Source of the DNA: Peronospora farinosa
Lineage: Eukaryota > Oomycota > Peronosporomycetes > Peronosporales > Peronosporaceae
Assembly: GCA_947646735.1 (NCBI GenBank)
Contig: CANTFK010000054.1
Coordinates: 310,001 to 374,000, forward strand
DNA length: 64,000 nucleotides
Reading direction: 5' to 3'
The translations under genes were made by a program, and so were the position numbers. Each line of letters starts with the position of its first letter. Position 1 is the stretch's first letter. Below are positions 1 to 64,000 of this stretch, one piece after another. The notes under the pieces are model-generated. The model worked only from the letters and a program-made list of their open reading frames with translations. It had not been told where the DNA came from and did no database searches.

Positions 1-1236
1 AAATAATTAGCCAAGCCGAGCCACTGGCGCAACTCCGTAGGGTTCTTGGGCGTGGGCCAAGAACAGATGGACGACACCTTCTCTGGATCAGCTCGAACTC
101 CCGATTTACTCACATAGCAACCTAACACCGGAATCTCCGGTGCACAAAAGACACACTTCTTGAGATTCGCGTACAACTTGTTGTCCCGCATAACTTGAAA
201 CACTTGCTTCAGGTGTTGAAGGTGAACTTGGACATCGTTGAGGTTGCCCTCGGCGCGACTATGGACGAAAATATCGTCAAAATAACTTGGAGCAAAGTTC
301 CGAAGAGGTCTCAACACTTGAGACACCATGCGATTGAAAGTGGCCGGAGCGTTCTTCAACCCTTGTGGCATTACCAGCCACTCCCATAACATGCCACTCG
401 GGGTGCTCACCGCGGTGAGTGGGATATCGCTCGGGCGCATCAAAATCTGGTAAAAGCCATCGGTCAAGTCGATGGCACTGAAGATGACACTTCCTGACAT
501 GGAATTCAGCACCATGTCCTTCCTGGGAATTGGCGTTTGCGCAGGAATAGTGGCATCATTCAACTTATTGAACGCATGCACTATCCGCCAGCCTCCCGTA
601 GCCTTCTTCACGCAGAAGGTTGGACTCGAATGTGGTGAGATACTCTCACGCACATGACCCGCTTTGCGGCGGCCTTCGAAGAATGCGTCAATAGCTTCGA
701 CTTGATCTCGAGGCAACGGCCACTGCCGTGTCACACAATACTTCGACCCTGGCACGAGATCAATCTCGTGCCGAACACCGCGGTCCGCAGGAAGTTCAGC
801 CGGGATCTTGTCCGGGAACACGTCTGCATACTCACGAGCAATGTCGTAGACGGGGTTACCAGACTCTCGCAGAGCCTCCCATGACTGTGATGCAAACCTT
901 TCTTCACGCGCAGACTTCGGCTCAGCGCTTCGAGGACGCGCCATATGCTCCTCGTTTGCCACGGTAACCACCTCGTTGGTGATTAGACACACTTGTTCCA
1001 CAGTGCCTTCCTTAAGGTCACGTAGGAAATGCTTCCAGGAAAGCCCTGGAAGACTTGTAATGGAAGACGCATTACGAGGAGGACTCTCGACCTCGATATA
1101 TTGGCGCCTTTGTGGACTCCCTTCCACGTACACGATAGCGTGGACACATTCCAACGCTATATTCTCGGTGCTGTTGTCCCCATCGTGCTTCGAGTCACTA
1201 CTCGAAGCTGGCGAACCGCAGTCAGGTGATAAACCA
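1..1236 (-). pseudogene. Reverse transcriptase part of element A pol
   Basis: Reading on the minus strand, one frame is open from about 1236 to the left edge and is cut by the window. It contains the conserved linker [12 protein letters not shown] and [11 protein letters not shown] before RT, the RT fingers motif [37 protein letters not shown] (first catalytic Asp), [22 protein letters not shown], and the active site SYFDDIFVH (YFDD box). The last visible residues, [11 protein letters not shown], are the start of the RNase H connection. The frame differs from that of the upstream protease ORF, so a frameshift lies near 1157-1250. The equivalent ORF in element D is continuous from protease to RT, so I read this as a mutation. 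Confidence 0.92.
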
Positions 1237-2401
1237 TCACCCCCTCTAGGCACTGGATGTCGTCATCCAAGATGCCGGAAACACTGGACGGGAGTACCCC
1301 AAACTCGACCGTCGACACTTGATGCGGGAGCTCCTGCTCGGCTGCCGTAAACCCGTGTGGGAGCCCCTGCTCAACCACAGTATGCCCATGTGGGAACCTC
1401 GGTTCGGCCACAGTGGGTGATGATGGGAACCCCGGTTCGACCATCATGCTCTCGCGTGGGGACTCCTGTCCGCCCACGTTGTACTCGTGTGAGAGCCCCT
1501 GCTCGACCACAATATGCCCATGTGGGAACCTCGGTTCGACCACAGTGGGTGATGATGGGAACCCCGGTTCGACCATCATGCTCTCGCGTGGGGACTCCTG
1601 TCCGTCCACGTCACACTCGCTGGCGAGCTCTTGCTCGTCGTCACAATGCCCTTGTGGGAGCCCCTGCTCGACCACAATAGGTGCAGATGGGAACCCCGGT
1701 TCAACCACTGCATTCACGTGCGGGAACCCCTGTTCAACCGCATTAATGACGCGCGGGAACCCCTGTTCGACCGCGTCGTCCTCGTCGTCCTCTTCGCTCT
1801 GTAGCGAGGAGTCACTGTCACTTGTGTCTCGAAGAACAGCACAAGCAGTGCAGAGAGGGCCATCGCTCGCTCTGTGCACCGCCAACGTCGTGGAATCACG
1901 ATCCACGACTGTGACGTTCGGCCAGTCACTTGGAGATACCAAGAGATGGGTAAACACTTCACTGACATCGAACTTGCGTTGACGTCTCACTGATCTGTCT
2001 AACCAGTCGATCTGGGGCTTATAACGTGCCAACCATGGCATGCCCAGTATGCAATCGAATGCATAATTCATCGCGATCACCAAGCAATCATCATTACTGC
2101 GAAAGCCATCAAACGTGTACGGCAACGACACTTCGCGCCGCGATACGCGGTGTGGTTTTCCGTCAGCTAACTTGACGACGACTTGGCCAGGTCCCTCACG
2201 GACCTGAATGCTGGGAGGCAGCATCGACAAACAAGATTCACGAAAGAAATTGTTTGTTGCTCCTGAGTCCAGGAGTGCTCGCAGAGGTCGCCGGACGCCG
2301 GCGGCATGTAAGCTGACAATAATCAGACGTGAATCACCTCTCGTAGTGGTGGCATTTAACCGTGCGCGTAGCGCAGGAGGAATGGAAGGTTGGGCTGCCA
2401 T
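1157..2401 (-). pseudogene. Aspartic protease and repeat linker of element A pol
   Basis: The 414-residue ORF starts with a retroviral-type aspartic protease. The active site is [11 protein letters not shown], followed by [12 protein letters not shown] and the [16 protein letters not shown] motif typical of Ty3 proteases. The second half is a linker of imperfect repeats built on VEQGFP/VEPGFP, including a 132-bp direct duplication (about 1382-1513 and 1514-1645). The ORF ends at a stop at 1157 out of frame with RT. The first Met lies well inside the expected Gag-Pol polyprotein, so it is not a true translation start. Confidence 0.88.
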
Positions 2402-2445
2402 CGGGGGACCCGGACCTCCGTTCCAATCAGTAGGGCGCCCTGCAC

Positions 2446-3493
2446 CTACTGGTCCCGACCGTTTTTTGGACGTGCGGCCGGTACAGCACCCTCATGATGG
2501 GCGTCCACTACTTGTACCGATATTGGGGCTGGCGCACGGCACTCTGCCGCGCGATGTCCTGGCTTGCGACAACGAAAGAAAACCATTTGACGCCCGTTGC
2601 GAGCGTCACCTTTTATGAAAGACACGTCGCCGGTCACCCGACGACTCAATAACGTCGATCTCCATAGGTTCTGGACCAGAAGGCCGGGGAACGGTGACGA
2701 CCGAGGGTTTGGCATATGCCTTTGTGACCCTAAAGTCTTCACGGAGTACGATGGCAAATGCCTCCTCCAATGTGGCAGGCTCGGCGCGCTCCAGCGATAA
2801 GCGGGTCTACCCCTCACGCATACCATCCACAAAGACATTCACCTGCGTGTACATGTCCATGGGGTGCGTGATAATACATGACGCCAGATGCCTAGCCATC
2901 TGTACGTAGTCGCGCATCGCCATTTTACCCTGTCGCATCGACAGGAATCTTTATAGCACCAGTTTCTCCTCTTGCGGTGGCTAGAAAGCAAGACGAAGAT
3001 CGTCCTGGATGGTATCCAAGGTGGGGAATGCGTGCTCGTCCACAACGAGCTTACCAAGGGCCCACTCCTTGGTCTTCCCGGTGAGGCGGGAAAGAAGAAA
3101 GTTGACCTTCGCCTGGGGTGCCTCAAGAAGTCTCGAGGCGATGGCGATATCAACTTCTCGGAACCACCGATTCAGCGATAACCGGTCCTTACCTTCTCCA
3201 GAGTAGGAGGAGGTTTCCATCTTCACGGCCTCATTACGTGAAGGGCGTGAGGAAGTTAAACCTCGCCGGTTGGATTCGGTGAGCTCGCGTGCCATAAACT
3301 CATGTATGGCGAGACGTTGCGCGTCAGGGGTCGCTGATCTCATCAACGACGCGACGAATGCCTCTCCCGATATCACCGCGAGGCGATTAAGGGCATCCCA
3401 CTCAACACCAGTAAGATGGGGGAAGGTCGCGTGCTCCAGAAATAAATCTGGAGCGTCAAAGTACGACGATTCGCTCATCCCAAACTCGGGCAT
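2446..3493 (-). pseudogene. Gag of element A, broken
   Basis: The ATG at 3493 opens a Gag whose first 170 residues match element B Gag through [30 protein letters not shown] and DDLRLAF. A TAG then replaces the Glu codon found in B. The same frame has further stops near 2950 (TAA) and 2813 (TAG), so capsid is interrupted three times. A zinc knuckle remnant is seen at about 2560-2600 as FFRCRKPGHRAAEC: the first Cys of the CX2CX4HX4C box is replaced by Phe. The frame shifts again before protease. Confidence 0.88.
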
Positions 3494-3501
3494 AGGAAGG
3501 A

Positions 3502-3517
3502 CTACAAAGTGCTACCA
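3502..3517 (-). other. Primer binding site of element A
   Basis: On the minus strand the 16 bases TGGTAGCACTTTGTAG follow the LTR end after a 2-base spacer (CC). Elements B and D have near-identical sites in the same place. The implied primer is a tRNA ending in AGTGCTACCA. Confidence 0.75.
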
Positions 3518-3519
3518 GG

Positions 3520-4195
3520 TGTAACGGGGCTAGAACGTACCGTCACTAGCTTACACGTGCGCTCGAGGAAGACTCAAGCCCAAGTATTAGGTATTAAGTA
3601 AATTTAACTCTGATTTTTATTTTGGTTTTAATTCGTACTAATTACGAAGATTTTAGTCGTAATAAATACGACAGTGTTCCCGCCTTTCGGGAACCACACA
3701 ATTTCAGGTTGATTTATCATTGGTCCATATTGGGACTTTAGGCCCCAATAATAAACCAATAATTTATTACCACGCTGTGCCCGCTATTCGGGCCCATCAC
3801 CTGTCTACATATGTAACGGGGCTAGAACGTACCGTCACTAGCTTACACGCGCGATCGAGGAAGACTCAAGCCCAGTAAGTAAATTTAACACTGATTTTTA
3901 TTTTGGTTTTAATTCGTACTAATTACGAAGATTTTAGTCGTAATAAATACGACAGTGTTCCCGCCTTTCGGGAACCACACAATTTCAGGTTGATTTATCA
4001 TTGGTCCATATTGGGACTTTAGGCCCCAATAATAAACCAATAATTTATTACCACGCTGTGCCCGCTATTCGGGCCCAGCACCTGCCTACATATGTAATTG
4101 TTTATTTGTGTTAATACTATATGTGTAATGTAGCCCATTACAACATATGTAATTGTTTATTTGTGTTAACTATGTGTGTAATGTAGCCCATTACA
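3520..4195 (-). repeat. LTR of element A with internal tandem duplications
   Basis: The LTR begins TGTAACGGGG and ends CCATTACA on the plus strand, so it has TG...CA ends. It contains two tandem copies of a roughly 285-bp unit (3520-3811 and 3812-4093), differing by a few substitutions and an 11-base indel near 3590, then two copies of a 53-55-bp unit (4088-4142 and 4143-4195). It keeps the same hairpin order as the B LTR with different bases, for example a GTTCCC/GGGAAC stem. Alternatively this is a solo LTR abutting a second LTR. Confidence 0.8.
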
Positions 4196-5060
4196 AAAGT
4201 GATGGGTGAATATATCGACCTTCATTAACTTTCATACTTACTAATTTACATAAGGCAGTTTCATATTTTAAGGAAGTGGTGGGTTTGAATACTGTCAGCG
4301 TAGAATCTGCGCATCTATCCGTCGGAGCGACGGGCAGCATCAACAAGCTGCACACAGGCTAAAAGTAGCCTTAACGTGCTGTTTGACATACGGTCCTGTA
4401 TACATAGTTAAATCAACATATTCGGTCCGCACGCTACTATTCGTCGGAACGACGGGTCCGCATTGAATCTCATACCCATTACTTTACCTTAATATACCTT
4501 AGTACAAATGTTGGGTTCGAAGGTCATAACGCAAACTTTAGTCACAATTTCCGTTGGAACGACAAGTACACATTGACCTTTATATCATCATTTTAATGTA
4601 GTCAAACAAAATGTTAAAACGATGATGTAAAGGTCAATATATTACAGGCGTCGACTTGCGCACCATATCCGTTGGAATGACGGGTATACATCCTAGCAAA
4701 TCGCTGCGTTTAACATGCCAATATATTTTACTTGCACCATCAGAACGACGGGTGAACACCATAAAAGAGGTGGGTCGATGAAACATGGTGCAATCATCCA
4801 TCGATTCACTAGGGTGCAGGCATTATCTAAATGTAAATGACTGTATATCAAAGCGCTCCAGAAATTCGCTAATGTGTATTCGGCGGAACGACGGGTTTAC
4901 ATTGGCCTAAATACACATTGACTTTGATACCTATTAATTTACCTACATGTAATTTAAAATGATACCAGTATACATGTAATGTAGGGGAACGACGGGTAAA
5001 TACCCTAGTATATATATACTTCTTAGATGTACAGGGTGTGAATAAAAGGAAAAAGGGGTG
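4196..5060. repeat. Irregular array of CCGTCGgaaCGACGG hairpin motifs, copy 1
   Basis: Seven copies of a motif close to CCGTCGGAACGACGGGT sit at 4319, 4441, 4551, 4669, 4737, 4881 and 4981. Each is a 5-6-bp hairpin with a GAA loop, with point changes in several copies. Between them are recurring words such as CATTGACCTT, TCAGCGTAGA and TTGCGCACCATATCC. Spacing is 70-145 bp. The same motif and a shared 20-base stretch (CCTAGCAAATCGCTGCGTTT at 4692) recur at 44.6-45.1 kb. I do not recognise the family. Confidence 0.7.
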
Positions 5061-6190
5061 AATATAGCAACTCCCTATTTTTAATGTTAAATAATCAGAT
5101 AAATTTCTGTTCTTGACTTTCAACTTCTAACCTCAGCACCTAAGGTACATAGAAGACTTACATATTTTATTCAGAAGCACTCTGTCCACCGAGCTCTCAT
5201 CAACTCAAACTAACGGTAGCGACCCTGACAAGTGCCACTCAACAGCTTTCATACCTTTCTTCACAAAATGACGTACATAAAAAATTTTGTTCCGGGTAAC
5301 CATTGTGCCTGGTCTCATCATCCATATCCCAACATAGCGTCAATTGCACTCACCATAGTAGCATCAATCGCTCCGGCCGAACTTCGGCGTAGCACTGCCA
5401 ATCCGGTGGAACGATTCGGATTACTGCAAGATATCGTTGTATGCACTACGCATGGCACAATGGCTTGTAGTGTTATGTTATGAATATGATAAAAAACGGG
5501 CGTTGTGAAGGTCTCTCATATCAAAAGAAAAATAATGGGACTTTTTGTTCAAGTTCTCAACAAAAGTCTTCTAACCGTGATAATCGACCAGCTCGTATCC
5601 AGCGGACTGGTCTCCAGTAAAACGTCTTCAGCGGCATTGGCACGAGTGTCTACGCCTTTCGCCATTCACATGCAAAACTTCCAGAATGTGCGATCATAGT
5701 CTTTCTTCGTCGCCGCCATTAGACGCGGGAAAGCCGGTAGGGTGCCCAATCCCACTTCGGCTACAGCATCAGCCACCTTTCACGCAAGTCATCATATGGG
5801 TGCTGGTCGGACCAGGCAAGGTCCGGAGCTATCTTCTAATCTATATACTCTCTTAGTTGGGAGCTCACTAAATGCCACAATGTAACAAGCTGGGGTTTCG
5901 ACGGCATTCCACCGCTTGGCAAGAGAAAATTGCAAAAACTCACCATCTCGCGAAGCGCCAGCTCATCCAAACTAGGTCCACCTTTTTCTAGCCCATAGGT
6001 CCATCACTATCCATTGTCCGCACCGCCTACGATTTCCGATCATCGACTATTCACTGAGGTGAAACAGCAAGCTTTCAGGCGACAAAGCGTCGTCTCGCAG
6101 CACCTCTAAAGCAAGTCATCGATCGGCTTGCCACCAGGAGCCAGAATACGTGGTGGCAAAGCACAGCTCTGGATGCCACGCCGGCTCAGA
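5061..6190. other. Unassigned intergenic stretch
   Basis: Only short unconvincing ORFs are present. I see no domain, RNA gene or element end here. Confidence 0.5.
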
Positions 6191-6520
6191 TATGAAATTA
6201 CGGCCACGCGTTAACGGAATACCAGCTATGGACACGATATCGACACGCTACCAGGCAGCTAAACTTTTGGAACGACAACCGGCCTCCGGACGGACCTTGC
6301 ACGTATCTGGAATGTGTAGGCCAAAAGGAGACCCAGGAGCATCTTTTCGGGGATGTCCCCGTGCTCAGGCAATCTGAGCCCGTCATTGGGAGAGTACACT
6401 TCAACATTCTACCCACCTATTGGATTGGCTCGAGCCACTGCGCAAACTGTAACGTACCACGCATCTCGCCGCAAGTCACTTCAAACTTGTTAGCCTAGTA
6501 CCCGAAAGACATAGATCAAT
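6191..6520 (+). pseudogene. LINE C-terminal fragment
   Basis: From 6199 the plus strand reads YGHALTEYQLWTRYRHATRQL, then CTYLECVGQKETQEHLF. This matches the C-terminal region of the LINE at 11.2-14.3 kb (HGHTLTEYQVWVCYRVATHQL, then CKRHLACIGQHEGLLHILWDC), including the Cys/His knuckle pattern. Stops flank it and the final Cys of the knuckle is lost, so it is a dead fragment. Confidence 0.72.
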
Positions 6521-6668
6521 TGGCCACAGCCTGAAGGACAATATGGGAGGTCGCTGTGACCGTCATCATTACAATGCACTGGCAACACCGCATGGACAGC
6601 GTTTTCGCAGTGCGAATATCCCGATGCAATTCCTCTGATCTAGGGGAGGATTCAGCTCCAACTGAGGG

Positions 6669-6727
6669 CGCTCATCAAACGTCTCCATTGCAAGCTTACT
6701 CCCTGCAATGGAGACGTTTGATGAGCG
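6669..6727. repeat. 24-bp perfect inverted repeat
   Basis: Arms at 6669-6692 and 6704-6727 are perfectly complementary over 24 bp around an 11-base loop. No reading frame or recognisable element surrounds it. It could be a foldback from a small DNA element or a small-RNA precursor. Confidence 0.85.
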
Positions 6728-7674
6728 TCACAGCTGTGCGTGGTAACCAACTATCTGCATGTTACGACATATTTATATCAAAACCGAGAGGCAGACTGGC
6801 TTTCATAGACGAGCTGCCAGCCATAGGGAATGCCCGGAACCTTTAGCGTTGCTAGGAAGGCTAAGTACCTACAGTATATATACAATCTGTTCTCTCTCGT
6901 TTAACCGTAATAAAGCGTCACACTTCTTCTTGCGATAAGCTGCTCGCTTACTGGAATATCGGAACTTGTGGAAAGGCTTCACAGTAGTCTTGCCTTTCGT
7001 TAATGATGGCTTAATGTTTTTGACCTTTACAGTAGTATCTTCAATAATGCGTCTGCCGCGCATGGCGGTCTGCCATAGGCGGCACGGCATTGCCGAACTT
7101 ACGTATGAAACCCAAGGTAGCTCTGTCGGTGATAGTGTGTGCAACGCGATTGTTACAATCTCTTTCTTCAAATATAGTGGTGGTGGCAATCTGAACGCAC
7201 AGTATGCGTCGCATAGAATTTAGGCTACTAAACGAAGGAGGATCATACATGGGTAGACTAGTTGTAAGACTTCATACGAACGTGAAAAATAGAGTCGCTA
7301 AAGTGCTACCAGGACTTCTGATCATGAAATAAAGGTCAATCAGTCCTTGGCCGGTAAACTCACTGTCAAACTCTGGTATCGCTGCATTTTTAGTGTAGTA
7401 TGCTTGCTAACTGGAGTCCACATGAAAATAGGTTACGAGATTTATGACAGCCTTCAAACGAAAAGAGACGAGCTCCTTTTCACAATCAGATATAGTTAAA
7501 TGAGTTCGATTTGACCAGCCATTGCCCATAAGGCTTAACGGTCCGTGCGAGAGGCAGCCCACCCGCACTCTTTGCCATCTTGATACATACTATATTGGAA
7601 CTTTGTATAGTTGCGTTATGAAGTTGTTCCTGGCGATCTGTCTGTAAATTTGTTGTTTGACCTGATAATTGCAC

Positions 7675-8946
7675 TTACAAGGTCGAAGCCGACGAAGTAT
7701 TCGAAGACAGCGCTATCTTCCAAACAGATTGTTCTTTAGCTTCGTGTAGACACTCAAGACAGAATCGAAGAGCACACTGCTTTACTGCTCCAGTGTCGGA
7801 CACGTCGACTGTCATCTTTTTCACAACGCTACACCTGCCACATAATACACGACGGCAGATCTGACAAGTCACCCCCGACGCGGCGGTAGATAGTGTAAAC
7901 TTGGTGAAAACTTTGTTGCAGGTGTCACACTGCTTGGGACGATGACTTCGAGTCCGTCGTTCACTCGATGTACTTTGGCCACCTTTGTGCTTCATCAGCC
8001 ACGTCAACTTCTTGATATAGGCGTAGTCAACAATCCTGGCCGCGCAGATGAGCGAGTCAGCTGTGATAACCACAGCCATCCAATCGACAATCTTGCCTCG
8101 AGGATTGCTGAAACATCTGCAGAACGTTTCGACTTTACCACGGCCGCATTGACGGTAGATATAGCAGAGACTCAAGTCTCCCCGAAGCAGCCCAAGTTCT
8201 GAGAGCTCTGGAATCATACGAGGCAGAGATATCGAGTGCATGAGAAAATAACCCACTCTCTCGCCATTTGAGTCGCGTGTGAGCCCCGTGGCCTCAAGAA
8301 TGAGGTAATCCCGTTGTTGCACGATACCCACAAGCATAGCAGGGCATTCTTTAACAAACCACTTGATACCCAGGAAACGGAAAGGGTCTTGCTCTGTCGG
8401 GCATCTAATGGTCGCCAACACACGTGCATCATCAAGACGGTCGTTGATATGCGAGCTGCGCCACATCCAAGCCTGGTCTGTAGCGGCAAAGGCCCCAAAC
8501 ATGGCATCGTCCAGATTTCCGTCCACAGTTCCATGAAGAACCACTTGAAAGCCTTCAGGACGCCTCATTTTCTCATCCACGGCCGATGCAGACAATGAAT
8601 GTGTTAGATCGGTACCAATCTCGCCGGTACTACTAGCCCCCGAAGGATCTGTGACCTGAGATGCATTTAAGAGGACCGGCAAAAAGGAACTCTTTCTATG
8701 CGGTACTTTGAATTTTGCGGGACTCCTCCTGGTCGACGTCCGCTGGTGACAATACACGTTCAGTCCATCTTTTGCCTTCACTTGTTTCCATTTGGGGTCT
8801 CGAAATGTTGCGTTGTCAGCAAGAAAGGCTTTGTTAGCAGCAAGCGTGTCGCGCACGACCTCCTCTGCTTCTTCAGCTAATTCCTCTTGGTGTTCTTTCG
8901 ATAGGTGCAATTCAGGAAACGCATTTTCGGGTAGCGTAAATTTCAT
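7675..8946 (-). CDS. START-domain protein with C-terminal FYVE-type zinc finger
   Basis: The protein has 423 residues from the ATG at 8946; a TTG 12 codons upstream is unlikely to be the start. The N-terminus MKFTLPENAFPELHLS is of the kind common in oomycete START/FYVE proteins. Residues about 50-315 are START-like, a hydrophobic lipid-binding fold, with DWMAVVITADSLICAARIVDYA as its C-terminal helix region. Residues 340-400 hold eight or nine ordered cysteines (C340, C343, C361, C364, C369, C372, C391, C396, C399) in a FYVE-type finger. The canonical RHHCR basic patch is not present; TCQICRRVLCGRC stands there. Likely a cytosolic lipid-transfer or membrane-recruited protein. It is a single exon with no obvious defect. 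Substrate cannot be told. Confidence 0.85.
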   Translation of the reverse strand: MKFTLPENAFPELHLSKEHQEELAEEAEEVVRDTLAANKAFLADNATFRDPKWKQVKAKDGLNVYCHQRTSTRRSPAKFKVPHRKSSFLPVLLNASQVTDPSGASSTGEIGTDLTHSLSASAVDEKMRRPEGFQVVLHGTVDGNLDDAMFGAFAATDQAWMWRSSHINDRLDDARVLATIRCPTEQDPFRFLGIKWFVKECPAMLVGIVQQRDYLILEATGLTRDSNGERVGYFLMHSISLPRMIPELSELGLLRGDLSLCYIYRQCGRGKVETFCRCFSNPRGKIVDWMAVVITADSLICAARIVDYAYIKKLTWLMKHKGGQSTSSERRTRSHRPKQCDTCNKVFTKFTLSTAASGVTCQICRRVLCGRCSVVKKMTVDVSDTGAVKQCALRFCLECLHEAKEQSVWKIALSSNTSSASTL

Positions 8947-11228
8947 TTTACTGTCTGACGTCCAAACGTTTTGTGGTCTCAAATGGTAGATAGTAAAATT
9001 TAAGCGGGGGTATCAAGGACAAAGACAGGTATCATGCTGTAGTCTAGATCCCAATGGTTTTGCAGGTGCATGTTATAATCTATAGATGTCTCTCTAATCG
9101 CGCCGATTGAGCAATATCGATAGTGCGGCCTGAGCACATCTTTTGTGGTGTGGTTTGCTAGTAATTCTACAAAAGCGATTGAAGTTATTGTTTGAAAGAC
9201 TCTAAACCTTGAGAATGAGAAACAAATTTCGGCGACAGGAACTGGTGGTGACAGTATCGTGAAGTTACTGCTGCAACGAGCAAATCGCAGCGGCAGTCGT
9301 CAAACCGCAGAGAAGTTGAGAAAGAGAGGCAGACGAGTCTATTTAATCGTTTAGGGTTGCAAAATGTCTGGTAGTTCCTAAGCCTGGTTAGCAACGGGCG
9401 ATTGTACGGAGCTCGCCACCGGCGGTGACGTTCTCGGGTTTGTCCGGTTGCTAATGCACCATAGCAGCAGATGTGTACCATTGGTTGAATCCGTATAGGC
9501 CGCTCGAGCGGCCCGTTTGTCTGAAGTGCGCGGTCACTAGAGCAACGGCAACGTGTCGTGGGTGTAACCCCCTTTATGACCGCTTGCGTGGTCCGTCGAG
9601 CTGGCTTGTGCGATTGTCGAAGCATTGACCCGAGGGGAGGGGACGCCACCAGTCGGTGTATCTTCCCTTGGTCTGCTGTCTGCACGACCGCCCGCCGCGC
9701 GAGATAACAGGACCGTCTCTTTGAGGTTTCGGGGTTTGCGCTCAGCTAATTGGCCGACGACCTGGGGGAGTATCATGAAGGATTGGAACTGACCGTCTTT
9801 GTAGGGAAATTGAAGCTTTTTCGATGCCCAAAACACCCTGGCATATCCTGCGAACCACTTCTCATTCGGGTCGCACGCTGCGCTGCCTCCCACGCAAGCA
9901 GCGAGAAAAAGGCCCCCCCCCCCCTCTTTTCCCTTCGCCTTACTATGAAGAGGCCCGATTCGCCGTTTCTGTAAAGGGCTCCGTCTCTGTCCATTGTCGC
10001 TTTTGACGTGATGACAGGAGAAAGACTCGTCTAATTTTTCTGCGGGGATGTGATCAGGGATATATGTCCTTATAGCTTAAAGTGCAGGTGTCTATCCCTC
10101 CCACCAACTTTTAATTCTCGTTGACCTGGCAAAGTGCAGCGGTCCAGCAAACACTGCCGCAAGGAGTAATGGACTCACACCATATCAAGTCTGGACAGGG
10201 TACAGAGTGGCGACGAGACAGTTGAATCAGTATCACGCTGCGCGGACCGAAACCCAACAGTTGCCGCAAGATACTGGCCTGCAGCGGCAGTGAGGAGACG
10301 ATTCTTTATCTGTTTAGGAATGTCCTAGTCCGCAGCGCTTTGGAATAAACTTATTGGTCACTGGACCGGGCAGCTAGTCACTCGTCGATAGACCCACAAC
10401 TTCCTAGGCATTCGACGGGTTCGCAACATACCCGCGTACCGAACGAAAATACTGGCGGTCCGATGACGTAGGTGAAGCTAAACGCGTCTGGGCGCAATTT
10501 TGACACGTCCTTGCGACTTTATGTCAAACAGGAATTTGGGTCGAGAGGAATGCAGCTGTCTACAAGGGCTGTCACACTACACTTTCCAGCAGCATCACCA
10601 GTTTTGGGGCTTTGTGCCTTTGTCAGCATCAAGCAATCGCAAAGAGAAAGCATCGAAAAATAGCGTCAGCCTCACATGGTGCCTTGCTGTATGCTTGCAT
10701 CGAGTTGCTAGAGCACGAACCTAGAGGGCCACCAAGTTCTACGGTGGCCAGCCACGATATACCGCCGGGTCAACCGGCACGGATATCCTGGCTCAGGCTT
10801 TCCAGATATCTCGCATTGTAATTAAACACTGTGGCTCACCTACATGTGTGTATCAAAAGAACCGTTTTAGCCACTCCGCTGTCGAATGAAAATAATAAAT
10901 ACGTTTTTTTCTTAACCTGAGACATTGGCAGAATCCTATGAATTTATGTAGCACTTAATCGGCGAGCTCATGTCGAAAATCTTGAGTCATAAGGCAACAT
11001 TGTATCACTAGATATGTTTTATTTAAGTTGACGAATGGCATGATCGAAATAAGTTACAAGTTCTTATTTCTGTGTCTATTTTACGTACTTTTGTGTTTTT
11101 ATTTTTTGTGGTATATTATTTTTTTATCTTCTATTCTTGGTCTATCTTCCCTTTTATATATCATAAAAATATAAATAAAAGGTATGTAGCAAGAGGCCCT
11201 CATTGTTAACTGTAAGATAATATTTTAT
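8947..11228. other. Intergenic stretch upstream of the START gene
   Basis: It contains a C12 run at 9913-9924 and two overlapping minus-strand ORFs (9185-9685 and 9537-9893). One of these includes CDPNEKWFAGYARVFWASKK, which looks protein-like but which I cannot assign. It may be a relic of an element. The rest is AT-rich from 10.85 kb onward with no features I can support. Confidence 0.4.
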
Positions 11229-11243
11229 ACAAATTAATATGTA
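11229..11243. repeat. Target-site duplication, left copy (LINE)
   Basis: ACAAATTAATATGTA, identical to 14311-14325. Confidence 0.9.
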
Positions 11244-11257
11244 ACGTCGCTCTCCCG

Positions 11258-12206
11258 ACATAAAGCGGCTGGGCCGGACGGGCTTAACAACGATTTTATT
11301 AAGGACTATCAAGCACTACTTGCACCGGCACTCGTCACGATAGGCAACGACATACTGCAGGGAAGAACGCCACCAGCCTCCTTTTTGGAGGGATTAATCA
11401 TCCCGCTCCGGAAGAAGGGGGATTCGGCAGATGCAATGGATTATCGACCGATAGCGTTGCTACAGTCAGGCTACAAAGTCGTCGCCAAGGTACTATCTCA
11501 TCGCGTACAAAAATTGTTAGGGGTTCCTATCCAAGACACTCAACAAGGTTTTGTACATGGAAGACAAATGTCTAAAACAGTCATGATGATGATGGCACAC
11601 CTTGTAACGGCGCAACACGAACCGGACCTGGAGCTTGCAGATAGTCGAGCAATTTTATTGCTGGATCTTCGCAAGGCATATGACACGGTCTCGCGCGATT
11701 TTTTATTTGAAGTTATGCGGTATTTCGGGTTTGCGGAGTCCTTCATTACAATGATTCGGAACCTCCACCGTAACACTACCGCCCGATTTGTAGTCAATGG
11801 GATATTATCCGACCCGATTACCGTACTCACGGGCATCCGTCAGGGTTGTCCCTTAGCACCACTACTTTTTCTTCTCGTGGCAGAAATACTAGCAATCGCA
11901 CTACTGCAAAGTACCCAGATACGGGGGTTGCGGCATCCAGGCATTCCTACCCAGGAACAAAAATTCTCCGCTTTTGTTGATGATTCGACGGTTTTTTTAC
12001 ACCACGCGGGGCAGATACCGGAGGTAATGAGCATCGTTCATCGCTTCGGGGAGCTCTCAGGGCTGTCTGTACAACCAGCAAAGAGTGTACTGACTTTCCT
12101 CAATACAGCGGTCGCAATCTCCGATTATGAAGGAATTCCAGTACTCCGTCATGGTCAAACGACTAGGTATTTTAGGGTACCAGGTGGGGACTGGAGACCT
12201 GGTTGA
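11258..12206 (+). pseudogene. LINE reverse transcriptase
   Basis: The open frame shows the non-LTR RT blocks in order: [72 protein letters not shown] (first catalytic Asp), [19 protein letters not shown] and [12 protein letters not shown] (catalytic FVDD). No ATG begins it, because the element is 5'-truncated and the frame simply continues from the truncation point. The frame changes after about 12170, and the next part ([18 protein letters not shown]) lies in a different frame to 12432. Confidence 0.9.
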
Positions 12207-14280
12207 CGCAAATTGGGCCTTACGGATTCGAAACGTCAGAAAGCGTCTAGCCACCGCGGCAAGCCTCTCAACCAGCGTCGCCGTGAGGATACTGCTACTG
12301 AATGCTGTCATGCTACCAGCAGTCTTATTTACAGCTGATGTCTTCCGGCTCCCGCAATGGGCTCGAGCAGAACTGCACAACATACAGAAGCAATTTATGT
12401 GGCATCACACCACGTCTACATGCAACAGCTGATACAAGGTCAATCCAGGCCTGCTATACACACCACGCGGGGCGGGGGGGATAGGGCTCGTCTCCATAGA
12501 CGTCGCCATATGCACTCAAAATTTTAAGCATGCGATGAAGTGGCTGATTCAGAAACGCGATCGCTACTTCTATGCTTGGGCAGCGTGGTCATTTCAAGAT
12601 ATGGAGGACTCAGCTATGTGGAGAATCTCACCGGCATCACCCAAAGCCGGTAGAAACAGCACGCTAATGGCTCCACAACCGGAAATCAGAGCGGAATTAA
12701 GCGCGTGGATCGCACCGACGTCAGAAGAATGGACGATCATTAAACAGCATCGTGATGGAATTTTGAAGCGCCTAGTGACGCACCTCGTGGCCACCAGGTC
12801 GGACCAGGATTTACTTCTCCAATATTATGAAGATATCCCGACTATTACAAACATGTACACCCAGGAGCACAAAGACTTTTGGGCGACTTACAGGTGGGAT
12901 CAGAATCCTTGGATAATAGATGACAAGGGGATTATGCTGTCAACAAAGAAATATCCACTACTACCCGCCTGCACGCTAGCTGAGCTACACATTCGGCGAG
13001 TGTCAACGCTGGATTACCGTATTCGGGTCCCAACAACGAAACTGAATACTTACCACACGCTGCCTAAACTAGGGCTATGGGCAACAGCCATACTTATGGC
13101 AAGTCCCTATCTGCACGAAGCAGAAGAAATGCAAATACCGGCTCAGCTTACGCTGCGGAACGGGCCGGAGGTATTGAACACGTACACCTGGACATTGCTG
13201 GACCAGGGGGTCACACACGGGCGCCAGAAAGCACACGCCGGCGGCAACCACGCCCTTATCGTCCTCCATCAAGCCAACGACGGACTCCATTGGATCATTG
13301 ATCACATGACCGATGTGCCAGAAGCTGATCAACAGGAGCTGGTGGATCTACAACAGAAAACACGCAACACGGCGCTTGTATTCACAGCGCATCCGCTGCT
13401 ACATGGGTTTCCATGGAGTCTCCCACCTTCCATCAACAACATGCACGCATTCAAGGCGCTTCAACGCCAACCATTCCATCGCGCCAAACGAAAGCTTCAT
13501 CCAGCACTTACGGCGGTAATTACCAGGCTACATCAACGAGACGGCTCACAGGACGGTAACCACTTCCCGATGTCGCAGTCACCGGCACAACTCTGGGATC
13601 ACGGACACACTCTCACGGAATACCAGGTCTGGGTATGCTACAGAGTAGCTACTCATCAGTTGAACCTGTACTTTCCGGGACGCGACATGGACTCGACGTG
13701 CAAGAGGCATCTGGCCTGCATCGGGCAACACGAAGGACTCCTTCATATCCTCTGGGACTGTGTCGGAGCATCCAAGTCTTGGGCATACATCATCACGCAG
13801 TGGACGCGATCGGAGGTATCATCCGCCCAAATGGAGTTGTACAAACAAGCAGCGTTATCGCGCGCAGCACCGGAGCTACCTCCGAGAGTGCGGGCAGATA
13901 TTGAGCATATGTTCCCAGACAAAACTGACATCGTTGGACGGGCCTGGAAAAGAATATGGTGGATAGCGTGCTCCGTATGCGTGACCATGCTCTGGATTCA
14001 GCGAAACAGAAGTATTCATAAGCAGGAAAGTGCGTCCACGGAGCAAGAGGTAGCGGAAGTCAAACAAGTCCTTCTTCGCCAACTCCGAGCGGTCCTTATC
14101 AGGGAACAACGAAGGGATAAAGATGTGAGCAAAGGCGTCTACCTTCGCCTAGCAACGGAAATGTTCCAAGACACCATCAACATCCGGCAGCCGGTACTGC
14201 ATAGCCCACGTAACCGCCAGGAGACAACTCCGGGGGTACTGGAATGGCTGAGGACTTTTCAGAAATCTTGTAAACCATAA
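12127..14280 (+). pseudogene. LINE pol C-terminal part
   Basis: Two frames (12127-12432 and 12535-14280) carry the region downstream of RT. The second is a long open frame of 581 codons. Near 13630-13760 it has TEYQVWVCYRVATHQL and a CX5CX8HX4C-type knuckle (CKRHLACIGQHEGLLHILWDC), the C-terminal zinc motif common in LINE pol. It ends with TAA at 14280, 31 bases before the target duplication, so the 3' UTR is very short. Confidence 0.85.
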
Positions 14281-14310
14281 ACGGTAAATAGACAGTCTGT
14301 TTCCACCACC

Positions 14311-14325
14311 ACAAATTAATATGTA
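14311..14325. repeat. Target-site duplication, right copy (LINE)
   Basis: ACAAATTAATATGTA, identical to 11229-11243. Confidence 0.9.
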
Positions 14326-15650
14326 TAGGCGAATACAAAAAGTAGTATTTTCATAGTAAATAATAGGAAAATACAAGTAAAACATTACATATGTAAAGAA
14401 GTTTTCTTTAAATCTACAGCTTAAGTATCACCAAGAAAAGGAACCACAAGATGAGGAATATATATGTACACTAAACGCCAAAACAAACATAAATACCAAG
14501 CCGATAAATTGATCATTATGTACTTTTTCGCGAAATTCCTGCTGCGTCTGGCTCAATAATGTAGTTCTGTCTCGGCTTTCGGTACAAGCAAGCAATCATC
14601 GAACGGCTACTAGTGCTCGTCTCGTACAAAGATATTAAGCTTGAGGGCGATATTATGGAAAATGGCACAGACGTTTGTAAGTGCTCCACTTGGTGACTTA
14701 ATCGAAGAAGGTGCTAAAGATGTTCCGAAGGCAATTGCATATTTCAGATCCAGAAGGAGCTGGTAACTTCAATCGACGTTGTCGCTTTCACATACGATCT
14801 TGTGAGTCATGACGCTCGCTAGGAGCATGATATGCATCAGAGCTCATGCCTGTACCCGACCAAATATCGAAAAGGTATACTAATATCCCGTTCAGCGTAT
14901 ATTTCACCTTCGTCCGACTTTTCGTGGTATATACAGATTCTCCAATACCTACGCACTATAATTTATCGCTTGTGTCGATCTGGCAGCCTTCCTTACGAGC
15001 ACAGACGATTTCCAAACTAGATATATCGGCGCCATAATTATAGATTAGATTCGCGCGAATATTGTTGACCTTCTCAGAGGCCTTAGCCCGCTAAACCACT
15101 CTCCTGGAGCATGATGCTTCCAAGTTGGAATCTGCATTGACACCATTTCAATTGGTCTTTACTACTGCGCGCAGAAGACTGGAAACAGCTTTCGCGACGC
15201 AGATAGGTGCTTGTTCTAAAATTCCTTGCGCGGTTTGCTTAAGCCGACCGGTAACGGTTTGAACAGCGCTTCGGCGCCAACCAGAATCACCACCACCGTA
15301 CGCGGAGGTAAGACGGTTTAGCTGCTTCCGCACAATGCTCGTAGGTGTGTACATGCGCAGCACGTGGCATCTTCTTTAAAATGCCCGTCTACAATTGGTA
15401 GCACTGATAGTCCTTTCCACTTGCCGTCTCTATGACCGTACGTGTGGATACGGATGGCCCTCAATATGTATTAGGGGAATTTTACTTAACTCTCCCAACA
15501 TTATAGGGAGTTAACTGAGCATTTGGCGCATGGACTTTAATACTAATGCCCTGGCTATCCACTTGAATTGCTCCAACTGAGCAACATGTTGCTTAGGGGG
15601 ACAATTCACTCTCTTGATTCTACCGGCCATAAAGACAACGTCATCACTGC
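14326..15650. other. Unassigned intergenic stretch
   Basis: AT-rich at first. A 71-codon minus-strand ORF (15148-15363) is the only frame that looks mildly protein-like. I recognise no domain. Confidence 0.4.
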
Positions 15651-16589
15651 CTTCTCCCGGGTAAAATCATCAAAAACGTGCATGGGCCACAACAGCTGCA
15701 GGTTTAAAAGCCGTCGCTGATCAGGTTAATCTATGGCCCATAGCATGCTAGGTGCCAAGCCGTGGATATTCTCCAAGGTCCTACTTCCGCCCATGTCTTC
15801 CGACCGGTTGTTTGGTTCGCCAAATTGGCTGCGATATACAGCCAATTCGAGGAGAACCACAACCAAGTGCTTTAGGAGGTGACCCACTGCCTGTGGATCT
15901 TCAAAGGCCAAGCAAGCTCGACCACCTTCCTCGCGTCCTACTATTACGCACGGATGAAAGTCAGGGTCTGGCGACTCGGGCGTGGCGAGACATGATCAGC
16001 CTGATCCTCACAGGGATGAGTGGTGGCGATACGGTCTCGACATCCTCTTGGAACCCTTCTTCCGGCACCTCCCTCGATGGTGTACTGATATCCAGATCGT
16101 GCGTAGGGGTCAGACCCCGCCAATTTATTGTGTCCGACTCCGTGTGACTCTGGCTCACGCAAAATCGTTTGTCATCAGAGCCTCACCCTGTGACCTTGGT
16201 TCCTCGCACAAAGAGCAAATTTGTTTACCCTTTTAGGTCTCCCCACTTTTAGACATGTATTTCCGGTCTTTTTAACGTATTAAGTCTGCGTTTGCCCACA
16301 TTCCCATTCTCTTGTTCTACTTTCCTCTTCCTTTTAGGAATCACACCAGATCTTCATTTTTCGTTACATAATACTTATTTCTTGATGAGAAAAGCACGCA
16401 TTAGAGCAATTAAGCTTGGCTTCCAAGACGTCACAGTACAGCTGAACTAGATTAAGCTGCGCCTAAATGCCTGAAAAAGAGCTGGAAAGCAGCGTCGAGT
16501 CGTCAGCGAAGAAGACGCTGGTGACGGTGTGGTCGTCGCTGAGACAGACGCCGTGCTATATTTGCTGTTGTAGTTAGTTTCCCAGTGGT

Positions 16590-17213
16590 TCAATGACCAT
16601 TAAAAATGCAGCGCGGAGAGCGGATCGCCTTGCTTGATGCCCTAAGTGAAAAAGATCGGCGGTTGTACGTGACCGTTATGTAAGAGATGTGCTTTCTAAT
16701 TGGTGTAAAGCAGCGTCTCCCAGTCAAAAAAATCACGCCGCAACTCATGTAAGCGAGCACTTGAAACATGTAGCCCCAGTCGACACGGTCATAGGCTTTC
16801 AAATTCGAGAAAAATGGCGTAATCCTCCTTCTCACGAGTGGTCACTAGGTCCTGTTAGTCGACTATGAATCGCACATGGTGATGGAGAGACCGTCCTTTG
16901 ACAAATGCCTTCTGATCAGCATGGGTAGATATGGGAGAAAGAGTAAGAGTCGGTTTGTCAAAACTTTGGACAGCGCTTTTTCATCAACGCCCATGAGCGA
17001 GATAGGTCGAAATGTTTCCGGGATCGGCACGTGAACCCTTCGTGCGTAACAGGCAGACAGCGGACTTGCGCTAAGAAAGATAAAGCTTACCTCGGTGTAA
17101 TTGGTAGTTAAAAACGATGCGGAGACAATTCTCAGAGAATTCAGGCGCAACTTGGTAGAAACCGGCCAAAGCACCGACCATGCCGAGCGCGGAGGGCGCG
17201 GAGTGGCTTTCAT
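16590..17213 (-). pseudogene. LINE RT relic
   Basis: RPISLMGVDEKALSKVLTNRL (RT block 1-2) is encoded near 16960-17020, and LKAYDRVDWGYMFQVLAYM (the catalytic Asp block) near 16750-16800. The two lie in different frames. This is the normal order of an apurinic-endonuclease LINE. No intact ORF remains. Confidence 0.72.
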
Positions 17214-17962
17214 GTGTCACATCCGCAAAGTCGTCCCCAGAGATGTGCGTTTAGCATTGCCTGGTCGCAAATTGAGAAACTTGCGTTGATCGTGTCCAGC
17301 AACTTTTTTCGGCTGAAGGTAGCCGTAAATGAAGGTAGGTCGGCAGGACTGACAGCTTCACCCATGATAGCTCCTTAATGGGCTCTCCTAGATGTCGTCT
17401 GGGTTGCGCGATATAGTACCTGTGGAGCTCAAATATATTCAATGCTGACTCTTCGGAGTAAAGGATCAAGCAGACGAAAGAAATACAGGTAAGACGTCTC
17501 GATATTTCGGACGTGAAAGTCGAAGGCTGAGTCTTTATTAAATCAGCTACACCGAGAAACACAGTCACGTAAGCGGTGGGAGAAGCCCTAAAGTATTCCT
17601 GAGCGGTGGGTTCACGCTCGACGCGTTACTGGGCGTCTGCCTGGTCTAGAACTGCTTGTGCGCATAAAATGGTGGCATCAGTTTGGTGACGTAACTTGCT
17701 TTGAAGAGCCTGGAGCTGACGTTGCATGGACTTCTTCCTCCTCCTAGACCTCGCCCGAATTCAAATCATCATGTCATTTCGCAATTACCTCTTGGCTCCA
17801 CCGCGGATGGCATCAACAATATTGAAGTCGATAAGATATGCCGGAGAGGGACATTTGCCGTAGCCATGAGTCTCAGACACGAGGCGTAGGGTCGCCACAT
17901 GAGCCAAATGGTCTCCTGCACCCTAGAGTGCAAAGTGCTTAAAGGTCACCGTATAACGCGGA

Positions 17963-18250
17963 TTAAAACTCTTCCGACAATATAACATAGTCCAGTCGAT
18001 TTCGACGCGGTTGAGGACCAGTGAATGGGCGTTCTTCGGGGATATGAATTCGCCAGGCATTAAAACACCTGATTAGCCCAGCCATCGCGTACAAGCGCTT
18101 CGACCAGGGTGAGAGACCAAATGCGGCTGGAACGATTCCAAAAATGAGTTCCAAGGGCGTATTTAAGTCGCCATAAATCATGTGTGTAGCGGTGTCTGTA
18201 AAGCGATCCACCGGGAAAAGTTGAAGAAGACGGCCTTTTCGTGGCCATCA
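17963..18250 (-). pseudogene. LINE apurinic-type endonuclease relic
   Basis: The translation includes IYGDLNTPL (the GDFN block), AWRIHIPEERPFTGPQPRRNR and LDYVILSEEF, the C-terminal blocks of an APE-type LINE endonuclease. It lies upstream of the RT relic on the same strand, as expected. Confidence 0.72.
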
Positions 18251-19143
18251 ACCGCTGAGTACACGTTTTAAATGTACATCGGAGATTTAAGTACAACTTA
18301 CCTGACGACTAAATAGCATTTATGGGATAGCTAATTCACGAACTTTCTCGGCCGTACGAAAACCAGAAAACTCAAAGCGAAGGATTTTAAAAAAACGCCA
18401 TACGGATGTGTCGTTAGTGCCCCTCCAGGCGAATGTGTCGTCATCTTTATAACCCCGCCATACGGATATGACGTCTGGGAGGCGCCAACCAGAACATATT
18501 TACTAACACAGAGCTAGTGCGTGAACCAAGCTTGAAGGTGAAACGAGAATCGTTTGAGGTGATGAAAATCGTATAAGCTTGGTTTCTTAGACGCAAGAAT
18601 GACTGTAGTGCTCGAGCAGGTGCTCGATGAGAGGATCCCATTTTTCTTGATTCCATTACTATTGACTAATAATAAGCTGACGTCCAGCCATGAGACCTCA
18701 GACGTGTTGGATCGTTGAATCACCTTAGTATTTCACTACGAGCGTTTAAAATCACGAGCAACGGATGACCTTCGACTTGCTCGAGCTGGAACACCTCGGC
18801 ATTGTCGGGACAAAACGGCCGCAGTCACGAAGATACTCAAGATCCTTAAGCAGATCACCTTGTCACTACACTTTTTACAAATCTATAAGCAGTGGGTACC
18901 GATCGCGGAACGAAGCAGAAAAAGTAAGATGTTGGAGTGAAGTAGCCGGACTTTGTGTGCTGAAATCCAGGGCACAGACCAACCCGTCAGATGCTGGAGC
19001 CGATTGTCCTTCTTGAAGAGCTGAGGTGCTGTTCACATCAAGATCAGCTCAAAAAGCGACAGTACCGTAGTCGCACGCACAATTGTCGCTGGGTATCTTT
19101 GTCTTACCATTCGGCAACGCACCAAAGCACACCGTTTCGTGTC

Positions 19144-19455
19144 TTAGGCTATTTGATTAAATATATTCGTCCCATTTGCGAGCAAAATGGTGGCGGTGGA
19201 GGGGTCGGTCGCAGTCAATATGTGATTGATCATGTGAAGCTGAGCCATCTCAGTAACGCTGGGTCTTATTTCACGCATTTTACGTAGGAATGCAGCATTG
19301 AAAGCCATGGAGGCTCTAATGGAGGACATGTAGATGATCGTACCAGGGTTGTTCGTTGTGCGAAAAGATTTTTGGAGGCCACCGATCATTGCATCGGCAG
19401 CTGCTAAAGGATCCGAATGCAACCGGAGATTAGCCATTTCTTCTGCAGACCCCAC
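19144..19455 (-). other. Unassigned protein-like ORF, possible LINE ORF1 fragment
   Basis: This 103-codon frame (SDPLAAADAMIGGLQKSFRTT, then IYMSSIRASMAFNAAFLRKM) has normal amino-acid composition. It lies upstream of the decayed LINE endonuclease on the same strand. I do not recognise it; ORF1 is only a positional guess. Confidence 0.3.
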
Positions 19456-21240
19456 TCGCTGACGATCTCCTGGGTTTGCGTGAGCTCCTTAGTTTTCCCC
19501 ATGCTGCTGTGGTGCTTCGTCAAGAAGTGACTGACTTCCGTTCTAGCAGCCAGACCAGGAGGAGCCTGTACTTTTAACGGGTCGATCTGGAATCGCGAAG
19601 TCGTAATCTAGTTTAAAATCGCTGTACAGCAGTCGTTTTCAGCCTCAACAGTGCGCATCACGTTAAAGTAATTATAATGCGTAATGCCAGCGAGAGGCTT
19701 TGAGCACGATTTCGTCGGCGTGTTTTCAAAGTCTACATCAGCACGAAAACTTTTGCCTTTGCATTTACTGTCGGTCACAAGAATCTATGCGTAATATGGA
19801 ACGGTTTGTTGTGATGGGGGTGGTGGAAGCAAATGCAACCTAGACGATGTCGTACTACATGGTGGGGAAATTACATGGAAGCCCGCTGTGTCTACAAACA
19901 GCTCGATCGGAATTGAATCGGCATGGGAAGCGTCAGCTTCGGGTGTCTAAGAAAATGCGAGTCTGATAAACAGCTGTAGTAAAATTGCCTGCGTGCCACG
20001 ACGCATCACGGCAGCATACGATGGCTGCGAATGCCTCAAGTCTGGTATGATGTGGGTGTTAGCGTGAAGCGGGACATTGGTGCAGCTAAGTCGACCGCAT
20101 GTTAGGAGCGTTGACCTAGCACGAGACATGGGTCGAGAATGGAGCATTCTTATCAAGGATTGGGCAGATATCCCCATAAAACACGAGTTGGTTACACACA
20201 GCGCCACCAACAACGAGGTCCGGGAAGTCATTGTCCGAATCGAGAATACACACACCAAATGGCGGCGATGATAACCGCGGCCAAATTGACACCTCAAAAG
20301 GTACCATAAATGGGCTGTGCGCCTATCTCTAATCAACGCTTTAGCATGAGGTCAGCAAAAATCACTTTCAATACTTGACACGTCAATAATAAACGGTCGG
20401 CAAGGATTTCGAACTCGCCGAACAGTACCTTCCACATAAATTTTGGCTTCCTGGCTGGTAAGCCTCTTGAAAGCCTACTTCGACTTAGCCTTCACGCGAA
20501 TCTGCCACCATGCGCCTTGGTCAGATGACCTAGCTGTTGCTGGTCAATTTGCTGCTGGACAACAGGATTAGTATGGTCCTTACGCAGCGACGCGAGGATC
20601 TTAGTGAGCGCAGTGCACTGGAAGGCGTGCCCAGTCTCGATAATCATCACACAACGGGCATAAGGTAGGACGTATGGATGCTCGGTATATTGAGGCGGCA
20701 AGCTGGATCCAGTCACATCCAGCTTCATACAAAGCGTCGATGGTCTCAAAGTTAATTGCCTTGGGTCGGGGCGTTTTGACACGCGGAGAAATAGGTGCTT
20801 TAGCGGTGTCACGCCGGAATTATGTGGAGCGAAGAAGCAAGGCACGAAGTGTAGGTGATGACGTGGATTCACTAGGGATATGGCGCGATCTAGCCGCCGC
20901 ATAAGACGGCGGAGCTCCCTCAGTAGTGGGTGGCGCATCCTCCTCCCTTTCGTTGTCGGTCAGTGCGACATCTTCCAAGTCGGTATCGGAGCAGAGGAAT
21001 GAGAAGGACACGGAGCGCGCAACTGCACGACCATCCCGTCACATGACTTATCAAAATCGTGGCATGTGGCATGTGGCCAGAAAGAATGGCCAGATCCGTC
21101 GTGGAAATGGAGACTTTAACGCTGACTGGATGGGCGTGTTGAGGCTCCACCGGATGAGTATTAAAGGGCGAAGGGAGACTAAAGCCCACTTCTCCGATCG
21201 AGCTAATAACTTGCGTGATCACGGGAAGGGTGGCTTGCGG

Positions 21241-22017
21241 CAGCTTTGATGGAGAGGGATAATAGCAGTTTCCTGAAGGATTGGAAACTTCTAAACTTGG
21301 CTAGGGTGATGTGGTCCCGACGAGGCAAATTGACGAAGTTATTTATTGTCTTAGAATAGCGTCACCTCGAAAGTGAAATTTGTTAAAATAATACTTTGAG
21401 GACACACGTAAAATGAGACTATATGCGCTTACACATTAAGAGAGACTGTACACGTCTATATTTCTTAGCATCCAATCAAGCTGGTATTCCATTTCGAAGT
21501 AATCTCCTTGCATAGACACCAATTCAAAGTTTGACAACACTGCTTATCGATTTTTGTGTGTTCGCCTACAATAAACATGCTAGAATCTATCCTTTTCAAA
21601 AAGGTCGGCAAGGTTTTGAAGTTAGAGTGTAACACCCCTGTTACAGGTAAATTGCGACCTCACCTGATCGGCTAATGGTGTGACAAATTGGCAAAAGGGA
21701 CAAGGCGACAAGATCACCACGTCGACCATCATATGGTGATAGACGGACGCTATAGGAATTTAGACGTGGTATAAATTATAGTGCTGTTTTAGATGCATGG
21801 TGTAGAGTTGACATAAAAGATTAACACCATATATGTTAGTTTCTTTTTTTTACTTTGCAACATGTGCAACTACTCACCAACTTTGTACAAATTGCATAAC
21901 TATCCTGCTGTGATTAATGTTTTAAATTGCGGCTCTTTCCAGGGATGGATATATAAGATGCGGAAGCGATGCAAGGCTGTTCATTAAAATATCCATGACG
22001 ATAAAAGCTGTAACGGA
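21241..22017. other. AT-rich intergenic stretch left of element D
   Basis: No ORF, RNA gene or element terminus is seen before the GTTAC target duplication. Confidence 0.5.
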
Positions 22018-22022
22018 GTTAC
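22018..22022. repeat. Target-site duplication, left copy (element D)
   Basis: GTTAC, matched by 37624-37628. Confidence 0.85.
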
Positions 22023-22481
22023 TGTAATGGGGCAACCTCCGACTATACTGATTACAGTATAGTCTACTTTCACTGATTACAGTGAAAGCAGGTGCCTCAA
22101 TTACCTCTCTTACACAAGAGGCAGAGTAAGCTTTACTTCTAAACAAACGCTTAGAAGTAGAGGAAAAGAAAACTGTATTTAATATAGTTAACTATCTAAT
22201 AAAACTAATCTGTTATAACCTATGTTAACTATATTAAACTACAACTATGTATGTCGACAACTTGCCCTCCACTCATTGCGCGTGTCCATCGGTCATTGGT
22301 CAGCGCGTTGGTTGATATGATGGCCCATATCAACCAATAAGAGGGCATCTCCAACTTCAAGAAGATCTAGGGACAATATTATAAGAAAAGATAATATTGT
22401 CAAATATTATTAGTTATAATAATATTTTTATTGACACTTCATATAAGTGTCAATATTATGTAACGGGCTCACCCCGTTACA
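22023..22481 (-). repeat. Element D 3' LTR
   Basis: 459 bp, TG...CA. It is packed with hairpins: 10 bp at 22041/22055 and 9 bp at 22067/22080, both with an ATTA loop, 12 bp at 22308/22326 and 11 bp at 22372/22391. It ends in the inverted pair GTAACGGG/CCCGTTAC. Confidence 0.93.
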
Positions 22482-22496
22482 TCACCCCCCCTCAAC
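22482..22496 (-). other. Polypurine tract of element D
   Basis: On the minus strand GGTTGAGGGGGGGTGA directly precedes the LTR start TGTAACGGGG, as expected of the plus-strand primer. Confidence 0.75.
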
Positions 22497-22527
22497 CAAC
22501 AGTCACATTAGTGACTATTTAGTGACT

Positions 22528-24420
22528 ATGGGAAAGGAGAACTTGTTGAATTTTCTTTCATTCAACAATTACGCTATGACAAAGTCAATGCGCGTCGCTG
22601 CTAAGGCAGCCGAGAGCTCGGCTGCACGCCTGTGTGCAGCCGCTACTGAGGCTTCACAGCCTCAGCCAGCAGACACTAATGTGTCTGCTGGAAGTCAACA
22701 TCAGCCTGCAACGCCTGTTGCAGGTTCACGTAGCGCTTCGCCACGTGAAGATGTTGACCCAGAGTTAGTCGTTGACTACTCTGGTGAGTCGGATCACGCA
22801 TCCGGTTCAAAGTCACCTGTTCCACTCCCGGGCTCTCCCCGGGGTGATACCTCGTCGTCTAATGCTACGAAGAGGGATCGTGGTACATTGAGTGAATCAA
22901 TGTACCGTGAAATTTTCGGGTCGTCTGATGAATCAGATGACTCGCCAAACGAGTCGAAGGATAGTGACTCGGGTGGGGACCGTAAGGGTGATGTCAGTGC
23001 TTCTACTGGCATCAATGCTCATAGTGTCGGTACTTCTGTTGACACTAATGCTCGTGGTGTCGGTACTTCTGTTGACACCACGCAGGAGGCTTTAGACCGC
23101 AACGTATTGCGTCTTGCTCCTGATCGCAAGCCATGGATGCTACCTAAGCATCTGCTTGATCGTTGGTCTGGAAAGACCAACGAACGGTTCCCCATACCGT
23201 TGTTTGATGCGTCAAAGCTTCATGGCCTTGACGCCAGTGCGAAGAACTTTCGCACTGAGAACGATTATTACATCGATGTGTTCCTTGAACATCGATGGTA
23301 TGGCCCACACAAGAAGCGTGAGGCCGACGCGTTCCTCCAATCTTGGAACGCGTTTATCACCAACGTTTTAAACGTTGGAAAAGAGGCTTGGTTTCAAAGA
23401 CTTTATGATAGCCGCAATAAATTTGAGAAACGAAGTACGTCCGGTGTATGCTATCGTTTGCACCGGTTATCTAGAGAGGCAGGCCTGTTATGCCTCTCTT
23501 GGGGCGACCCATGCCCGGGGTGCCTGAGCACCTCGTCAAGAGCGCCTAAGGAGGCGTACCTCCTTACTGAGCCCTGGTGGAGGGCTCGCATCTCTTCTGA
23601 GATGCGTGAAGGGATTGCTACTTTGCAATCCCTTTACGAACGCGCTGGGCGCTCGTTTTCCGATGGTCCTTCACCATCGGGTGTCCCTTGTCGTACTGTT
23701 CGACAAGGCCGGGAACGTCGGCCATCAGTTGGGCCCGAGGTTCCCAGCTATCCGCCGAAGGCGGATAGCCACGCCACCGGACGAGATAACTCGTCCGACG
23801 TCCCTTCACCTCGCGGTGATTTAGTAAGCGTTCCACAAGAAAGCGCTTCCCACCATAAGAGTCCACCAGCGGATGCGGTGGTGGAGGGAAAACCCTGTCC
23901 GATTCTTTCATTGGACTTGGCTGCTGAGTTAGACGGGTTTGCCCGTGTAACTCGTGAGCTCCGTTGTGATGTTGATCACGAACGGGATAAGCGTCGCCGC
24001 TTAGAGGACATTGTGCGACAGCTTGGGTTTGACCATGAGAGGTCTCGTGCAAACGATGCTGTCGCAGTATTGGAGAATGAACGGCGAGTTCATTCTCTGA
24101 GTAACGAGCTCGCGACAGCTCGTCAGGAGATCGTCCAATATCATGGGACGATCTCATCTCTACACGACCAGATATCGAATCTGGTTCGTGACAACAAGAA
24201 TCTGAAGGGGATTCTTGAGAATAACGGCTATCTTCGTCGTTCGAAGAAGCCGCGTACTGAACGTACGGACGAAGACGTCCCACGTAAAAGGTATGATGCG
24301 TACGCATCCTGTGTGGCAACTCGGTCGTGTATGCGTTGCCTAGGCGGCGTAATACACGAAACGGGCCGATGTACTTGGGCAACAATTTATTGCTGCCCAC
24401 GTGAATCACTACATGTTTAG
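22528..24420 (+). CDS. Antisense accessory ORF of element D, coiled-coil protein
   Basis: This frame is open for 630 residues from the ATG at 22528 (GTGACTATGG context), 46 bp after the LTR, on the strand opposite to gag-pol. A GTG start inside the LTR would also be in frame but is less likely. Residues about 1-190 are acidic, Ser/Asp-rich and disordered, with a repeated GVGTSVDTN unit. Residues about 198-372 look folded and aromatic-rich (WMLPKHLLDRW, YYIDVFLEHRWYGPHKKREAD, AFLQSWNAFI). Residues about 462-565 form a strong coiled coil (ELATARQEIV, ISNLVRDNKNL). The first 1.09 kb has no opposing ORF, and the rest overlaps the pol C-terminus. The last 50 residues lie opposite the conserved integrase tail and may only be a shadow. 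I recognise no family; function is unknown. Confidence 0.62.
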   Translation: MGKENLLNFLSFNNYAMTKSMRVAAKAAESSAARLCAAATEASQPQPADTNVSAGSQHQPATPVAGSRSASPREDVDPELVVDYSGESDHASGSKSPVPLPGSPRGDTSSSNATKRDRGTLSESMYREIFGSSDESDDSPNESKDSDSGGDRKGDVSASTGINAHSVGTSVDTNARGVGTSVDTTQEALDRNVLRLAPDRKPWMLPKHLLDRWSGKTNERFPIPLFDASKLHGLDASAKNFRTENDYYIDVFLEHRWYGPHKKREADAFLQSWNAFITNVLNVGKEAWFQRLYDSRNKFEKRSTSGVCYRLHRLSREAGLLCLSWGDPCPGCLSTSSRAPKEAYLLTEPWWRARISSEMREGIATLQSLYERAGRSFSDGPSPSGVPCRTVRQGRERRPSVGPEVPSYPPKADSHATGRDNSSDVPSPRGDLVSVPQESASHHKSPPADAVVEGKPCPILSLDLAAELDGFARVTRELRCDVDHERDKRRRLEDIVRQLGFDHERSRANDAVAVLENERRVHSLSNELATARQEIVQYHGTISSLHDQISNLVRDNKNLKGILENNGYLRRSKKPRTERTDEDVPRKRYDAYASCVATRSCMRCLGGVIHETGRCTWATIYCCPRESLHV

Positions 24421-24970
24421 GTAGGTTTACTGTTGACAATAAAACTAAATCACCTTCAATAAATGTTTGAGCATTTGCCCTTCCATTATTGTCTGCGTTT
24501 CGCTTTTGCTTATCCACCGCTTCTGCGATGGAGTCTTGCACGAAACGGACTACCGCTTCACGAGTCAGCAGGAAATCCTTAGCTGACTCGTTGCTTTTGG
24601 CTGCAGTGTATTGTGAATGCACTGCAGAGATATCGGTTAGTAATTCAGCGAGAACATTACTGTTCTCACTTGTGATACCTCGAACGATGCTGATATCTTC
24701 AGCATCGTTATCAGAAAGAGCGTCATCGCTCTTACTTTCTTCCTCTTCACCGAAGTCGAATGGTACGACTTCGGTTACTTTCGCGTCGACCATAACGTCG
24801 TCGCGTGATGAGCAAGATCCAGATTGGTTCTCGCTCGAGCGAGTCTCCCCCCCTATATAAAAGTCACCCTCTACTAAGGTGGGGACACGTGGATGGCGAA
24901 GGCCATTCACGTAGAACGGTGTATGCGTCGTGGAAGCATGCACGGAGTTGTTGATGGCGAATTCGACCAT
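23618..24970 (-). CDS. Element D pol C-terminus: integrase end, tether and chromodomain
   Basis: A 450-residue open frame begins in the integrase core (MVEFAINNSVHASTTHTPFYVNG). It continues with a variable acidic stretch, then the tether block LLPKYIGPFRVLRRLGNAYTTEL and THHTFYVGRLRPYV. After a polar linker comes a chromodomain (FLVERLLNHREVKGRRTSYLVRW, then GYPPSADSWEP). The chromodomain, which in chromoviruses steers integration to modified chromatin, appears intact with its aromatic residues. The polar linker is exactly where the antisense frame encodes its coiled coil. Confidence 0.92.
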   Translation of the reverse strand: MVEFAINNSVHASTTHTPFYVNGLRHPRVPTLVEGDFYIGGETRSSENQSGSCSSRDDVMVDAKVTEVVPFDFGEEEESKSDDALSDNDAEDISIVRGITSENSNVLAELLTDISAVHSQYTAAKSNESAKDFLLTREAVVRFVQDSIAEAVDKQKRNADNNGRANAQTFIEGDLVLLSTVNLPKHVVIHVGSNKLLPKYIGPFRVLRRLGNAYTTELPHRMRTHHTFYVGRLRPYVQYAASSNDEDSRYSQESPSDSCCHEPDSISGRVEMRSSHDIGRSPDELSRARYSENELAVHSPILRQHRLHETSHGQTQAVAQCPLSGDAYPVRDQHHNGAHELHGQTRLTQQPSPMKESDRVFPPPPHPLVDSYGGKRFLVERLLNHREVKGRRTSYLVRWRGYPPSADSWEPRAQLMADVPGLVEQYDKGHPMVKDHRKTSAQRVRKGIAK

Positions 24971-25012
24971 CGACGAGAACTCACTCCAACTCGTAAACGA
25001 GTGGACGTATTC

Positions 25013-25342
25013 TCAGAGAGATTCTTCAAGGACGCGATTGGCGCGTTCAGTCTTACCATCGGTTTCTGGATGGTCAGAAGTAGACATTGTGAGCCGTGTT
25101 CCAAGTGTTTGGAACACGGAGCGCCAAAACTCAGCCGTGAACCGGGGGTCCCTATCGGACACAAGTTCACGGGGTAAATCGTGCAATCGAAAGATTGTAT
25201 CGATAAATACTCGAGCACAGCCCTCTGCTGTGATCGACTCAGGTACAGCAACAAGATGTACCATCTTGCTGAACCTGTCTACAAACACGAGAATACCATT
25301 ATTTTCGTGAGCGTCTTTGGGAAATCCAAAGACGTAGTCCAT
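25013..25342 (-). pseudogene. Element D integrase catalytic core
   Basis: MDYVFGFPKDAHENNGILVFVDRF supplies the first Asp block, LVSDRDPRFTAEFW the second, and HPETDGKTERANRVLEESL the Glu, so the D,D-E triad is present. The ORF is separated from the HHCC domain (25475-25765) by a stop and from the C-terminal ORF by a stop at 25013. Confidence 0.9.
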
Positions 25343-25474
25343 TGATACGGACTCTCAGCACTCTTCCGGAACAGGTAGAGGCTGCAATGGTGCACGGAGT
25401 GAAGGAATAGGCTTCACTTGTTGACACACCTCGCAATCACGCACGTACTTGCGCACAAACTTATACTGGCGTGG

Positions 25475-25765
25475 TCAGTAAAACTCACGACTGACCGTGA
25501 AGTAAGTCTTCTCACGGCCACGATGCCCACTTATTGGTGCATCGTGACATTCAAACATGATCCGTAACCTGAGATCATGTTGTGGCGGTACAACGACACG
25601 AGGCGTGTCGTTGTTGACGTCTGTGTAATACAGCAAGCCGTTCCGCTGGGTGTATCGATCGAGAGAAGATCGATACATGGCAGGCAAGCACCTTTTAGCT
25701 TGCGTGGATGGGTCCTTGAGGTACTCCATCAGGCGTATAAGATCATAATTTTGTGCGCATGCCAT
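25475..25765 (-). pseudogene. Element D integrase N-terminal zinc domain
   Basis: ECHDAPISGHRGREKTYFTVSREFY supplies the two His of the HHCC box. The paired Cys (RDCEVCQQVKP) lie downstream after a stop. Upstream in the element the frame is interrupted by element B, inserted at 25818/33248. Confidence 0.88.
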
Positions 25766-25813
25766 TTAATGTCGTCGAGTAAAATCGACGACAAGACGCT
25801 GGTACTCAGCGTG

Positions 25814-25818
25814 GCGAC
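25814..25818. repeat. Target-site duplication, left copy (element B)
   Basis: GCGAC, matched by 33248-33252. Confidence 0.88.
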
Positions 25819-26138
25819 TGTAATGGAGCAACCTTTTACATAAGTAGTTATAGGATTAATACATAATTACATAAGTAGGCATAGGGCAGTATCCGATTAG
25901 TGGATACTGCGCGTCATTTTATTATTGGTTTATTATTGGGGTGCCAGACCCAATAATTAGCCAATAATAAATTGACTTCCATATTGAGTGGTTCCCATGA
26001 GCTAGGGAACATATCCGCACTTACTGCGAATTAAAACTAAAACAAAAATAAAAACAGAGTTATATTTACGAGTTAATTAAGAGCGCTTCCTCAACGCCCT
26101 TTTAGTGTAAGACGGTAACGGGTCCTTAGCCCGTTACA
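25819..26138 (+). repeat. Element B 5' LTR
   Basis: 320 bp, TGTAATGG...CCCGTTACA. It holds hairpins including ATTATTGG/CCAATAAT, GTTCCC/GGGAAC and the terminal GTAACGGG...CCCGTTAC. Confidence 0.95.
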
Positions 26139-26140
26139 CC

Positions 26141-26156
26141 TGGTAGCACTTCGTAG
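26141..26156 (+). other. Primer binding site of element B
   Basis: TGGTAGCACTTCGTAG, two bases after the LTR. It matches the sites of elements A and D in position and sequence. Confidence 0.78.
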
Positions 26157-26164
26157 TCCTTCCA

Positions 26165-27268
26165 ATGACCAAATTTGAGATGAACATGGGCGAGTCTTCG
26201 GTGGCTCCAGCGGTCTCGCTGGAGCATTCTGATTTTCCACATCTCACCTTGGTGGAGTGGCAGGCACTAAATCGCCTCGCGGCGGTGTCTGGTGAAACTA
26301 TTGTGACGTCACTGCTGAGCACAGCGACGCCTGATGATCAGCGTGCCGCCATCCAAGACTTTATGGTGCGCGAGCTCGCCGAAGCGAATCGGCGAGTATT
26401 GACTCCCTCGCGCACTTCGCACCATGATGCTATCAAGATGGAGACTTCAACGTACTCCGGTGATGGTCCGGATAGTCTCCCCCTCAATCGCTGGTTTCGC
26501 GAGGTGGATATTGCAATAGCGTCAAGATTAATTGACGCTCCGACGGCCAAGATCAATTTCCTGTTGTCTCGCCTTGCCGGCAAAGCCAAGGAATGGGATC
26601 TCGGAAAGCTCGTCGTAGATGAGTTGGCGTTTCCTACGCTGGACGATATCCAGCGTGACTTACGACTGGCTTTCGAGCCTCCTCAAGATGAATCTCGCTT
26701 GCGTGCAGATTTCTTCTCACTCCGACAGGGCAAGCTGTCGATGCGTGACTACGTGCAGAAGACACGTCATCTTGCTTCGTGCATTACCACGCAGCCAATT
26801 GACATGGCTTCACAAGTCCATGTCTTTATCTTTGGTATGCAGGAGGGCATGACGCGTTACTTCCTCACACGTGCTGAGCCAAAGTCCCTCGAGGAGGCAT
26901 TTGCCCTCGCGCTTCGTGAGGACTACACTGTCGCGTCGTCGTACCTGCACGCAGCGTCACAACATTCCCGGACGTCTGGCCCAGAGCCAATGGAAATTGA
27001 TGCAATCGAGTCCTCTCGTGGTCGCGGCAAATCATTAAGCCGCGACATTCGCAATCCTAACACGATGAAGTGTTTCCGCTGTGGTAAGATAGGCCATCGT
27101 GAGGCTGTCTGTCGTGCACCTGCGCCGGTGACTATGAACACAGCTGTCTCCAAGGAGACGCTGTGTCGTCGGTGGTACCGCAAAAAAACGAGCGGTTCCA
27201 GTAGGCGTGGGGCGCCCTACTGGCAGAAATGGAGCCCCGAGTACTCAGGTGGCAGCTCGGGTTCCTAG
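26165..27268 (+). CDS. Gag of element B
   Basis: 367 residues from the ATG at 26165, nine bases after the PBS. It is open throughout, unlike the Gag of A and D. Capsid-type sequence ([50 protein letters not shown]) is followed by an acidic hinge ([12 protein letters not shown]) and a complete CX2CX4HX4C zinc knuckle, [14 protein letters not shown], at about residues 300-316. It would form the nucleoprotein core that packages the element RNA. Protease follows in the +1 frame with an overlap of about 60 bp. Confidence 0.93.
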
Positions 27269-27596
27269 CCCCAAAGTAATTCATACTCACTTCAATGCCA
27301 CCACCATGCGAGATGATTCGAGACTGATTATTATCAGTCTCATCGTCGCTGGAATGAAGCGACCACTTCGAGCGTTGTTGGATTCTGGCGCTTCCAACAA
27401 CTTCTTTCGTGCATCCTGTTTGTCCCTTCTCCCGTCGACTGTCACGGTTCGAGAAGGTCCAGGTGACATCGTTGTCAAACTTGCCGATGGACAACCAAAA
27501 CGTGTCCCGCGTAAAACAGTGGTTTTACCGTACACTTTCGACGGTTTCCAGAGCAACGACGAATTTTTGGTGTACGAGATGAACTATGCATTTTAA
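27207..27596 (+). pseudogene. Protease of element B, truncated by a frameshift
   Basis: The frame shows ALLDSGASNNFFRASCLSLL (catalytic DSG), IVVKLADGQPKRV and [14 protein letters not shown]. It stops right after MNYAF. The adjacent frame continues with the expected CILRIPWLSRYQPKID block. Element A has one base fewer at this point, so a single T insertion near 27590 is likely. Confidence 0.9.
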
Positions 27597-27679
27597 TTGC
27601 ATACTCAGGATACCGTGGCTGTCACGGTATCAGCCGAAGATAGATTGTCTATCTCGGCCCGTCAAAGGACAAGGCTGAT

Positions 27680-29002
27680 ATGACATCAGTGAGAGTTTAC
27701 TCATTAGTTGGGCGCGTCATCCATTGGCCTCACGTCAGGGTCGTGAACGAACTCGCCACGACTAGTAGTCAACACAGAGAGAGCGATGACCCTCTGAGCG
27801 CGGTATGTTCCGTTACACCGATAAAGCCACAGAACGAGGCGGTCGAACAGCGGTTCCCGCATACACAGACATCGGTCGAACAGGGGTTCCCGATTCACAA
27901 CGAGGCGGTCGGACAGCGGTTCCCGCATACACAGACATCGGTCGAACAGGGGTTCCCGATTCACAACGAGGCGGCTGAACAGCGGTTCCCGCACACACAG
28001 ACATCGGTCGAACAGGGGTTCCCGATTCTCAACGAGGCGGTCGAGCAGGGGCTCCCGCATACAAGCACATCGGACGAGCAGAGGCTCCCGATAAATTTCG
28101 AGGCGGTTGAGCAGGGGCTCCCGCATACAAGCACATCGGACGAGCAGAGGGTCCCGATCATTTTCGAGGCGGTCGAGCAGGGGCTCCCGCGTACAAGTAC
28201 ATCGGACGAGCAGAGACTCCCGATAAATATCGAGGCGGTCGAGCAGGGGCTCTCGCAAACAAGTGACGCGGTCGAAGACGAGCTCCCGCTTTTGATTGAC
28301 GAGACTGGGCGGACTACGGATCTCCATGAGACCGACGTGGTGGAGACAGAGCTCCCACGTCTAGAGGGGGGGGGTACATCATCCTCTTGTGATAGCGACG
28401 TGCCTGTCTCGAGCAGGGGCTCGAGACGCAAGAGAAAACGCAAGAAAGGAGCACGCCGATCACCGAGACGACGAAATTCACGTCAAGATGCTGATGCATT
28501 TGATTCCGTAGTGACGGAATCCGTATGCGCGCTTGAATATGTGGAGGGATCCCCACATCGTGGCCGCTACATTGAGGTAGCGAGCCCATCGTGCACTGCT
28601 GCAGAGATCACATCTCTGCCAGGCCTTTCATGCAAAGATTTCCTTCATGATCTCAAGGCCGGCGACATCGAGCAAGTGTGCATCGTTTCAGCCACCGAAG
28701 CAGCCAGTGAAGAAGTTCTGGAGGCTCGCCCGAAGAGCGCCGAGCCTAAATCAGCGCGCGAAGAACGCTTCGCGGCACAGTCTTGGGATGCTCTTCGTGC
28801 TTCGGGCAACCCTGTATACGATATCGCCCGTGAATACGCCGATACTTTCCCGGAGAAAATTCCTGCTGAGCTTCCGGCGGATCGTGGTGTGCGGCACGAG
28901 ATAGATCTCGTGCCAGGATCGAAATATTGCGTGACACGGCAGTGGCCGTTACCGCGCGACCAAGTCATCGCTATTGATGAATTTTTCGAGGGTCTCCGTT
29001 AG
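27680..29002 (+). pseudogene. Repeat linker and RT start of element B pol
   Basis: Residues about 50-200 are a run of roughly 14 repeats of 11 residues, alternating EAVEQRFPHTQ and TSVEQGFPIHN-type units (about 27835-28290). A basic stretch (RRKRKRKKGARR) follows, then the pre-RT region found also in A ([40 protein letters not shown]). The frame ends at a TAG (29000-29002) replacing the Lys codon seen in A, just before the RT fingers. Alternating repeats of this kind are not a standard Ty3 domain. Confidence 0.88.
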
Positions 29003-29782
29003 GCTGGCCATGTCCGCGAGAGTATCTCGCCACATTCGATTCCGACTTTCTGTGTGAAGAAAGCCACCGGCGGTTGGCGCATTGTGCACGCCTTCAACAA
29101 GCTGAATGACGCCACGATCCCGGCTCAAACGCCTATCCCTCGAAAAGACATGATATTAAATACCATGTCCGGGAGCGAGATCTACAGCGCCATAGATCTG
29201 ACAGACGGTTTCTATCAGATCCTCATGAGGGACAGTGACATTCCGTTCACTGCGGTCATCACCCCAAGCGGGATGCTTTGGGAGTGGCTAGTCATGCCAC
29301 AAGGCCTTAAGAATGTTCCAGCTACGTTCAATCGGATGGTGACACAATTACTTCGCCCACTTCGCGACTTTGCGCCGAGCTACTTTGACGACATTTTTGT
29401 TCACAGCCGCGCTGAGCAAAAGCTCAGCGTTACGGAGGTACACCTTCGACACTTGAAGCAGGTGTTTCAAGGTATGCGCGAGAATAAATTGTATGCGAAT
29501 CTGAAGAAATGTGTCTTCTGCGCTCCCGAGATTCCAGTACTCGGTTGCTACGTCAGCAAGGAAGGTGTCCGCGCTGATCCTGAGAAGATCTCATCGATCT
29601 GTTCCTGGCCAACGCCCAGGAACCAAACTGAATTACGTCAATGGCTCGGTCTGGCGAATTACTTGCATAAGTATACGAAGAACTATTCTGAGCTAATTCA
29701 GCCATTATTAACTTTGCTCAAGAAAGAAGCAGTATGGTTATGGACGGCAGAACATCAATCTGCCTTTGACTCCGTAAAATAG
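29003..29782 (+). pseudogene. Reverse transcriptase of element B
   Basis: It is open from the TAG at 29000 to a TAG at 29780. It has all RT blocks: [56 protein letters not shown], and the active site [11 protein letters not shown], then the thumb and connection ([18 protein letters not shown]). The catalytic residues are intact. The second stop falls where element D has a Gln codon. Confidence 0.92.
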
Positions 29783-30519
29783 AGCTTGTCCGAGGCACCG
29801 GTGCTGATGTTACCTGATGACTCTAAGCCATTCCACGTCGTATGTGACGCGAGCAATTTCGCTATAGGATGTGCCCTCTGCAATTTGATGACGAGGGTCG
29901 AGAGCGCGTCGTGAGTTTTCAATCACTACAGATGAAACCTGCCAAGAAAAATTATCCGGTACACGACAAGGAACTTTTGGCTATGCGTTACGCGCTAATC
30001 AAGTTTAGAGTATATTTGCTCGGCGAAAAGATGTTTTCTATCTACACAGATAACGCATCATTGCGTACCGCCGTCAAGAGTCCTCACTTGTCCCAGCGTA
30101 TGGCTCGGTGGTTGTCATTTTTTTCCGAGTACAATTTTGTGGTGCATTACAATCCTGGCAAGAATAACATTCTCGCCGATGCGCTTTCTCGTCGTCCTGA
30201 TTACGATCCTCGGCGTGATATGGGTCATCAAACGGAGTATGTTGATGACGACGAAGATATCTGTGTGTGTTGTATTGAACTGGGACTTAATTCGGTGATT
30301 TCGACCCCCGTGCTTTCGATCCGAACTCAGATCGCTGAATCCTACGCGAATGATTCCTTCTATGCAGGAATCATCAACTATCTCAGGGACCCGAGCGAAA
30401 AATTACTCGCGAAGTTGACGAAACCAACACGCGACAACATCAAGCGTTACGCGCTTGACGGTCCGCTGCTGACGTACACGATGGACGTCTTTGATTCCCC
30501 GTGTCGTCATCCCTGCTGA
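29783..30519 (+). pseudogene. RNase H of element B
   Basis: FHVVCDASNFAIGCAL (first Asp) is followed by a frameshift near 29870. The new frame (29869-30519) carries HDKELLAMRYALIKF (Glu), SIYTDNASLRTAVKSP (Asp), and the NPGKNNILADALSRRPDY block. It ends in the start of the integrase region (NYLRDPSEK) with another frame change near 30500. Confidence 0.9.
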
Positions 30520-31195
30520 TGACGACCTTCGAGCTTGATTGGTTCATGAATTTCACGACAGCCCAGCTGGCGGACAGCTGGGTCGCGAGAAGACGTTTGC
30601 AGCTATTTCTCGCGTATTCTTCTGGCCGCGAATGTATAAATACATCCAGAAATGGGTGCGCTCCTGTGAAACCTGTCAGCGTGTGAAGCCTGCGCCGTCT
30701 TCACAAGCCCTATTGCGTTCGCTTCCGATTGCTATGGAAGCCTGGCGCTCGGTCAGCATGGATTTTATCTTTGGCCTTCCACCGGATGAACAGAAACGCA
30801 CGGGCGTATTGGTTCTAGTGGATCGATTCAGCAAAATGGTGCATGTTGCTCCGGTCTCCGCCAACATTACGGCGGAGACGACAGCGAAGATCTTCATTGA
30901 TCTTATCTTTAGGCATCACGGCTTGCCAGAATCTATTGTTTCGGACCGTGACCCGCGTTTCACTTCGGCTTTCTGGGCCGAATCATTCCAGCTATTAGGC
31001 ACGCGGTTGCTTATGTCTACGGCGGCCCATCCAGAGACGGATGGGCAAACGGAGCGTGTCAACAGAGTGCTCGAAGATGTCTTGCGCAGTTATGCAACAT
31101 CGTTCTCGTCATGGAATTTGTTTCCTCTAATTGCAGAGTTTGCAGTCAACAATGCGGTCCATGCGTCAACCGGGTTGACGCCCTTTTTTCGTTAA
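30520..31195 (+). pseudogene. Integrase of element B
   Basis: HEFHDSPAGGQLGREKTFAAISRVFFWP and CETCQRVKP form the HHCC zinc domain. SVSMDFIFGLP, IVSDRDPRFTSAFW and ETDGQTERVNRVLEDVL give the D,D-E core. It runs into a TAA at 31193 after STGLTPFFR; the matching block in element D continues FYVNG, so a one-base change is likely. Confidence 0.91.
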
Positions 31196-32440
31196 CAACG
31201 CAAGGTATCCTCGCCTTCCGGCGCTTCTTGCTCTCTCAGCTTCAGAACACCCTGTTTCCAAGCTTGGTGGGGGAGTATCTACGGATGGAATTGCGCCGAA
31301 ACTATTGATGATTGATTACGATGCGCATAAGGTTGCTGCCGATGCACCTAATACTGGTAATTTTGTGAACAACGGCATATCTACTCCTGACGCGATGCTT
31401 TCCATCGCGTCTTCCGTTGCCAATTTTGCTCCAAAGGAGAATACGTCGCCTGTAAGTTCGGCTGCAGTAACCGAATTCCTACTATTACGACAAGGAATCA
31501 CGCGTTTTGTGCGTGATGCATTACAAGAGTCAGTCGACAAGCAAAAGGAAAATGCTGACAGAAGAGGACGAAAGAATATGTTGATATTCGAGAAGGTGAA
31601 AGAGTATTGTTATCAACAAGTGGATTACCGAACACCTCAGTGACGAATTTGGGCGCTAATAAGTTAGCGCCAAGATATATTGGCCCATTTCGGGTTGTTA
31701 AGGTGCATGGTGACGCTTACACGCTAGACATACCTACATCTATGCGTTTGCACCCGACGTTCTACGTCGGGCGCCTCAAGGCTTACCTGCCGGCGGATCT
31801 CCCTTCGAATCTTCCCCGCTCTTCTGTGCCGGCTCGAAATCCGACATCTCTTGACGACGACGTTGACGACGACTGGGACCAAGTCCTGCCCGAACGCGTG
31901 CAGACTCGACCTGCTGGGGTCCTCCGAACGCAGTCGTCTCAAGCTGACGTAGGCGCTTAACTAGTACCAGCTGCTCACGTCGAGTCCGCTCAGCAGCTTC
32001 AGTCGCAGCATCCGCACGATCTTGAGCTCTCTTAGCCATCTCGCGAGCATCAAGTAGGGCATTCTTCGACTCCTCGACTTCAGCGCGGAGTAGGCGCAGC
32101 TCATCATTCGACTGTACAGGCGCCCGATTACGAGAATCGGCGCTCATCGCCAGAGGTCTTTCGTCGTGATGCTCCTCCTCCCTTAGTTGATGCATCGGGT
32201 GCGCGACGCTGGATTGTCGACCGAATTGTCGACTACGAGGATCACAAGCCCCAGACGCCGAGTAATAACTCGGCGCCCATGAAGAAGCGTGTCGAGAAAC
32301 ATTACAGGGTTCGCTAGTTGGAATATTCCCCGGCGGACGATACATGGGAGCCATCGAGTACGCTGTTCCAAGATGTATTAGACGTGGTCGAGGATTATGA
32401 GTCGCGTAGGAAGACGGCTATAGCGAGTGATGCTGCCGAT
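31196..32440 (+). pseudogene. Tether and chromodomain of element B pol
   Basis: After an acidic variable region (31305-31643), the tether block LAPRYIGPFRVVKVHGDAYTLDI and HPTFYVGRLKAYLP follows in another frame (31607-31960). Then comes a linker and a chromodomain (RRWIVDRIVDYEDH, then EKHYRVR, then LEYSPADDTWEP). A TAG at about 32315 sits where chromodomains have the conserved Trp, so this domain would be cut in half. Confidence 0.85.
31776..32354 (-). CDS. Antisense coiled-coil ORF of element B
   Basis: A 192-codon frame from the ATG at 32354 runs against gag-pol. Residues about 75-150 are a clear coiled coil (ELRLLRAEVEESKNALLDA, DAATEAAERTRREQLVLVK). It is followed by a basic tail. The coiled coil lies opposite the linker between tether and chromodomain, the same place as in element D. 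It lacks the long N-terminal region seen in D. Either it is a reduced version of the same accessory gene or both arise from how that linker is built. Function unknown. Confidence 0.45.
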   Translation of the reverse strand: MAPMYRPPGNIPTSEPCNVSRHASSWAPSYYSASGACDPRSRQFGRQSSVAHPMHQLREEEHHDERPLAMSADSRNRAPVQSNDELRLLRAEVEESKNALLDAREMAKRAQDRADAATEAAERTRREQLVLVKRLRQLETTAFGGPQQVESARVRAGLGPSRRQRRRQEMSDFEPAQKSGEDSKGDPPAGKP

Positions 32441-32579
32441 TCCATCCCCAATCTCGCGAGCCGTGATGCTCGCGAGCAACAGAACTTTGACGACGAGTCC
32501 CCGAGCGATTCCGAGATCTATTATGAGGCTCGAGAAAACTTGGATGGCATTTGCGACTATGTGGGTTGCCATAGCGAAT

Positions 32580-32658
32580 CGAATATGGCGCACGTGGGGA
32601 TCGAACCAGCGACATCACGATCAATAACTCAGTGGTTAACCACTGCACCAACGGAATG
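32580..32658 (-). mobile_element. tRNA-sized retroposed insert in element B
   Basis: A 79-bp block is flanked by ATAGCGAAT at 32571-32579 and 32659-32667. On the minus strand it has a Pol III A-box-like TGGTGCAGTGG (32640-32650) and a B box GGTTCGATCCC (32597-32607) at tRNA spacing. The acceptor stem does not pair well, so it is a degraded tRNA or a tRNA-head SINE, not a working tRNA gene. Confidence 0.6.
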
Positions 32659-32913
32659 ATAGCGAATGAAGAGTTTCTTCGTAGCGCTGATATAACGGTA
32701 TAGCGTCCACGGGATCAAGTGTGCGTCCGTGACTCGCGGTGTCTGCTCCCTGCAGATCTTACGATTGTTGTCGTCAGATATATCCTTGCGCGCGCGGCCA
32801 GGGTCATGCTGCTCAGTTGCGTGTCACTGAGCAGGTTCGAGGTTGTGTCGCTGCATCTTTGGTGATAAGAATCATTTTTAAGTTATGTGCTTACGTTGTA
32901 GTAAGCACAACTT

Positions 32914-32924
32914 AAAGAGGGGGG
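32914..32924 (+). other. Polypurine tract of element B
   Basis: AAAGAGGGGGG, three bases before the 3' LTR. Confidence 0.85.
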
Positions 32925-32927
32925 TGA

Positions 32928-33247
32928 TGTAATGGGGCAACCTTTTACATAAGTAGTTATAGGATTAATACATAATTACATAAGTAGGCATAGGGCAGTA
33001 TCCGATTAGTGGATACTGCGCGTCATTTTATTATTGGTTTATTATTGGGGTGCCAGACCCAATAATTAGCCAATAATAAATTGACTTCCATATTGAGTGG
33101 TTCCCATGAGCTAGGGAACATATTCGCACTTACTGCGAATTAAAACTAAAACAAAAATAAAAACAGAGTTATATTTACGAGTTAATTAAGAGCGTTTCCT
33201 CAACGCCCTTTTAGTGTAAGACGGTAACGGGTCCTTAGCCCGTTACA
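32928..33247 (+). repeat. Element B 3' LTR
   Basis: 320 bp, identical to the 5' LTR except for three transitions (positions equivalent to 25827, about 26007 and about 26089). Confidence 0.95.
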
Positions 33248-33252
33248 GCGAC
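33248..33252. repeat. Target-site duplication, right copy (element B)
   Basis: GCGAC, matched by 25814-25818. The original target was the base of a hairpin in element D. Confidence 0.88.
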
Positions 33253-33342
33253 AGTGGTGCTCACATCACTGTCGAAATTTTACAGTCGGCTCTAGATCAG
33301 GCCGACATGAAAGAGCATCGGCGAAGACGTTAAGTCGTCCCG

Positions 33343-33882
33343 TTACTCCACGGAGAAGTTGTACTCCGCGAAGAACGACAACCATCTCGCCATTCGTTGC
33401 GAGAGGTGTGGACTATTTACAGCTGTGCGTAGTGACGCATGGTCTGTATATACAATGAACGGTCTATCGCCTAAGAGATAGACGCGAGACTTAGCCAGTT
33501 CATACTTCATGGCAAGGAGTTCCTTTTCATGCACCGGGTAATTCCGCTCAGCCGGTTGCAGCTGACGCGATTGATAACAGACGACACGCTCGACGCCGTC
33601 TGTATCATATTGCATCAGTGCACAGCCGATTGCAAAATCACTGGCGTCACAGACCACATGAAATGGTCTGTCTTGATCGGCAATCGCCAATACTGGCGAT
33701 TGCATCAAGCTTTGCTTGATACGTTCAAAGGAACGCTGACAGTCAGCGTTCCAATTCCACTTTACATTTTTCTTTAGTAAACCATAAAGATGTACTGTCA
33801 TTTCGGCGTAGTTGCGCGAATACTTGTGCAAGTACGCCGCTAGCCCAAGGAACTTCCTTAGTCTCTTGACATCGAATGGCAC
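33343..33882 (-). pseudogene. RNase H of element D
   Basis: LGLAAYLHKYSRNYAEM (connection) is followed by FHVVCDASDFAIGCALM (Asp), HEKELLAMKYELAKS (Glu) and IVYTDHASLRTAVNSP (Asp), and it ends at SFFAEYNFSVE with a stop. The catalytic residues are intact. The next downstream part was displaced to 25.8 kb by element B. Confidence 0.92.
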
Positions 33883-33971
33883 TGGCCAGTCGGTGATCGC
33901 CTTGATCTTTTCTGGATCAGGGCGTACGCCGTTCTTTCCGACGATGCTGGTATTTCGCTAGCTGCGAATAT

Positions 33972-34196
33972 TCACTTCTTAAAGTTGGCGTACAACTTAT
34001 GCTCGCGCATAAGTGTAAGAATCTTACGGACGTGGAGTCTATGGACTTCCACGTCTGTTTTCCCGTCCATAGCCCGACTATGGACGAACACATCATCGAA
34101 GTAACTCGGTGCGAATTCGCGCACCGGTCTCAATACATGTGAGACGCATCTATTGAATGTGGCTGGTGCATTACTAAGCTCTTGCGGCATCACCAA
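33972..34196 (-). pseudogene. RT palm of element D
   Basis: [16 protein letters not shown] and SYFDDVFVHSR (the catalytic YFDD box) lie in a frame of their own, with the thumb block REHKLYANFKK. MPQELS replaces the usual MPQGLK. Confidence 0.9.
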
Positions 34197-34225
34197 CCAT
34201 TCCTAGAGTATACCACTGGGAGTGC

Positions 34226-35800
34226 TCACTGCTGTGTACGGGATGTCCCGTCACGCATTAGGATCTGATAGAAATCATCCATCAGATCCATGGACGAAAA
34301 GATGGTACTCTTAGACATACCATCTATGATTACGTCCTTTCTCGGTATCGGCGTTTGCGCCGGTATCGTTGCAGCGTTCAACTTGTTGAACGCGTGTACT
34401 ACCGGCCACCCTCCTGTGGCCTTGCGCACACAGAAGGTCGGAGAGCTGTGAGGTGAAGTTGACTCCCTCAGAAGGCCCGCTGCTAGTCGATCGGCAAAGA
34501 ACTTGTCGATCGCCTCGACCTGTTCCCGAGGCAGTGGCCACTGCTTCATGACACAATAGTTTGTGCCAGGAATAAGGTCGATCTCGTGTCGAATACCTTT
34601 ATCCTTAGGCAACTCGCACGGAACGGATTCAGGGAATACATCCTTGAAGTCGACCAAATCCTTGTACAAAGGATTTGACTTCAGCGACTCCCAGGATTGC
34701 GATGTATATCGCTCAATCCGAGTCTTCTCATCAAGGACACTGTCGTCCATTGATGAGCTACTGAGAACCCGTTCGTTCTCGACAAAAACTGTTGCTGACC
34801 GAATGTCAGTCATGTACTCTTCCTCTGTGACGAGCACACAGATCTGCTTGACTTTGCCACTACGCAGATCACGCAAGAACCTTTTAGGTTCTAGCGTAGG
34901 CAACTGAGTTATCTCCGAAGTTAGCTTCGGAGGTGCGATCAGATCAAGCGTATAAGTGCCTACGTTTGATCCGTCATTAACCAAGACGTTCAAAGTCTCG
35001 GTTACTTCCTGGGCACTTATTCCCTCAGGGCACTGGGGACTTATTCCCTCGGTGATTATCTCCTGGGGACTTATTCCCGCAGGCTCGATGGATATTGTTC
35101 CATCGACTTCCTCTAGCTGTGGTGGCGCAACCACAGCAAGATCCTCTACGATCAACTCTACAATTGATCTAGGATTACCTTGTTGCCGCTTCTGGGCAAC
35201 CGGTGTACTCTTCGGTGAATGCTGCCCTCTAGGCGACCATTCATGTCCCGGTCCACTCGACTTATTTGTGTAATGGACCTTCGGCGCTGCCTGTACTTGT
35301 GCACAGACGACAACAGCTTGCTCCACAGCGTGACTGTTTGTCACGCTGAGTTCTTGTGCAGTCGTGCTAACGACCGAATCACAAGTGAGGCCATCACACT
35401 CACTCGTAGTATATTCACACGCTTTTGAACGCTCCAATACGTTTATCAGATGGACATCTGATGAACAAGCGGCAGGCATCTTCACGGTTCGATGCTGCCA
35501 GCTGACCCATGGCTCATACCTTCTGAGCCATGGTAATCCTAGGATGACATCAAATTTGTCATCCAGGTCAAGTACGATGAAATCATCATCGTACTTTTTG
35601 CCTTCAAGCGTGTAGTGAATTCCCACTACACGTATCTTTACTGTTACGGATGCGCCAGTTGCGAGGCGCACCGTCATCCTCGTTGGAGAGGTCTCGCGCT
35701 CAACATATTTGAGCCTACGACCATCTAGCGATTGGCGTCAGACAAAGTTGTTCGAAGCCCCACAATCAACTAGGGCGAATAGTGACATGTTCTTTGTCAC
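34226..35800 (-). pseudogene. Protease, linker and RT start of element D pol
   Basis: Upstream of the ATG at 35677 the same frame encodes the active site LVDCGASNNFV (Cys in place of Ser/Thr of DSG/DTG). A TGA follows, and then MTVRLATGASVTVKIRVVG and DVILGLPWLRRYEPWVSW. A long linker includes a short repeat of EGISPQ/EGISAQ (about 34995-35090). Then come EIDLIPGTNYCV, PLPREQVEAID and the RT blocks [20 protein letters not shown] and IFSSMDLMDDFYQILM, ending at a frameshift near 34240. Protease to RT is one frame here, unlike in A. Confidence 0.9.
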
Positions 35801-35933
35801 TTCGATTTTCAAGGTGATGAGGGATACCTCATCACTGGGAGCGGCAGCACACAGTGACTGTGTGTTAGAGCAACCCTCGTCAAGACTCCCGCCAACTCTC
35901 TTGACGTTGCTGGATCAGTAGGACGCTCCGCCC

Positions 35934-36122
35934 CTACTGAACCCGACCGTTTATTGATGGTCCACCACGTTGTTGCGATTTCGCAGCAACGTGAGACCCA
36001 CGTCTCTGGCCCTTCTTGGCAGACGATCGGTCGTCACTCCCAGTGTTACGAGACACTGGGCGTGGGGCACTACACTCATAAGCGTAGTGGCCCAACTTCT
36101 GACAGCGATTGCACTTTTGCAA
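35934..36122 (-). pseudogene. Gag zinc knuckle of element D
   Basis: CNRCQKLGHYAYEC is a full CX2CX4HX4C knuckle. It lies in the same frame as capsid but after a TGA at about 36147. Protease follows in the +1 frame, the same arrangement as in element B. Confidence 0.85.
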
Positions 36123-36146
36123 TCGCTTGTAGCCTGGAGAGCGAGG

Positions 36147-37151
36147 TCACTCGCTCTCTACATAGGATAGATCCATTGGTTCTGGACCTCCGCCCTCCTG
36201 TCGTCTCGGTGGACGATAGGACCCCGAGTGGACATGAGCCTGTTGTAGGCTGAAGTCCTTCTGTTTCGCTGCAGAGATCGCTTGATCCAGCGATTCTAGT
36301 TCCAAGCGGAACAGGTGGGTCTTAACAGGACCATCTGTCAGACCCTTGATGAACACAGTAACTTGCGTGTGTTCATCGATTGGGTTCAGTACGATACAGC
36401 TAACGAGGTATCGTACGTGTTGGGCGTAAGCGTGTATATCACGCTTACCCTGATTCAAATCCAGGAGCTCAGCCCGAGCCCTGAATTCAGCGCGAGGCGG
36501 TTCAAACGTGTGTTTGAGCCGCTCCTTGAAGACGTCATACGTTGGGAAAACGTATGGGTCATGCAGTTTGAGCCCTAAGGCCCAAGTTTTGGCACGTCCT
36601 GCCACGTTCGACATGGCGAACTTGACCTTCATCGCATCGTAATCGATGCGACAAGCCTCAATGGCATCATCGAGTTCGACGAACCATCTTAACAAGGAGT
36701 CGCTTTCCACTGCCTTGTACTTGGAGACATCAATCTTCAAGGACTCGGGTCGACGTGTATACGTCGACCCGGCAGCAACAGCACTAGCCTGCTGTTGTCT
36801 CAACAGTTCAGACTGTTAAGAACACTGCTGCATCAACAAGTCAGCTTGTTGAGCGCCTTGTTCTCTCAACAGGTCAACCTGTTGAAAACCTTGCTCCGGT
36901 AGCAAGGTGAATTTCTTTACAACTTCGTTAAGTTCATGTTGTATGAACTTGGCGATGGTTGCATGTTGGTCGTCTCCGCTAAGAGAGAGCAACATGGCAC
37001 CAACGGCAGGGTTGCCGATGGTTTCAGCCATACGCTGAACCGCATTCCATTCGAGGTCACTCAAATGGCGGAAATCATCACGCAACGCGTGATGACGTTC
37101 ATCACCCGCTGATTCCATAGCGGATGGTGCGGTGGTCGCTGAACGGACCAC
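36147..37151 (-). pseudogene. Gag of element D
   Basis: The frame opens at 37151 and is cut by a stop near 36813. Before the stop is a Gln/Leu-rich run with LLREQGAQQADLLMQQ repeats. After it comes capsid (LKIDVSKYKAVESDSLLRWFVELDDAI, AKTWALGLKLHDPYVFPTYDVFKERL, LLDLNQGKRDIHAYAQHVRYL) and the GPEPMDLS hinge also present in B. It is clearly related to, but diverged from, the Gag of A and B. Confidence 0.88.
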
Positions 37152-37163
37152 GAAGTGCTACCA
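37148..37163 (-). other. Primer binding site of element D
   Basis: On the minus strand TGGTAGCACTTCGTGG, two bases after the LTR. Confidence 0.78.
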
Positions 37164-37165
37164 GG

Positions 37166-37623
37166 TATAATGGGGCAACCTTCGACTATACTGATTACAG
37201 TATAGTCTACTTTCACTGATTACAGTGAAAGCAGGTGCCTCAATTACCTCTCTTACACAAGAGCAGAGGAAGCTTTACTTCTAAACAAACGCTTAGAAGT
37301 AGAGGAAAAGAAAACTGTATTTAATATAGTTAACTATCTAATAAAACTAATCTGTTATAGCCTATGTTAACTATATTAAACTACAACTATGTATGTCGAC
37401 AACTTGCCCTCCACTCATTGCGCGTGTCCATCGGTCATTGGTCAGCGCGTTGGTTGATATGATGGCCCATATCAACCAATGAGAGGGCATCTCCAACTTC
37501 AAGAAGATCTAGGGACAATATTATAAGAAAAGATAATATTGTCAAATATTATTAGTTATAATAATATTTTTATTGACACTTCATATAAGTGTCAATATAA
37601 TGTAACGGGCTCACCCCGTTACA
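37166..37623 (-). repeat. Element D 5' LTR
   Basis: 458 bp. It carries TA instead of TG at its plus-strand start, so the LTR edge next to the PBS is mutated. Otherwise it differs from the 3' LTR by five substitutions and one indel. Confidence 0.93.
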
Positions 37624-37628
37624 GTTAC
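37624..37628. repeat. Target-site duplication, right copy (element D)
   Basis: GTTAC, matched by 22018-22022. Confidence 0.85.
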
Positions 37629-38900
37629 ACAACGGTTGTATATCATACGTAATTATAACTATTTTATTTTTTATACTCTCCTTTAAGGATGTATTAAGTG
37701 TGGATGTTGAGATATGTTATCGCTTATATCGTACCCTATCGATTAGGGCTTAACAACCGATATCGCCGTCCTAAGTACATCATACACAGATGTGTAGATG
37801 GACAATCAATCAATAATGAAGCCTGTATATTATAGCTACTATTATTGTACGATTGTTAATTAAAGCGCTAAAAGGCGAGGAAAGACGAGAAGCGAAGTAA
37901 AGAGAAGTAAAGCAAGTGTGCAGTAGCTAGCAAATTGCAGAGTAAGTGAGTTCGGCATCATGCGTAAGTACATGTAGTCTACATCTAAGTTTATATTTTC
38001 TATAGCCATCCTATCATTCTGATGGGATAAGCTTTCTACATTATCCTAGCTGTTGTTAGCTATTATCATGCCTGGATACGACAACTCATCCGTCACTATT
38101 AGACAACTTACTTTGGGATGGTCAATGAGGCGTATCACGTCAGCATCGATATCATCAATAACTATAATAGTGACTTAGCAAGTGTAGGGTACTTAGGGTA
38201 GTTTTTTCCATATTAATGCATAAATAAAATCAGTTCTCATACTAATTATTGAGCATAAGCTTTTAAAAGGGCTTATTTCTTAGGTTTGGTTCATAAAACG
38301 GTTAGCTCTTAGCTTAGCTTTTGCACTCTGTGCGTGTGTTGTCTAAGCCTTCAAAAGTTTCCAAGCTTGTTGAGCATAAGCTCGTTGACTGTAGAAGTAT
38401 TCCGAAAGTTTGTAGACAGAGTATACTTTGTAGTCGTTTTTTTAATTCCTTAGAACTAAGCGACTTTAAGCTGTCAAGTTTGGCTAGTTCATAAAAAACT
38501 AAAAGGCTTTCAGCCTATAAACCTTCCTCCGACTTAAAGAAAGCAAAGAAGCTCCGCTACAAAAGTCTTGTCATTGTCGTCGTCCTACGATACTTGTCAA
38601 AAGGGGGAGCAAAACATTCTGAATAAATTACATTCCAACAAAATTGAAATGATGGGCTAATTAGCAAGAAAGTGTCGGATGATTGGCGCTTCTCATCTTT
38701 TTAATTATACTTTTCATTTCCGTATACAGTAGAACCTGTTTAGAAGATACTGCCTTATGTATAGTCTGTTTATACAGATAAAATCCTCCACACCCTAGCA
38801 CAACTCCATACTGGAATTAATCATCCTCCATAATCGTTTATCCGATATATTTCTTTCGTACCCACAACTTTCCTTAACTAATTTCTCTACATACGTGCTA
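37629..38900. other. AT-rich intergenic stretch
   Basis: No ORF or element end is visible. A purine-rich stretch (37880-37920) is the only local composition feature. Confidence 0.5.
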
Positions 38901-39095
38901 CTTAATGTATGTATGTGAACGCGTTTCGCGAGCCGTCTTGCCACAAAAGTGGCTCAACTTCCGCAAGCGTCGGGCTATCTCTCGTTTTTTACGGTTCTCT
39001 TTTTTCTCGGCAAGGGTCCATTAAGCGGCGCGTTCACTATAAGCGCTCGGTTAAGTCCGTCCAGGCTGCACGATCATGTGCACAGAGGCGAAGGA

Positions 39096-39109
39096 GGTAC
39101 AGGTCTGGG
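39096..39109. repeat. Target-site duplication, left copy (SINE)
   Basis: GGTACAGGTCTGGG, identical to 39349-39362. Confidence 0.88.
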
Positions 39110-39348
39110 TTTAATACGTGTCATTATACTTATTATATCAGATTAAGGTTTTTATTAATTTCGCTAGGAGAGGTCAGTAGAATTCGTTCTGAAAGGTTAT
39201 TAACTTCGCTTTTAAAGAGGTCGGGTGTGCTCCCATAATACCAGGGGCCCAAAAGTATCGGAAAGTCTTGCGCGAGTGGGAATCGATTCCGTGACCGCTG
39301 GGTAATCAGGTCGGTGCGTAACTGCTGCGCCGGGGGGGGGGGCCAAAA
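39110..39348 (-). mobile_element. tRNA-derived SINE inserted in the LINE C-terminus
   Basis: 239 bp bounded by a perfect 14-bp duplication. On the minus strand the head has a C11 run (39332-39342), an A-box-like GCGCAGCAGTTACGC (39316-39330) and a B-box-like GGAATCGATTCCC (39278-39290). An unrelated body and an AT-rich tail (TATAATAAGTATAATG) follow. The LINE reading frame resumes on the other side, which confirms the insertion. Confidence 0.85.
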
Positions 39349-39362
39349 GGTACAGGTCTGGG
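39349..39362. repeat. Target-site duplication, right copy (SINE)
   Basis: GGTACAGGTCTGGG, identical to 39096-39109. Confidence 0.88.
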
Positions 39363-39987
39363 ACACGTTGAAGACGATGTCCTGCAGAAAGTGTTTGAAG
39401 GTCGGCATCGAGGACCATCGGCAGCGTAAGTCGGTGTCTGCCTCTCCGTTTTGCCGGTCTCGCTGGGAGTGAAGTAAGTTGCCATGAGGCGGTATGCCGG
39501 TATGCCGGTATGCCGGCAGGTCTGCAGAGGATATGACCAAAAGGCTCCATCGGCTGCGAAGCAAGTGATATCGGAGTGTCTGGGTTTCGGTACGAGCGTA
39601 AAGCTTGTCATTGCAAATCGTGGCTGGATAACGTACTCCGATCACTTTGCGCAGCTGTTGACGATACAAACTTTCGAGGCTTTGTAGCACGGAATTGGTA
39701 AGGACCCAGGTCCCGCAGTTGTAAAGGAGTATCGGCAATACGTAGCATTTGTAAAGGCGAAGGAGCGTAGCTTCCGAAGTCTTCGATGGCCGGAGCCAAA
39801 CTTTCCACATGCGGTGGAGTGCGGCAGTCGCTAAGTTGTTACGGCGGGATACGTCCTCGGCGTCGACGAGGAGAGAACCTAATTTGCGCGTAATACGCCA
39901 CTCTTCATCTTTGGCACGTGTGATCCGATTGGACTGCGCGGTTAAGCTGCGTTGTAAGATGGTGTGTTCGGTCTTGGACGTGTTCAT
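39363..39987 (-). pseudogene. LINE pol C-terminal region
   Basis: NTSKTEHTILQRS, TRKLGSLLVDAEDVSRRNNLA, LRLYKCYVLPILLYNCGTWVLT and LYRQQLRKVIGVRYP are the conserved post-RT blocks of this LINE class. The ORF seems to run on to 39133, but its last 75 or so residues are SINE sequence. Confidence 0.85.
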
Positions 39988-40230
39988 CTAAAGTGCTCAT
40001 TTGGCCAGGATGGCTGGGGCTACAGTTTCGATCAGGGTAGCAATTTCGGCGCTTCGGCAAGCAAAGTCGGCGTCATCGGCGTACACGATCATGTCAGCGA
40101 GGAGATCGTGGGGTACGTCGAGTTGGCCGGCAAGATCTCGTAAAGCTGCTTCGAGGTATACAACAAAAAGAACAGGGGAAAGTGAGTCACCTTGAGGAGT
40201 ACCTGTATTGCTTTCAAATGGTGAGAGTAG

Positions 40231-40434
40231 TCATTTGCCGAGTCGGAGGGAGAGCATTGTGTCTCGAAGAAGTAGTCGGATCAGCCGAAATTCGTCATCA
40301 TCGAGAATTGTCTTGAGTACGGAGATAAGTTTGTCGCGGTTGACGATGGCAAAAGCACGTGAGAGGTCGATCCCAAGAAAAAGAACTTTTACTTGTATCT
40401 CTGAGCGCGTGCTGCTACCCACATGTGAGCTCAC
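40231..40434 (-). pseudogene. LINE RT catalytic block relic
   Basis: KVLFLGIDLSRAFAIVNRDKL carries the first RT Asp; the usual AFD is AFA here. LRDTMLSLRLGK follows. RT parts up to 40994 lie in other frames. Confidence 0.78.
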
Positions 40435-41299
40435 ACTGCATCAGCAGTGCTGCGACAGGGCCTGAACCCACTTTGGTGCGGGGACAGATATTCTTCGACC
40501 TTGGGGGAGATGCGGCAAAGCACCACCTAAGAGATCGCCTTACGGATGCTGTTGAGTAGGACGATGGGTCGGAGGCTAGCGCATTGGCCAGCCGGCTTAT
40601 TTTGCTTGGGGTTTCCAAGAAAAATCCCGTCGCCAAGGTGGATGTTGTCTCCTGTTGCAAGTCCATGATTGATGATGTCGGCGAGAGGTTGAGTTAGAAG
40701 CTCTGATACATACTTGAGTAACTCGGCAGGGATGGAATCCGGGCCCGTTCTGCGTACGTTACGTTAGCGGCGGAACGCGCATTCGAGCTCGTACGCGGTG
40801 ATCGAGTTGTCCAGGGGGCGCTTAAAGCCGTCGTCGGCGACGGTAGAGCGCGTGGGGTCCGAGAACTGTTCTTGAAAGTGTTGCTTGATCTTAGTACCTG
40901 CTTCTTCGCAACTGAGAATATATATACCTGTAGGGTCACATAACAAGGTTAATGGTGAGCACTGTCGAAAAAGGGCTCGCGTGGCTTCATACATTTGAGT
41001 AGAATGGCTTGACTGTTCGATAGTGGCGAGTTTCTCGTCGATGAAAGCTCTAACAAGAGCTTTGCTGCGATCTCGAATCCGGTGAAGAAGTCGATTCTGT
41101 CTGAGACGTAAAGCCTTGACGTCTTGCCTATGGTCATTGTAGATAGCTGCCGAGGTTGACGTTGTTTGTACGAGATGCGGGAAAGCTCGGAATCCTCCTC
41201 TTTGGTATGCCTGACGAGCGGCACGTAGCCAACTGAGTCTGCCGCAGCCTCTAGCGCAGAGTGAAGTATAGTTGTTCAGCGTTGTTCCGTGGTTGTCCG

Positions 41300-42250
41300 T
41301 TAATGCGGTAAATCAGCAAGGTTGTACGCAAAAAGTTGTCGATACAGGGTGCGATACTTGCTGTCGCGGACGAGGAGATGTGTCGCCAAGCGCGTTTCAG
41401 CACCTCTAGAACGCACTTGTCCTCGACGTCGGCGTAGTCCGCGTAGGGCGCTGAGATCGAAGTCGAACGTGACAAGCTTGTGATCCGACGGTGTGAGAAT
41501 ACCTCCCCAGCATTGCGCGTTGCTGCATAATGTCTTTGTCCGTTGGCTGCAGATGTTGTAGTCAATTTGGTTAAAAAAACAGTGGTTCTTGAGTCGAAGT
41601 GTCCATGTCGTGATGTTACGCGCTCGTTTTCTGAAAGCTCTGTTGGTAATGAACAACTCGTTAGCGTCACAGAAAGAGGCGAGAATGTGGCCGTTGCGAT
41701 TTCGTCGACCACGGCCCCATTGCCCAAGAAATGATTCATGATCGCGACGCTGACAAATTCTGCGTTAAAGTCACTAAGAATTATTGTCGTAAGCGTTGGG
41801 GGAGCCGAGAGAGCGCTATGGTCAGGTCAACGTAAAAGCTTTCAACTGCTTCTGCAGGATTTCCGCTATGGGGTGCATATGCGTTGACAATGTTCACTCG
41901 TTAAGTCTTAGGTAGACGTAGTTGGAGGACTCCAACTCGGTCAGATTGGGCCCAGTATCGGTAGAGTACCTGCGTAAATGGGGAGCAATCGCAAAAACAG
42001 TTTCATGCCAACGGTTGGAGCATGGGAGTGTCAGGAGATGATACGTACCGGTCTTTTGCTCGCTTTGGAAAGCAATACGAGTTTCTTGGATCCATAAAAT
42101 GTCAATTTTGTACGTCGACAGGTCTTGTGGAAGGGTCTCATGCTGCTTATGCTAAGAACCAATGGATTGGACATTGAACGTACCTAAGCGAAGATGGCTA
42201 GAATGCTTCGTGCGTGGCTGCGTGCGTCGTGGCGACTTGGCTGGCGCCTG
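41300..42250 (-). pseudogene. LINE apurinic-type endonuclease relic
   Basis: Blocks NVQSIGS, KIDILWIQETRIAF (catalytic Glu), CFFNQIDYNICSQRT and GGILTPSDHKLVTFDFDLS (catalytic SDH) occur in order across several frames. This marks the 5' half of the pol ORF. Confidence 0.8.
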
Positions 42251-42399
42251 GGGTGAGAGAGATTAGAGAGAAGTGAGTTGAGGGAGAGACTCGTCAAAGA
42301 CTGACGGATGCTGTGAAGCACCCGTCGGAAGGTCTGAGCTAGCATCATGCTGGCTCAAGCTTCCCGGGAGGGCGTCACCCCAACCCGACCAGGATGTGT

Positions 42400-43990
42400 T
42401 ACTAAAACTCGCATTAAATAGCTATGAATGCCTTCTTCACCTTCTGGCGTGATCTTATCACCCGGAGCTTGTCCCTCATCTTCTGTAGTGCCGTCATGAA
42501 GTAGTCCTTAGATTTGGGCCTGCTGCGTCCAGAAGGGTTCGAGCGACTGGATCATCACCTGTACGTCGACCGCTGGAATGGGAGGAAATTACTCACTGTC
42601 GTCTTTATTCACAATAAGATCGTGGACCTCCGTAGTGGGGTGGGTAAGCTTCTGTTGTACTTCGTCGAGTTCTGGAAGGTAGGTGACCACCTTCTCATCT
42701 GGATAGCCGAGAAGGTTTCTGATGTCCATCAGTTTGCAGTAACGGAATTGCTGAACCTTTGCCTCCTGATACTTTACGACATGCTTATCCAGTAGACCGG
42801 CGGTCTCCTTTGATCACCTGCCAGATGCTGATTTTGTACGAGATCGGGAGCAGTAGTGCGGGTCCTGCATGCCGGAAGCAAATGGCGATTTTTGCAGGCT
42901 TGGCCTTATACCTTCATGCCGTCACTACAAGCCTGATACTTGCAGGATGTCCACCTTCTCGGGATCGGCGAGCTTATCCTCCATGTGTTACTAGAGGAGG
43001 CGGTTAAGCGAGCGCCAATTGTAGACATTTAGGTTCCGGATGATCCCGGCATCACATAGTTGTAGCTTTAATGTAGCGTCCGGAGAAGGTAAAAGTCGGT
43101 TGTGTTCCTTAGTCGAATGCGAGCTGGAAGCTCCGTCAGAGGGACGTGCGCATGCAATTTTCCATGATAAGAAGAGCTTTTCTATTAGCCATCCAAAATT
43201 AAATGCTTTGTGCCACTTGAGGAAGACAAACCAATTCATCCAAGATTTTGCAATGTTGCATTAGCTGCAATCGAAATTGTTGAGGTTGTTCTTAAAGCAA
43301 CGCGTCTCTTGGGTTTCCGATAACCTACAAAGATAGCTTGTCAGAATCGTCACCACTGCAGAAGACAACAAGTGTGAAGCGCTTTTTGTGCTGCTTCCGA
43401 CCTTCCAGCTGCTTGGTCCCAAAAAATTGGTCCGCCTAGTTATTGAAGATTTGTTTAATCATAACGTTAGAAAAACAATTGCAACACATTCCCGAGCTTA
43501 CCTGCATCCTATAGAACAGTCTCGTTTTTTCTATATTATAATGCCCTAAAGATCGTATTGTTCCAGAATGTCCCGAATCTTCAGCCTCTCATCCATATAA
43601 AGTTTTATGTCAACAGATCCGCTTCTTCAAAGTGGCGGTAAGACTGGGTTCCGTGGCGAGTCTTGAACAACTTGAGCCAGCCGTTGGAGGGCTTAAAAGA
43701 AGAGTAATCAAAATAAAGACGGTTCAGAATCTATTTTGCGCTCTCTTTGAGAAGATCGCCGCTCATGTTGATGCGAGCCTGATCTGGAACGACTCCACCA
43801 ATGTCTTCTACATCTACGGGTTGTTCACCGTGCGCTGGCGTTTCCTGGCTAAGATTGACGTTGTACGTCATCTGGAGCATCTCTAAGAAGCGTTTGAGAG
43901 TGCCCTAGATACTCAAATAGGCTTTCTCGATCCATTTTAGGATCTCCTTCTGTGTGACTTTGGGGTTGTCTTGTCCGTACTGACACAATG
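42400..43990 (-). mobile_element. pogo/Tigger-like transposase relic 1
   Basis: On the minus strand: SNGWLKLFKTRHGTQSYRHFEEA (the CENP-B-type DNA-binding helix region, about 43635-43715), then GTKQLEGRKQHKKRFTLVVFCS (about 43370-43430), NWFVFLKWHKAF (about 43210), LKLQLCDAGIIRNLNVYNWRSLNRLL (the QPxDAGII block, 43000-43080), and KIAICFRHAGPALLL (near 42850). These are the successive blocks of a Tc1/mariner-superfamily pogo transposase. Stops and frame changes are many. Terminal repeats were not found. Confidence 0.75.
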
Positions 43991-44160
43991 CAATGCGGAC
44001 CTCGTCCGTGATTTTCGTGTGCTGAACACCGCGCTAGGGCACTTTCTGGATGTGATTGTTGTTACTGTTTTTTGTGCGTCAGTTGTGGCTCGAGTGTTGG
44101 TGTGGCCAATGTGCGGAACCGGTTTGACTTATGATTTCTCTTCTTCTATACAATAAAAGA

Positions 44161-44190
44161 ATTGTGTTCATCCGTCCGTCCGTCCGTAGT
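44161..44190. repeat. CCGT microsatellite
   Basis: About four tandem copies of CCGT at 44171-44187. Confidence 0.8.
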
Positions 44191-44639
44191 GCTCCTTTTC
44201 CGGCATTCGGATTGGCTTATTTTGCATTTTCGGCTAATTTTGCACTGGCTGATTTGCAATTTGCATAGATAATTACATGAGCAGATTTGCTAACAGCGGA
44301 TAATTTATCCAGTGTGTCCGTATCCCGTGCTTTTTTATACAATACATCCTTTAAACGATGGGTGCACATCAACCTTCATACCCTTAATACATATTGCTAC
44401 ATCAAACACAGCATTTTGTTGAATATTAAGAGAAGACACATGCTAAAAATTTGTTGCATAAGCATGGGCTCCGTACTTTATTAATACACTAAAATATGGC
44501 AAGAGCAAGCGTTTTCATCAGGTTGAACTGGACCTAGTTGCAAAAGCAAAGTGACCCCTATGTATTGCATCATACATATTAATAAACCAGAGTCAACCAA
44601 ATATTCTTAAGTAAAAAGATGGGTACGAATATTAAACAA

Positions 44640-45110
44640 GTAGACTTCACTCAACATGTCCGTCGGAATGACAAATACATATTGACCTTCGAAAGGACAG
44701 GGTTACATTGACTTTTACATTTATCAATTTACTATATTAAACTAAATATATAATAAGGTAAAATAATGGGCTAACATACTATCAGTGGAAAATTCGCGCA
44801 CCTATCCGTCGGAACGACGAGCTCACCGACGAGCACACATTTACCTTTGAAACGATAGGTACCCCATGGACCTTCATACACTGTATTTCATACTTATCAG
44901 TTTACCTAAGGTAACTAGATTTTCTTAAGTAAAATGATAATTCAATATTTTATCAGCGTAGACTTTGCGCACCATATCCATCGGAACGACGGGTGAACAC
45001 CCTAGCAAATCGCTGCGTTTTCTAAAGATTCCTCCAGTATATATATTACTCTTTGCACCGTCGGAACGACGGGTAGATACCCTAGAATCAGATAAAACCC
45101 TTCAGCCCCG
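44640..45110. repeat. Irregular array of CCGTCGgaaCGACGG hairpin motifs, copy 2
   Basis: Four motif copies at 44660, 44816, 44978 and 45058. It shares with copy 1 the interspersed words TCAGCGTAGACTT, GCGCACC, TTGACCTT and the 20 bases CCTAGCAAATCGCTGCGTTT (45001-45020). The same orientation is used at both loci. Confidence 0.7.
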
Positions 45111-46396
45111 AGGTATCAGATTAAACAGGTAATACTATATGTGCTTATTTTTATTATTAGTTTGTAACGTAATGAGCTAAACAACACTAATTAATTGTAC
45201 ATAAAAAAGAATACTATAAAAGCATATTATGTTGTGGATTTTGTAAAAAAACATCTTTTAAATAAAATTTATATTAATAGATATCTTTTTCAAGGCCGAA
45301 ATATTGAGCTACAAACTAACCTTCTTTAAATGATATCATCCGTAGACAATAAAATCATATAGTATCGAGGAATATAGAATACGCGAACTATTTCTTATAG
45401 TTATTTATTTATTATATTAATAAGGCGCGCGCTCAAATTGGCTGAAAGTAATGTGTGCCACAAAATCTAAGCAAGCGTCAAACCATCCCCACACAAAAAC
45501 GACATCCTACTACCCCCCCCAAAGCAAGTTAGCTCTCAATATTTCACGAGCAAAAAGAAGCTTAAAATCTACCAAAAGCATGATATTATGCCACGCCTGA
45601 CTCAAGCTGCTCTTTGTGTTTTATAAAAGCAAGATTTAAGCCTTTTAAAGCCTCCCACTATAAATTCCATTTTACAAAGCGATGCGAATAAGAAGCTATG
45701 ATATAATCAGCCACGAGGCAAAGGTAGATTTATATGATAATTCTTTTTTTACAAATGGCTGCTGGCCGATGCAGTATGAGAATTGTAGTGCACTCCCGAT
45801 GCAAAACCCCCCGAAATAGATCAAATGCATGCAGAGTGGCTTCTTCAATGCAAAGCCCGGCGTGTCTGTATCACAACAAAGCCTATTAAACCAAAGCCTG
45901 CCAGGGTCGCAGAGCAACTATATATCGAAAACGCTACATCCTTCTCAAATGAATGAATCAAAAAATTTAAATCTCGCCATGGCTTAAGTGTCGCACGGCG
46001 AAATCGTATTTGCTGGCATGGAGACGATCGAAAAAGCTCAACCAGCCTCAAAAGAAAGGCTACGGACTGGTCTTTTCTATCGTATAGCTCCGCACAAAAT
46101 ATTGTGCGCACGCAAATGGAAGCAAGATTTGTTATATTTCAAGTTAAGATTATACATAATGTTAAAATTAAATCTCATGATCAGATTACAAGAAATATTT
46201 AAAGTATATTATTATAGTAGCAATCGTTTTCATTGTAGTTTTTAATAATCTTTGCTGTTTTTGGTAAGACCATTCCATAATAATAGAATTAATAGTTGAA
46301 TTTTTCAAGAAAGATTGAATCAAATTATTATATATAATTTATTATAAAAAATCATTATGTAAGAACTTTTTATTAAAACTGTTATTTCTTTTCTGA
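45111..46396. other. AT-rich intergenic stretch
   Basis: Strongly AT-rich, especially 45.15-45.45 and 46.1-46.4 kb. An 88-codon minus ORF (45845-46111) has no recognised domain. Confidence 0.45.
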
Positions 46397-46439
46397 TTGA
46401 ATTTTTGTAATATTTTAAATAAAATTATTATCTACTATT

Positions 46440-46950
46440 GCTTCCCTGCAAATGCAGATGGCTCACATTGGCATAAACTGTTCATCATCGGTCACGCGCA
46501 AAATCCTCGAGCATTTTCTAATAGATATGACAAGAAGCATGGCGCCTTATATCGCTGGAGTATAAAAGGTTGGATAACAAGCAAACTCTTACAAGAGTAA
46601 CTTACGATAATTTGAAAGAAAATAATAAGTCGCACTTCTGTACGATGATGCACCTTCGCACATCCTTGGAGAATTGGGAATTTCTAATGTTGAGCTGGCC
46701 AAATACAACTTAAAAATTCAGCCTACGAAGGCTAGAATCATACCAGTTATTAAACGTCGCTATAGCTGCTATTAGCTGCAGGACGCGCTCGATCGGAACG
46801 AGCAATGCGCTACCTATATTTACATAGTCGATCAGCTTACGGCGATTCGCTGAAGCAAAGTTGCAAGGGAAGAGCTGCCAAAATCGGTCATCGCTTATTG
46901 CTTTAACCACACTGAATTTTTCGACAATCGAATATAAGCGTGCACTGAAG
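46440..46950 (+). mobile_element. pogo-like transposase relic 2
   Basis: HKLFIIGHAQNPRAFSNRYDKK, ALYRWSIKGWITSKLLQE (46440-46600), then YDDAPSHILGELGISNVEL (second catalytic Asp region, D shifted), KIQPTKARIIPVIKRRY (QPxDAGII block, degenerate), LQDALDRNE, and ELPKSVIAYCFNHTEFF (46870-46930). The order is that of a pogo DDE transposase. Two in-frame stops are present. It differs from relic 1, so it is a separate copy of another family. Confidence 0.78.
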
Positions 46951-47059
46951 CAGACCCCGACACAGAGAAAGAAGCATCAAAAATTAACATTTAAGATGCG
47001 ATCGACACCCTCTATATTCGCCATTCCATGCCAGTCGCAAACCTTATAATCGAAGAAGC

Positions 47060-47110
47060 TTAGGAGGTGCACGTTGAGCTGACGGACATTGAGCTGACGG
47101 ACATTGAGCT
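47060..47110 (+). repeat. Short tandem repeat GAGCTGACGGACATT
   Basis: Two and a half copies of a 15-bp unit that would encode ELTDI repeats. This fits the acidic tail downstream of pogo relic 2. Confidence 0.65.
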
Positions 47111-47199
47111 GGTAGAATTGGTGTTAGGCAACGCAGACAAAACAAATTCCGAGGTTTTAGACGATGACGGCGAGTCAGACTAGGAAAGTTAGCCAATTT

Positions 47200-49596
47200 C
47201 AGTGCAGCTGAATGCTGGAAGCGTTGTGGGAAAACTACTCAACGTCGATATAAAAGATCACAGAGCAGAGCGGAAGGTCTTCCGTGACTACAACGCAAAA
47301 TTTGCGCACGAAAGTTGATATACAAGAGATATAGAGATGATATTCTGTTAGAATAGTTCAAGTATCCGATACCAGAGGATATCGGTTATGGTTATAGGAA
47401 CAGTATGGTAGACCAAAAGAGTAATAATTATCGGAGGCAATGGCTTTTTGAGGATCATTTATCGGAGGTTAGTCTGTAATTAGCAAAGCTTCAACTCGAT
47501 GTGAACGTCCGAAACCAAGAACTGTCCCCTTTTGACTGAGGTCCGACATCCCGACCAGATGCACCCCCAGCGCCTGACACAGAATAAAAGCAGTGAAGTG
47601 AAAGCGTGGAGGCTAAAAGACTGGATTTGTGAGCTCGAAGTAGCCACTAAAATTTTCAAAAGTTGAGGTACAAAGAGTCGAGCTTCAAGCTTAGAAGAAG
47701 GAGGCTACAATTAGAAAAGGAAGATAGCACCTTGAAGTAAGGATTAACAAGGTCACGGCGCTTCTGCCAGACTCTACATCAACGTTATTTTAGTCTTGTG
47801 TTGCACAAAAGCACAATCATCGAAGCACTGACGACTAAGCAAGAGATTTCAGGAATGAGAGAATTATGAAACTACTATGAACAATTATTACAAAAAATGA
47901 TTCAGACAAAATATTACTGCAACGGGATGCTTGGTTGTATTTTACAAAGTGCCGGTCATGTACTTCGTAAGAAATACGTGCCACGAACTGGCCTTCAGGG
48001 GGCAATAGCTTGTGCAGGATATATCGGTGGACCCGGGACCAGGACTCTTTATAACGAAGCATTTAGTTGGGAATTATATATCTCGATGCATGAGAAGATG
48101 AGCTGAGCGCACCTACAATTCGGATGCAATACCGATCTATGAAGAGAATCAGTGTTATTAATGCCAATGAAGAACGCATTACAAGCGACATAACGTGTGA
48201 AATTATCAGCATGCGTAGATGTAAACGACGATGTATTGCTGTCCCATGACTATAAAAACATTGCAGCAGGTGCATGAGTATTGATGCAAACGCTTTGGAC
48301 GAGAAAAAATGTAATGCGCATGCGCTTCGTGTGCCTTTTTCGTACTGGTGCTGGACTATGTGATCGACCAGCTTTGAATCTGCTGGGCGTGAAGAGCAAT
48401 ACTTGGCGCCGCGTGACGTTCTTGAGCTCGCTCCTAGATCCAAACAATTGTTTTTGGCTTGCTAGCACCCACACACACGTAACTCGACGGCAGAGAGAAT
48501 GCGAGGAGGCATGAGTTACCTGTCATTCGCTAAAGTCGACGATGAAGAAAGCGTCGAGATCGAGTATGGTGGGCCTCCACCTCGATAGATGAGAGAGCTG
48601 CAATAACAGAGCGACGTTCTTGACTCGTCCGCGAAAGCTGAGTTTGCATCCGTGTAATTTTGCTGGTGCCTGATTATTGACACCCTGCTTGTCACTTATT
48701 TTGCTGCAGCTGGCTAATAGCAGTATTAACGTCTCCAAAAAGTTGTTCGGATACATGTATACGGCAACGGACGCCTCATCATACAGTCGTCGAGATCCAT
48801 ATCGGATTGGACAATCAGGTCGTCTTCTAACATTCAAAGAGCAGCGCAAACTAGCAAGCTACCGTTCTTTTTCCTCCCGGTATTTTGCAGCTTGCTTTCT
48901 CACAGGCGCTCAGTAGGTCATTTGCGTGGCTTGATCTTTATCGATAAATTCGGTTTAAATTCTCGAGCTCAGTCTTCTTGCACACCGAAGCATCTGCGAC
49001 AGCATTGATGTATCTTTCCGTCCATGAGTTCCGGGTGAACAAGAACTAATGTTGCGAAATAAATGCTTTTGCCGGTGGCTGTGTCCAATGCAAAGTTTTT
49101 CGAGAAATGGTGTCACCACGCAACTCAGAATTTTGGCCCATGCAATTGTCCTCTGGGCTTGAAGATTGGGTGAGCCATGAGTGCAGCTGACATTCCGTCA
49201 CAATATCTCTTGCCAAAATTTTTACATCGCCCCTTTACCGGATGCATCGTATACTATGAATGACGCGTACTCACGAATGGACTGCTAGACTTCAACGCCC
49301 TCGCTGTCGTCACGATAATGGTAACCTAATGACTAATCGAAGCAGCATGCTTCCTTCCGTTGATTGCCTGATGAGGCCGACCATGGCTATTCTGTGGTTT
49401 GCCAAGTCGAACGCGTTTACGAATGCAAACATCTTAAGCCGTCAATACCAGGTTACCCACACGGTCTTCCAAAGCCATACCGCGTCATAGATACATCGGA
49501 GACTGCAACCACCTTATCGTGATTCATACATATATTCGCCCAGCTTCCTCTGGGCAATGGGTCTGATGTTTATCTCCTCGTTGTTGACGACGGTAC
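47200..49596. other. Unassigned stretch downstream of the SNF2 gene
   Basis: Several 60-125-codon ORFs exist on both strands, but none has a recognisable domain or a start context that stands out. Confidence 0.4.
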
Positions 49597-52500
49597 CTAC
49601 AATATTTCAATGACGTCATTTACGTCAACAACGGTAGCGTTATCACCGTTATTGTGGTCATTTGCTGCTGGTCCGTTGCTAATACTTGTCTTCGGAAGGT
49701 CGTCATCATCCGAGCCCAAAAGTTCAATATAATCACTGCTGCTGTCGACCGTTGTCTGTGAACTATGACCATAAGTCGGCGTATCTGTGGGAGCGAGGGC
49801 TGGAGCAGTACAGGCCATAAAATTAGCGGCAGTAGCAGCTGTAATAGCTGATTGGGGCTTTACGGTCAAATTCGAACTTGACTTAACAGGGATTAGCGGC
49901 AATCCTTTCTCTTTTGCGATTTCGTTTCGCAACCAGGTGTCATCGTGGAGTTCCACATCACCAGGAAGCTTGCTTAGCTTGAGCCACTTATATGTTTCTG
50001 CTGGGGTCATCGCACTTACAATATCCGTAAGTTGCGAGTTGACCTCGATCGCCAATGCTGCCCCACATTCCTCTGCCTCCCGCTTAAGGTCTTGACACCC
50101 CTTTATGCCTCGCCGAAGTATAAGTAAATGCCGGTCACTCAGCTTCATACTTAACCGCTCCTGCTTCCGTACCGCTGCTGCAATCTCAGCTTTCTTGCGC
50201 TGCTGCTCGGCCCTCTGCCGAGCAAACAGCTGGGCTCGCTGTTCCTCAGTGTTCTTGTCCGCTCTCTTTTGCTGATCGAATATAATCTGCATGTGGGGAG
50301 GCAATATTCTGCCACCACTTTGAGCACTTACACTTGGAGCAACACCTATTGTAGTTGGTGCGAGTGGAAGGGCTGAGGCTGCTGCTCCAGGTGGACGTAG
50401 AACTGCTGTAGTAGCCGTCACAGTCTCTTGTGCTGGAATCGGAACCCGAGGCATGTGCCCTATAAACGAGTACCCAGCATCTGGGTTTTGTAACGGAGGG
50501 ACTGCCCCGGCAGTTGCAATAGACTGCTTGCAATAAATGCATTCAATTTTCGAAGGCACTGGAACGCTCGTAGTTGATGTCGGATAAATCTCGTTCGATA
50601 CTCGGCAATAGTCACAATTCTTAATCAGCACACCCTCACGACTTAAAAGATGAGTTCCTCCGCTGCGCAGTGTCCGTACAGCTTTAAAGTAGGTATAGCT
50701 TTCCAAAATTTCCTTCTGCTCAGCTGGTGTGCACTGTTGGTCCAAATCTTCTTCAAACATCGTATCTTGCTCAAACCAATCTATGATGCATCTCCTGTCG
50801 GCCAACATTTCAGCAGCAGTACTTTCTACATTTTCAGTAGAGATGTTAGCTGGAGTGGTAGTTCTGTGTTGCATTTCTGTCAAAATATTCGTTAGCACTG
50901 AGTCTTCATGAGGAATTGCTTCGATAATAACTTCTTCATCATTTACTGCCTTGCCTTGCGCGTGCAACAAAGAATCTTCGAAGTCCTTAATGCTAAAGTA
51001 CTTTTGCAACTCAGAGGACATGAACTTTCTTTCGGTCGTTTTTTCGTCCACAATACGCTTAGCAACGCCTTCTTTGCGAATTTGCAAGTCGTATACCTTC
51101 TTCTCCATGGTACCCATCGACACAAAGCGGTATACGAAAACGGGTTTAGTCTGGCCAAACCGGTACGATCGGCACATAGACTGTGAGTCATTGCATGGGT
51201 TCCAGCACACATCAAACATGATAATTCGATTGCCAGCGCACAGGTTAATTCCCTCGCCGCCAGCTTTCGTCGAGATCATTATTATGTCGATATCCTCTTC
51301 GAGGTCGTTGAACTGGTCGATCTGTCGAAATCTGTCTTGTTGGGACGTGCTTCCGTCAATACGCAGATAATTAAAGCGTTTGGCATGGCGCCGCTGATAC
51401 TTGTTGTGCTTGGAGATTGTTACTCCGATAGCATCTAGCGTAGGAATACTCTGCGAAAATATGATCACACGATCATCAACGTCTCGGCACGCTGACAGAA
51501 GTTCCATAAGGATCATCATCTTGCCACTGGATTCGAGCTGGTTCGGGACATAGTTTTCGACAAAATCTTGAGCAAATTTTAAACGATGACTTCTTGCAAC
51601 AGCTGTTGGCTTAGTTTGTGGCGCAGCACTACTAGGGGCATCTAGCATATTCAAAAGTGCTGCCTCACTGTCGTCATCGTCGTCATCGTCGTCATTGTTC
51701 ACGCGCGGACCGCGAGACTCTGCTGGTGAATTAGCTCTAAAGGTACCGGACATGGGAGCGCTCTGGCTCGGGCCGTCATCATACGGATCAAAAGCGTTGC
51801 CACCATCTTCAACCCCAAAAATTTCCAAGACATCATTGCGTTTTGATTTTATGCTAGCTTTGTTCTGCTCCTCTTTCTCCAGTCTCTTGTACGTTTCGTA
51901 AATGACATCAGGGTGGTTCGAGATAGCCAGTGCAATATGGTAGCCACCAAGGACATCCACCTGTTGCGAGTCGCCACGAGTTGGAACACCACTGCGAAGA
52001 AATTCTCGGTATAATTGTGCTTGTGCGTCGGTTAGTTTGCACATTAGCACATATTCCTTCTTAGGTGGTAGCTGCTTAAAAAGATATTGCTGATCGCGAC
52101 GGAGTACTAAAGGCCTTAACTCGCGCGTTAGGACAAATGCCCGGTGCCGTGCCAGCCGCAAGTCGGCTTCGGAGCTATCAATGCACTGTCCATTCGTGAT
52201 TGGGGCTACGTATCGATTTTTAAATTCATCCAAAGAGCCAAGATAGTTCGGTCGGGCAAAATTTACCATCGTCCAGTATTCCTCCAGGTGATTCTGAAGT
52301 GGGTAGCCTGTTAAGATTATGCGTCGTGTCGTTTTAACGTGAGCGAGTGCTTTCACCATTTTTGACTTGTGATTACGAACACGATGGCCTTCATCCAGCA
52401 CAATAAGATCTGGTCCCGGGTCGCTCAAGCATGCATATACCTGTTTCATCAAATACGCGTACTTTTGATTCCCAGCAGATATCTTCTCCTCGCCACTGGA

Positions 52501-53457
52501 CTGCAATACCAAAAGACGGTACAGCTCGTATCCCATTATCAAAATGCCACCACGCTTGTACCACTTCTTCACAACAAAGACACGATCGTTCATTTTCTTT
52601 TCTCGGCTTGACTCCAACGTGAACAGTCCAAGACGTCGTGCTTCCTTTTTGCCTAGCCACTTGACAATCTCGGCTTCCCAGTTTCGAACACAAATCGTTG
52701 GAGCAAGGATCAGCACGTGCTTATGTCTTTGCTTTAACTTTCCGTTCTCATCCATAATTCTCTTCGACAAAAACGCCTGCGCTGTCGTAATTACCTGTAA
52801 TGTCTTACCCAGACCCATAAAATCTGCCAATACACAACCAAAACCCACCGGTTCCACTGCAACATGACTCCATAAAAACCTGACACCGTCAACCTGGTGA
52901 GGTTTTAGCTTATCGACCAGATCATTGTATGCAAAAATTGGCGCGTCCTCTGATCCTTCTTCACCTGTAGGCATCTCTCCCGCCGATGGGTTTAGACACA
53001 ATTTCTTCTCTTTCTTTTTATCAGGCACCGCCAGCTGATCCTCTGATAAGGCTGAAAAGTTTCCCAATATAGCGTCAATTCTCTGAGCTCGCTTTGCTTC
53101 TGCTTCACGAGCTTTGCGTGTACTTTGTTCGAGCTCTGCGTCGTCCAGCACGTCTGCGATCTTGCGACGGCGATTCCAGCGCTCGGTCCGTCCCGACATG
53201 ACCTTGCGTTTCTTTGGCATCTTTGTGAATCCATTTCTCAACTGACGAGTTGGTTTACGGGTGCGCGAACTGTTGAGATCGAAGAAAGAGCCAACAGCAT
53301 CAAAGTCTTCGCTCTCAATGCCGTCGCTCTCTTCCATTTCCTCGTCTTCTTCCTCGTCTTCAATTGCATTAGGAGACCACTCAGCTTCTTCTTCATCTGA
53401 AATGTCTTTAGCCGCGTCTCTCTCCTGCATTGTCACGTCCTCCTGACTATCCGACAT
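49597..53457 (-). CDS. SNF2-family ATPase, RAD54L2/ATRX type
   Basis: 1286 residues from the ATG at 53457, in one exon. The N-terminus is acidic (residues about 19-60), then basic with a nuclear-signal-like PKKRK (81-85). The ATPase half has motif I ADFMGLGKTLQV (211-222), LILAPTICVRNW (Ia) and motif II DEGH (355-358; DEGH rather than DEAH marks the ATRX/RAD54L2 branch). TGYPLQNHLEEYW follows. The helicase C half has VIIFSQSIPTLDAI, YLRIDGSTSQQDR, STKAGGEGINL and CRSYRFGQTKPVFVYR. An Asp-run linker lies between the halves. A later CX2C/CX2C pair (NCDYC, ECIYC) may bind zinc. Likely a nuclear chromatin remodeller. The gene looks intact and its base composition is unlike the elements. Confidence 0.9.
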   Translation of the reverse strand: MSDSQEDVTMQERDAAKDISDEEEAEWSPNAIEDEEEDEEMEESDGIESEDFDAVGSFFDLNSSRTRKPTRQLRNGFTKMPKKRKVMSGRTERWNRRRKIADVLDDAELEQSTRKAREAEAKRAQRIDAILGNFSALSEDQLAVPDKKKEKKLCLNPSAGEMPTGEEGSEDAPIFAYNDLVDKLKPHQVDGVRFLWSHVAVEPVGFGCVLADFMGLGKTLQVITTAQAFLSKRIMDENGKLKQRHKHVLILAPTICVRNWEAEIVKWLGKKEARRLGLFTLESSREKKMNDRVFVVKKWYKRGGILIMGYELYRLLVLQSSGEEKISAGNQKYAYLMKQVYACLSDPGPDLIVLDEGHRVRNHKSKMVKALAHVKTTRRIILTGYPLQNHLEEYWTMVNFARPNYLGSLDEFKNRYVAPITNGQCIDSSEADLRLARHRAFVLTRELRPLVLRRDQQYLFKQLPPKKEYVLMCKLTDAQAQLYREFLRSGVPTRGDSQQVDVLGGYHIALAISNHPDVIYETYKRLEKEEQNKASIKSKRNDVLEIFGVEDGGNAFDPYDDGPSQSAPMSGTFRANSPAESRGPRVNNDDDDDDDDSEAALLNMLDAPSSAAPQTKPTAVARSHRLKFAQDFVENYVPNQLESSGKMMILMELLSACRDVDDRVIIFSQSIPTLDAIGVTISKHNKYQRRHAKRFNYLRIDGSTSQQDRFRQIDQFNDLEEDIDIIMISTKAGGEGINLCAGNRIIMFDVCWNPCNDSQSMCRSYRFGQTKPVFVYRFVSMGTMEKKVYDLQIRKEGVAKRIVDEKTTERKFMSSELQKYFSIKDFEDSLLHAQGKAVNDEEVIIEAIPHEDSVLTNILTEMQHRTTTPANISTENVESTAAEMLADRRCIIDWFEQDTMFEEDLDQQCTPAEQKEILESYTYFKAVRTLRSGGTHLLSREGVLIKNCDYCRVSNEIYPTSTTSVPVPSKIECIYCKQSIATAGAVPPLQNPDAGYSFIGHMPRVPIPAQETVTATTAVLRPPGAAASALPLAPTTIGVAPSVSAQSGGRILPPHMQIIFDQQKRADKNTEEQRAQLFARQRAEQQRKKAEIAAAVRKQERLSMKLSDRHLLILRRGIKGCQDLKREAEECGAALAIEVNSQLTDIVSAMTPAETYKWLKLSKLPGDVELHDDTWLRNEIAKEKGLPLIPVKSSSNLTVKPQSAITAATAANFMACTAPALAPTDTPTYGHSSQTTVDSSSDYIELLGSDDDDLPKTSISNGPAANDHNNGDNATVVDVNDVIEIL

Positions 53458-53894
53458 CGTTACGCTTTTCCAGTGCGGGATGTAGTTTTGCCGCGGTGTC
53501 AAAGGGAAACTTGACAATCATTCTGATACCATAATATAAACAAGTAAAAGCGACGATGCATGGAATGGCTGTCCTTCGACCGCCAATTTGGTTTTGGCCA
53601 ATGAAAATCTAGCGCTTTAAATGTGGAAGCTGCCATTGCCAGCTACGATACAAATTCATAAAAAACACTTTTGGTCGGTGTGTTTACAAGGTCACACTCT
53701 TGAGTCCTCATCACCGCGTCGGGAATCGTTGCTCTTGTCACGTTGTTGTCGAGGGCTTTTCTAGCTACCACACTAGTTGCAATCGCTTTTGGCATTTTTG
53801 TTGTGGTAGTTTGCAAACTCGTCAGCTTCTGAGCCGATTGCAGCAGCCAACGCTTGCGGGTGAAGTAGTGTCCGTTATAGAAAAGATGGTGGAG

Positions 53895-54290
53895 TCACAT
53901 CTTTTCAGCTTGGGGCATGTGAGGTGCCGTCTTCGCTCTTTGTCTATTTTTTGCAGCTGCTTCTCCCAGACTGTAGCACTCGATGCCATTAATGGTTGAC
54001 TTGCTGCCAACTCGAACACATTGGCTTTCTGGTGAGCATATGATGGTGTTGTTATATGCGTGCACGTGTGCTTGCTGTCGATGATAATCTTCAGCGCACT
54101 TAAACGCTCCTGTTTTATATGTTATTCCACCTTGATTGGTATCGGTCTCAGGTGTGCACCAATCAGTAACGCATATGTACAGGCTATTTGCAAGCATCAC
54201 TTGCTGCTGGTAGTAATAATGCTGTTGTCGCTGGTACTTCTCTGTTGCCACAACTTCAGCGATTGCCACAGCATCATTAAATTTTTTCAT
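53895..54290 (-). CDS. Possible small gene, function unknown
   Basis: 131 codons from a true ATG at 54290, on the same strand as and 438 bp upstream of the SNF2 start. It is Gln/Tyr-rich at first (QRQQHYYYQQQ), then has six cysteines in 70 residues (CVTDWC, KCAEDY, CSPESQC, ECYSL) and a basic end. Upstream on the same strand near 54430-54500 a hydrophobic run (LCLIVLIVLNWAVAC) lies in open sequence. This might be an upstream exon, but no splice pair is evident. It could equally be a chance ORF. Confidence 0.3.
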   Translation of the reverse strand: MKKFNDAVAIAEVVATEKYQRQQHYYYQQQVMLANSLYICVTDWCTPETDTNQGGITYKTGAFKCAEDYHRQQAHVHAYNNTIICSPESQCVRVGSKSTINGIECYSLGEAAAKNRQRAKTAPHMPQAEKM

Positions 54291-54299
54291 CTGTTCGGT

Positions 54300-57049
54300 A
54301 TTCGCACTGCCTACACCGCGTGGTCGTACAATGACTGCTGGAAGCTAGCTCAACAACCGTTCATTTGTTGATTCGATGCCACTGCTGCACGCGTAGCCTA
54401 AAAAATAGCGGCAAGTATTTCTTGCACGCCACTGCCCAATTTAGCACGATCAAAACGATGAGGCACAAGGACTGTCTTAGCAATAGCTGTGAACGTATCA
54501 GTGCCAGCTTGTTTCGACTTTTCTTGTTTACTAAACTACTTTTGGCTCCCGTGCTTGTTTCAACGTCACTTAAATTCGTTTCGCATTTCCGCTTTGACCT
54601 ACCTGGCCTTGTTTTTTTGGCTCGGCTTGTATAGTTGTTTCTTCCTTTCTCTTTAGCTTTCTTTTTTGAAGATGCGTCACGTCCTTCAATGCAATGTCAG
54701 GCACCATATCAGCGATCTGGCTACAGTCTTACGTTAATGGTCCTCTTCATAAATTGTCACTGTGACCTGAATACGACTTAGTGTCGGTCGAGTTAGTGTT
54801 GACGGACTTGACAGATATTTGTTTTACGATTTACGACAGTATTTGTTTTATGCTTTCGCGCGCATGGCTGCAAGTGCAGTAACCTCTTTGCTGTTAGTTT
54901 TTATTGAGCAACCAGCCCTGAGCTCGTATCTATAACAGGGGATGTCGTCCTACGCCCAGTACGAGCGGACAACTTCCAAAACTTCACGTATTCTGTCATG
55001 GCCGGAACTGTGCAACCAAACAGAAACGGTTTGGTTAAAGAATGAAACCGTATTCAATTTAGTTAAAAATGTTAACCAATACATTAACTCTACTATGTCA
55101 AATTCGAAATCTAAGATCAATTCTCAAGCAAACTTTGCTTTTATATGATTGGCGACTTTAATAACTTTTACTATATAAATACATTGTCTTACATTTTGTA
55201 TTCATTTGACTGCCGACTTTGTTGCCTAATATTATCGCCGAATTACACCAATAGTGAAGAGATCGATTATTAAAAAATTGTATTATCTTTGCATTACCTC
55301 CAAATTTAACTCGAAAAATTGCGTTATGGGATCACAACATTATAAAAGGCGCATCGTAAAATTGTACATGTATCGACTGCACACTATCATTCGAGGTTGA
55401 TGGTGAATAGGGTGCACTAATTTTGAATTAAATAGCTCAAGTGATTTGCGAAAGGATAAAGCTAGGGTGAAAAATGCTACTTAATAATGCAAAGTAGTGT
55501 ATGTTGATCTTGCCGCAAATCTCTAACGGGGCGGCTACACGTTGTTTGTGAGAGGATGCAACTTTGTGACTATCTCATGTGATCCATCAGCCGTAACTAT
55601 GGAAGCTTACACATGAGCAATGCGCATTCTCAATTTGACAGACAGGCACTTGTCCAAGAAAGATTGTAAAATCACTTTTGATTCACAATATCGCTTGCAC
55701 CGCGGACGGCAACGCAATGGCAGAGGGAAACAGTGACAATATTATCTTCGTCCTGGGCCTATATAATGAAGGATTGCGGCGTGAAAGAATAAGTACGTGG
55801 CCTCGATCGACTGTTCTCTAGCAATGAAGACGTAAGGAGAGCTAAGAGAGGCGAAAAAACTCCTTTAGTCACGTGATTAACGAGCAAAACCTTGGAGCTG
55901 CAGGGAATTGCTAATTTCAACGCAAATATAGAAAATTTAAAAGCGAACCAGATTTACGTGCTGATGGTAGTTCCGCACAGCAGCTGTGGGCTCAAAATGC
56001 CCATGATTCAGTACGGATGCGAGGAGCCAGTATGCACTAATTGATTTTTTATGCTGCATAAGCTAAAGCTGGCATCCTAACCACATATATCGTCAAACTC
56101 CTACTTGAGTACAATACTTGGTCAACTTGGAATTTAGTTGATTGAAAGAAGGAAACTGAAATTTCGAACTCGCACCAGAAGAGGACGGGAAGCATTTTGG
56201 ACGGAGGAAAGTCAAATTCAAGCCGATGCTATCACGAATGAGGCTATTAGACGAATTCATTACTTCTTTTTATCAGCAGCGATAATGAAATGTTTGGTTT
56301 GGTATTCGCTAATAGTAAGAAATATCGATGGTTGTCTCGTCTTTCTTTCTGCAACAATGAAATGGGGACATTGGGGGTCACTACAATTAGCGGGATGAAA
56401 TGGCCCGGTCTTGTGTCCTAAGCGTTTGATGATCTTGGGTCGCTTGAAACGACACCCTTTTTTCTGCCATTCGGTTCTGCCACGTAAAAACGTAAGCTCC
56501 GATGTTGGAATTACAAACGCCAAGGTGAGCTGCTGCACGTATCAAGCCCAAGCTGGACAGCCAAGAAACATTCGCATGATATAATTGATGCAACAGCGTC
56601 TAATATGTGGCATCGCTGCCGCCACGTTTGTCGTATCTTCCAGCAGCAACGAGCTACCGCCCGTCGAGGTCAGACCAACAGTATTACCATGGATGTCTCT
56701 TGTGTTGATAAGAACCATGTTACAGCGACGTTTTGTTGCAGAAACAAGATGTATTGAGTCAAAATTAGCCATGTTCATAATGGCATATTCTTTTTCTGCG
56801 CGCACGATGTTAAATGGAAGCGATTCACTTCCGCATTAGTATATAACAGTAGAAGTAATATATATTCGTAGTTGGTAATCACTTTTATGAGATATGGATG
56901 CAAAAGAGGGCATCTGCTGGTTCGTCCGGCATGTCTTTCTAGCCCAAGTTGTCGCTTTTCCCGATCTGTTGTTGCGTCGTCCTATCCCAGCGCCTTTCCT
57001 ATCTTCAGCCAATCTGGTGCGGGCGTACTTGACCTGTATTGGTCTTTTC
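54300..57049. other. Unassigned intergenic stretch
   Basis: AT-rich in places (55.0-55.4 kb), with short ORFs on both strands. One minus ORF (56542-56805) is protein-like but unrecognised; it may belong to the copia relic to its right. Confidence 0.4.
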
Positions 57050-57600
57050 CTTGACGCACCTGGTAGAATTGGTACGCTCTAAAACTATAACTCGCCCATA
57101 ACTTACGTAGCCTTCAGCGTGAACATACTGCACAGCTCAACGAGACGTGGCGCAAGTAGGGTCTTCGTCAGTATACCTGCAATGCAATCATCTCATCATA
57201 CTTCACAAAGGTAACCTGCACAATCTTGGCGTGAGCGTAATGGTAGATGTAATGAGAATGGAATCTCCACGTGCTTGGCACCCGCCGTTTTTCTCGCTCT
57301 ACAATCGTTTGATAGCAGCTTAATTGTCCATCTACATTTACATCGGCTCAGCAATATGCATACTTAGCTCTTAGAATTGCTCCTTTAGACCCAATTAATC
57401 ACGACCAGCCTGCAAAACCGATTAATTCGGCCTCCATGATGCTCAGTGATAAACCGGTCCGTGTTTTGCATGACCACAAATTACCCTTCTACCATCGTCA
57501 CAACACACCCCGAACCAAATTTACGGTCAGTTTAATCAGCCGCAAAATCGTCGTCGCTCCAGCTTTTGATCTTAAAATCATCAGTCGATCGTCCGACGCC
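57050..57600 (-). pseudogene. Ty1/copia RNase H end relic
   Basis: On the minus strand, across frames, are MDN-AAIKRL (the DNxSAI block), AKHVEIPF (the KHIDIRYHF block) and, later, GILTKTLLAPRLVEL (the ADxLTKPL block). These are the closing blocks of a copia-type pol, in order and at about the right spacing. The relic is full of stops. Confidence 0.55.
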
Positions 57601-57746
57601 GCCAATCTATAATCAACATCTTGGTCTCCTTCAAACTTTTTGAAATACAATTAGCCATTTTCCAGTCATCCACTGTCGGCTTGTGCGTTCGACGAGTCGC
57701 TATATGCACAGCAAAGCATACATCTGTTCTAATACAAATCGCGATA

Positions 57747-58195
57747 ATTATTGTCAAGAAGAACGGGGTGAATATAAGGCTGTGCATTGATTGCCGGATT
57801 TTGAACGACTTAACGCGGGTCATGGTGTACCCTATGCCTCTCGTGAATGAGTTGCTAGAAGACCTAGACAAGGTCCTGTGGTACTGCTCACTGGATATGG
57901 CTAGCGGTTTTTGGGTAGTCAGTATGACTGAACGCGCTCGTTTGATCTCGGTGTTTGTAACTCCGCTGGGATTATTTTAGTGGAAACGATGCCGTTTGGA
58001 CTGAAGAATGCGCCGCGGATTTATCAGAGATTGTTAGATAATGCTTTATATGGGTTTTTCACGATTTCCTCAAAGCCCAACGCTGAGAAACAGATTGACA
58101 TGTTCGAAATGGGTCAACCTGAGGAGGAATCCGAGAAATCCATATTAGGACGCTGGTCTTATATCGATGACATTTTAGTGACCTTCGGATTATGA
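57747..58195 (+). pseudogene. Reverse transcriptase of element E
   Basis: VKKNGVNIRLCIDCRILNDLT, YPMPLVNELLEDLDKVLWYCSLDMASGF (first catalytic Asp), TPLGLF, a stop and frame change at 57978, METMPFGLKNAPRIYQRLLDNALYGF, and WSYIDDILV (YIDD active site at about 58159-58179). Confidence 0.88.
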
Positions 58196-58619
58196 GATGA
58201 CCTATTTTTTTAAGTTGAAAGACTATTGATTGTTTTGGATAAGTGAAATTTATTTATTAGCGCGGTTAAAAGCTCATGGGGATGTAAAAAAGTTGATTAT
58301 CTTGAGCATCGAGTATCTGTGAAGGGGTTGGAGGCCCACCCCAAAGATCTCCAGTCATTGGTGGACCTATTGCTGCCCACCACCCTAAACGTTATGCAGT
58401 CGTTTATTGGTAGTCTCAATTACTACAGTCGGTTCCTAAAAGACTACGTGATGTATGCGTCAATATTGTACGAGCTAAGAGAAGAAGATTATCACGTATT
58501 ATGACGCCAGATAAGTGGGACCGGGGACACCCAGAGAGGTGACCAGGAGGAAGACCGATGGACTCGGTTTCAGGTGGCCTTTGCGATATTGAAGAATAAG
58601 ATCGCCACCCCTTAATCCT

Positions 58620-58900
58620 TCTCCATTGCGACCCTCGCCGAGAAATCGTCATCATCGTATATGCTAGTGAGTGGTCCATCTCGGCATCCCTGGTGCAGGA
58701 GTATGAGGGGGTGTATATGCCGGTAACTTTAACGAGTCGGACTTTAAAGCCAAACGAGATTAGCGATGGGCTAGTGAACATGGCAGTTATGGCGCTATTG
58801 CGAATACTAGACCTTTGTTACACGTCGCTGGTCACCCGACCAACCAAGGTTATGACTCGACACTCGACACTGGCGTGGTTAGTCCGATCACCTGGTTTAC
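58620..58900 (+). pseudogene. RNase H of element E
   Basis: REIVIIVYASEWSISASLVQEYEG is the first block (Tyr in place of the usual Asp). It is followed by VYMPVTLTSRTLKPNE and YTSLVTRPTKVMTRHSTLAWL. The missing Asp suggests it is inactive or has decayed. Confidence 0.78.
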
Positions 58901-59114
58901 AAGGCCGCCTTGGAATTGGGGATGCACTCCTGTCCCAATGGACTTTAAAAGTGGTCAAGTGTAATCGCGGCGAAGCCGAAATACTGGGGACATTAGCGGC
59001 TAGCATTACGCTTCGTGACAATGTAGAATCTATTCTATCTTCAATCGCCCATAAGAAACACCCGCGCCAAGCTATTAAGGTGGTTCCCCTACAATCGAAC
59101 CCGAGGAGGTTCTG

Positions 59115-59400
59115 TACCTGGTCAGTTTCGATGGGTTTGCACGAGTTAAGCGCGGAGGCGGAGGCTGCAGTGCTATTGTATGGCAACTTCCAGGGTGGAC
59201 CGTGATTGCAGCAGCGTCAAGATACTTAACGGAGGCAACGGTGAATGAAGCAGAGTATGAAGGCCTACTGTTATGTTTTAGCCTACTGAAGAAATTGGAT
59301 CGTGGATGTGTGGTGATGTGCGGCGACATCCAATCTGGCCATTCGGCACATACGGAGGGAAATCGAATGAAGGCACCAGGCCTCACAGCACGAAGTTTGA
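59115..59400 (+). pseudogene. Archaeal-type second RNase H of element E
   Basis: In mixed frames: VSFDGFARVKRGGGGCSAIVW (first Asp with glycine-rich turn), AAASRYLTEATVNEAEYEGLL (Glu), and LDRGCVVMCGD (Asp). DG...NEAEY...GD is the signature of the archaeal/plant-type RNase H. Confidence 0.78.
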
Positions 59401-59776
59401 AGGATCTAGACCGGCTCCTTTCCTGGCCTTCATTAGTTTCTACACACGAAGCGCGAATGGAACCAGAGTGCGGACCATCTCGCTAACGCAGCCCTGCATC
59501 AACAACAAGGTGTCCATAAAAATACCAGATGAAGAGTGGAAGTACCTCGAAGAGGTTAACCGTCTGCCTACCCCAGAACTCAAACCCAGCACTGCGAATT
59601 ACAGCTGTCACAAAGTCTCGGGCCCTGTCCAGGATGCCGATAGAGGTTTTGCAGGAAGGGGTGGTGCAACGGATACGGATCGAGCGAATTTCAGGAAGAG
59701 ATGTGGATGCGCGATGTGAAATTTTACTTACGGGTTGAGTGGAGCAGTTTACCAGTAGAAGTGTGGAAATATCGAG

Positions 59777-60430
59777 ATGAATGACGCTCTGTATGATGAT
59801 GGACTTCTTTTATATTGCCCTTGTCAGGAGACAGCCGACGAGAAACGCGATGAAATGATCTGGCTAGTGAAACCCGAAAGCCTACAACAAGATTTTCTAC
59901 ACCATTATTACACGAGTCTAGAAGCGGGACACCAGGAAGTCGGCCGTACCTACCAGCGGATGCGACAACATGTTAATTGGAAAGGGTCATTTCGTAGTGT
60001 TCAACGTTTCGCTGGTACTTGTGTTGACTGTGAGACCGGCAAAGGTGGACCAACCTTACGAGGAAATACCCCAGGAAATATTCAGACCACCTACCCATTT
60101 TTAGGTTATTGCAATGGATCATATCCCATCATTGCTCAAGTCGTTCAAGGGAAATACGGAGCTGTTGATATGGGTGGGCCTGTTTTCTGGATACGTAATT
60201 GCGAAGGCCAGCTCGTCGAGGTCGGCCCAACGGTGGCAGAAGGATATGAAGAATGTGTATTTCGTAGGTTTGGGTCCAGTGAAGCAATCCGACACGACAG
60301 GGAGCCTAGTTTCATGTCAGATATCTTTTGCGCCTTCAACCGCATGATTGGACAAAAGCAGCGGGTCACTGTAGCCTACCGGCGGCAGCCCAATGGAATA
60401 GCGGAAAGGATAGTACCGACGATCATTTGA
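59777..60430 (+). pseudogene. Integrase of element E
   Basis: HHYYTSLEAGHQEVGRTYQRMR and CVDCETGKG form the HHCC domain. The core is split between two frames: MDHIPSLLKSFKGNTELLIWVGLFSGYVIA at 60114, and IRHDREPSFMSDIFCAFNRM in the first. The Glu block is degenerate near QPNGIAERIV. Confidence 0.82.
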
Positions 60431-60759
60431 TCTATTAAGATATATGTTTCGGAGGTGGACCAGAAAGATTGGGATACGTATGCAGAGAGGCTTACATTTG
60501 CGCTGAACACGGCACAGGACCGGGTCCTAAAGGAGACCTCGTTCGACCTAATGCACGGTTGGTACTTTGGAAGCCACTATACCGCTGGGTAGTACTAGAC
60601 GGCGTGACTGTGAACTTGCCGGTGGCGATATAGCGTACAGCGACAGTATCGTCGGGCAAGAGAACAAGTCACCGAATTATTGCGATCAGCGATGAAAGGT
60701 CGAGTCCAGATCCACAATGAAGAGGTGGAGGATAGTAAAAGTGAGGCAAAATCCCAAGT

Positions 60760-61146
60760 GTGGTTGTACCTGGACCGGGTCAAGGAGACTATGCCCGAAA
60801 ATTGGCCCACCTTTGGCATGGACCATTCAGAGTACGGAAGCTGGTAGGTGACCATGCAGATCGCATGGGTATCAATAATACAGATTATCATATATACCCT
60901 TTTGTACACAATTCGAAGTTGAAGTTAGTCCGGCAATATCCCGACAGACCGAATTCGGTGCTGGTGGTGGACAAAACGGATCGGGTGGATTTTGACGAAG
61001 ATCTGTTGCCAGAGGATAGTTGGGCAACAGAATTAGAGGACAATGAGTATGAAGTAGAGAAAATCTCGACAGGCGTATGGGAAGGAATACTCGGTATGGT
61101 CGTATCCAGTGTGCATATATCTGGTGCAGTGAAAAGTATTCTCTGA
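60760..61146 (+). pseudogene. Integrase C-terminal region of element E
   Basis: KLAHLWHGPFRVRKLVGDHADRM is the GPY/F-type tether block, followed by HNSKLKLVRQYPDRP and an acidic tail. No chromodomain is seen. Confidence 0.75.
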
Positions 61147-61780
61147 CCCGTCATGGGTAGACGAGTTGGACCTCAATTGCGGTGGACTACTTGGAAACAG
61201 GCAAGTCACTCGGAATCGTTTAAAAATTGCATAGTCATGAGGAGAAGAGGGGAGACTTCATTTTGGGAAGGCCAAGATGATGCAAGATGGTAGTGGTATT
61301 TGTTGCATGCACATGAATTGGTCAAGTTATACATTCGAGAGAGCAACAGAAAAGAAGAAATGCGAAGTATTGTTAACCTGCAGACGACGCCTGGTGCCCC
61401 ATCTGAGACATGACTTAGAGATGAAAATTTTATAGTTTGCTATGGAGCATGAGATGAAATGGGATTATTGGCTTACGATGGATACGTGGAAAGCTATTTA
61501 CGAATGTCTGGTGCTGAGTCGTTAGAAGAAGAATTGAAAATGACACTGGGTAAAAAAGGTTTGTGAGTAGGTGAATACTACTGGTCATCAGACACATGGA
61601 CACCTACTGCTACGCCTAGGAGACAGGAAAGGATGCACGGGGTCTTGCCGCAGTTCGGAAGAGCAACGCGCAGACGAAAGCTGGGGAGAAGTGCCAGGAG
61701 AATCGGGTTCCCTGAGGATATCGTAATAATGGGCACAGATATACAAGTCACTCCCTCGAGGGAATGACTATGATAACGTC
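61147..61780. other. Unassigned stretch downstream of element E
   Basis: Possibly the 3' untranslated part of element E. No LTR boundary was identified. Confidence 0.4.
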
Positions 61781-62130
61781 TCGCAAGGTCCCAAGGTTCA
61801 GCCCAGGGTCATCAGGGACAGGGGTCCAGTTACCGGGGACAGGGGTACCAGTCACCGGGGACAGGGTACGAAGGTCCAGGGTTCTGAAGTCACTTGAAGA
61901 AGTGACAGATGGCCTACAGTGCATAGCCGGCACAGCTTAAGATCCCTAAGGTCCATTGCCTCGAGGGTAGTCCAGGTTCCCAGGTTGGACCAGGACTCAA
62001 GGCGGACCAGGACCCAAGGTGGTCTCGGCACCCAGGTGACCAGGATGCCCCAAGGTGGACCTGGAACCCCAAGTGACTAGGATGACCCAGATTGGACCCA
62101 GCACTGCAGGTGATTAGGACCCAAGGTTAT
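61780..62130. repeat. Degenerate short tandem repeats rich in CCAGG/AAGG
   Basis: Imperfect repeats of about 17-25 bp: CCGGGGACAGGGGT-like units at 61810-61870, and GGACCAGGACCCAAGGT-like units at 61985-62125. Confidence 0.65.
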
Positions 62131-63064
62131 AGAGGATACAAGGCTTCCCTGGTCAAAAGCCCCTTTGTAAGAAGATTCGCATACTATTGTTAGCTTTACT
62201 ATCTCGTCCGGCTTGTACTTGGCTGGATTGAACATATACGGCGAGTATGTTTGTCGAGATGGAGTAGAAGAGCACCCGGTAGCTGCCGAGTTGCCTTGTT
62301 TCACTTTAACCGACCACTGACTTAATACCGGAGCTTGCTTCCATTTGAGCCGACTGACGTGTTTGCGAACCATTTCCACAAATGCCCATTTCGTTACGTA
62401 CAGGTCCTTAATCACTGGTAGGAGCGTTCGATTCTATGCTTCTTCCCCCTGTGCTCCAAGGATACAGGCTTGTTCAAATAAGGTGAGTAGTGCTACGCGC
62501 TCTGCCCTGATCAAGCGAGGATAACGTTGCCGTTCGACGGGTAATTTATCCTTGTTGACCGCTAAATGGTTCGATGCTTTGTGTACATTACTTGGATGAA
62601 GCGAAGCCAGAATCCAACGGACCCTCGTCGGGGTGGGCCTTCATCTCATCTACTAAGGCTGCATGAAGACATCTTTCATCATCAACCATAATAGCTTCAG
62701 GGCGCTCTGAAGTGCTCCCTCCGCTCTTCGAGAAAGCGTGTAGCCTTAGATCCGGTCGGTCGCCCCTAACTAATCTTTCCGCGCCCGGTTTGCTACCAGT
62801 GGTGGTGCCCGTCTGGGCTGCGCCTGTTGGGCCATCCAGACCTGGCGGAGACATTCGTGAAGGAGTGACTGGAAAGAATCGGTCCCCGTCCATATCCAAT
62901 TTACCATTGGATTGGTGCGGGTCTGATGCCATCCAGTCGTTTTCCCTATCCTGCTGCGGATACTTGGGGAATACTTGCGTCTTGAGTGGCAATGGAGGTG
63001 GTACTGGCCGTCCTGAATCGTCACCATTGTCTTCCGTCCCGTTGTCAAGAGGAGGGTCGGCCAT
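62077..63064 (-). other. Unassigned protein-like frames, possible Gag relic
   Basis: A Pro-rich acidic ORF (158 codons from the ATG at 63064; NGTEDNGDDSGRPVPPPLPLK) is followed in other frames by HLAVNKDKLPVERQRYPRLI, RAERVALLTLFEQACILGAQ and VIKDLYVTKWAFVEMV. The composition suggests a broken Gag or host gene. I cannot name a family. Confidence 0.35.
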
Positions 63065-63149
63065 GGGATGAAAATCACGGGGTGTTGCTGAACGAAGCCT
63101 TCTGTGGCAGTCTGTCTCGTTTATACTCGCCGCTCGTACTGCACAGATT

Positions 63150-64000
63150 GGAAAGTGGCAATCCTCAATTATCTCAGGAACCCGAGTGAAAATTCACTCG
63201 CGAAGTAGACGAAACCAACACACGCTTGACGGAACGCTTCTGACGTACACGATGGACGTCTTTGATTCCCCGCGTGTCGTCATCCCTGCTGATGACGACC
63301 TTCGAGCGTGATTGGATCATGAATTTCACGACAGCCCAGCTGGCGGACACCTGGGTTGCGAGAAGACGTTTGCGGCTATATCTCGTGTAGTTTTCTGGCC
63401 GCGAATGTATAAGTACATCCAGAAATGGGTGCGCTCCTGTGAAACCTGTCAGCGTGTGAAGCCCACTCCGTCCTCACAAGCCCTATTACATCCGCTTTCA
63501 ATTGATACTCAAGCCTAGCGTTCGGTCAGCATGTATTTTGTTTTTGGACTTTCACCGGATGAACAGAAACGCACGGGCGTATTGGTAATAGAGGATCGAT
63601 TTTGCAAAATGGTGTATTGTGCTCCGGTCTCCACCAACATTACGGCGGAGACGAAAGCAAAGATCTTCATTGATCATATCTTCAGGCATCACAGCTTTCC
63701 AGAATCTATTGTTTCGGGCCCGCGTTTCACTTAGGCTTTCCGGGCCGAATTATTTTAGCTATCAGGCACGCGGTTGCTTATGTCTACGGCGGCCCATCAA
63801 AAGACGGATGGGCAATCGGAGCGTGTGAACAGAGTGCTCGACGATGTCTTTGGCACCTATGAAACATCGTTTTCGTCATAGAGTTCGTTTCATCCACTTG
63901 TCGAGTGTGCAATCTATAGTGCTGTACATGCGTCAACCGGGTTGACGCCTTTTTTCGTTAGCAACGCGAGGGATCCTCATGTTCCGGCGCTTCTTGCTCT
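63150..64000 (+). pseudogene. Decayed copy of element-B-like integrase, running off the right edge
   Basis: It aligns with element B from about 30375 onward at high nucleotide identity: DSPAGGHLGCEKTFAAISRVVFWPRM, CETCQRVKPTPSSQALL, FGLSPDEQKRTGVLVIEDRFCKMVY. It has in-frame TAGs (for example in VSCV* near 63390 and at 63518) and loss of the SDRDP block (ESIVSGPRFT). The left junction near 63.1 kb is not sharp. Confidence 0.88.

Follow-up and report, generated by a model that had tools for sequence, protein, structure and literature searches.

Selection for structure very probably acts on the replicating chromodomain Ty3/gypsy families D, E and A, and weakly on F, of Peronospora farinosa. This reading of their sequences draws on an excess of hairpins, its dependence on codon choice, the depletion of shared changes in stems, the neutral decay of stems in inserted copies and the compensatory changes that separate the families. 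There is about an even chance that what is selected during replication is a multitude of short perfect Watson-Crick hairpins that keep single strands folded.

The window, i.e. the whole stretch of 64,000 nucleotides analysed here, contains element D, which a preliminary description had reported to be saturated with short perfect inverted repeats. The element itself was borne out, with the correction that it reads on the minus strand. Its minus-strand frames match the Pfam families Chromo, SH3_Tf2-1, RT_RNaseH and RVP_2, its two LTRs are 98.7% identical, and it is flanked by the target duplication GTTAC (22018-22022 and 37624-37628). Interrupted by the inserted element E, D was analysed as two parts (22023-25818 plus 33248-37623), with the following features.

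22023..37623, minus strand: element D, chromodomain Ty3/gypsy retrotransposon interrupted by E, delimited by Pfam matches, LTR pair and ends
22023..22481, minus strand: 3' LTR of D, with 8 stems of at least 8 bp; stems cover 36% of its bases
37166..37623, minus strand: 5' LTR of D, with 8 stems of at least 8 bp
22482..22493, minus strand: stretch that we take to be the polypurine tract (PPT) of D, minus strand GAGGGGGGGTGA, free of listed stems except for an edge base
37150..37163, minus strand: putative tRNA primer-binding site (PBS) of D, tentatively assigned, TGGTAGCACTTCGT, no listed stem inside
23618..24970, minus strand: C-terminal pol frame of D, 450 aa, with Tf2-1-like SH3 and chromodomain (Pfam)
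33343..33882, minus strand: RNase H of D (PF17917, PF17919)
34226..35677, minus strand: protease-side pol frame of D, 483 aa (PF08284)
22308..22337: longest hairpin of D, 12-bp stem and 6-nt loop, within the LTR
23747..23769: example of a D hairpin within coding sequence, 10-bp stem and 3-nt loop
33730..33752: palindrome in the RNase H region of D, 11-bp arms and one centre base

The gypsy domain order (PR, RT, RNase H, integrase, chromodomain) is complete in A and F, in each case within one frame; the D copy L041 carries the domains from RNase H through chromodomain, and the protease side of D was read in the window.

The 16 arm pairs originally listed for D are all perfect, and two of them are 1 bp longer than the originally stated lengths, which are given here in brackets after the arm starts.

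22041/22055 (10), 22308/22326 (12), 22667/22681 (10), 22882/22897 (10), 23161/23174 (9)
23235/23249 (9), 23609/23625 (10), 23660/23673 (8), 23747/23760 (10), 23778/23790 (8)
24073/24088 (10), 24127/24146 (10), 24749/24766 (10), 25651/25668 (10), 25770/25785 (9), 33680/33694 (10)

Likewise, only the centre base is unpaired in the 23-bp near-palindrome reported at 33730-33752. The claimed excess over chance, for which about one stem had been expected, was confirmed by counting maximal stems of at least 8 bp with loops of 3-15 nt against dinucleotide shuffles: such stems are about 60-fold more frequent in D, with 44 versus 0.75 in the 3' part (3,794 bp) and 47 versus 0.6 in the 5' part (4,376 bp). 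Non-overlapping stems in 2-kb bins number 28 and 16 at 22-26 kb and 20 and 23 at 34-38 kb, compared with 0.28-0.38 after shuffling. Control stretches gave 3 versus 2.0 (48-58 kb, containing the SNF2 gene), 3 versus 0.95 (12-21.5 kb) and 2 versus about 1.65 by chance (a random 8-kb host stretch, in which 7-bp stems show a small excess of 7 versus 3.6). The SNF2 gene and the LINE had been described as unlike D. This holds for the SNF2 gene (49597-53517, Pfam), which has one stem of at least 7 bp (0.26 per kb versus 0.40 shuffled) and thus lacks a D-like density; the reverse-transcriptase-frame stretch at 10-15 kb, taken as part of that LINE, displays a small excess (6 stems of at least 7 bp; 1.20 per kb versus 0.37) that is far below D. 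Chance is ruled out as the source of the hairpins by these counts, and codon or dinucleotide bias by dinucleotide and synonymous shuffles together with the folding z-scores given below. LTR and coding sequence both carry hairpins, as had been noted, but not alike: the LTRs have 17.5 stems per kb, followed by the antisense-only part (13.2), the gag region (11.4) and pol (7.2-8.8), so that density peaks outside pol. No known RNA family was found in 21500-38000 at the gathering threshold.

The saturation had been presented as a trait of D, yet it is not exclusive to this element, since E, A and a fragment at 63.2-64 kb share it and family F does so weakly.

25819..33247, plus strand: Ty3/gypsy element E, whose insertion into D is flanked by the target duplication GCGAC; it holds 36 stems of 8-9 bp
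25819..26138, plus strand: 5' LTR of E
32928..33247, plus strand: 3' LTR of E, 99.1% identical to the 5' LTR
1..4195, minus strand: fragment of element A, with 22 stems of at least 7 bp in 1-4100 (5.37 per kb versus 0.50 shuffled)
63220..64000, plus strand: E-like fragment, 88% to E, with 3 stems of at least 7 bp over 781 bp

In E (7,429 bp; gag, RT, RNase H and integrase matched), the 36 stems of at least 8 bp compare with 1.55 in shuffles, and none with a loop of at least 3 nt is longer than 9 bp. Synonymous-codon shuffling was applied to the two frames of A. In its intact 1835-aa frame, stems of 7, 8 and 9 bp number 12, 12 and 6 versus 2.3, 0.77 and 0.3, which indicates that the coding sequence of A is more structured than protein and codon constraint explain. 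A young copia element, also from this genome, has 3 stems of at least 7 bp in 3 kb, about twice chance, and does not clearly share the excess.

Most stems of D are 8-12 bp long, those of A and E mostly 7-9 bp with a sharp upper length. Loops are mostly 3-6 nt and A+T-enriched; the commonest sizes are 4-5 nt for D and E and 3-5 nt for A, and no strand skew in loop bases was found. A strong excess is limited to loops of no more than about 12 nt; with longer loops it drops to about twofold in D and E. Constant stability rather than constant length was considered but left no clear trace, the correlation of stem length with G+C being -0.27 for D, 0.11 for E and 0.20 for A.

Relative to shuffles, the z-scores of folding energy per 150 nt for the sense/antisense strands are -4.21/-4.34 and -4.66/-4.87 in D, -1.63/-1.54 in A and -1.40/-1.83 in E, all below the values of 0.05 to -0.37 in the three stretches used as controls. 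Heavy folding of the genomic RNA had been proposed as the target of selection, of which the folding is supported, while a restriction to sense RNA is doubtful, because the two strands are folded to a similar degree and no clear preference for G-U pairs is seen. Selection of the folded genomic sense RNA alone, whether it serves packaging, dimerisation, stability or the control of translation, is considered unlikely. It would fit the strong sense folding, the essentially stem-free PBS and PPT of D and E, and the occurrence of GNRA in 6/46 four-base loops on the sense versus 1/46 on the antisense strand (about 1.4 per strand expected under even base use, by our arithmetic), as well as 8 G-U versus 5 A-C among D stem changes in at least three copies. 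However, it predicts more G-U than A-C mismatches in the sense strand, whereas one-mismatch stems of D, E, A and F have 10 G-U versus 20 A-C, mismatches with flanking pairs 41 versus 66 (p 0.02), and single E-to-A stem changes 25 of each. Moreover, antisense folding equals sense folding in D and A and exceeds it in E (by 0.42 +/- 0.13) and F (by 0.44 +/- 0.15).

The copies of each family point to selection during replication. Within this one genome, to which all selection tests were confined, and for stem pairs taken from copies where they are perfect (with some bias towards conservation), changes in at least three of 30 copies affect 21/1051 stem sites versus 127/3299 others in D (odds ratio 0.51, p 0.003) and 3/262 versus 145/3357 in E (odds ratio 0.26, p 0.009). 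For changes in at least two copies, the depletion has p 0.004 in D and 0.06 in E, and it is less clear for exactly two (D 49/1051 versus 187/3299; E 18/262 versus 257/3357). Private changes are equally frequent in stems and elsewhere (D 259/1051 versus 815/3299; E 65/262 versus 756/3357). This 30-copy test replaced stem substitution rates relative to the window copy, whose larger ratio is mainly due to ascertainment. The more diverged a copy, the lower its stem density (rho -0.79 for D and -0.50 for E). Decay from longer palindromes is unlikely as the origin of the stems, since less diverged copies are richer in stems and pairing beyond the D stems is near chance (28/84 and 26/84 at the first two tested offsets, then about a quarter).

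Approximate strand symmetry and Watson-Crick pairing are also what DNA hairpins require. Hairpins in minus-strand cDNA or in transcription-opened DNA could shield single strands from damage or aid strand transfer; such a DNA-level role appears rather improbable. The private mutations, which mostly arose after insertion, are the same inside stems and elsewhere, so that chromosomal DNA shows no sign of protection.

Between families, stem positions turn over, as 32/43 E stems are not retained in A under a strict rule; 17/43 aligned stems retain all pairs or all but one, with LTR stems present in both LTRs. Where both bases of a pair have changed, Watson-Crick pairing persists in 32/51 cases from E to A versus a background of 2442/6693 (p 2e-4) and in 25/47 from A to E versus 2361/6551 (p 0.02). 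Three E hairpins retained in A illustrate this.

28406..28427: E hairpin with three compensatory pair changes
31652..31671: E hairpin with two compensatory pair changes
32886..32909: E hairpin with four compensatory pair changes

Scans of viral contigs and genome contigs found no DNA of relatives from other species.

Quasi-palindrome correction or template switching during reverse transcription had been put forward as a cause. If the nascent strand folded back and copied one arm from the other, perfect hairpins would accumulate and persist in the absence of selection. This would fit the Watson-Crick stems lacking G-U preference, their mostly abrupt ends and loop sizes suitable for fold-back; moreover, among the conserved E and A stems that were displayed, nearly all differences are exchanges of whole Watson-Crick pairs. 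Yet among 30 copies, double changes in at least two copies occur in 0 of 526 D pairs and 1 of 131 E pairs, versus about 50 and 16 expected by our arithmetic from the non-stem rate, assuming frequent unbiased correction. Template switching further predicts rewriting of a single arm, but stem-building changes fall on both: the mean absolute difference between n1 and n2 is 1.26 in 23 E-specific stems versus 2.01 (sd 0.33) by chance and 1.62 in 24 A-specific stems versus 1.94 (sd 0.30). Neither would fold-back predict the sharp upper stem length of A and E, and the young copia element also reverse-transcribes, yet has only its 3 stems of at least 7 bp per 3 kb. Hence, a mutational origin is very unlikely.

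If the hairpins are selected, they would keep single-stranded intermediates folded, i.e. sense RNA, antisense RNA and/or minus-strand cDNA. Such strands would pair more slowly with their complement and block the access of guides, and stems of up to about 12 bp would be too short as Dicer substrates. Tentatively, the particular benefit may be evasion of small-RNA silencing, which strand symmetry, four Piwi-domain matches in the host genome and a conserved antisense gene of D make the most likely one.

22447..24420, plus strand: conserved antisense ORF of D, 657 aa, with helices between 234 and 344 and a long coiled coil at 486-592

This ORF has 96 homologues among the matches listed. With the fold model of its product (mean pLDDT 56) as a low-confidence query, no similar fold was found in the PDB at E 0.001, and the protein has no Pfam match above cut-off. 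The antisense frames of A and E weakly resemble each other; no resemblance was found between those of A and D. The conserved antisense gene would imply that both RNA strands of D exist. Conceivably, although this is somewhat doubtful, both are kept as hairpins that escape Dicer, which would permit expression from both strands without duplex formation despite host Argonautes. Hairpin density would then be a counter-silencing trait, with D above E and A, these above F, and F above copia. If so, evasion of RNA silencing by transposons through folding becomes testable, and the many copies in one genome together with less structured copia controls would offer a natural test bed. Selected structure would also add a constraint on retrotransposon evolution, and stem content would be a sequence gauge of young copies, since stems decay after insertion.

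Several known elements share single aspects of this pattern. The LTRs of maize Sireviruses, which are copia elements, contain clusters of palindromic motifs in a cis-region to which excess small RNAs map (Bousios 2016, as described in PMC10760457). Both cases combine hairpin-capable palindromes in an LTR retrotransposon with a small-RNA context, but the elements here are gypsy, their stems extend throughout LTR and coding sequence, and the listed stems of D vary in sequence. Conserved antisense ORFs between pol and 3' LTR, placed as in D, are reported for plant Retand elements (PMC11963269, main text, where the word hairpin is absent); unlike in Retand, the TRP28 domain was not found by Pfam in the D antisense protein. 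Chronos elements are likewise oomycete Ty3/gypsy elements with a chromodomain after the integrase (PMC5348765, in whose main text the words hairpin, antisense and inverted are absent). They are marked by an additional RNase H of archaeal type next to the gypsy one. Between RNase H and integrase, Pfam matched no RNase H in A, F and the D copy L041, with gaps of 104-129 aa that could hide a diverged domain.

Searches of an open-access library listed no paper whose title or opening of the abstract describes selected genome-wide structure in a cellular LTR retrotransposon, running through its coding sequence. Selected genome-wide structure is already known from RNA viruses. In positive-strand RNA virus genomes with GORS-type pervasive structure, as in D, A and E, folding energy lies well below sequence-order controls, and structure exceeds composition also in coding sequence, beyond codon constraint in the frames of A; there, it is linked to weaker recognition by host defences. 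Unlike these genomes, the LTR retrotransposons studied here carry short, discrete, perfect Watson-Crick hairpins in a narrow length range, with both strands about equally foldable.

Element D is crowded with short perfect inverted repeats, far above chance, as the preliminary description had proposed; all 16 stems it listed were found, every one perfect, and its 23-bp near-palindrome at 33730–33752 consists of 11-bp arms flanking a single base. The features concerned are:

22023–37623, minus strand: D, a chromodomain Ty3/gypsy element flanked by the target duplication GTTAC, its two LTRs being 98.7% identical
25819–33247, plus strand: E, a Ty3/gypsy element inside D, with target duplication GCGAC
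left window edge, minus strand: A, from a further Ty3/gypsy family
right window edge: an E-like fragment
22447–24420, plus strand: antisense open reading frame of D, 657 aa

Counting maximal stems of at least 8 bp with loops of 3–15 nt against dinucleotide shuffles gave 44 versus 0.75 in the 3' part of D, 47 versus 0.6 in its 5' part and 36 versus 1.55 in E, compared with 3 versus 2.0 at 48–58 kb and 3 versus 0.95 at 12–21.5 kb. In 2-kb bins, the profile forms a plateau across 22–38 kb, with only 0–2 stems per bin at 38–62 kb. Per locus (30 loci each), density of stems of at least 8 bp reaches 6.0–12.7 per kb in D and 1.9–4.0 in E, and within the genome (46.85 Mb, 274 contigs; an oomycete that protein matches place probably close to Peronospora) families rank as D, then E and A, then the Ty3/gypsy family F (1.78 stems of at least 7 bp per kb versus 0.36 shuffled), then a young copia element (1.00 versus 0.49, i. 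e. 3 stems; fold z −0.08/−0.36, sense/antisense). The background comprises the window, one 8-kb host stretch chosen at random (9 stems of at least 7 bp versus about 5.3) and one 3-kb copia stretch. The host SNF2 gene, correctly set apart from D at the outset, and an integrase-bearing element at 56–62.5 kb lie at or under chance. The reverse transcriptase stretch at 10–15 kb, taken as part of the LINE, shows a slight excess that stays well under the level of D, with 1.20 stems of at least 7 bp per kb versus 0.37 (fold z −0.14/−0.47). One copia family (G000:C18:77600, C23:110862, C48:60442, C265:248413), whose copies have open frames of 1360 aa and share the same top score, was apparently recently active; the single copy sampled displays no clear hairpin enrichment.

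Stem length has an upper bound. With loops of at least 3 nt, the maximum is 9 bp in the window's E and in the A copy L069, and 12 bp in the window's D; in sets of 30 loci including flanks, 26 of 599 E stems of at least 7 bp are longer than 9 bp, and among 1796 such D stems 5 are longer than 12 bp. Loop size peaks at 4–5 nt (D, E) or 3–5 nt (A), the excess being pronounced for loops of no more than about 12 nt but roughly twofold at 21–60 nt (D, E). Bases past the outer stem end pair near chance. The median gap between neighboring hairpins is 36 nt in D, 147 nt in E and 205 nt in A.

The preliminary description offered two causes. Under quasi-palindrome correction or template switching during reverse transcription, double changes should be inherited and only one arm of a stem should be rewritten; neither was observed, and this mutational origin is disfavored. 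For the second, a folded genomic RNA under selection, the evidence is more favorable. In the intact 1835-aa frame of A, codon-preserving shuffling, a control proposed together with the original claim, lowers the numbers of 7-, 8- and 9-bp stems from 12, 12 and 6 to 2.3, 0.77 and 0.3; these stems thus rest on codon choice. Among 30 D copies, private changes, taken as mostly post-insertion, are alike in stems (259/1051) and at other sites (815/3299), whereas changes in at least three copies are halved in stems (21/1051 versus 127/3299, p 0.003; in E 3/262 versus 145/3357, p 0.009). Depletion is weaker for exactly two copies (D 49/1051 versus 187/3299; E 18/262 versus 257/3357), giving p 0.004 (D) and 0.06 (E) for two or more. 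More diverged copies also have lower stem density (rho of −0.79 for D and −0.50 for E). On these patterns, stems appear to be kept during element replication and then decay neutrally. These tests concern one genome, and the way stems were defined leans towards copies with perfect stems; the substitution rate in stems against the window copy was not relied on. Another A copy, with 97.8% identity across 2,920 bases, matches at all 146 stem bases, where we calculate about 3 differences expected. Across 7,258 aligned bases, E and A are 63% identical; 11 of 43 aligned E stems are common to A under a strict rule, 17 by our count retain every pair or lack just one, and the remainder turn over. Pairs altered on both sides are still Watson–Crick in 32 of 51 cases versus a background of 2442/6693.

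A function of the hairpins in the sense RNA is possible. Of the four-base loops, 6/46 are GNRA in sense versus 1/46 in antisense, and D stem changes yield G–U versus A–C in 8 versus 5 (at least three copies) and 17 versus 18 cases (two copies), which favors sense RNA at most mildly. One-mismatch stems in sense orientation comprise 10 G–U and 20 A–C across four families, and fold z is equal on both strands in D and A and stronger for antisense in E and F. Selection on stems is supported, but a sense-only form is doubtful, and on the whole we read the sequence data as selection probably not confined to sense RNA. The spaced hairpins may hold sense RNA, antisense RNA and cDNA in a folded state, so that strands would anneal slowly and hide guide targets, while short stems, on which Dicer is not known to act, would evade it. 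The host has four Piwi-domain matches, and PBS and PPT of D and E are open, one edge base excepted. Alternatively, the hairpins may protect cDNA. For RNA viruses, one study reports weaker innate responses to structured transcripts (PMC3950689). Within the open-access literature searched, as far as its text was available, we know of no paper describing such hairpin saturation of retrotransposons.

The D antisense protein is conserved, with at least 96 homologues; those listed include one from Peronospora effusa (79% over 81%) as well as numerous proteins from P. matthiolae, about 529 aa long. One P. matthiolae cluster comprises 524 members. This downy-mildew family has no Pfam match over the cut-off and is predicted to form helices with a 107-residue coiled coil. 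At 9 out of 30 D loci, including the one in the window, the frame is open over at least 603 codons. In the antisense-only part, multi-copy changes fall on codon positions 1, 2 and 3 as 42/28/49 and private ones as 85/98/101, possibly a weak sign of coding. The literature matches listed contain no antisense gene in a chromodomain retrotransposon of oomycetes. Antisense frames near 3' ends also occur in A (L069:772–1875, plus strand) and E (31779–32417, minus strand); the two are weakly similar (27%), and that of A gives an alanine-zipper match below threshold.

The D copy L041 has RNase H, integrase, Tf2-1-like SH3 and chromodomain in common with A and F. Tandem repeats with 33- or 66-bp units lie at 27767–28294 and 1326–1787 (E and A regions), and F carries a repeat block (L070:1156–1732). 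The left flank of D (22009–22022, TGTAACGGAGTTAC) resembles the ends of gypsy LTRs; D may therefore have landed beside or within the LTR end of another element. At G000:C25:95785–111688, three D LTRs follow each other on the same strand with a spacing of about 7.7 kb, and thus two D bodies may have a common middle LTR.
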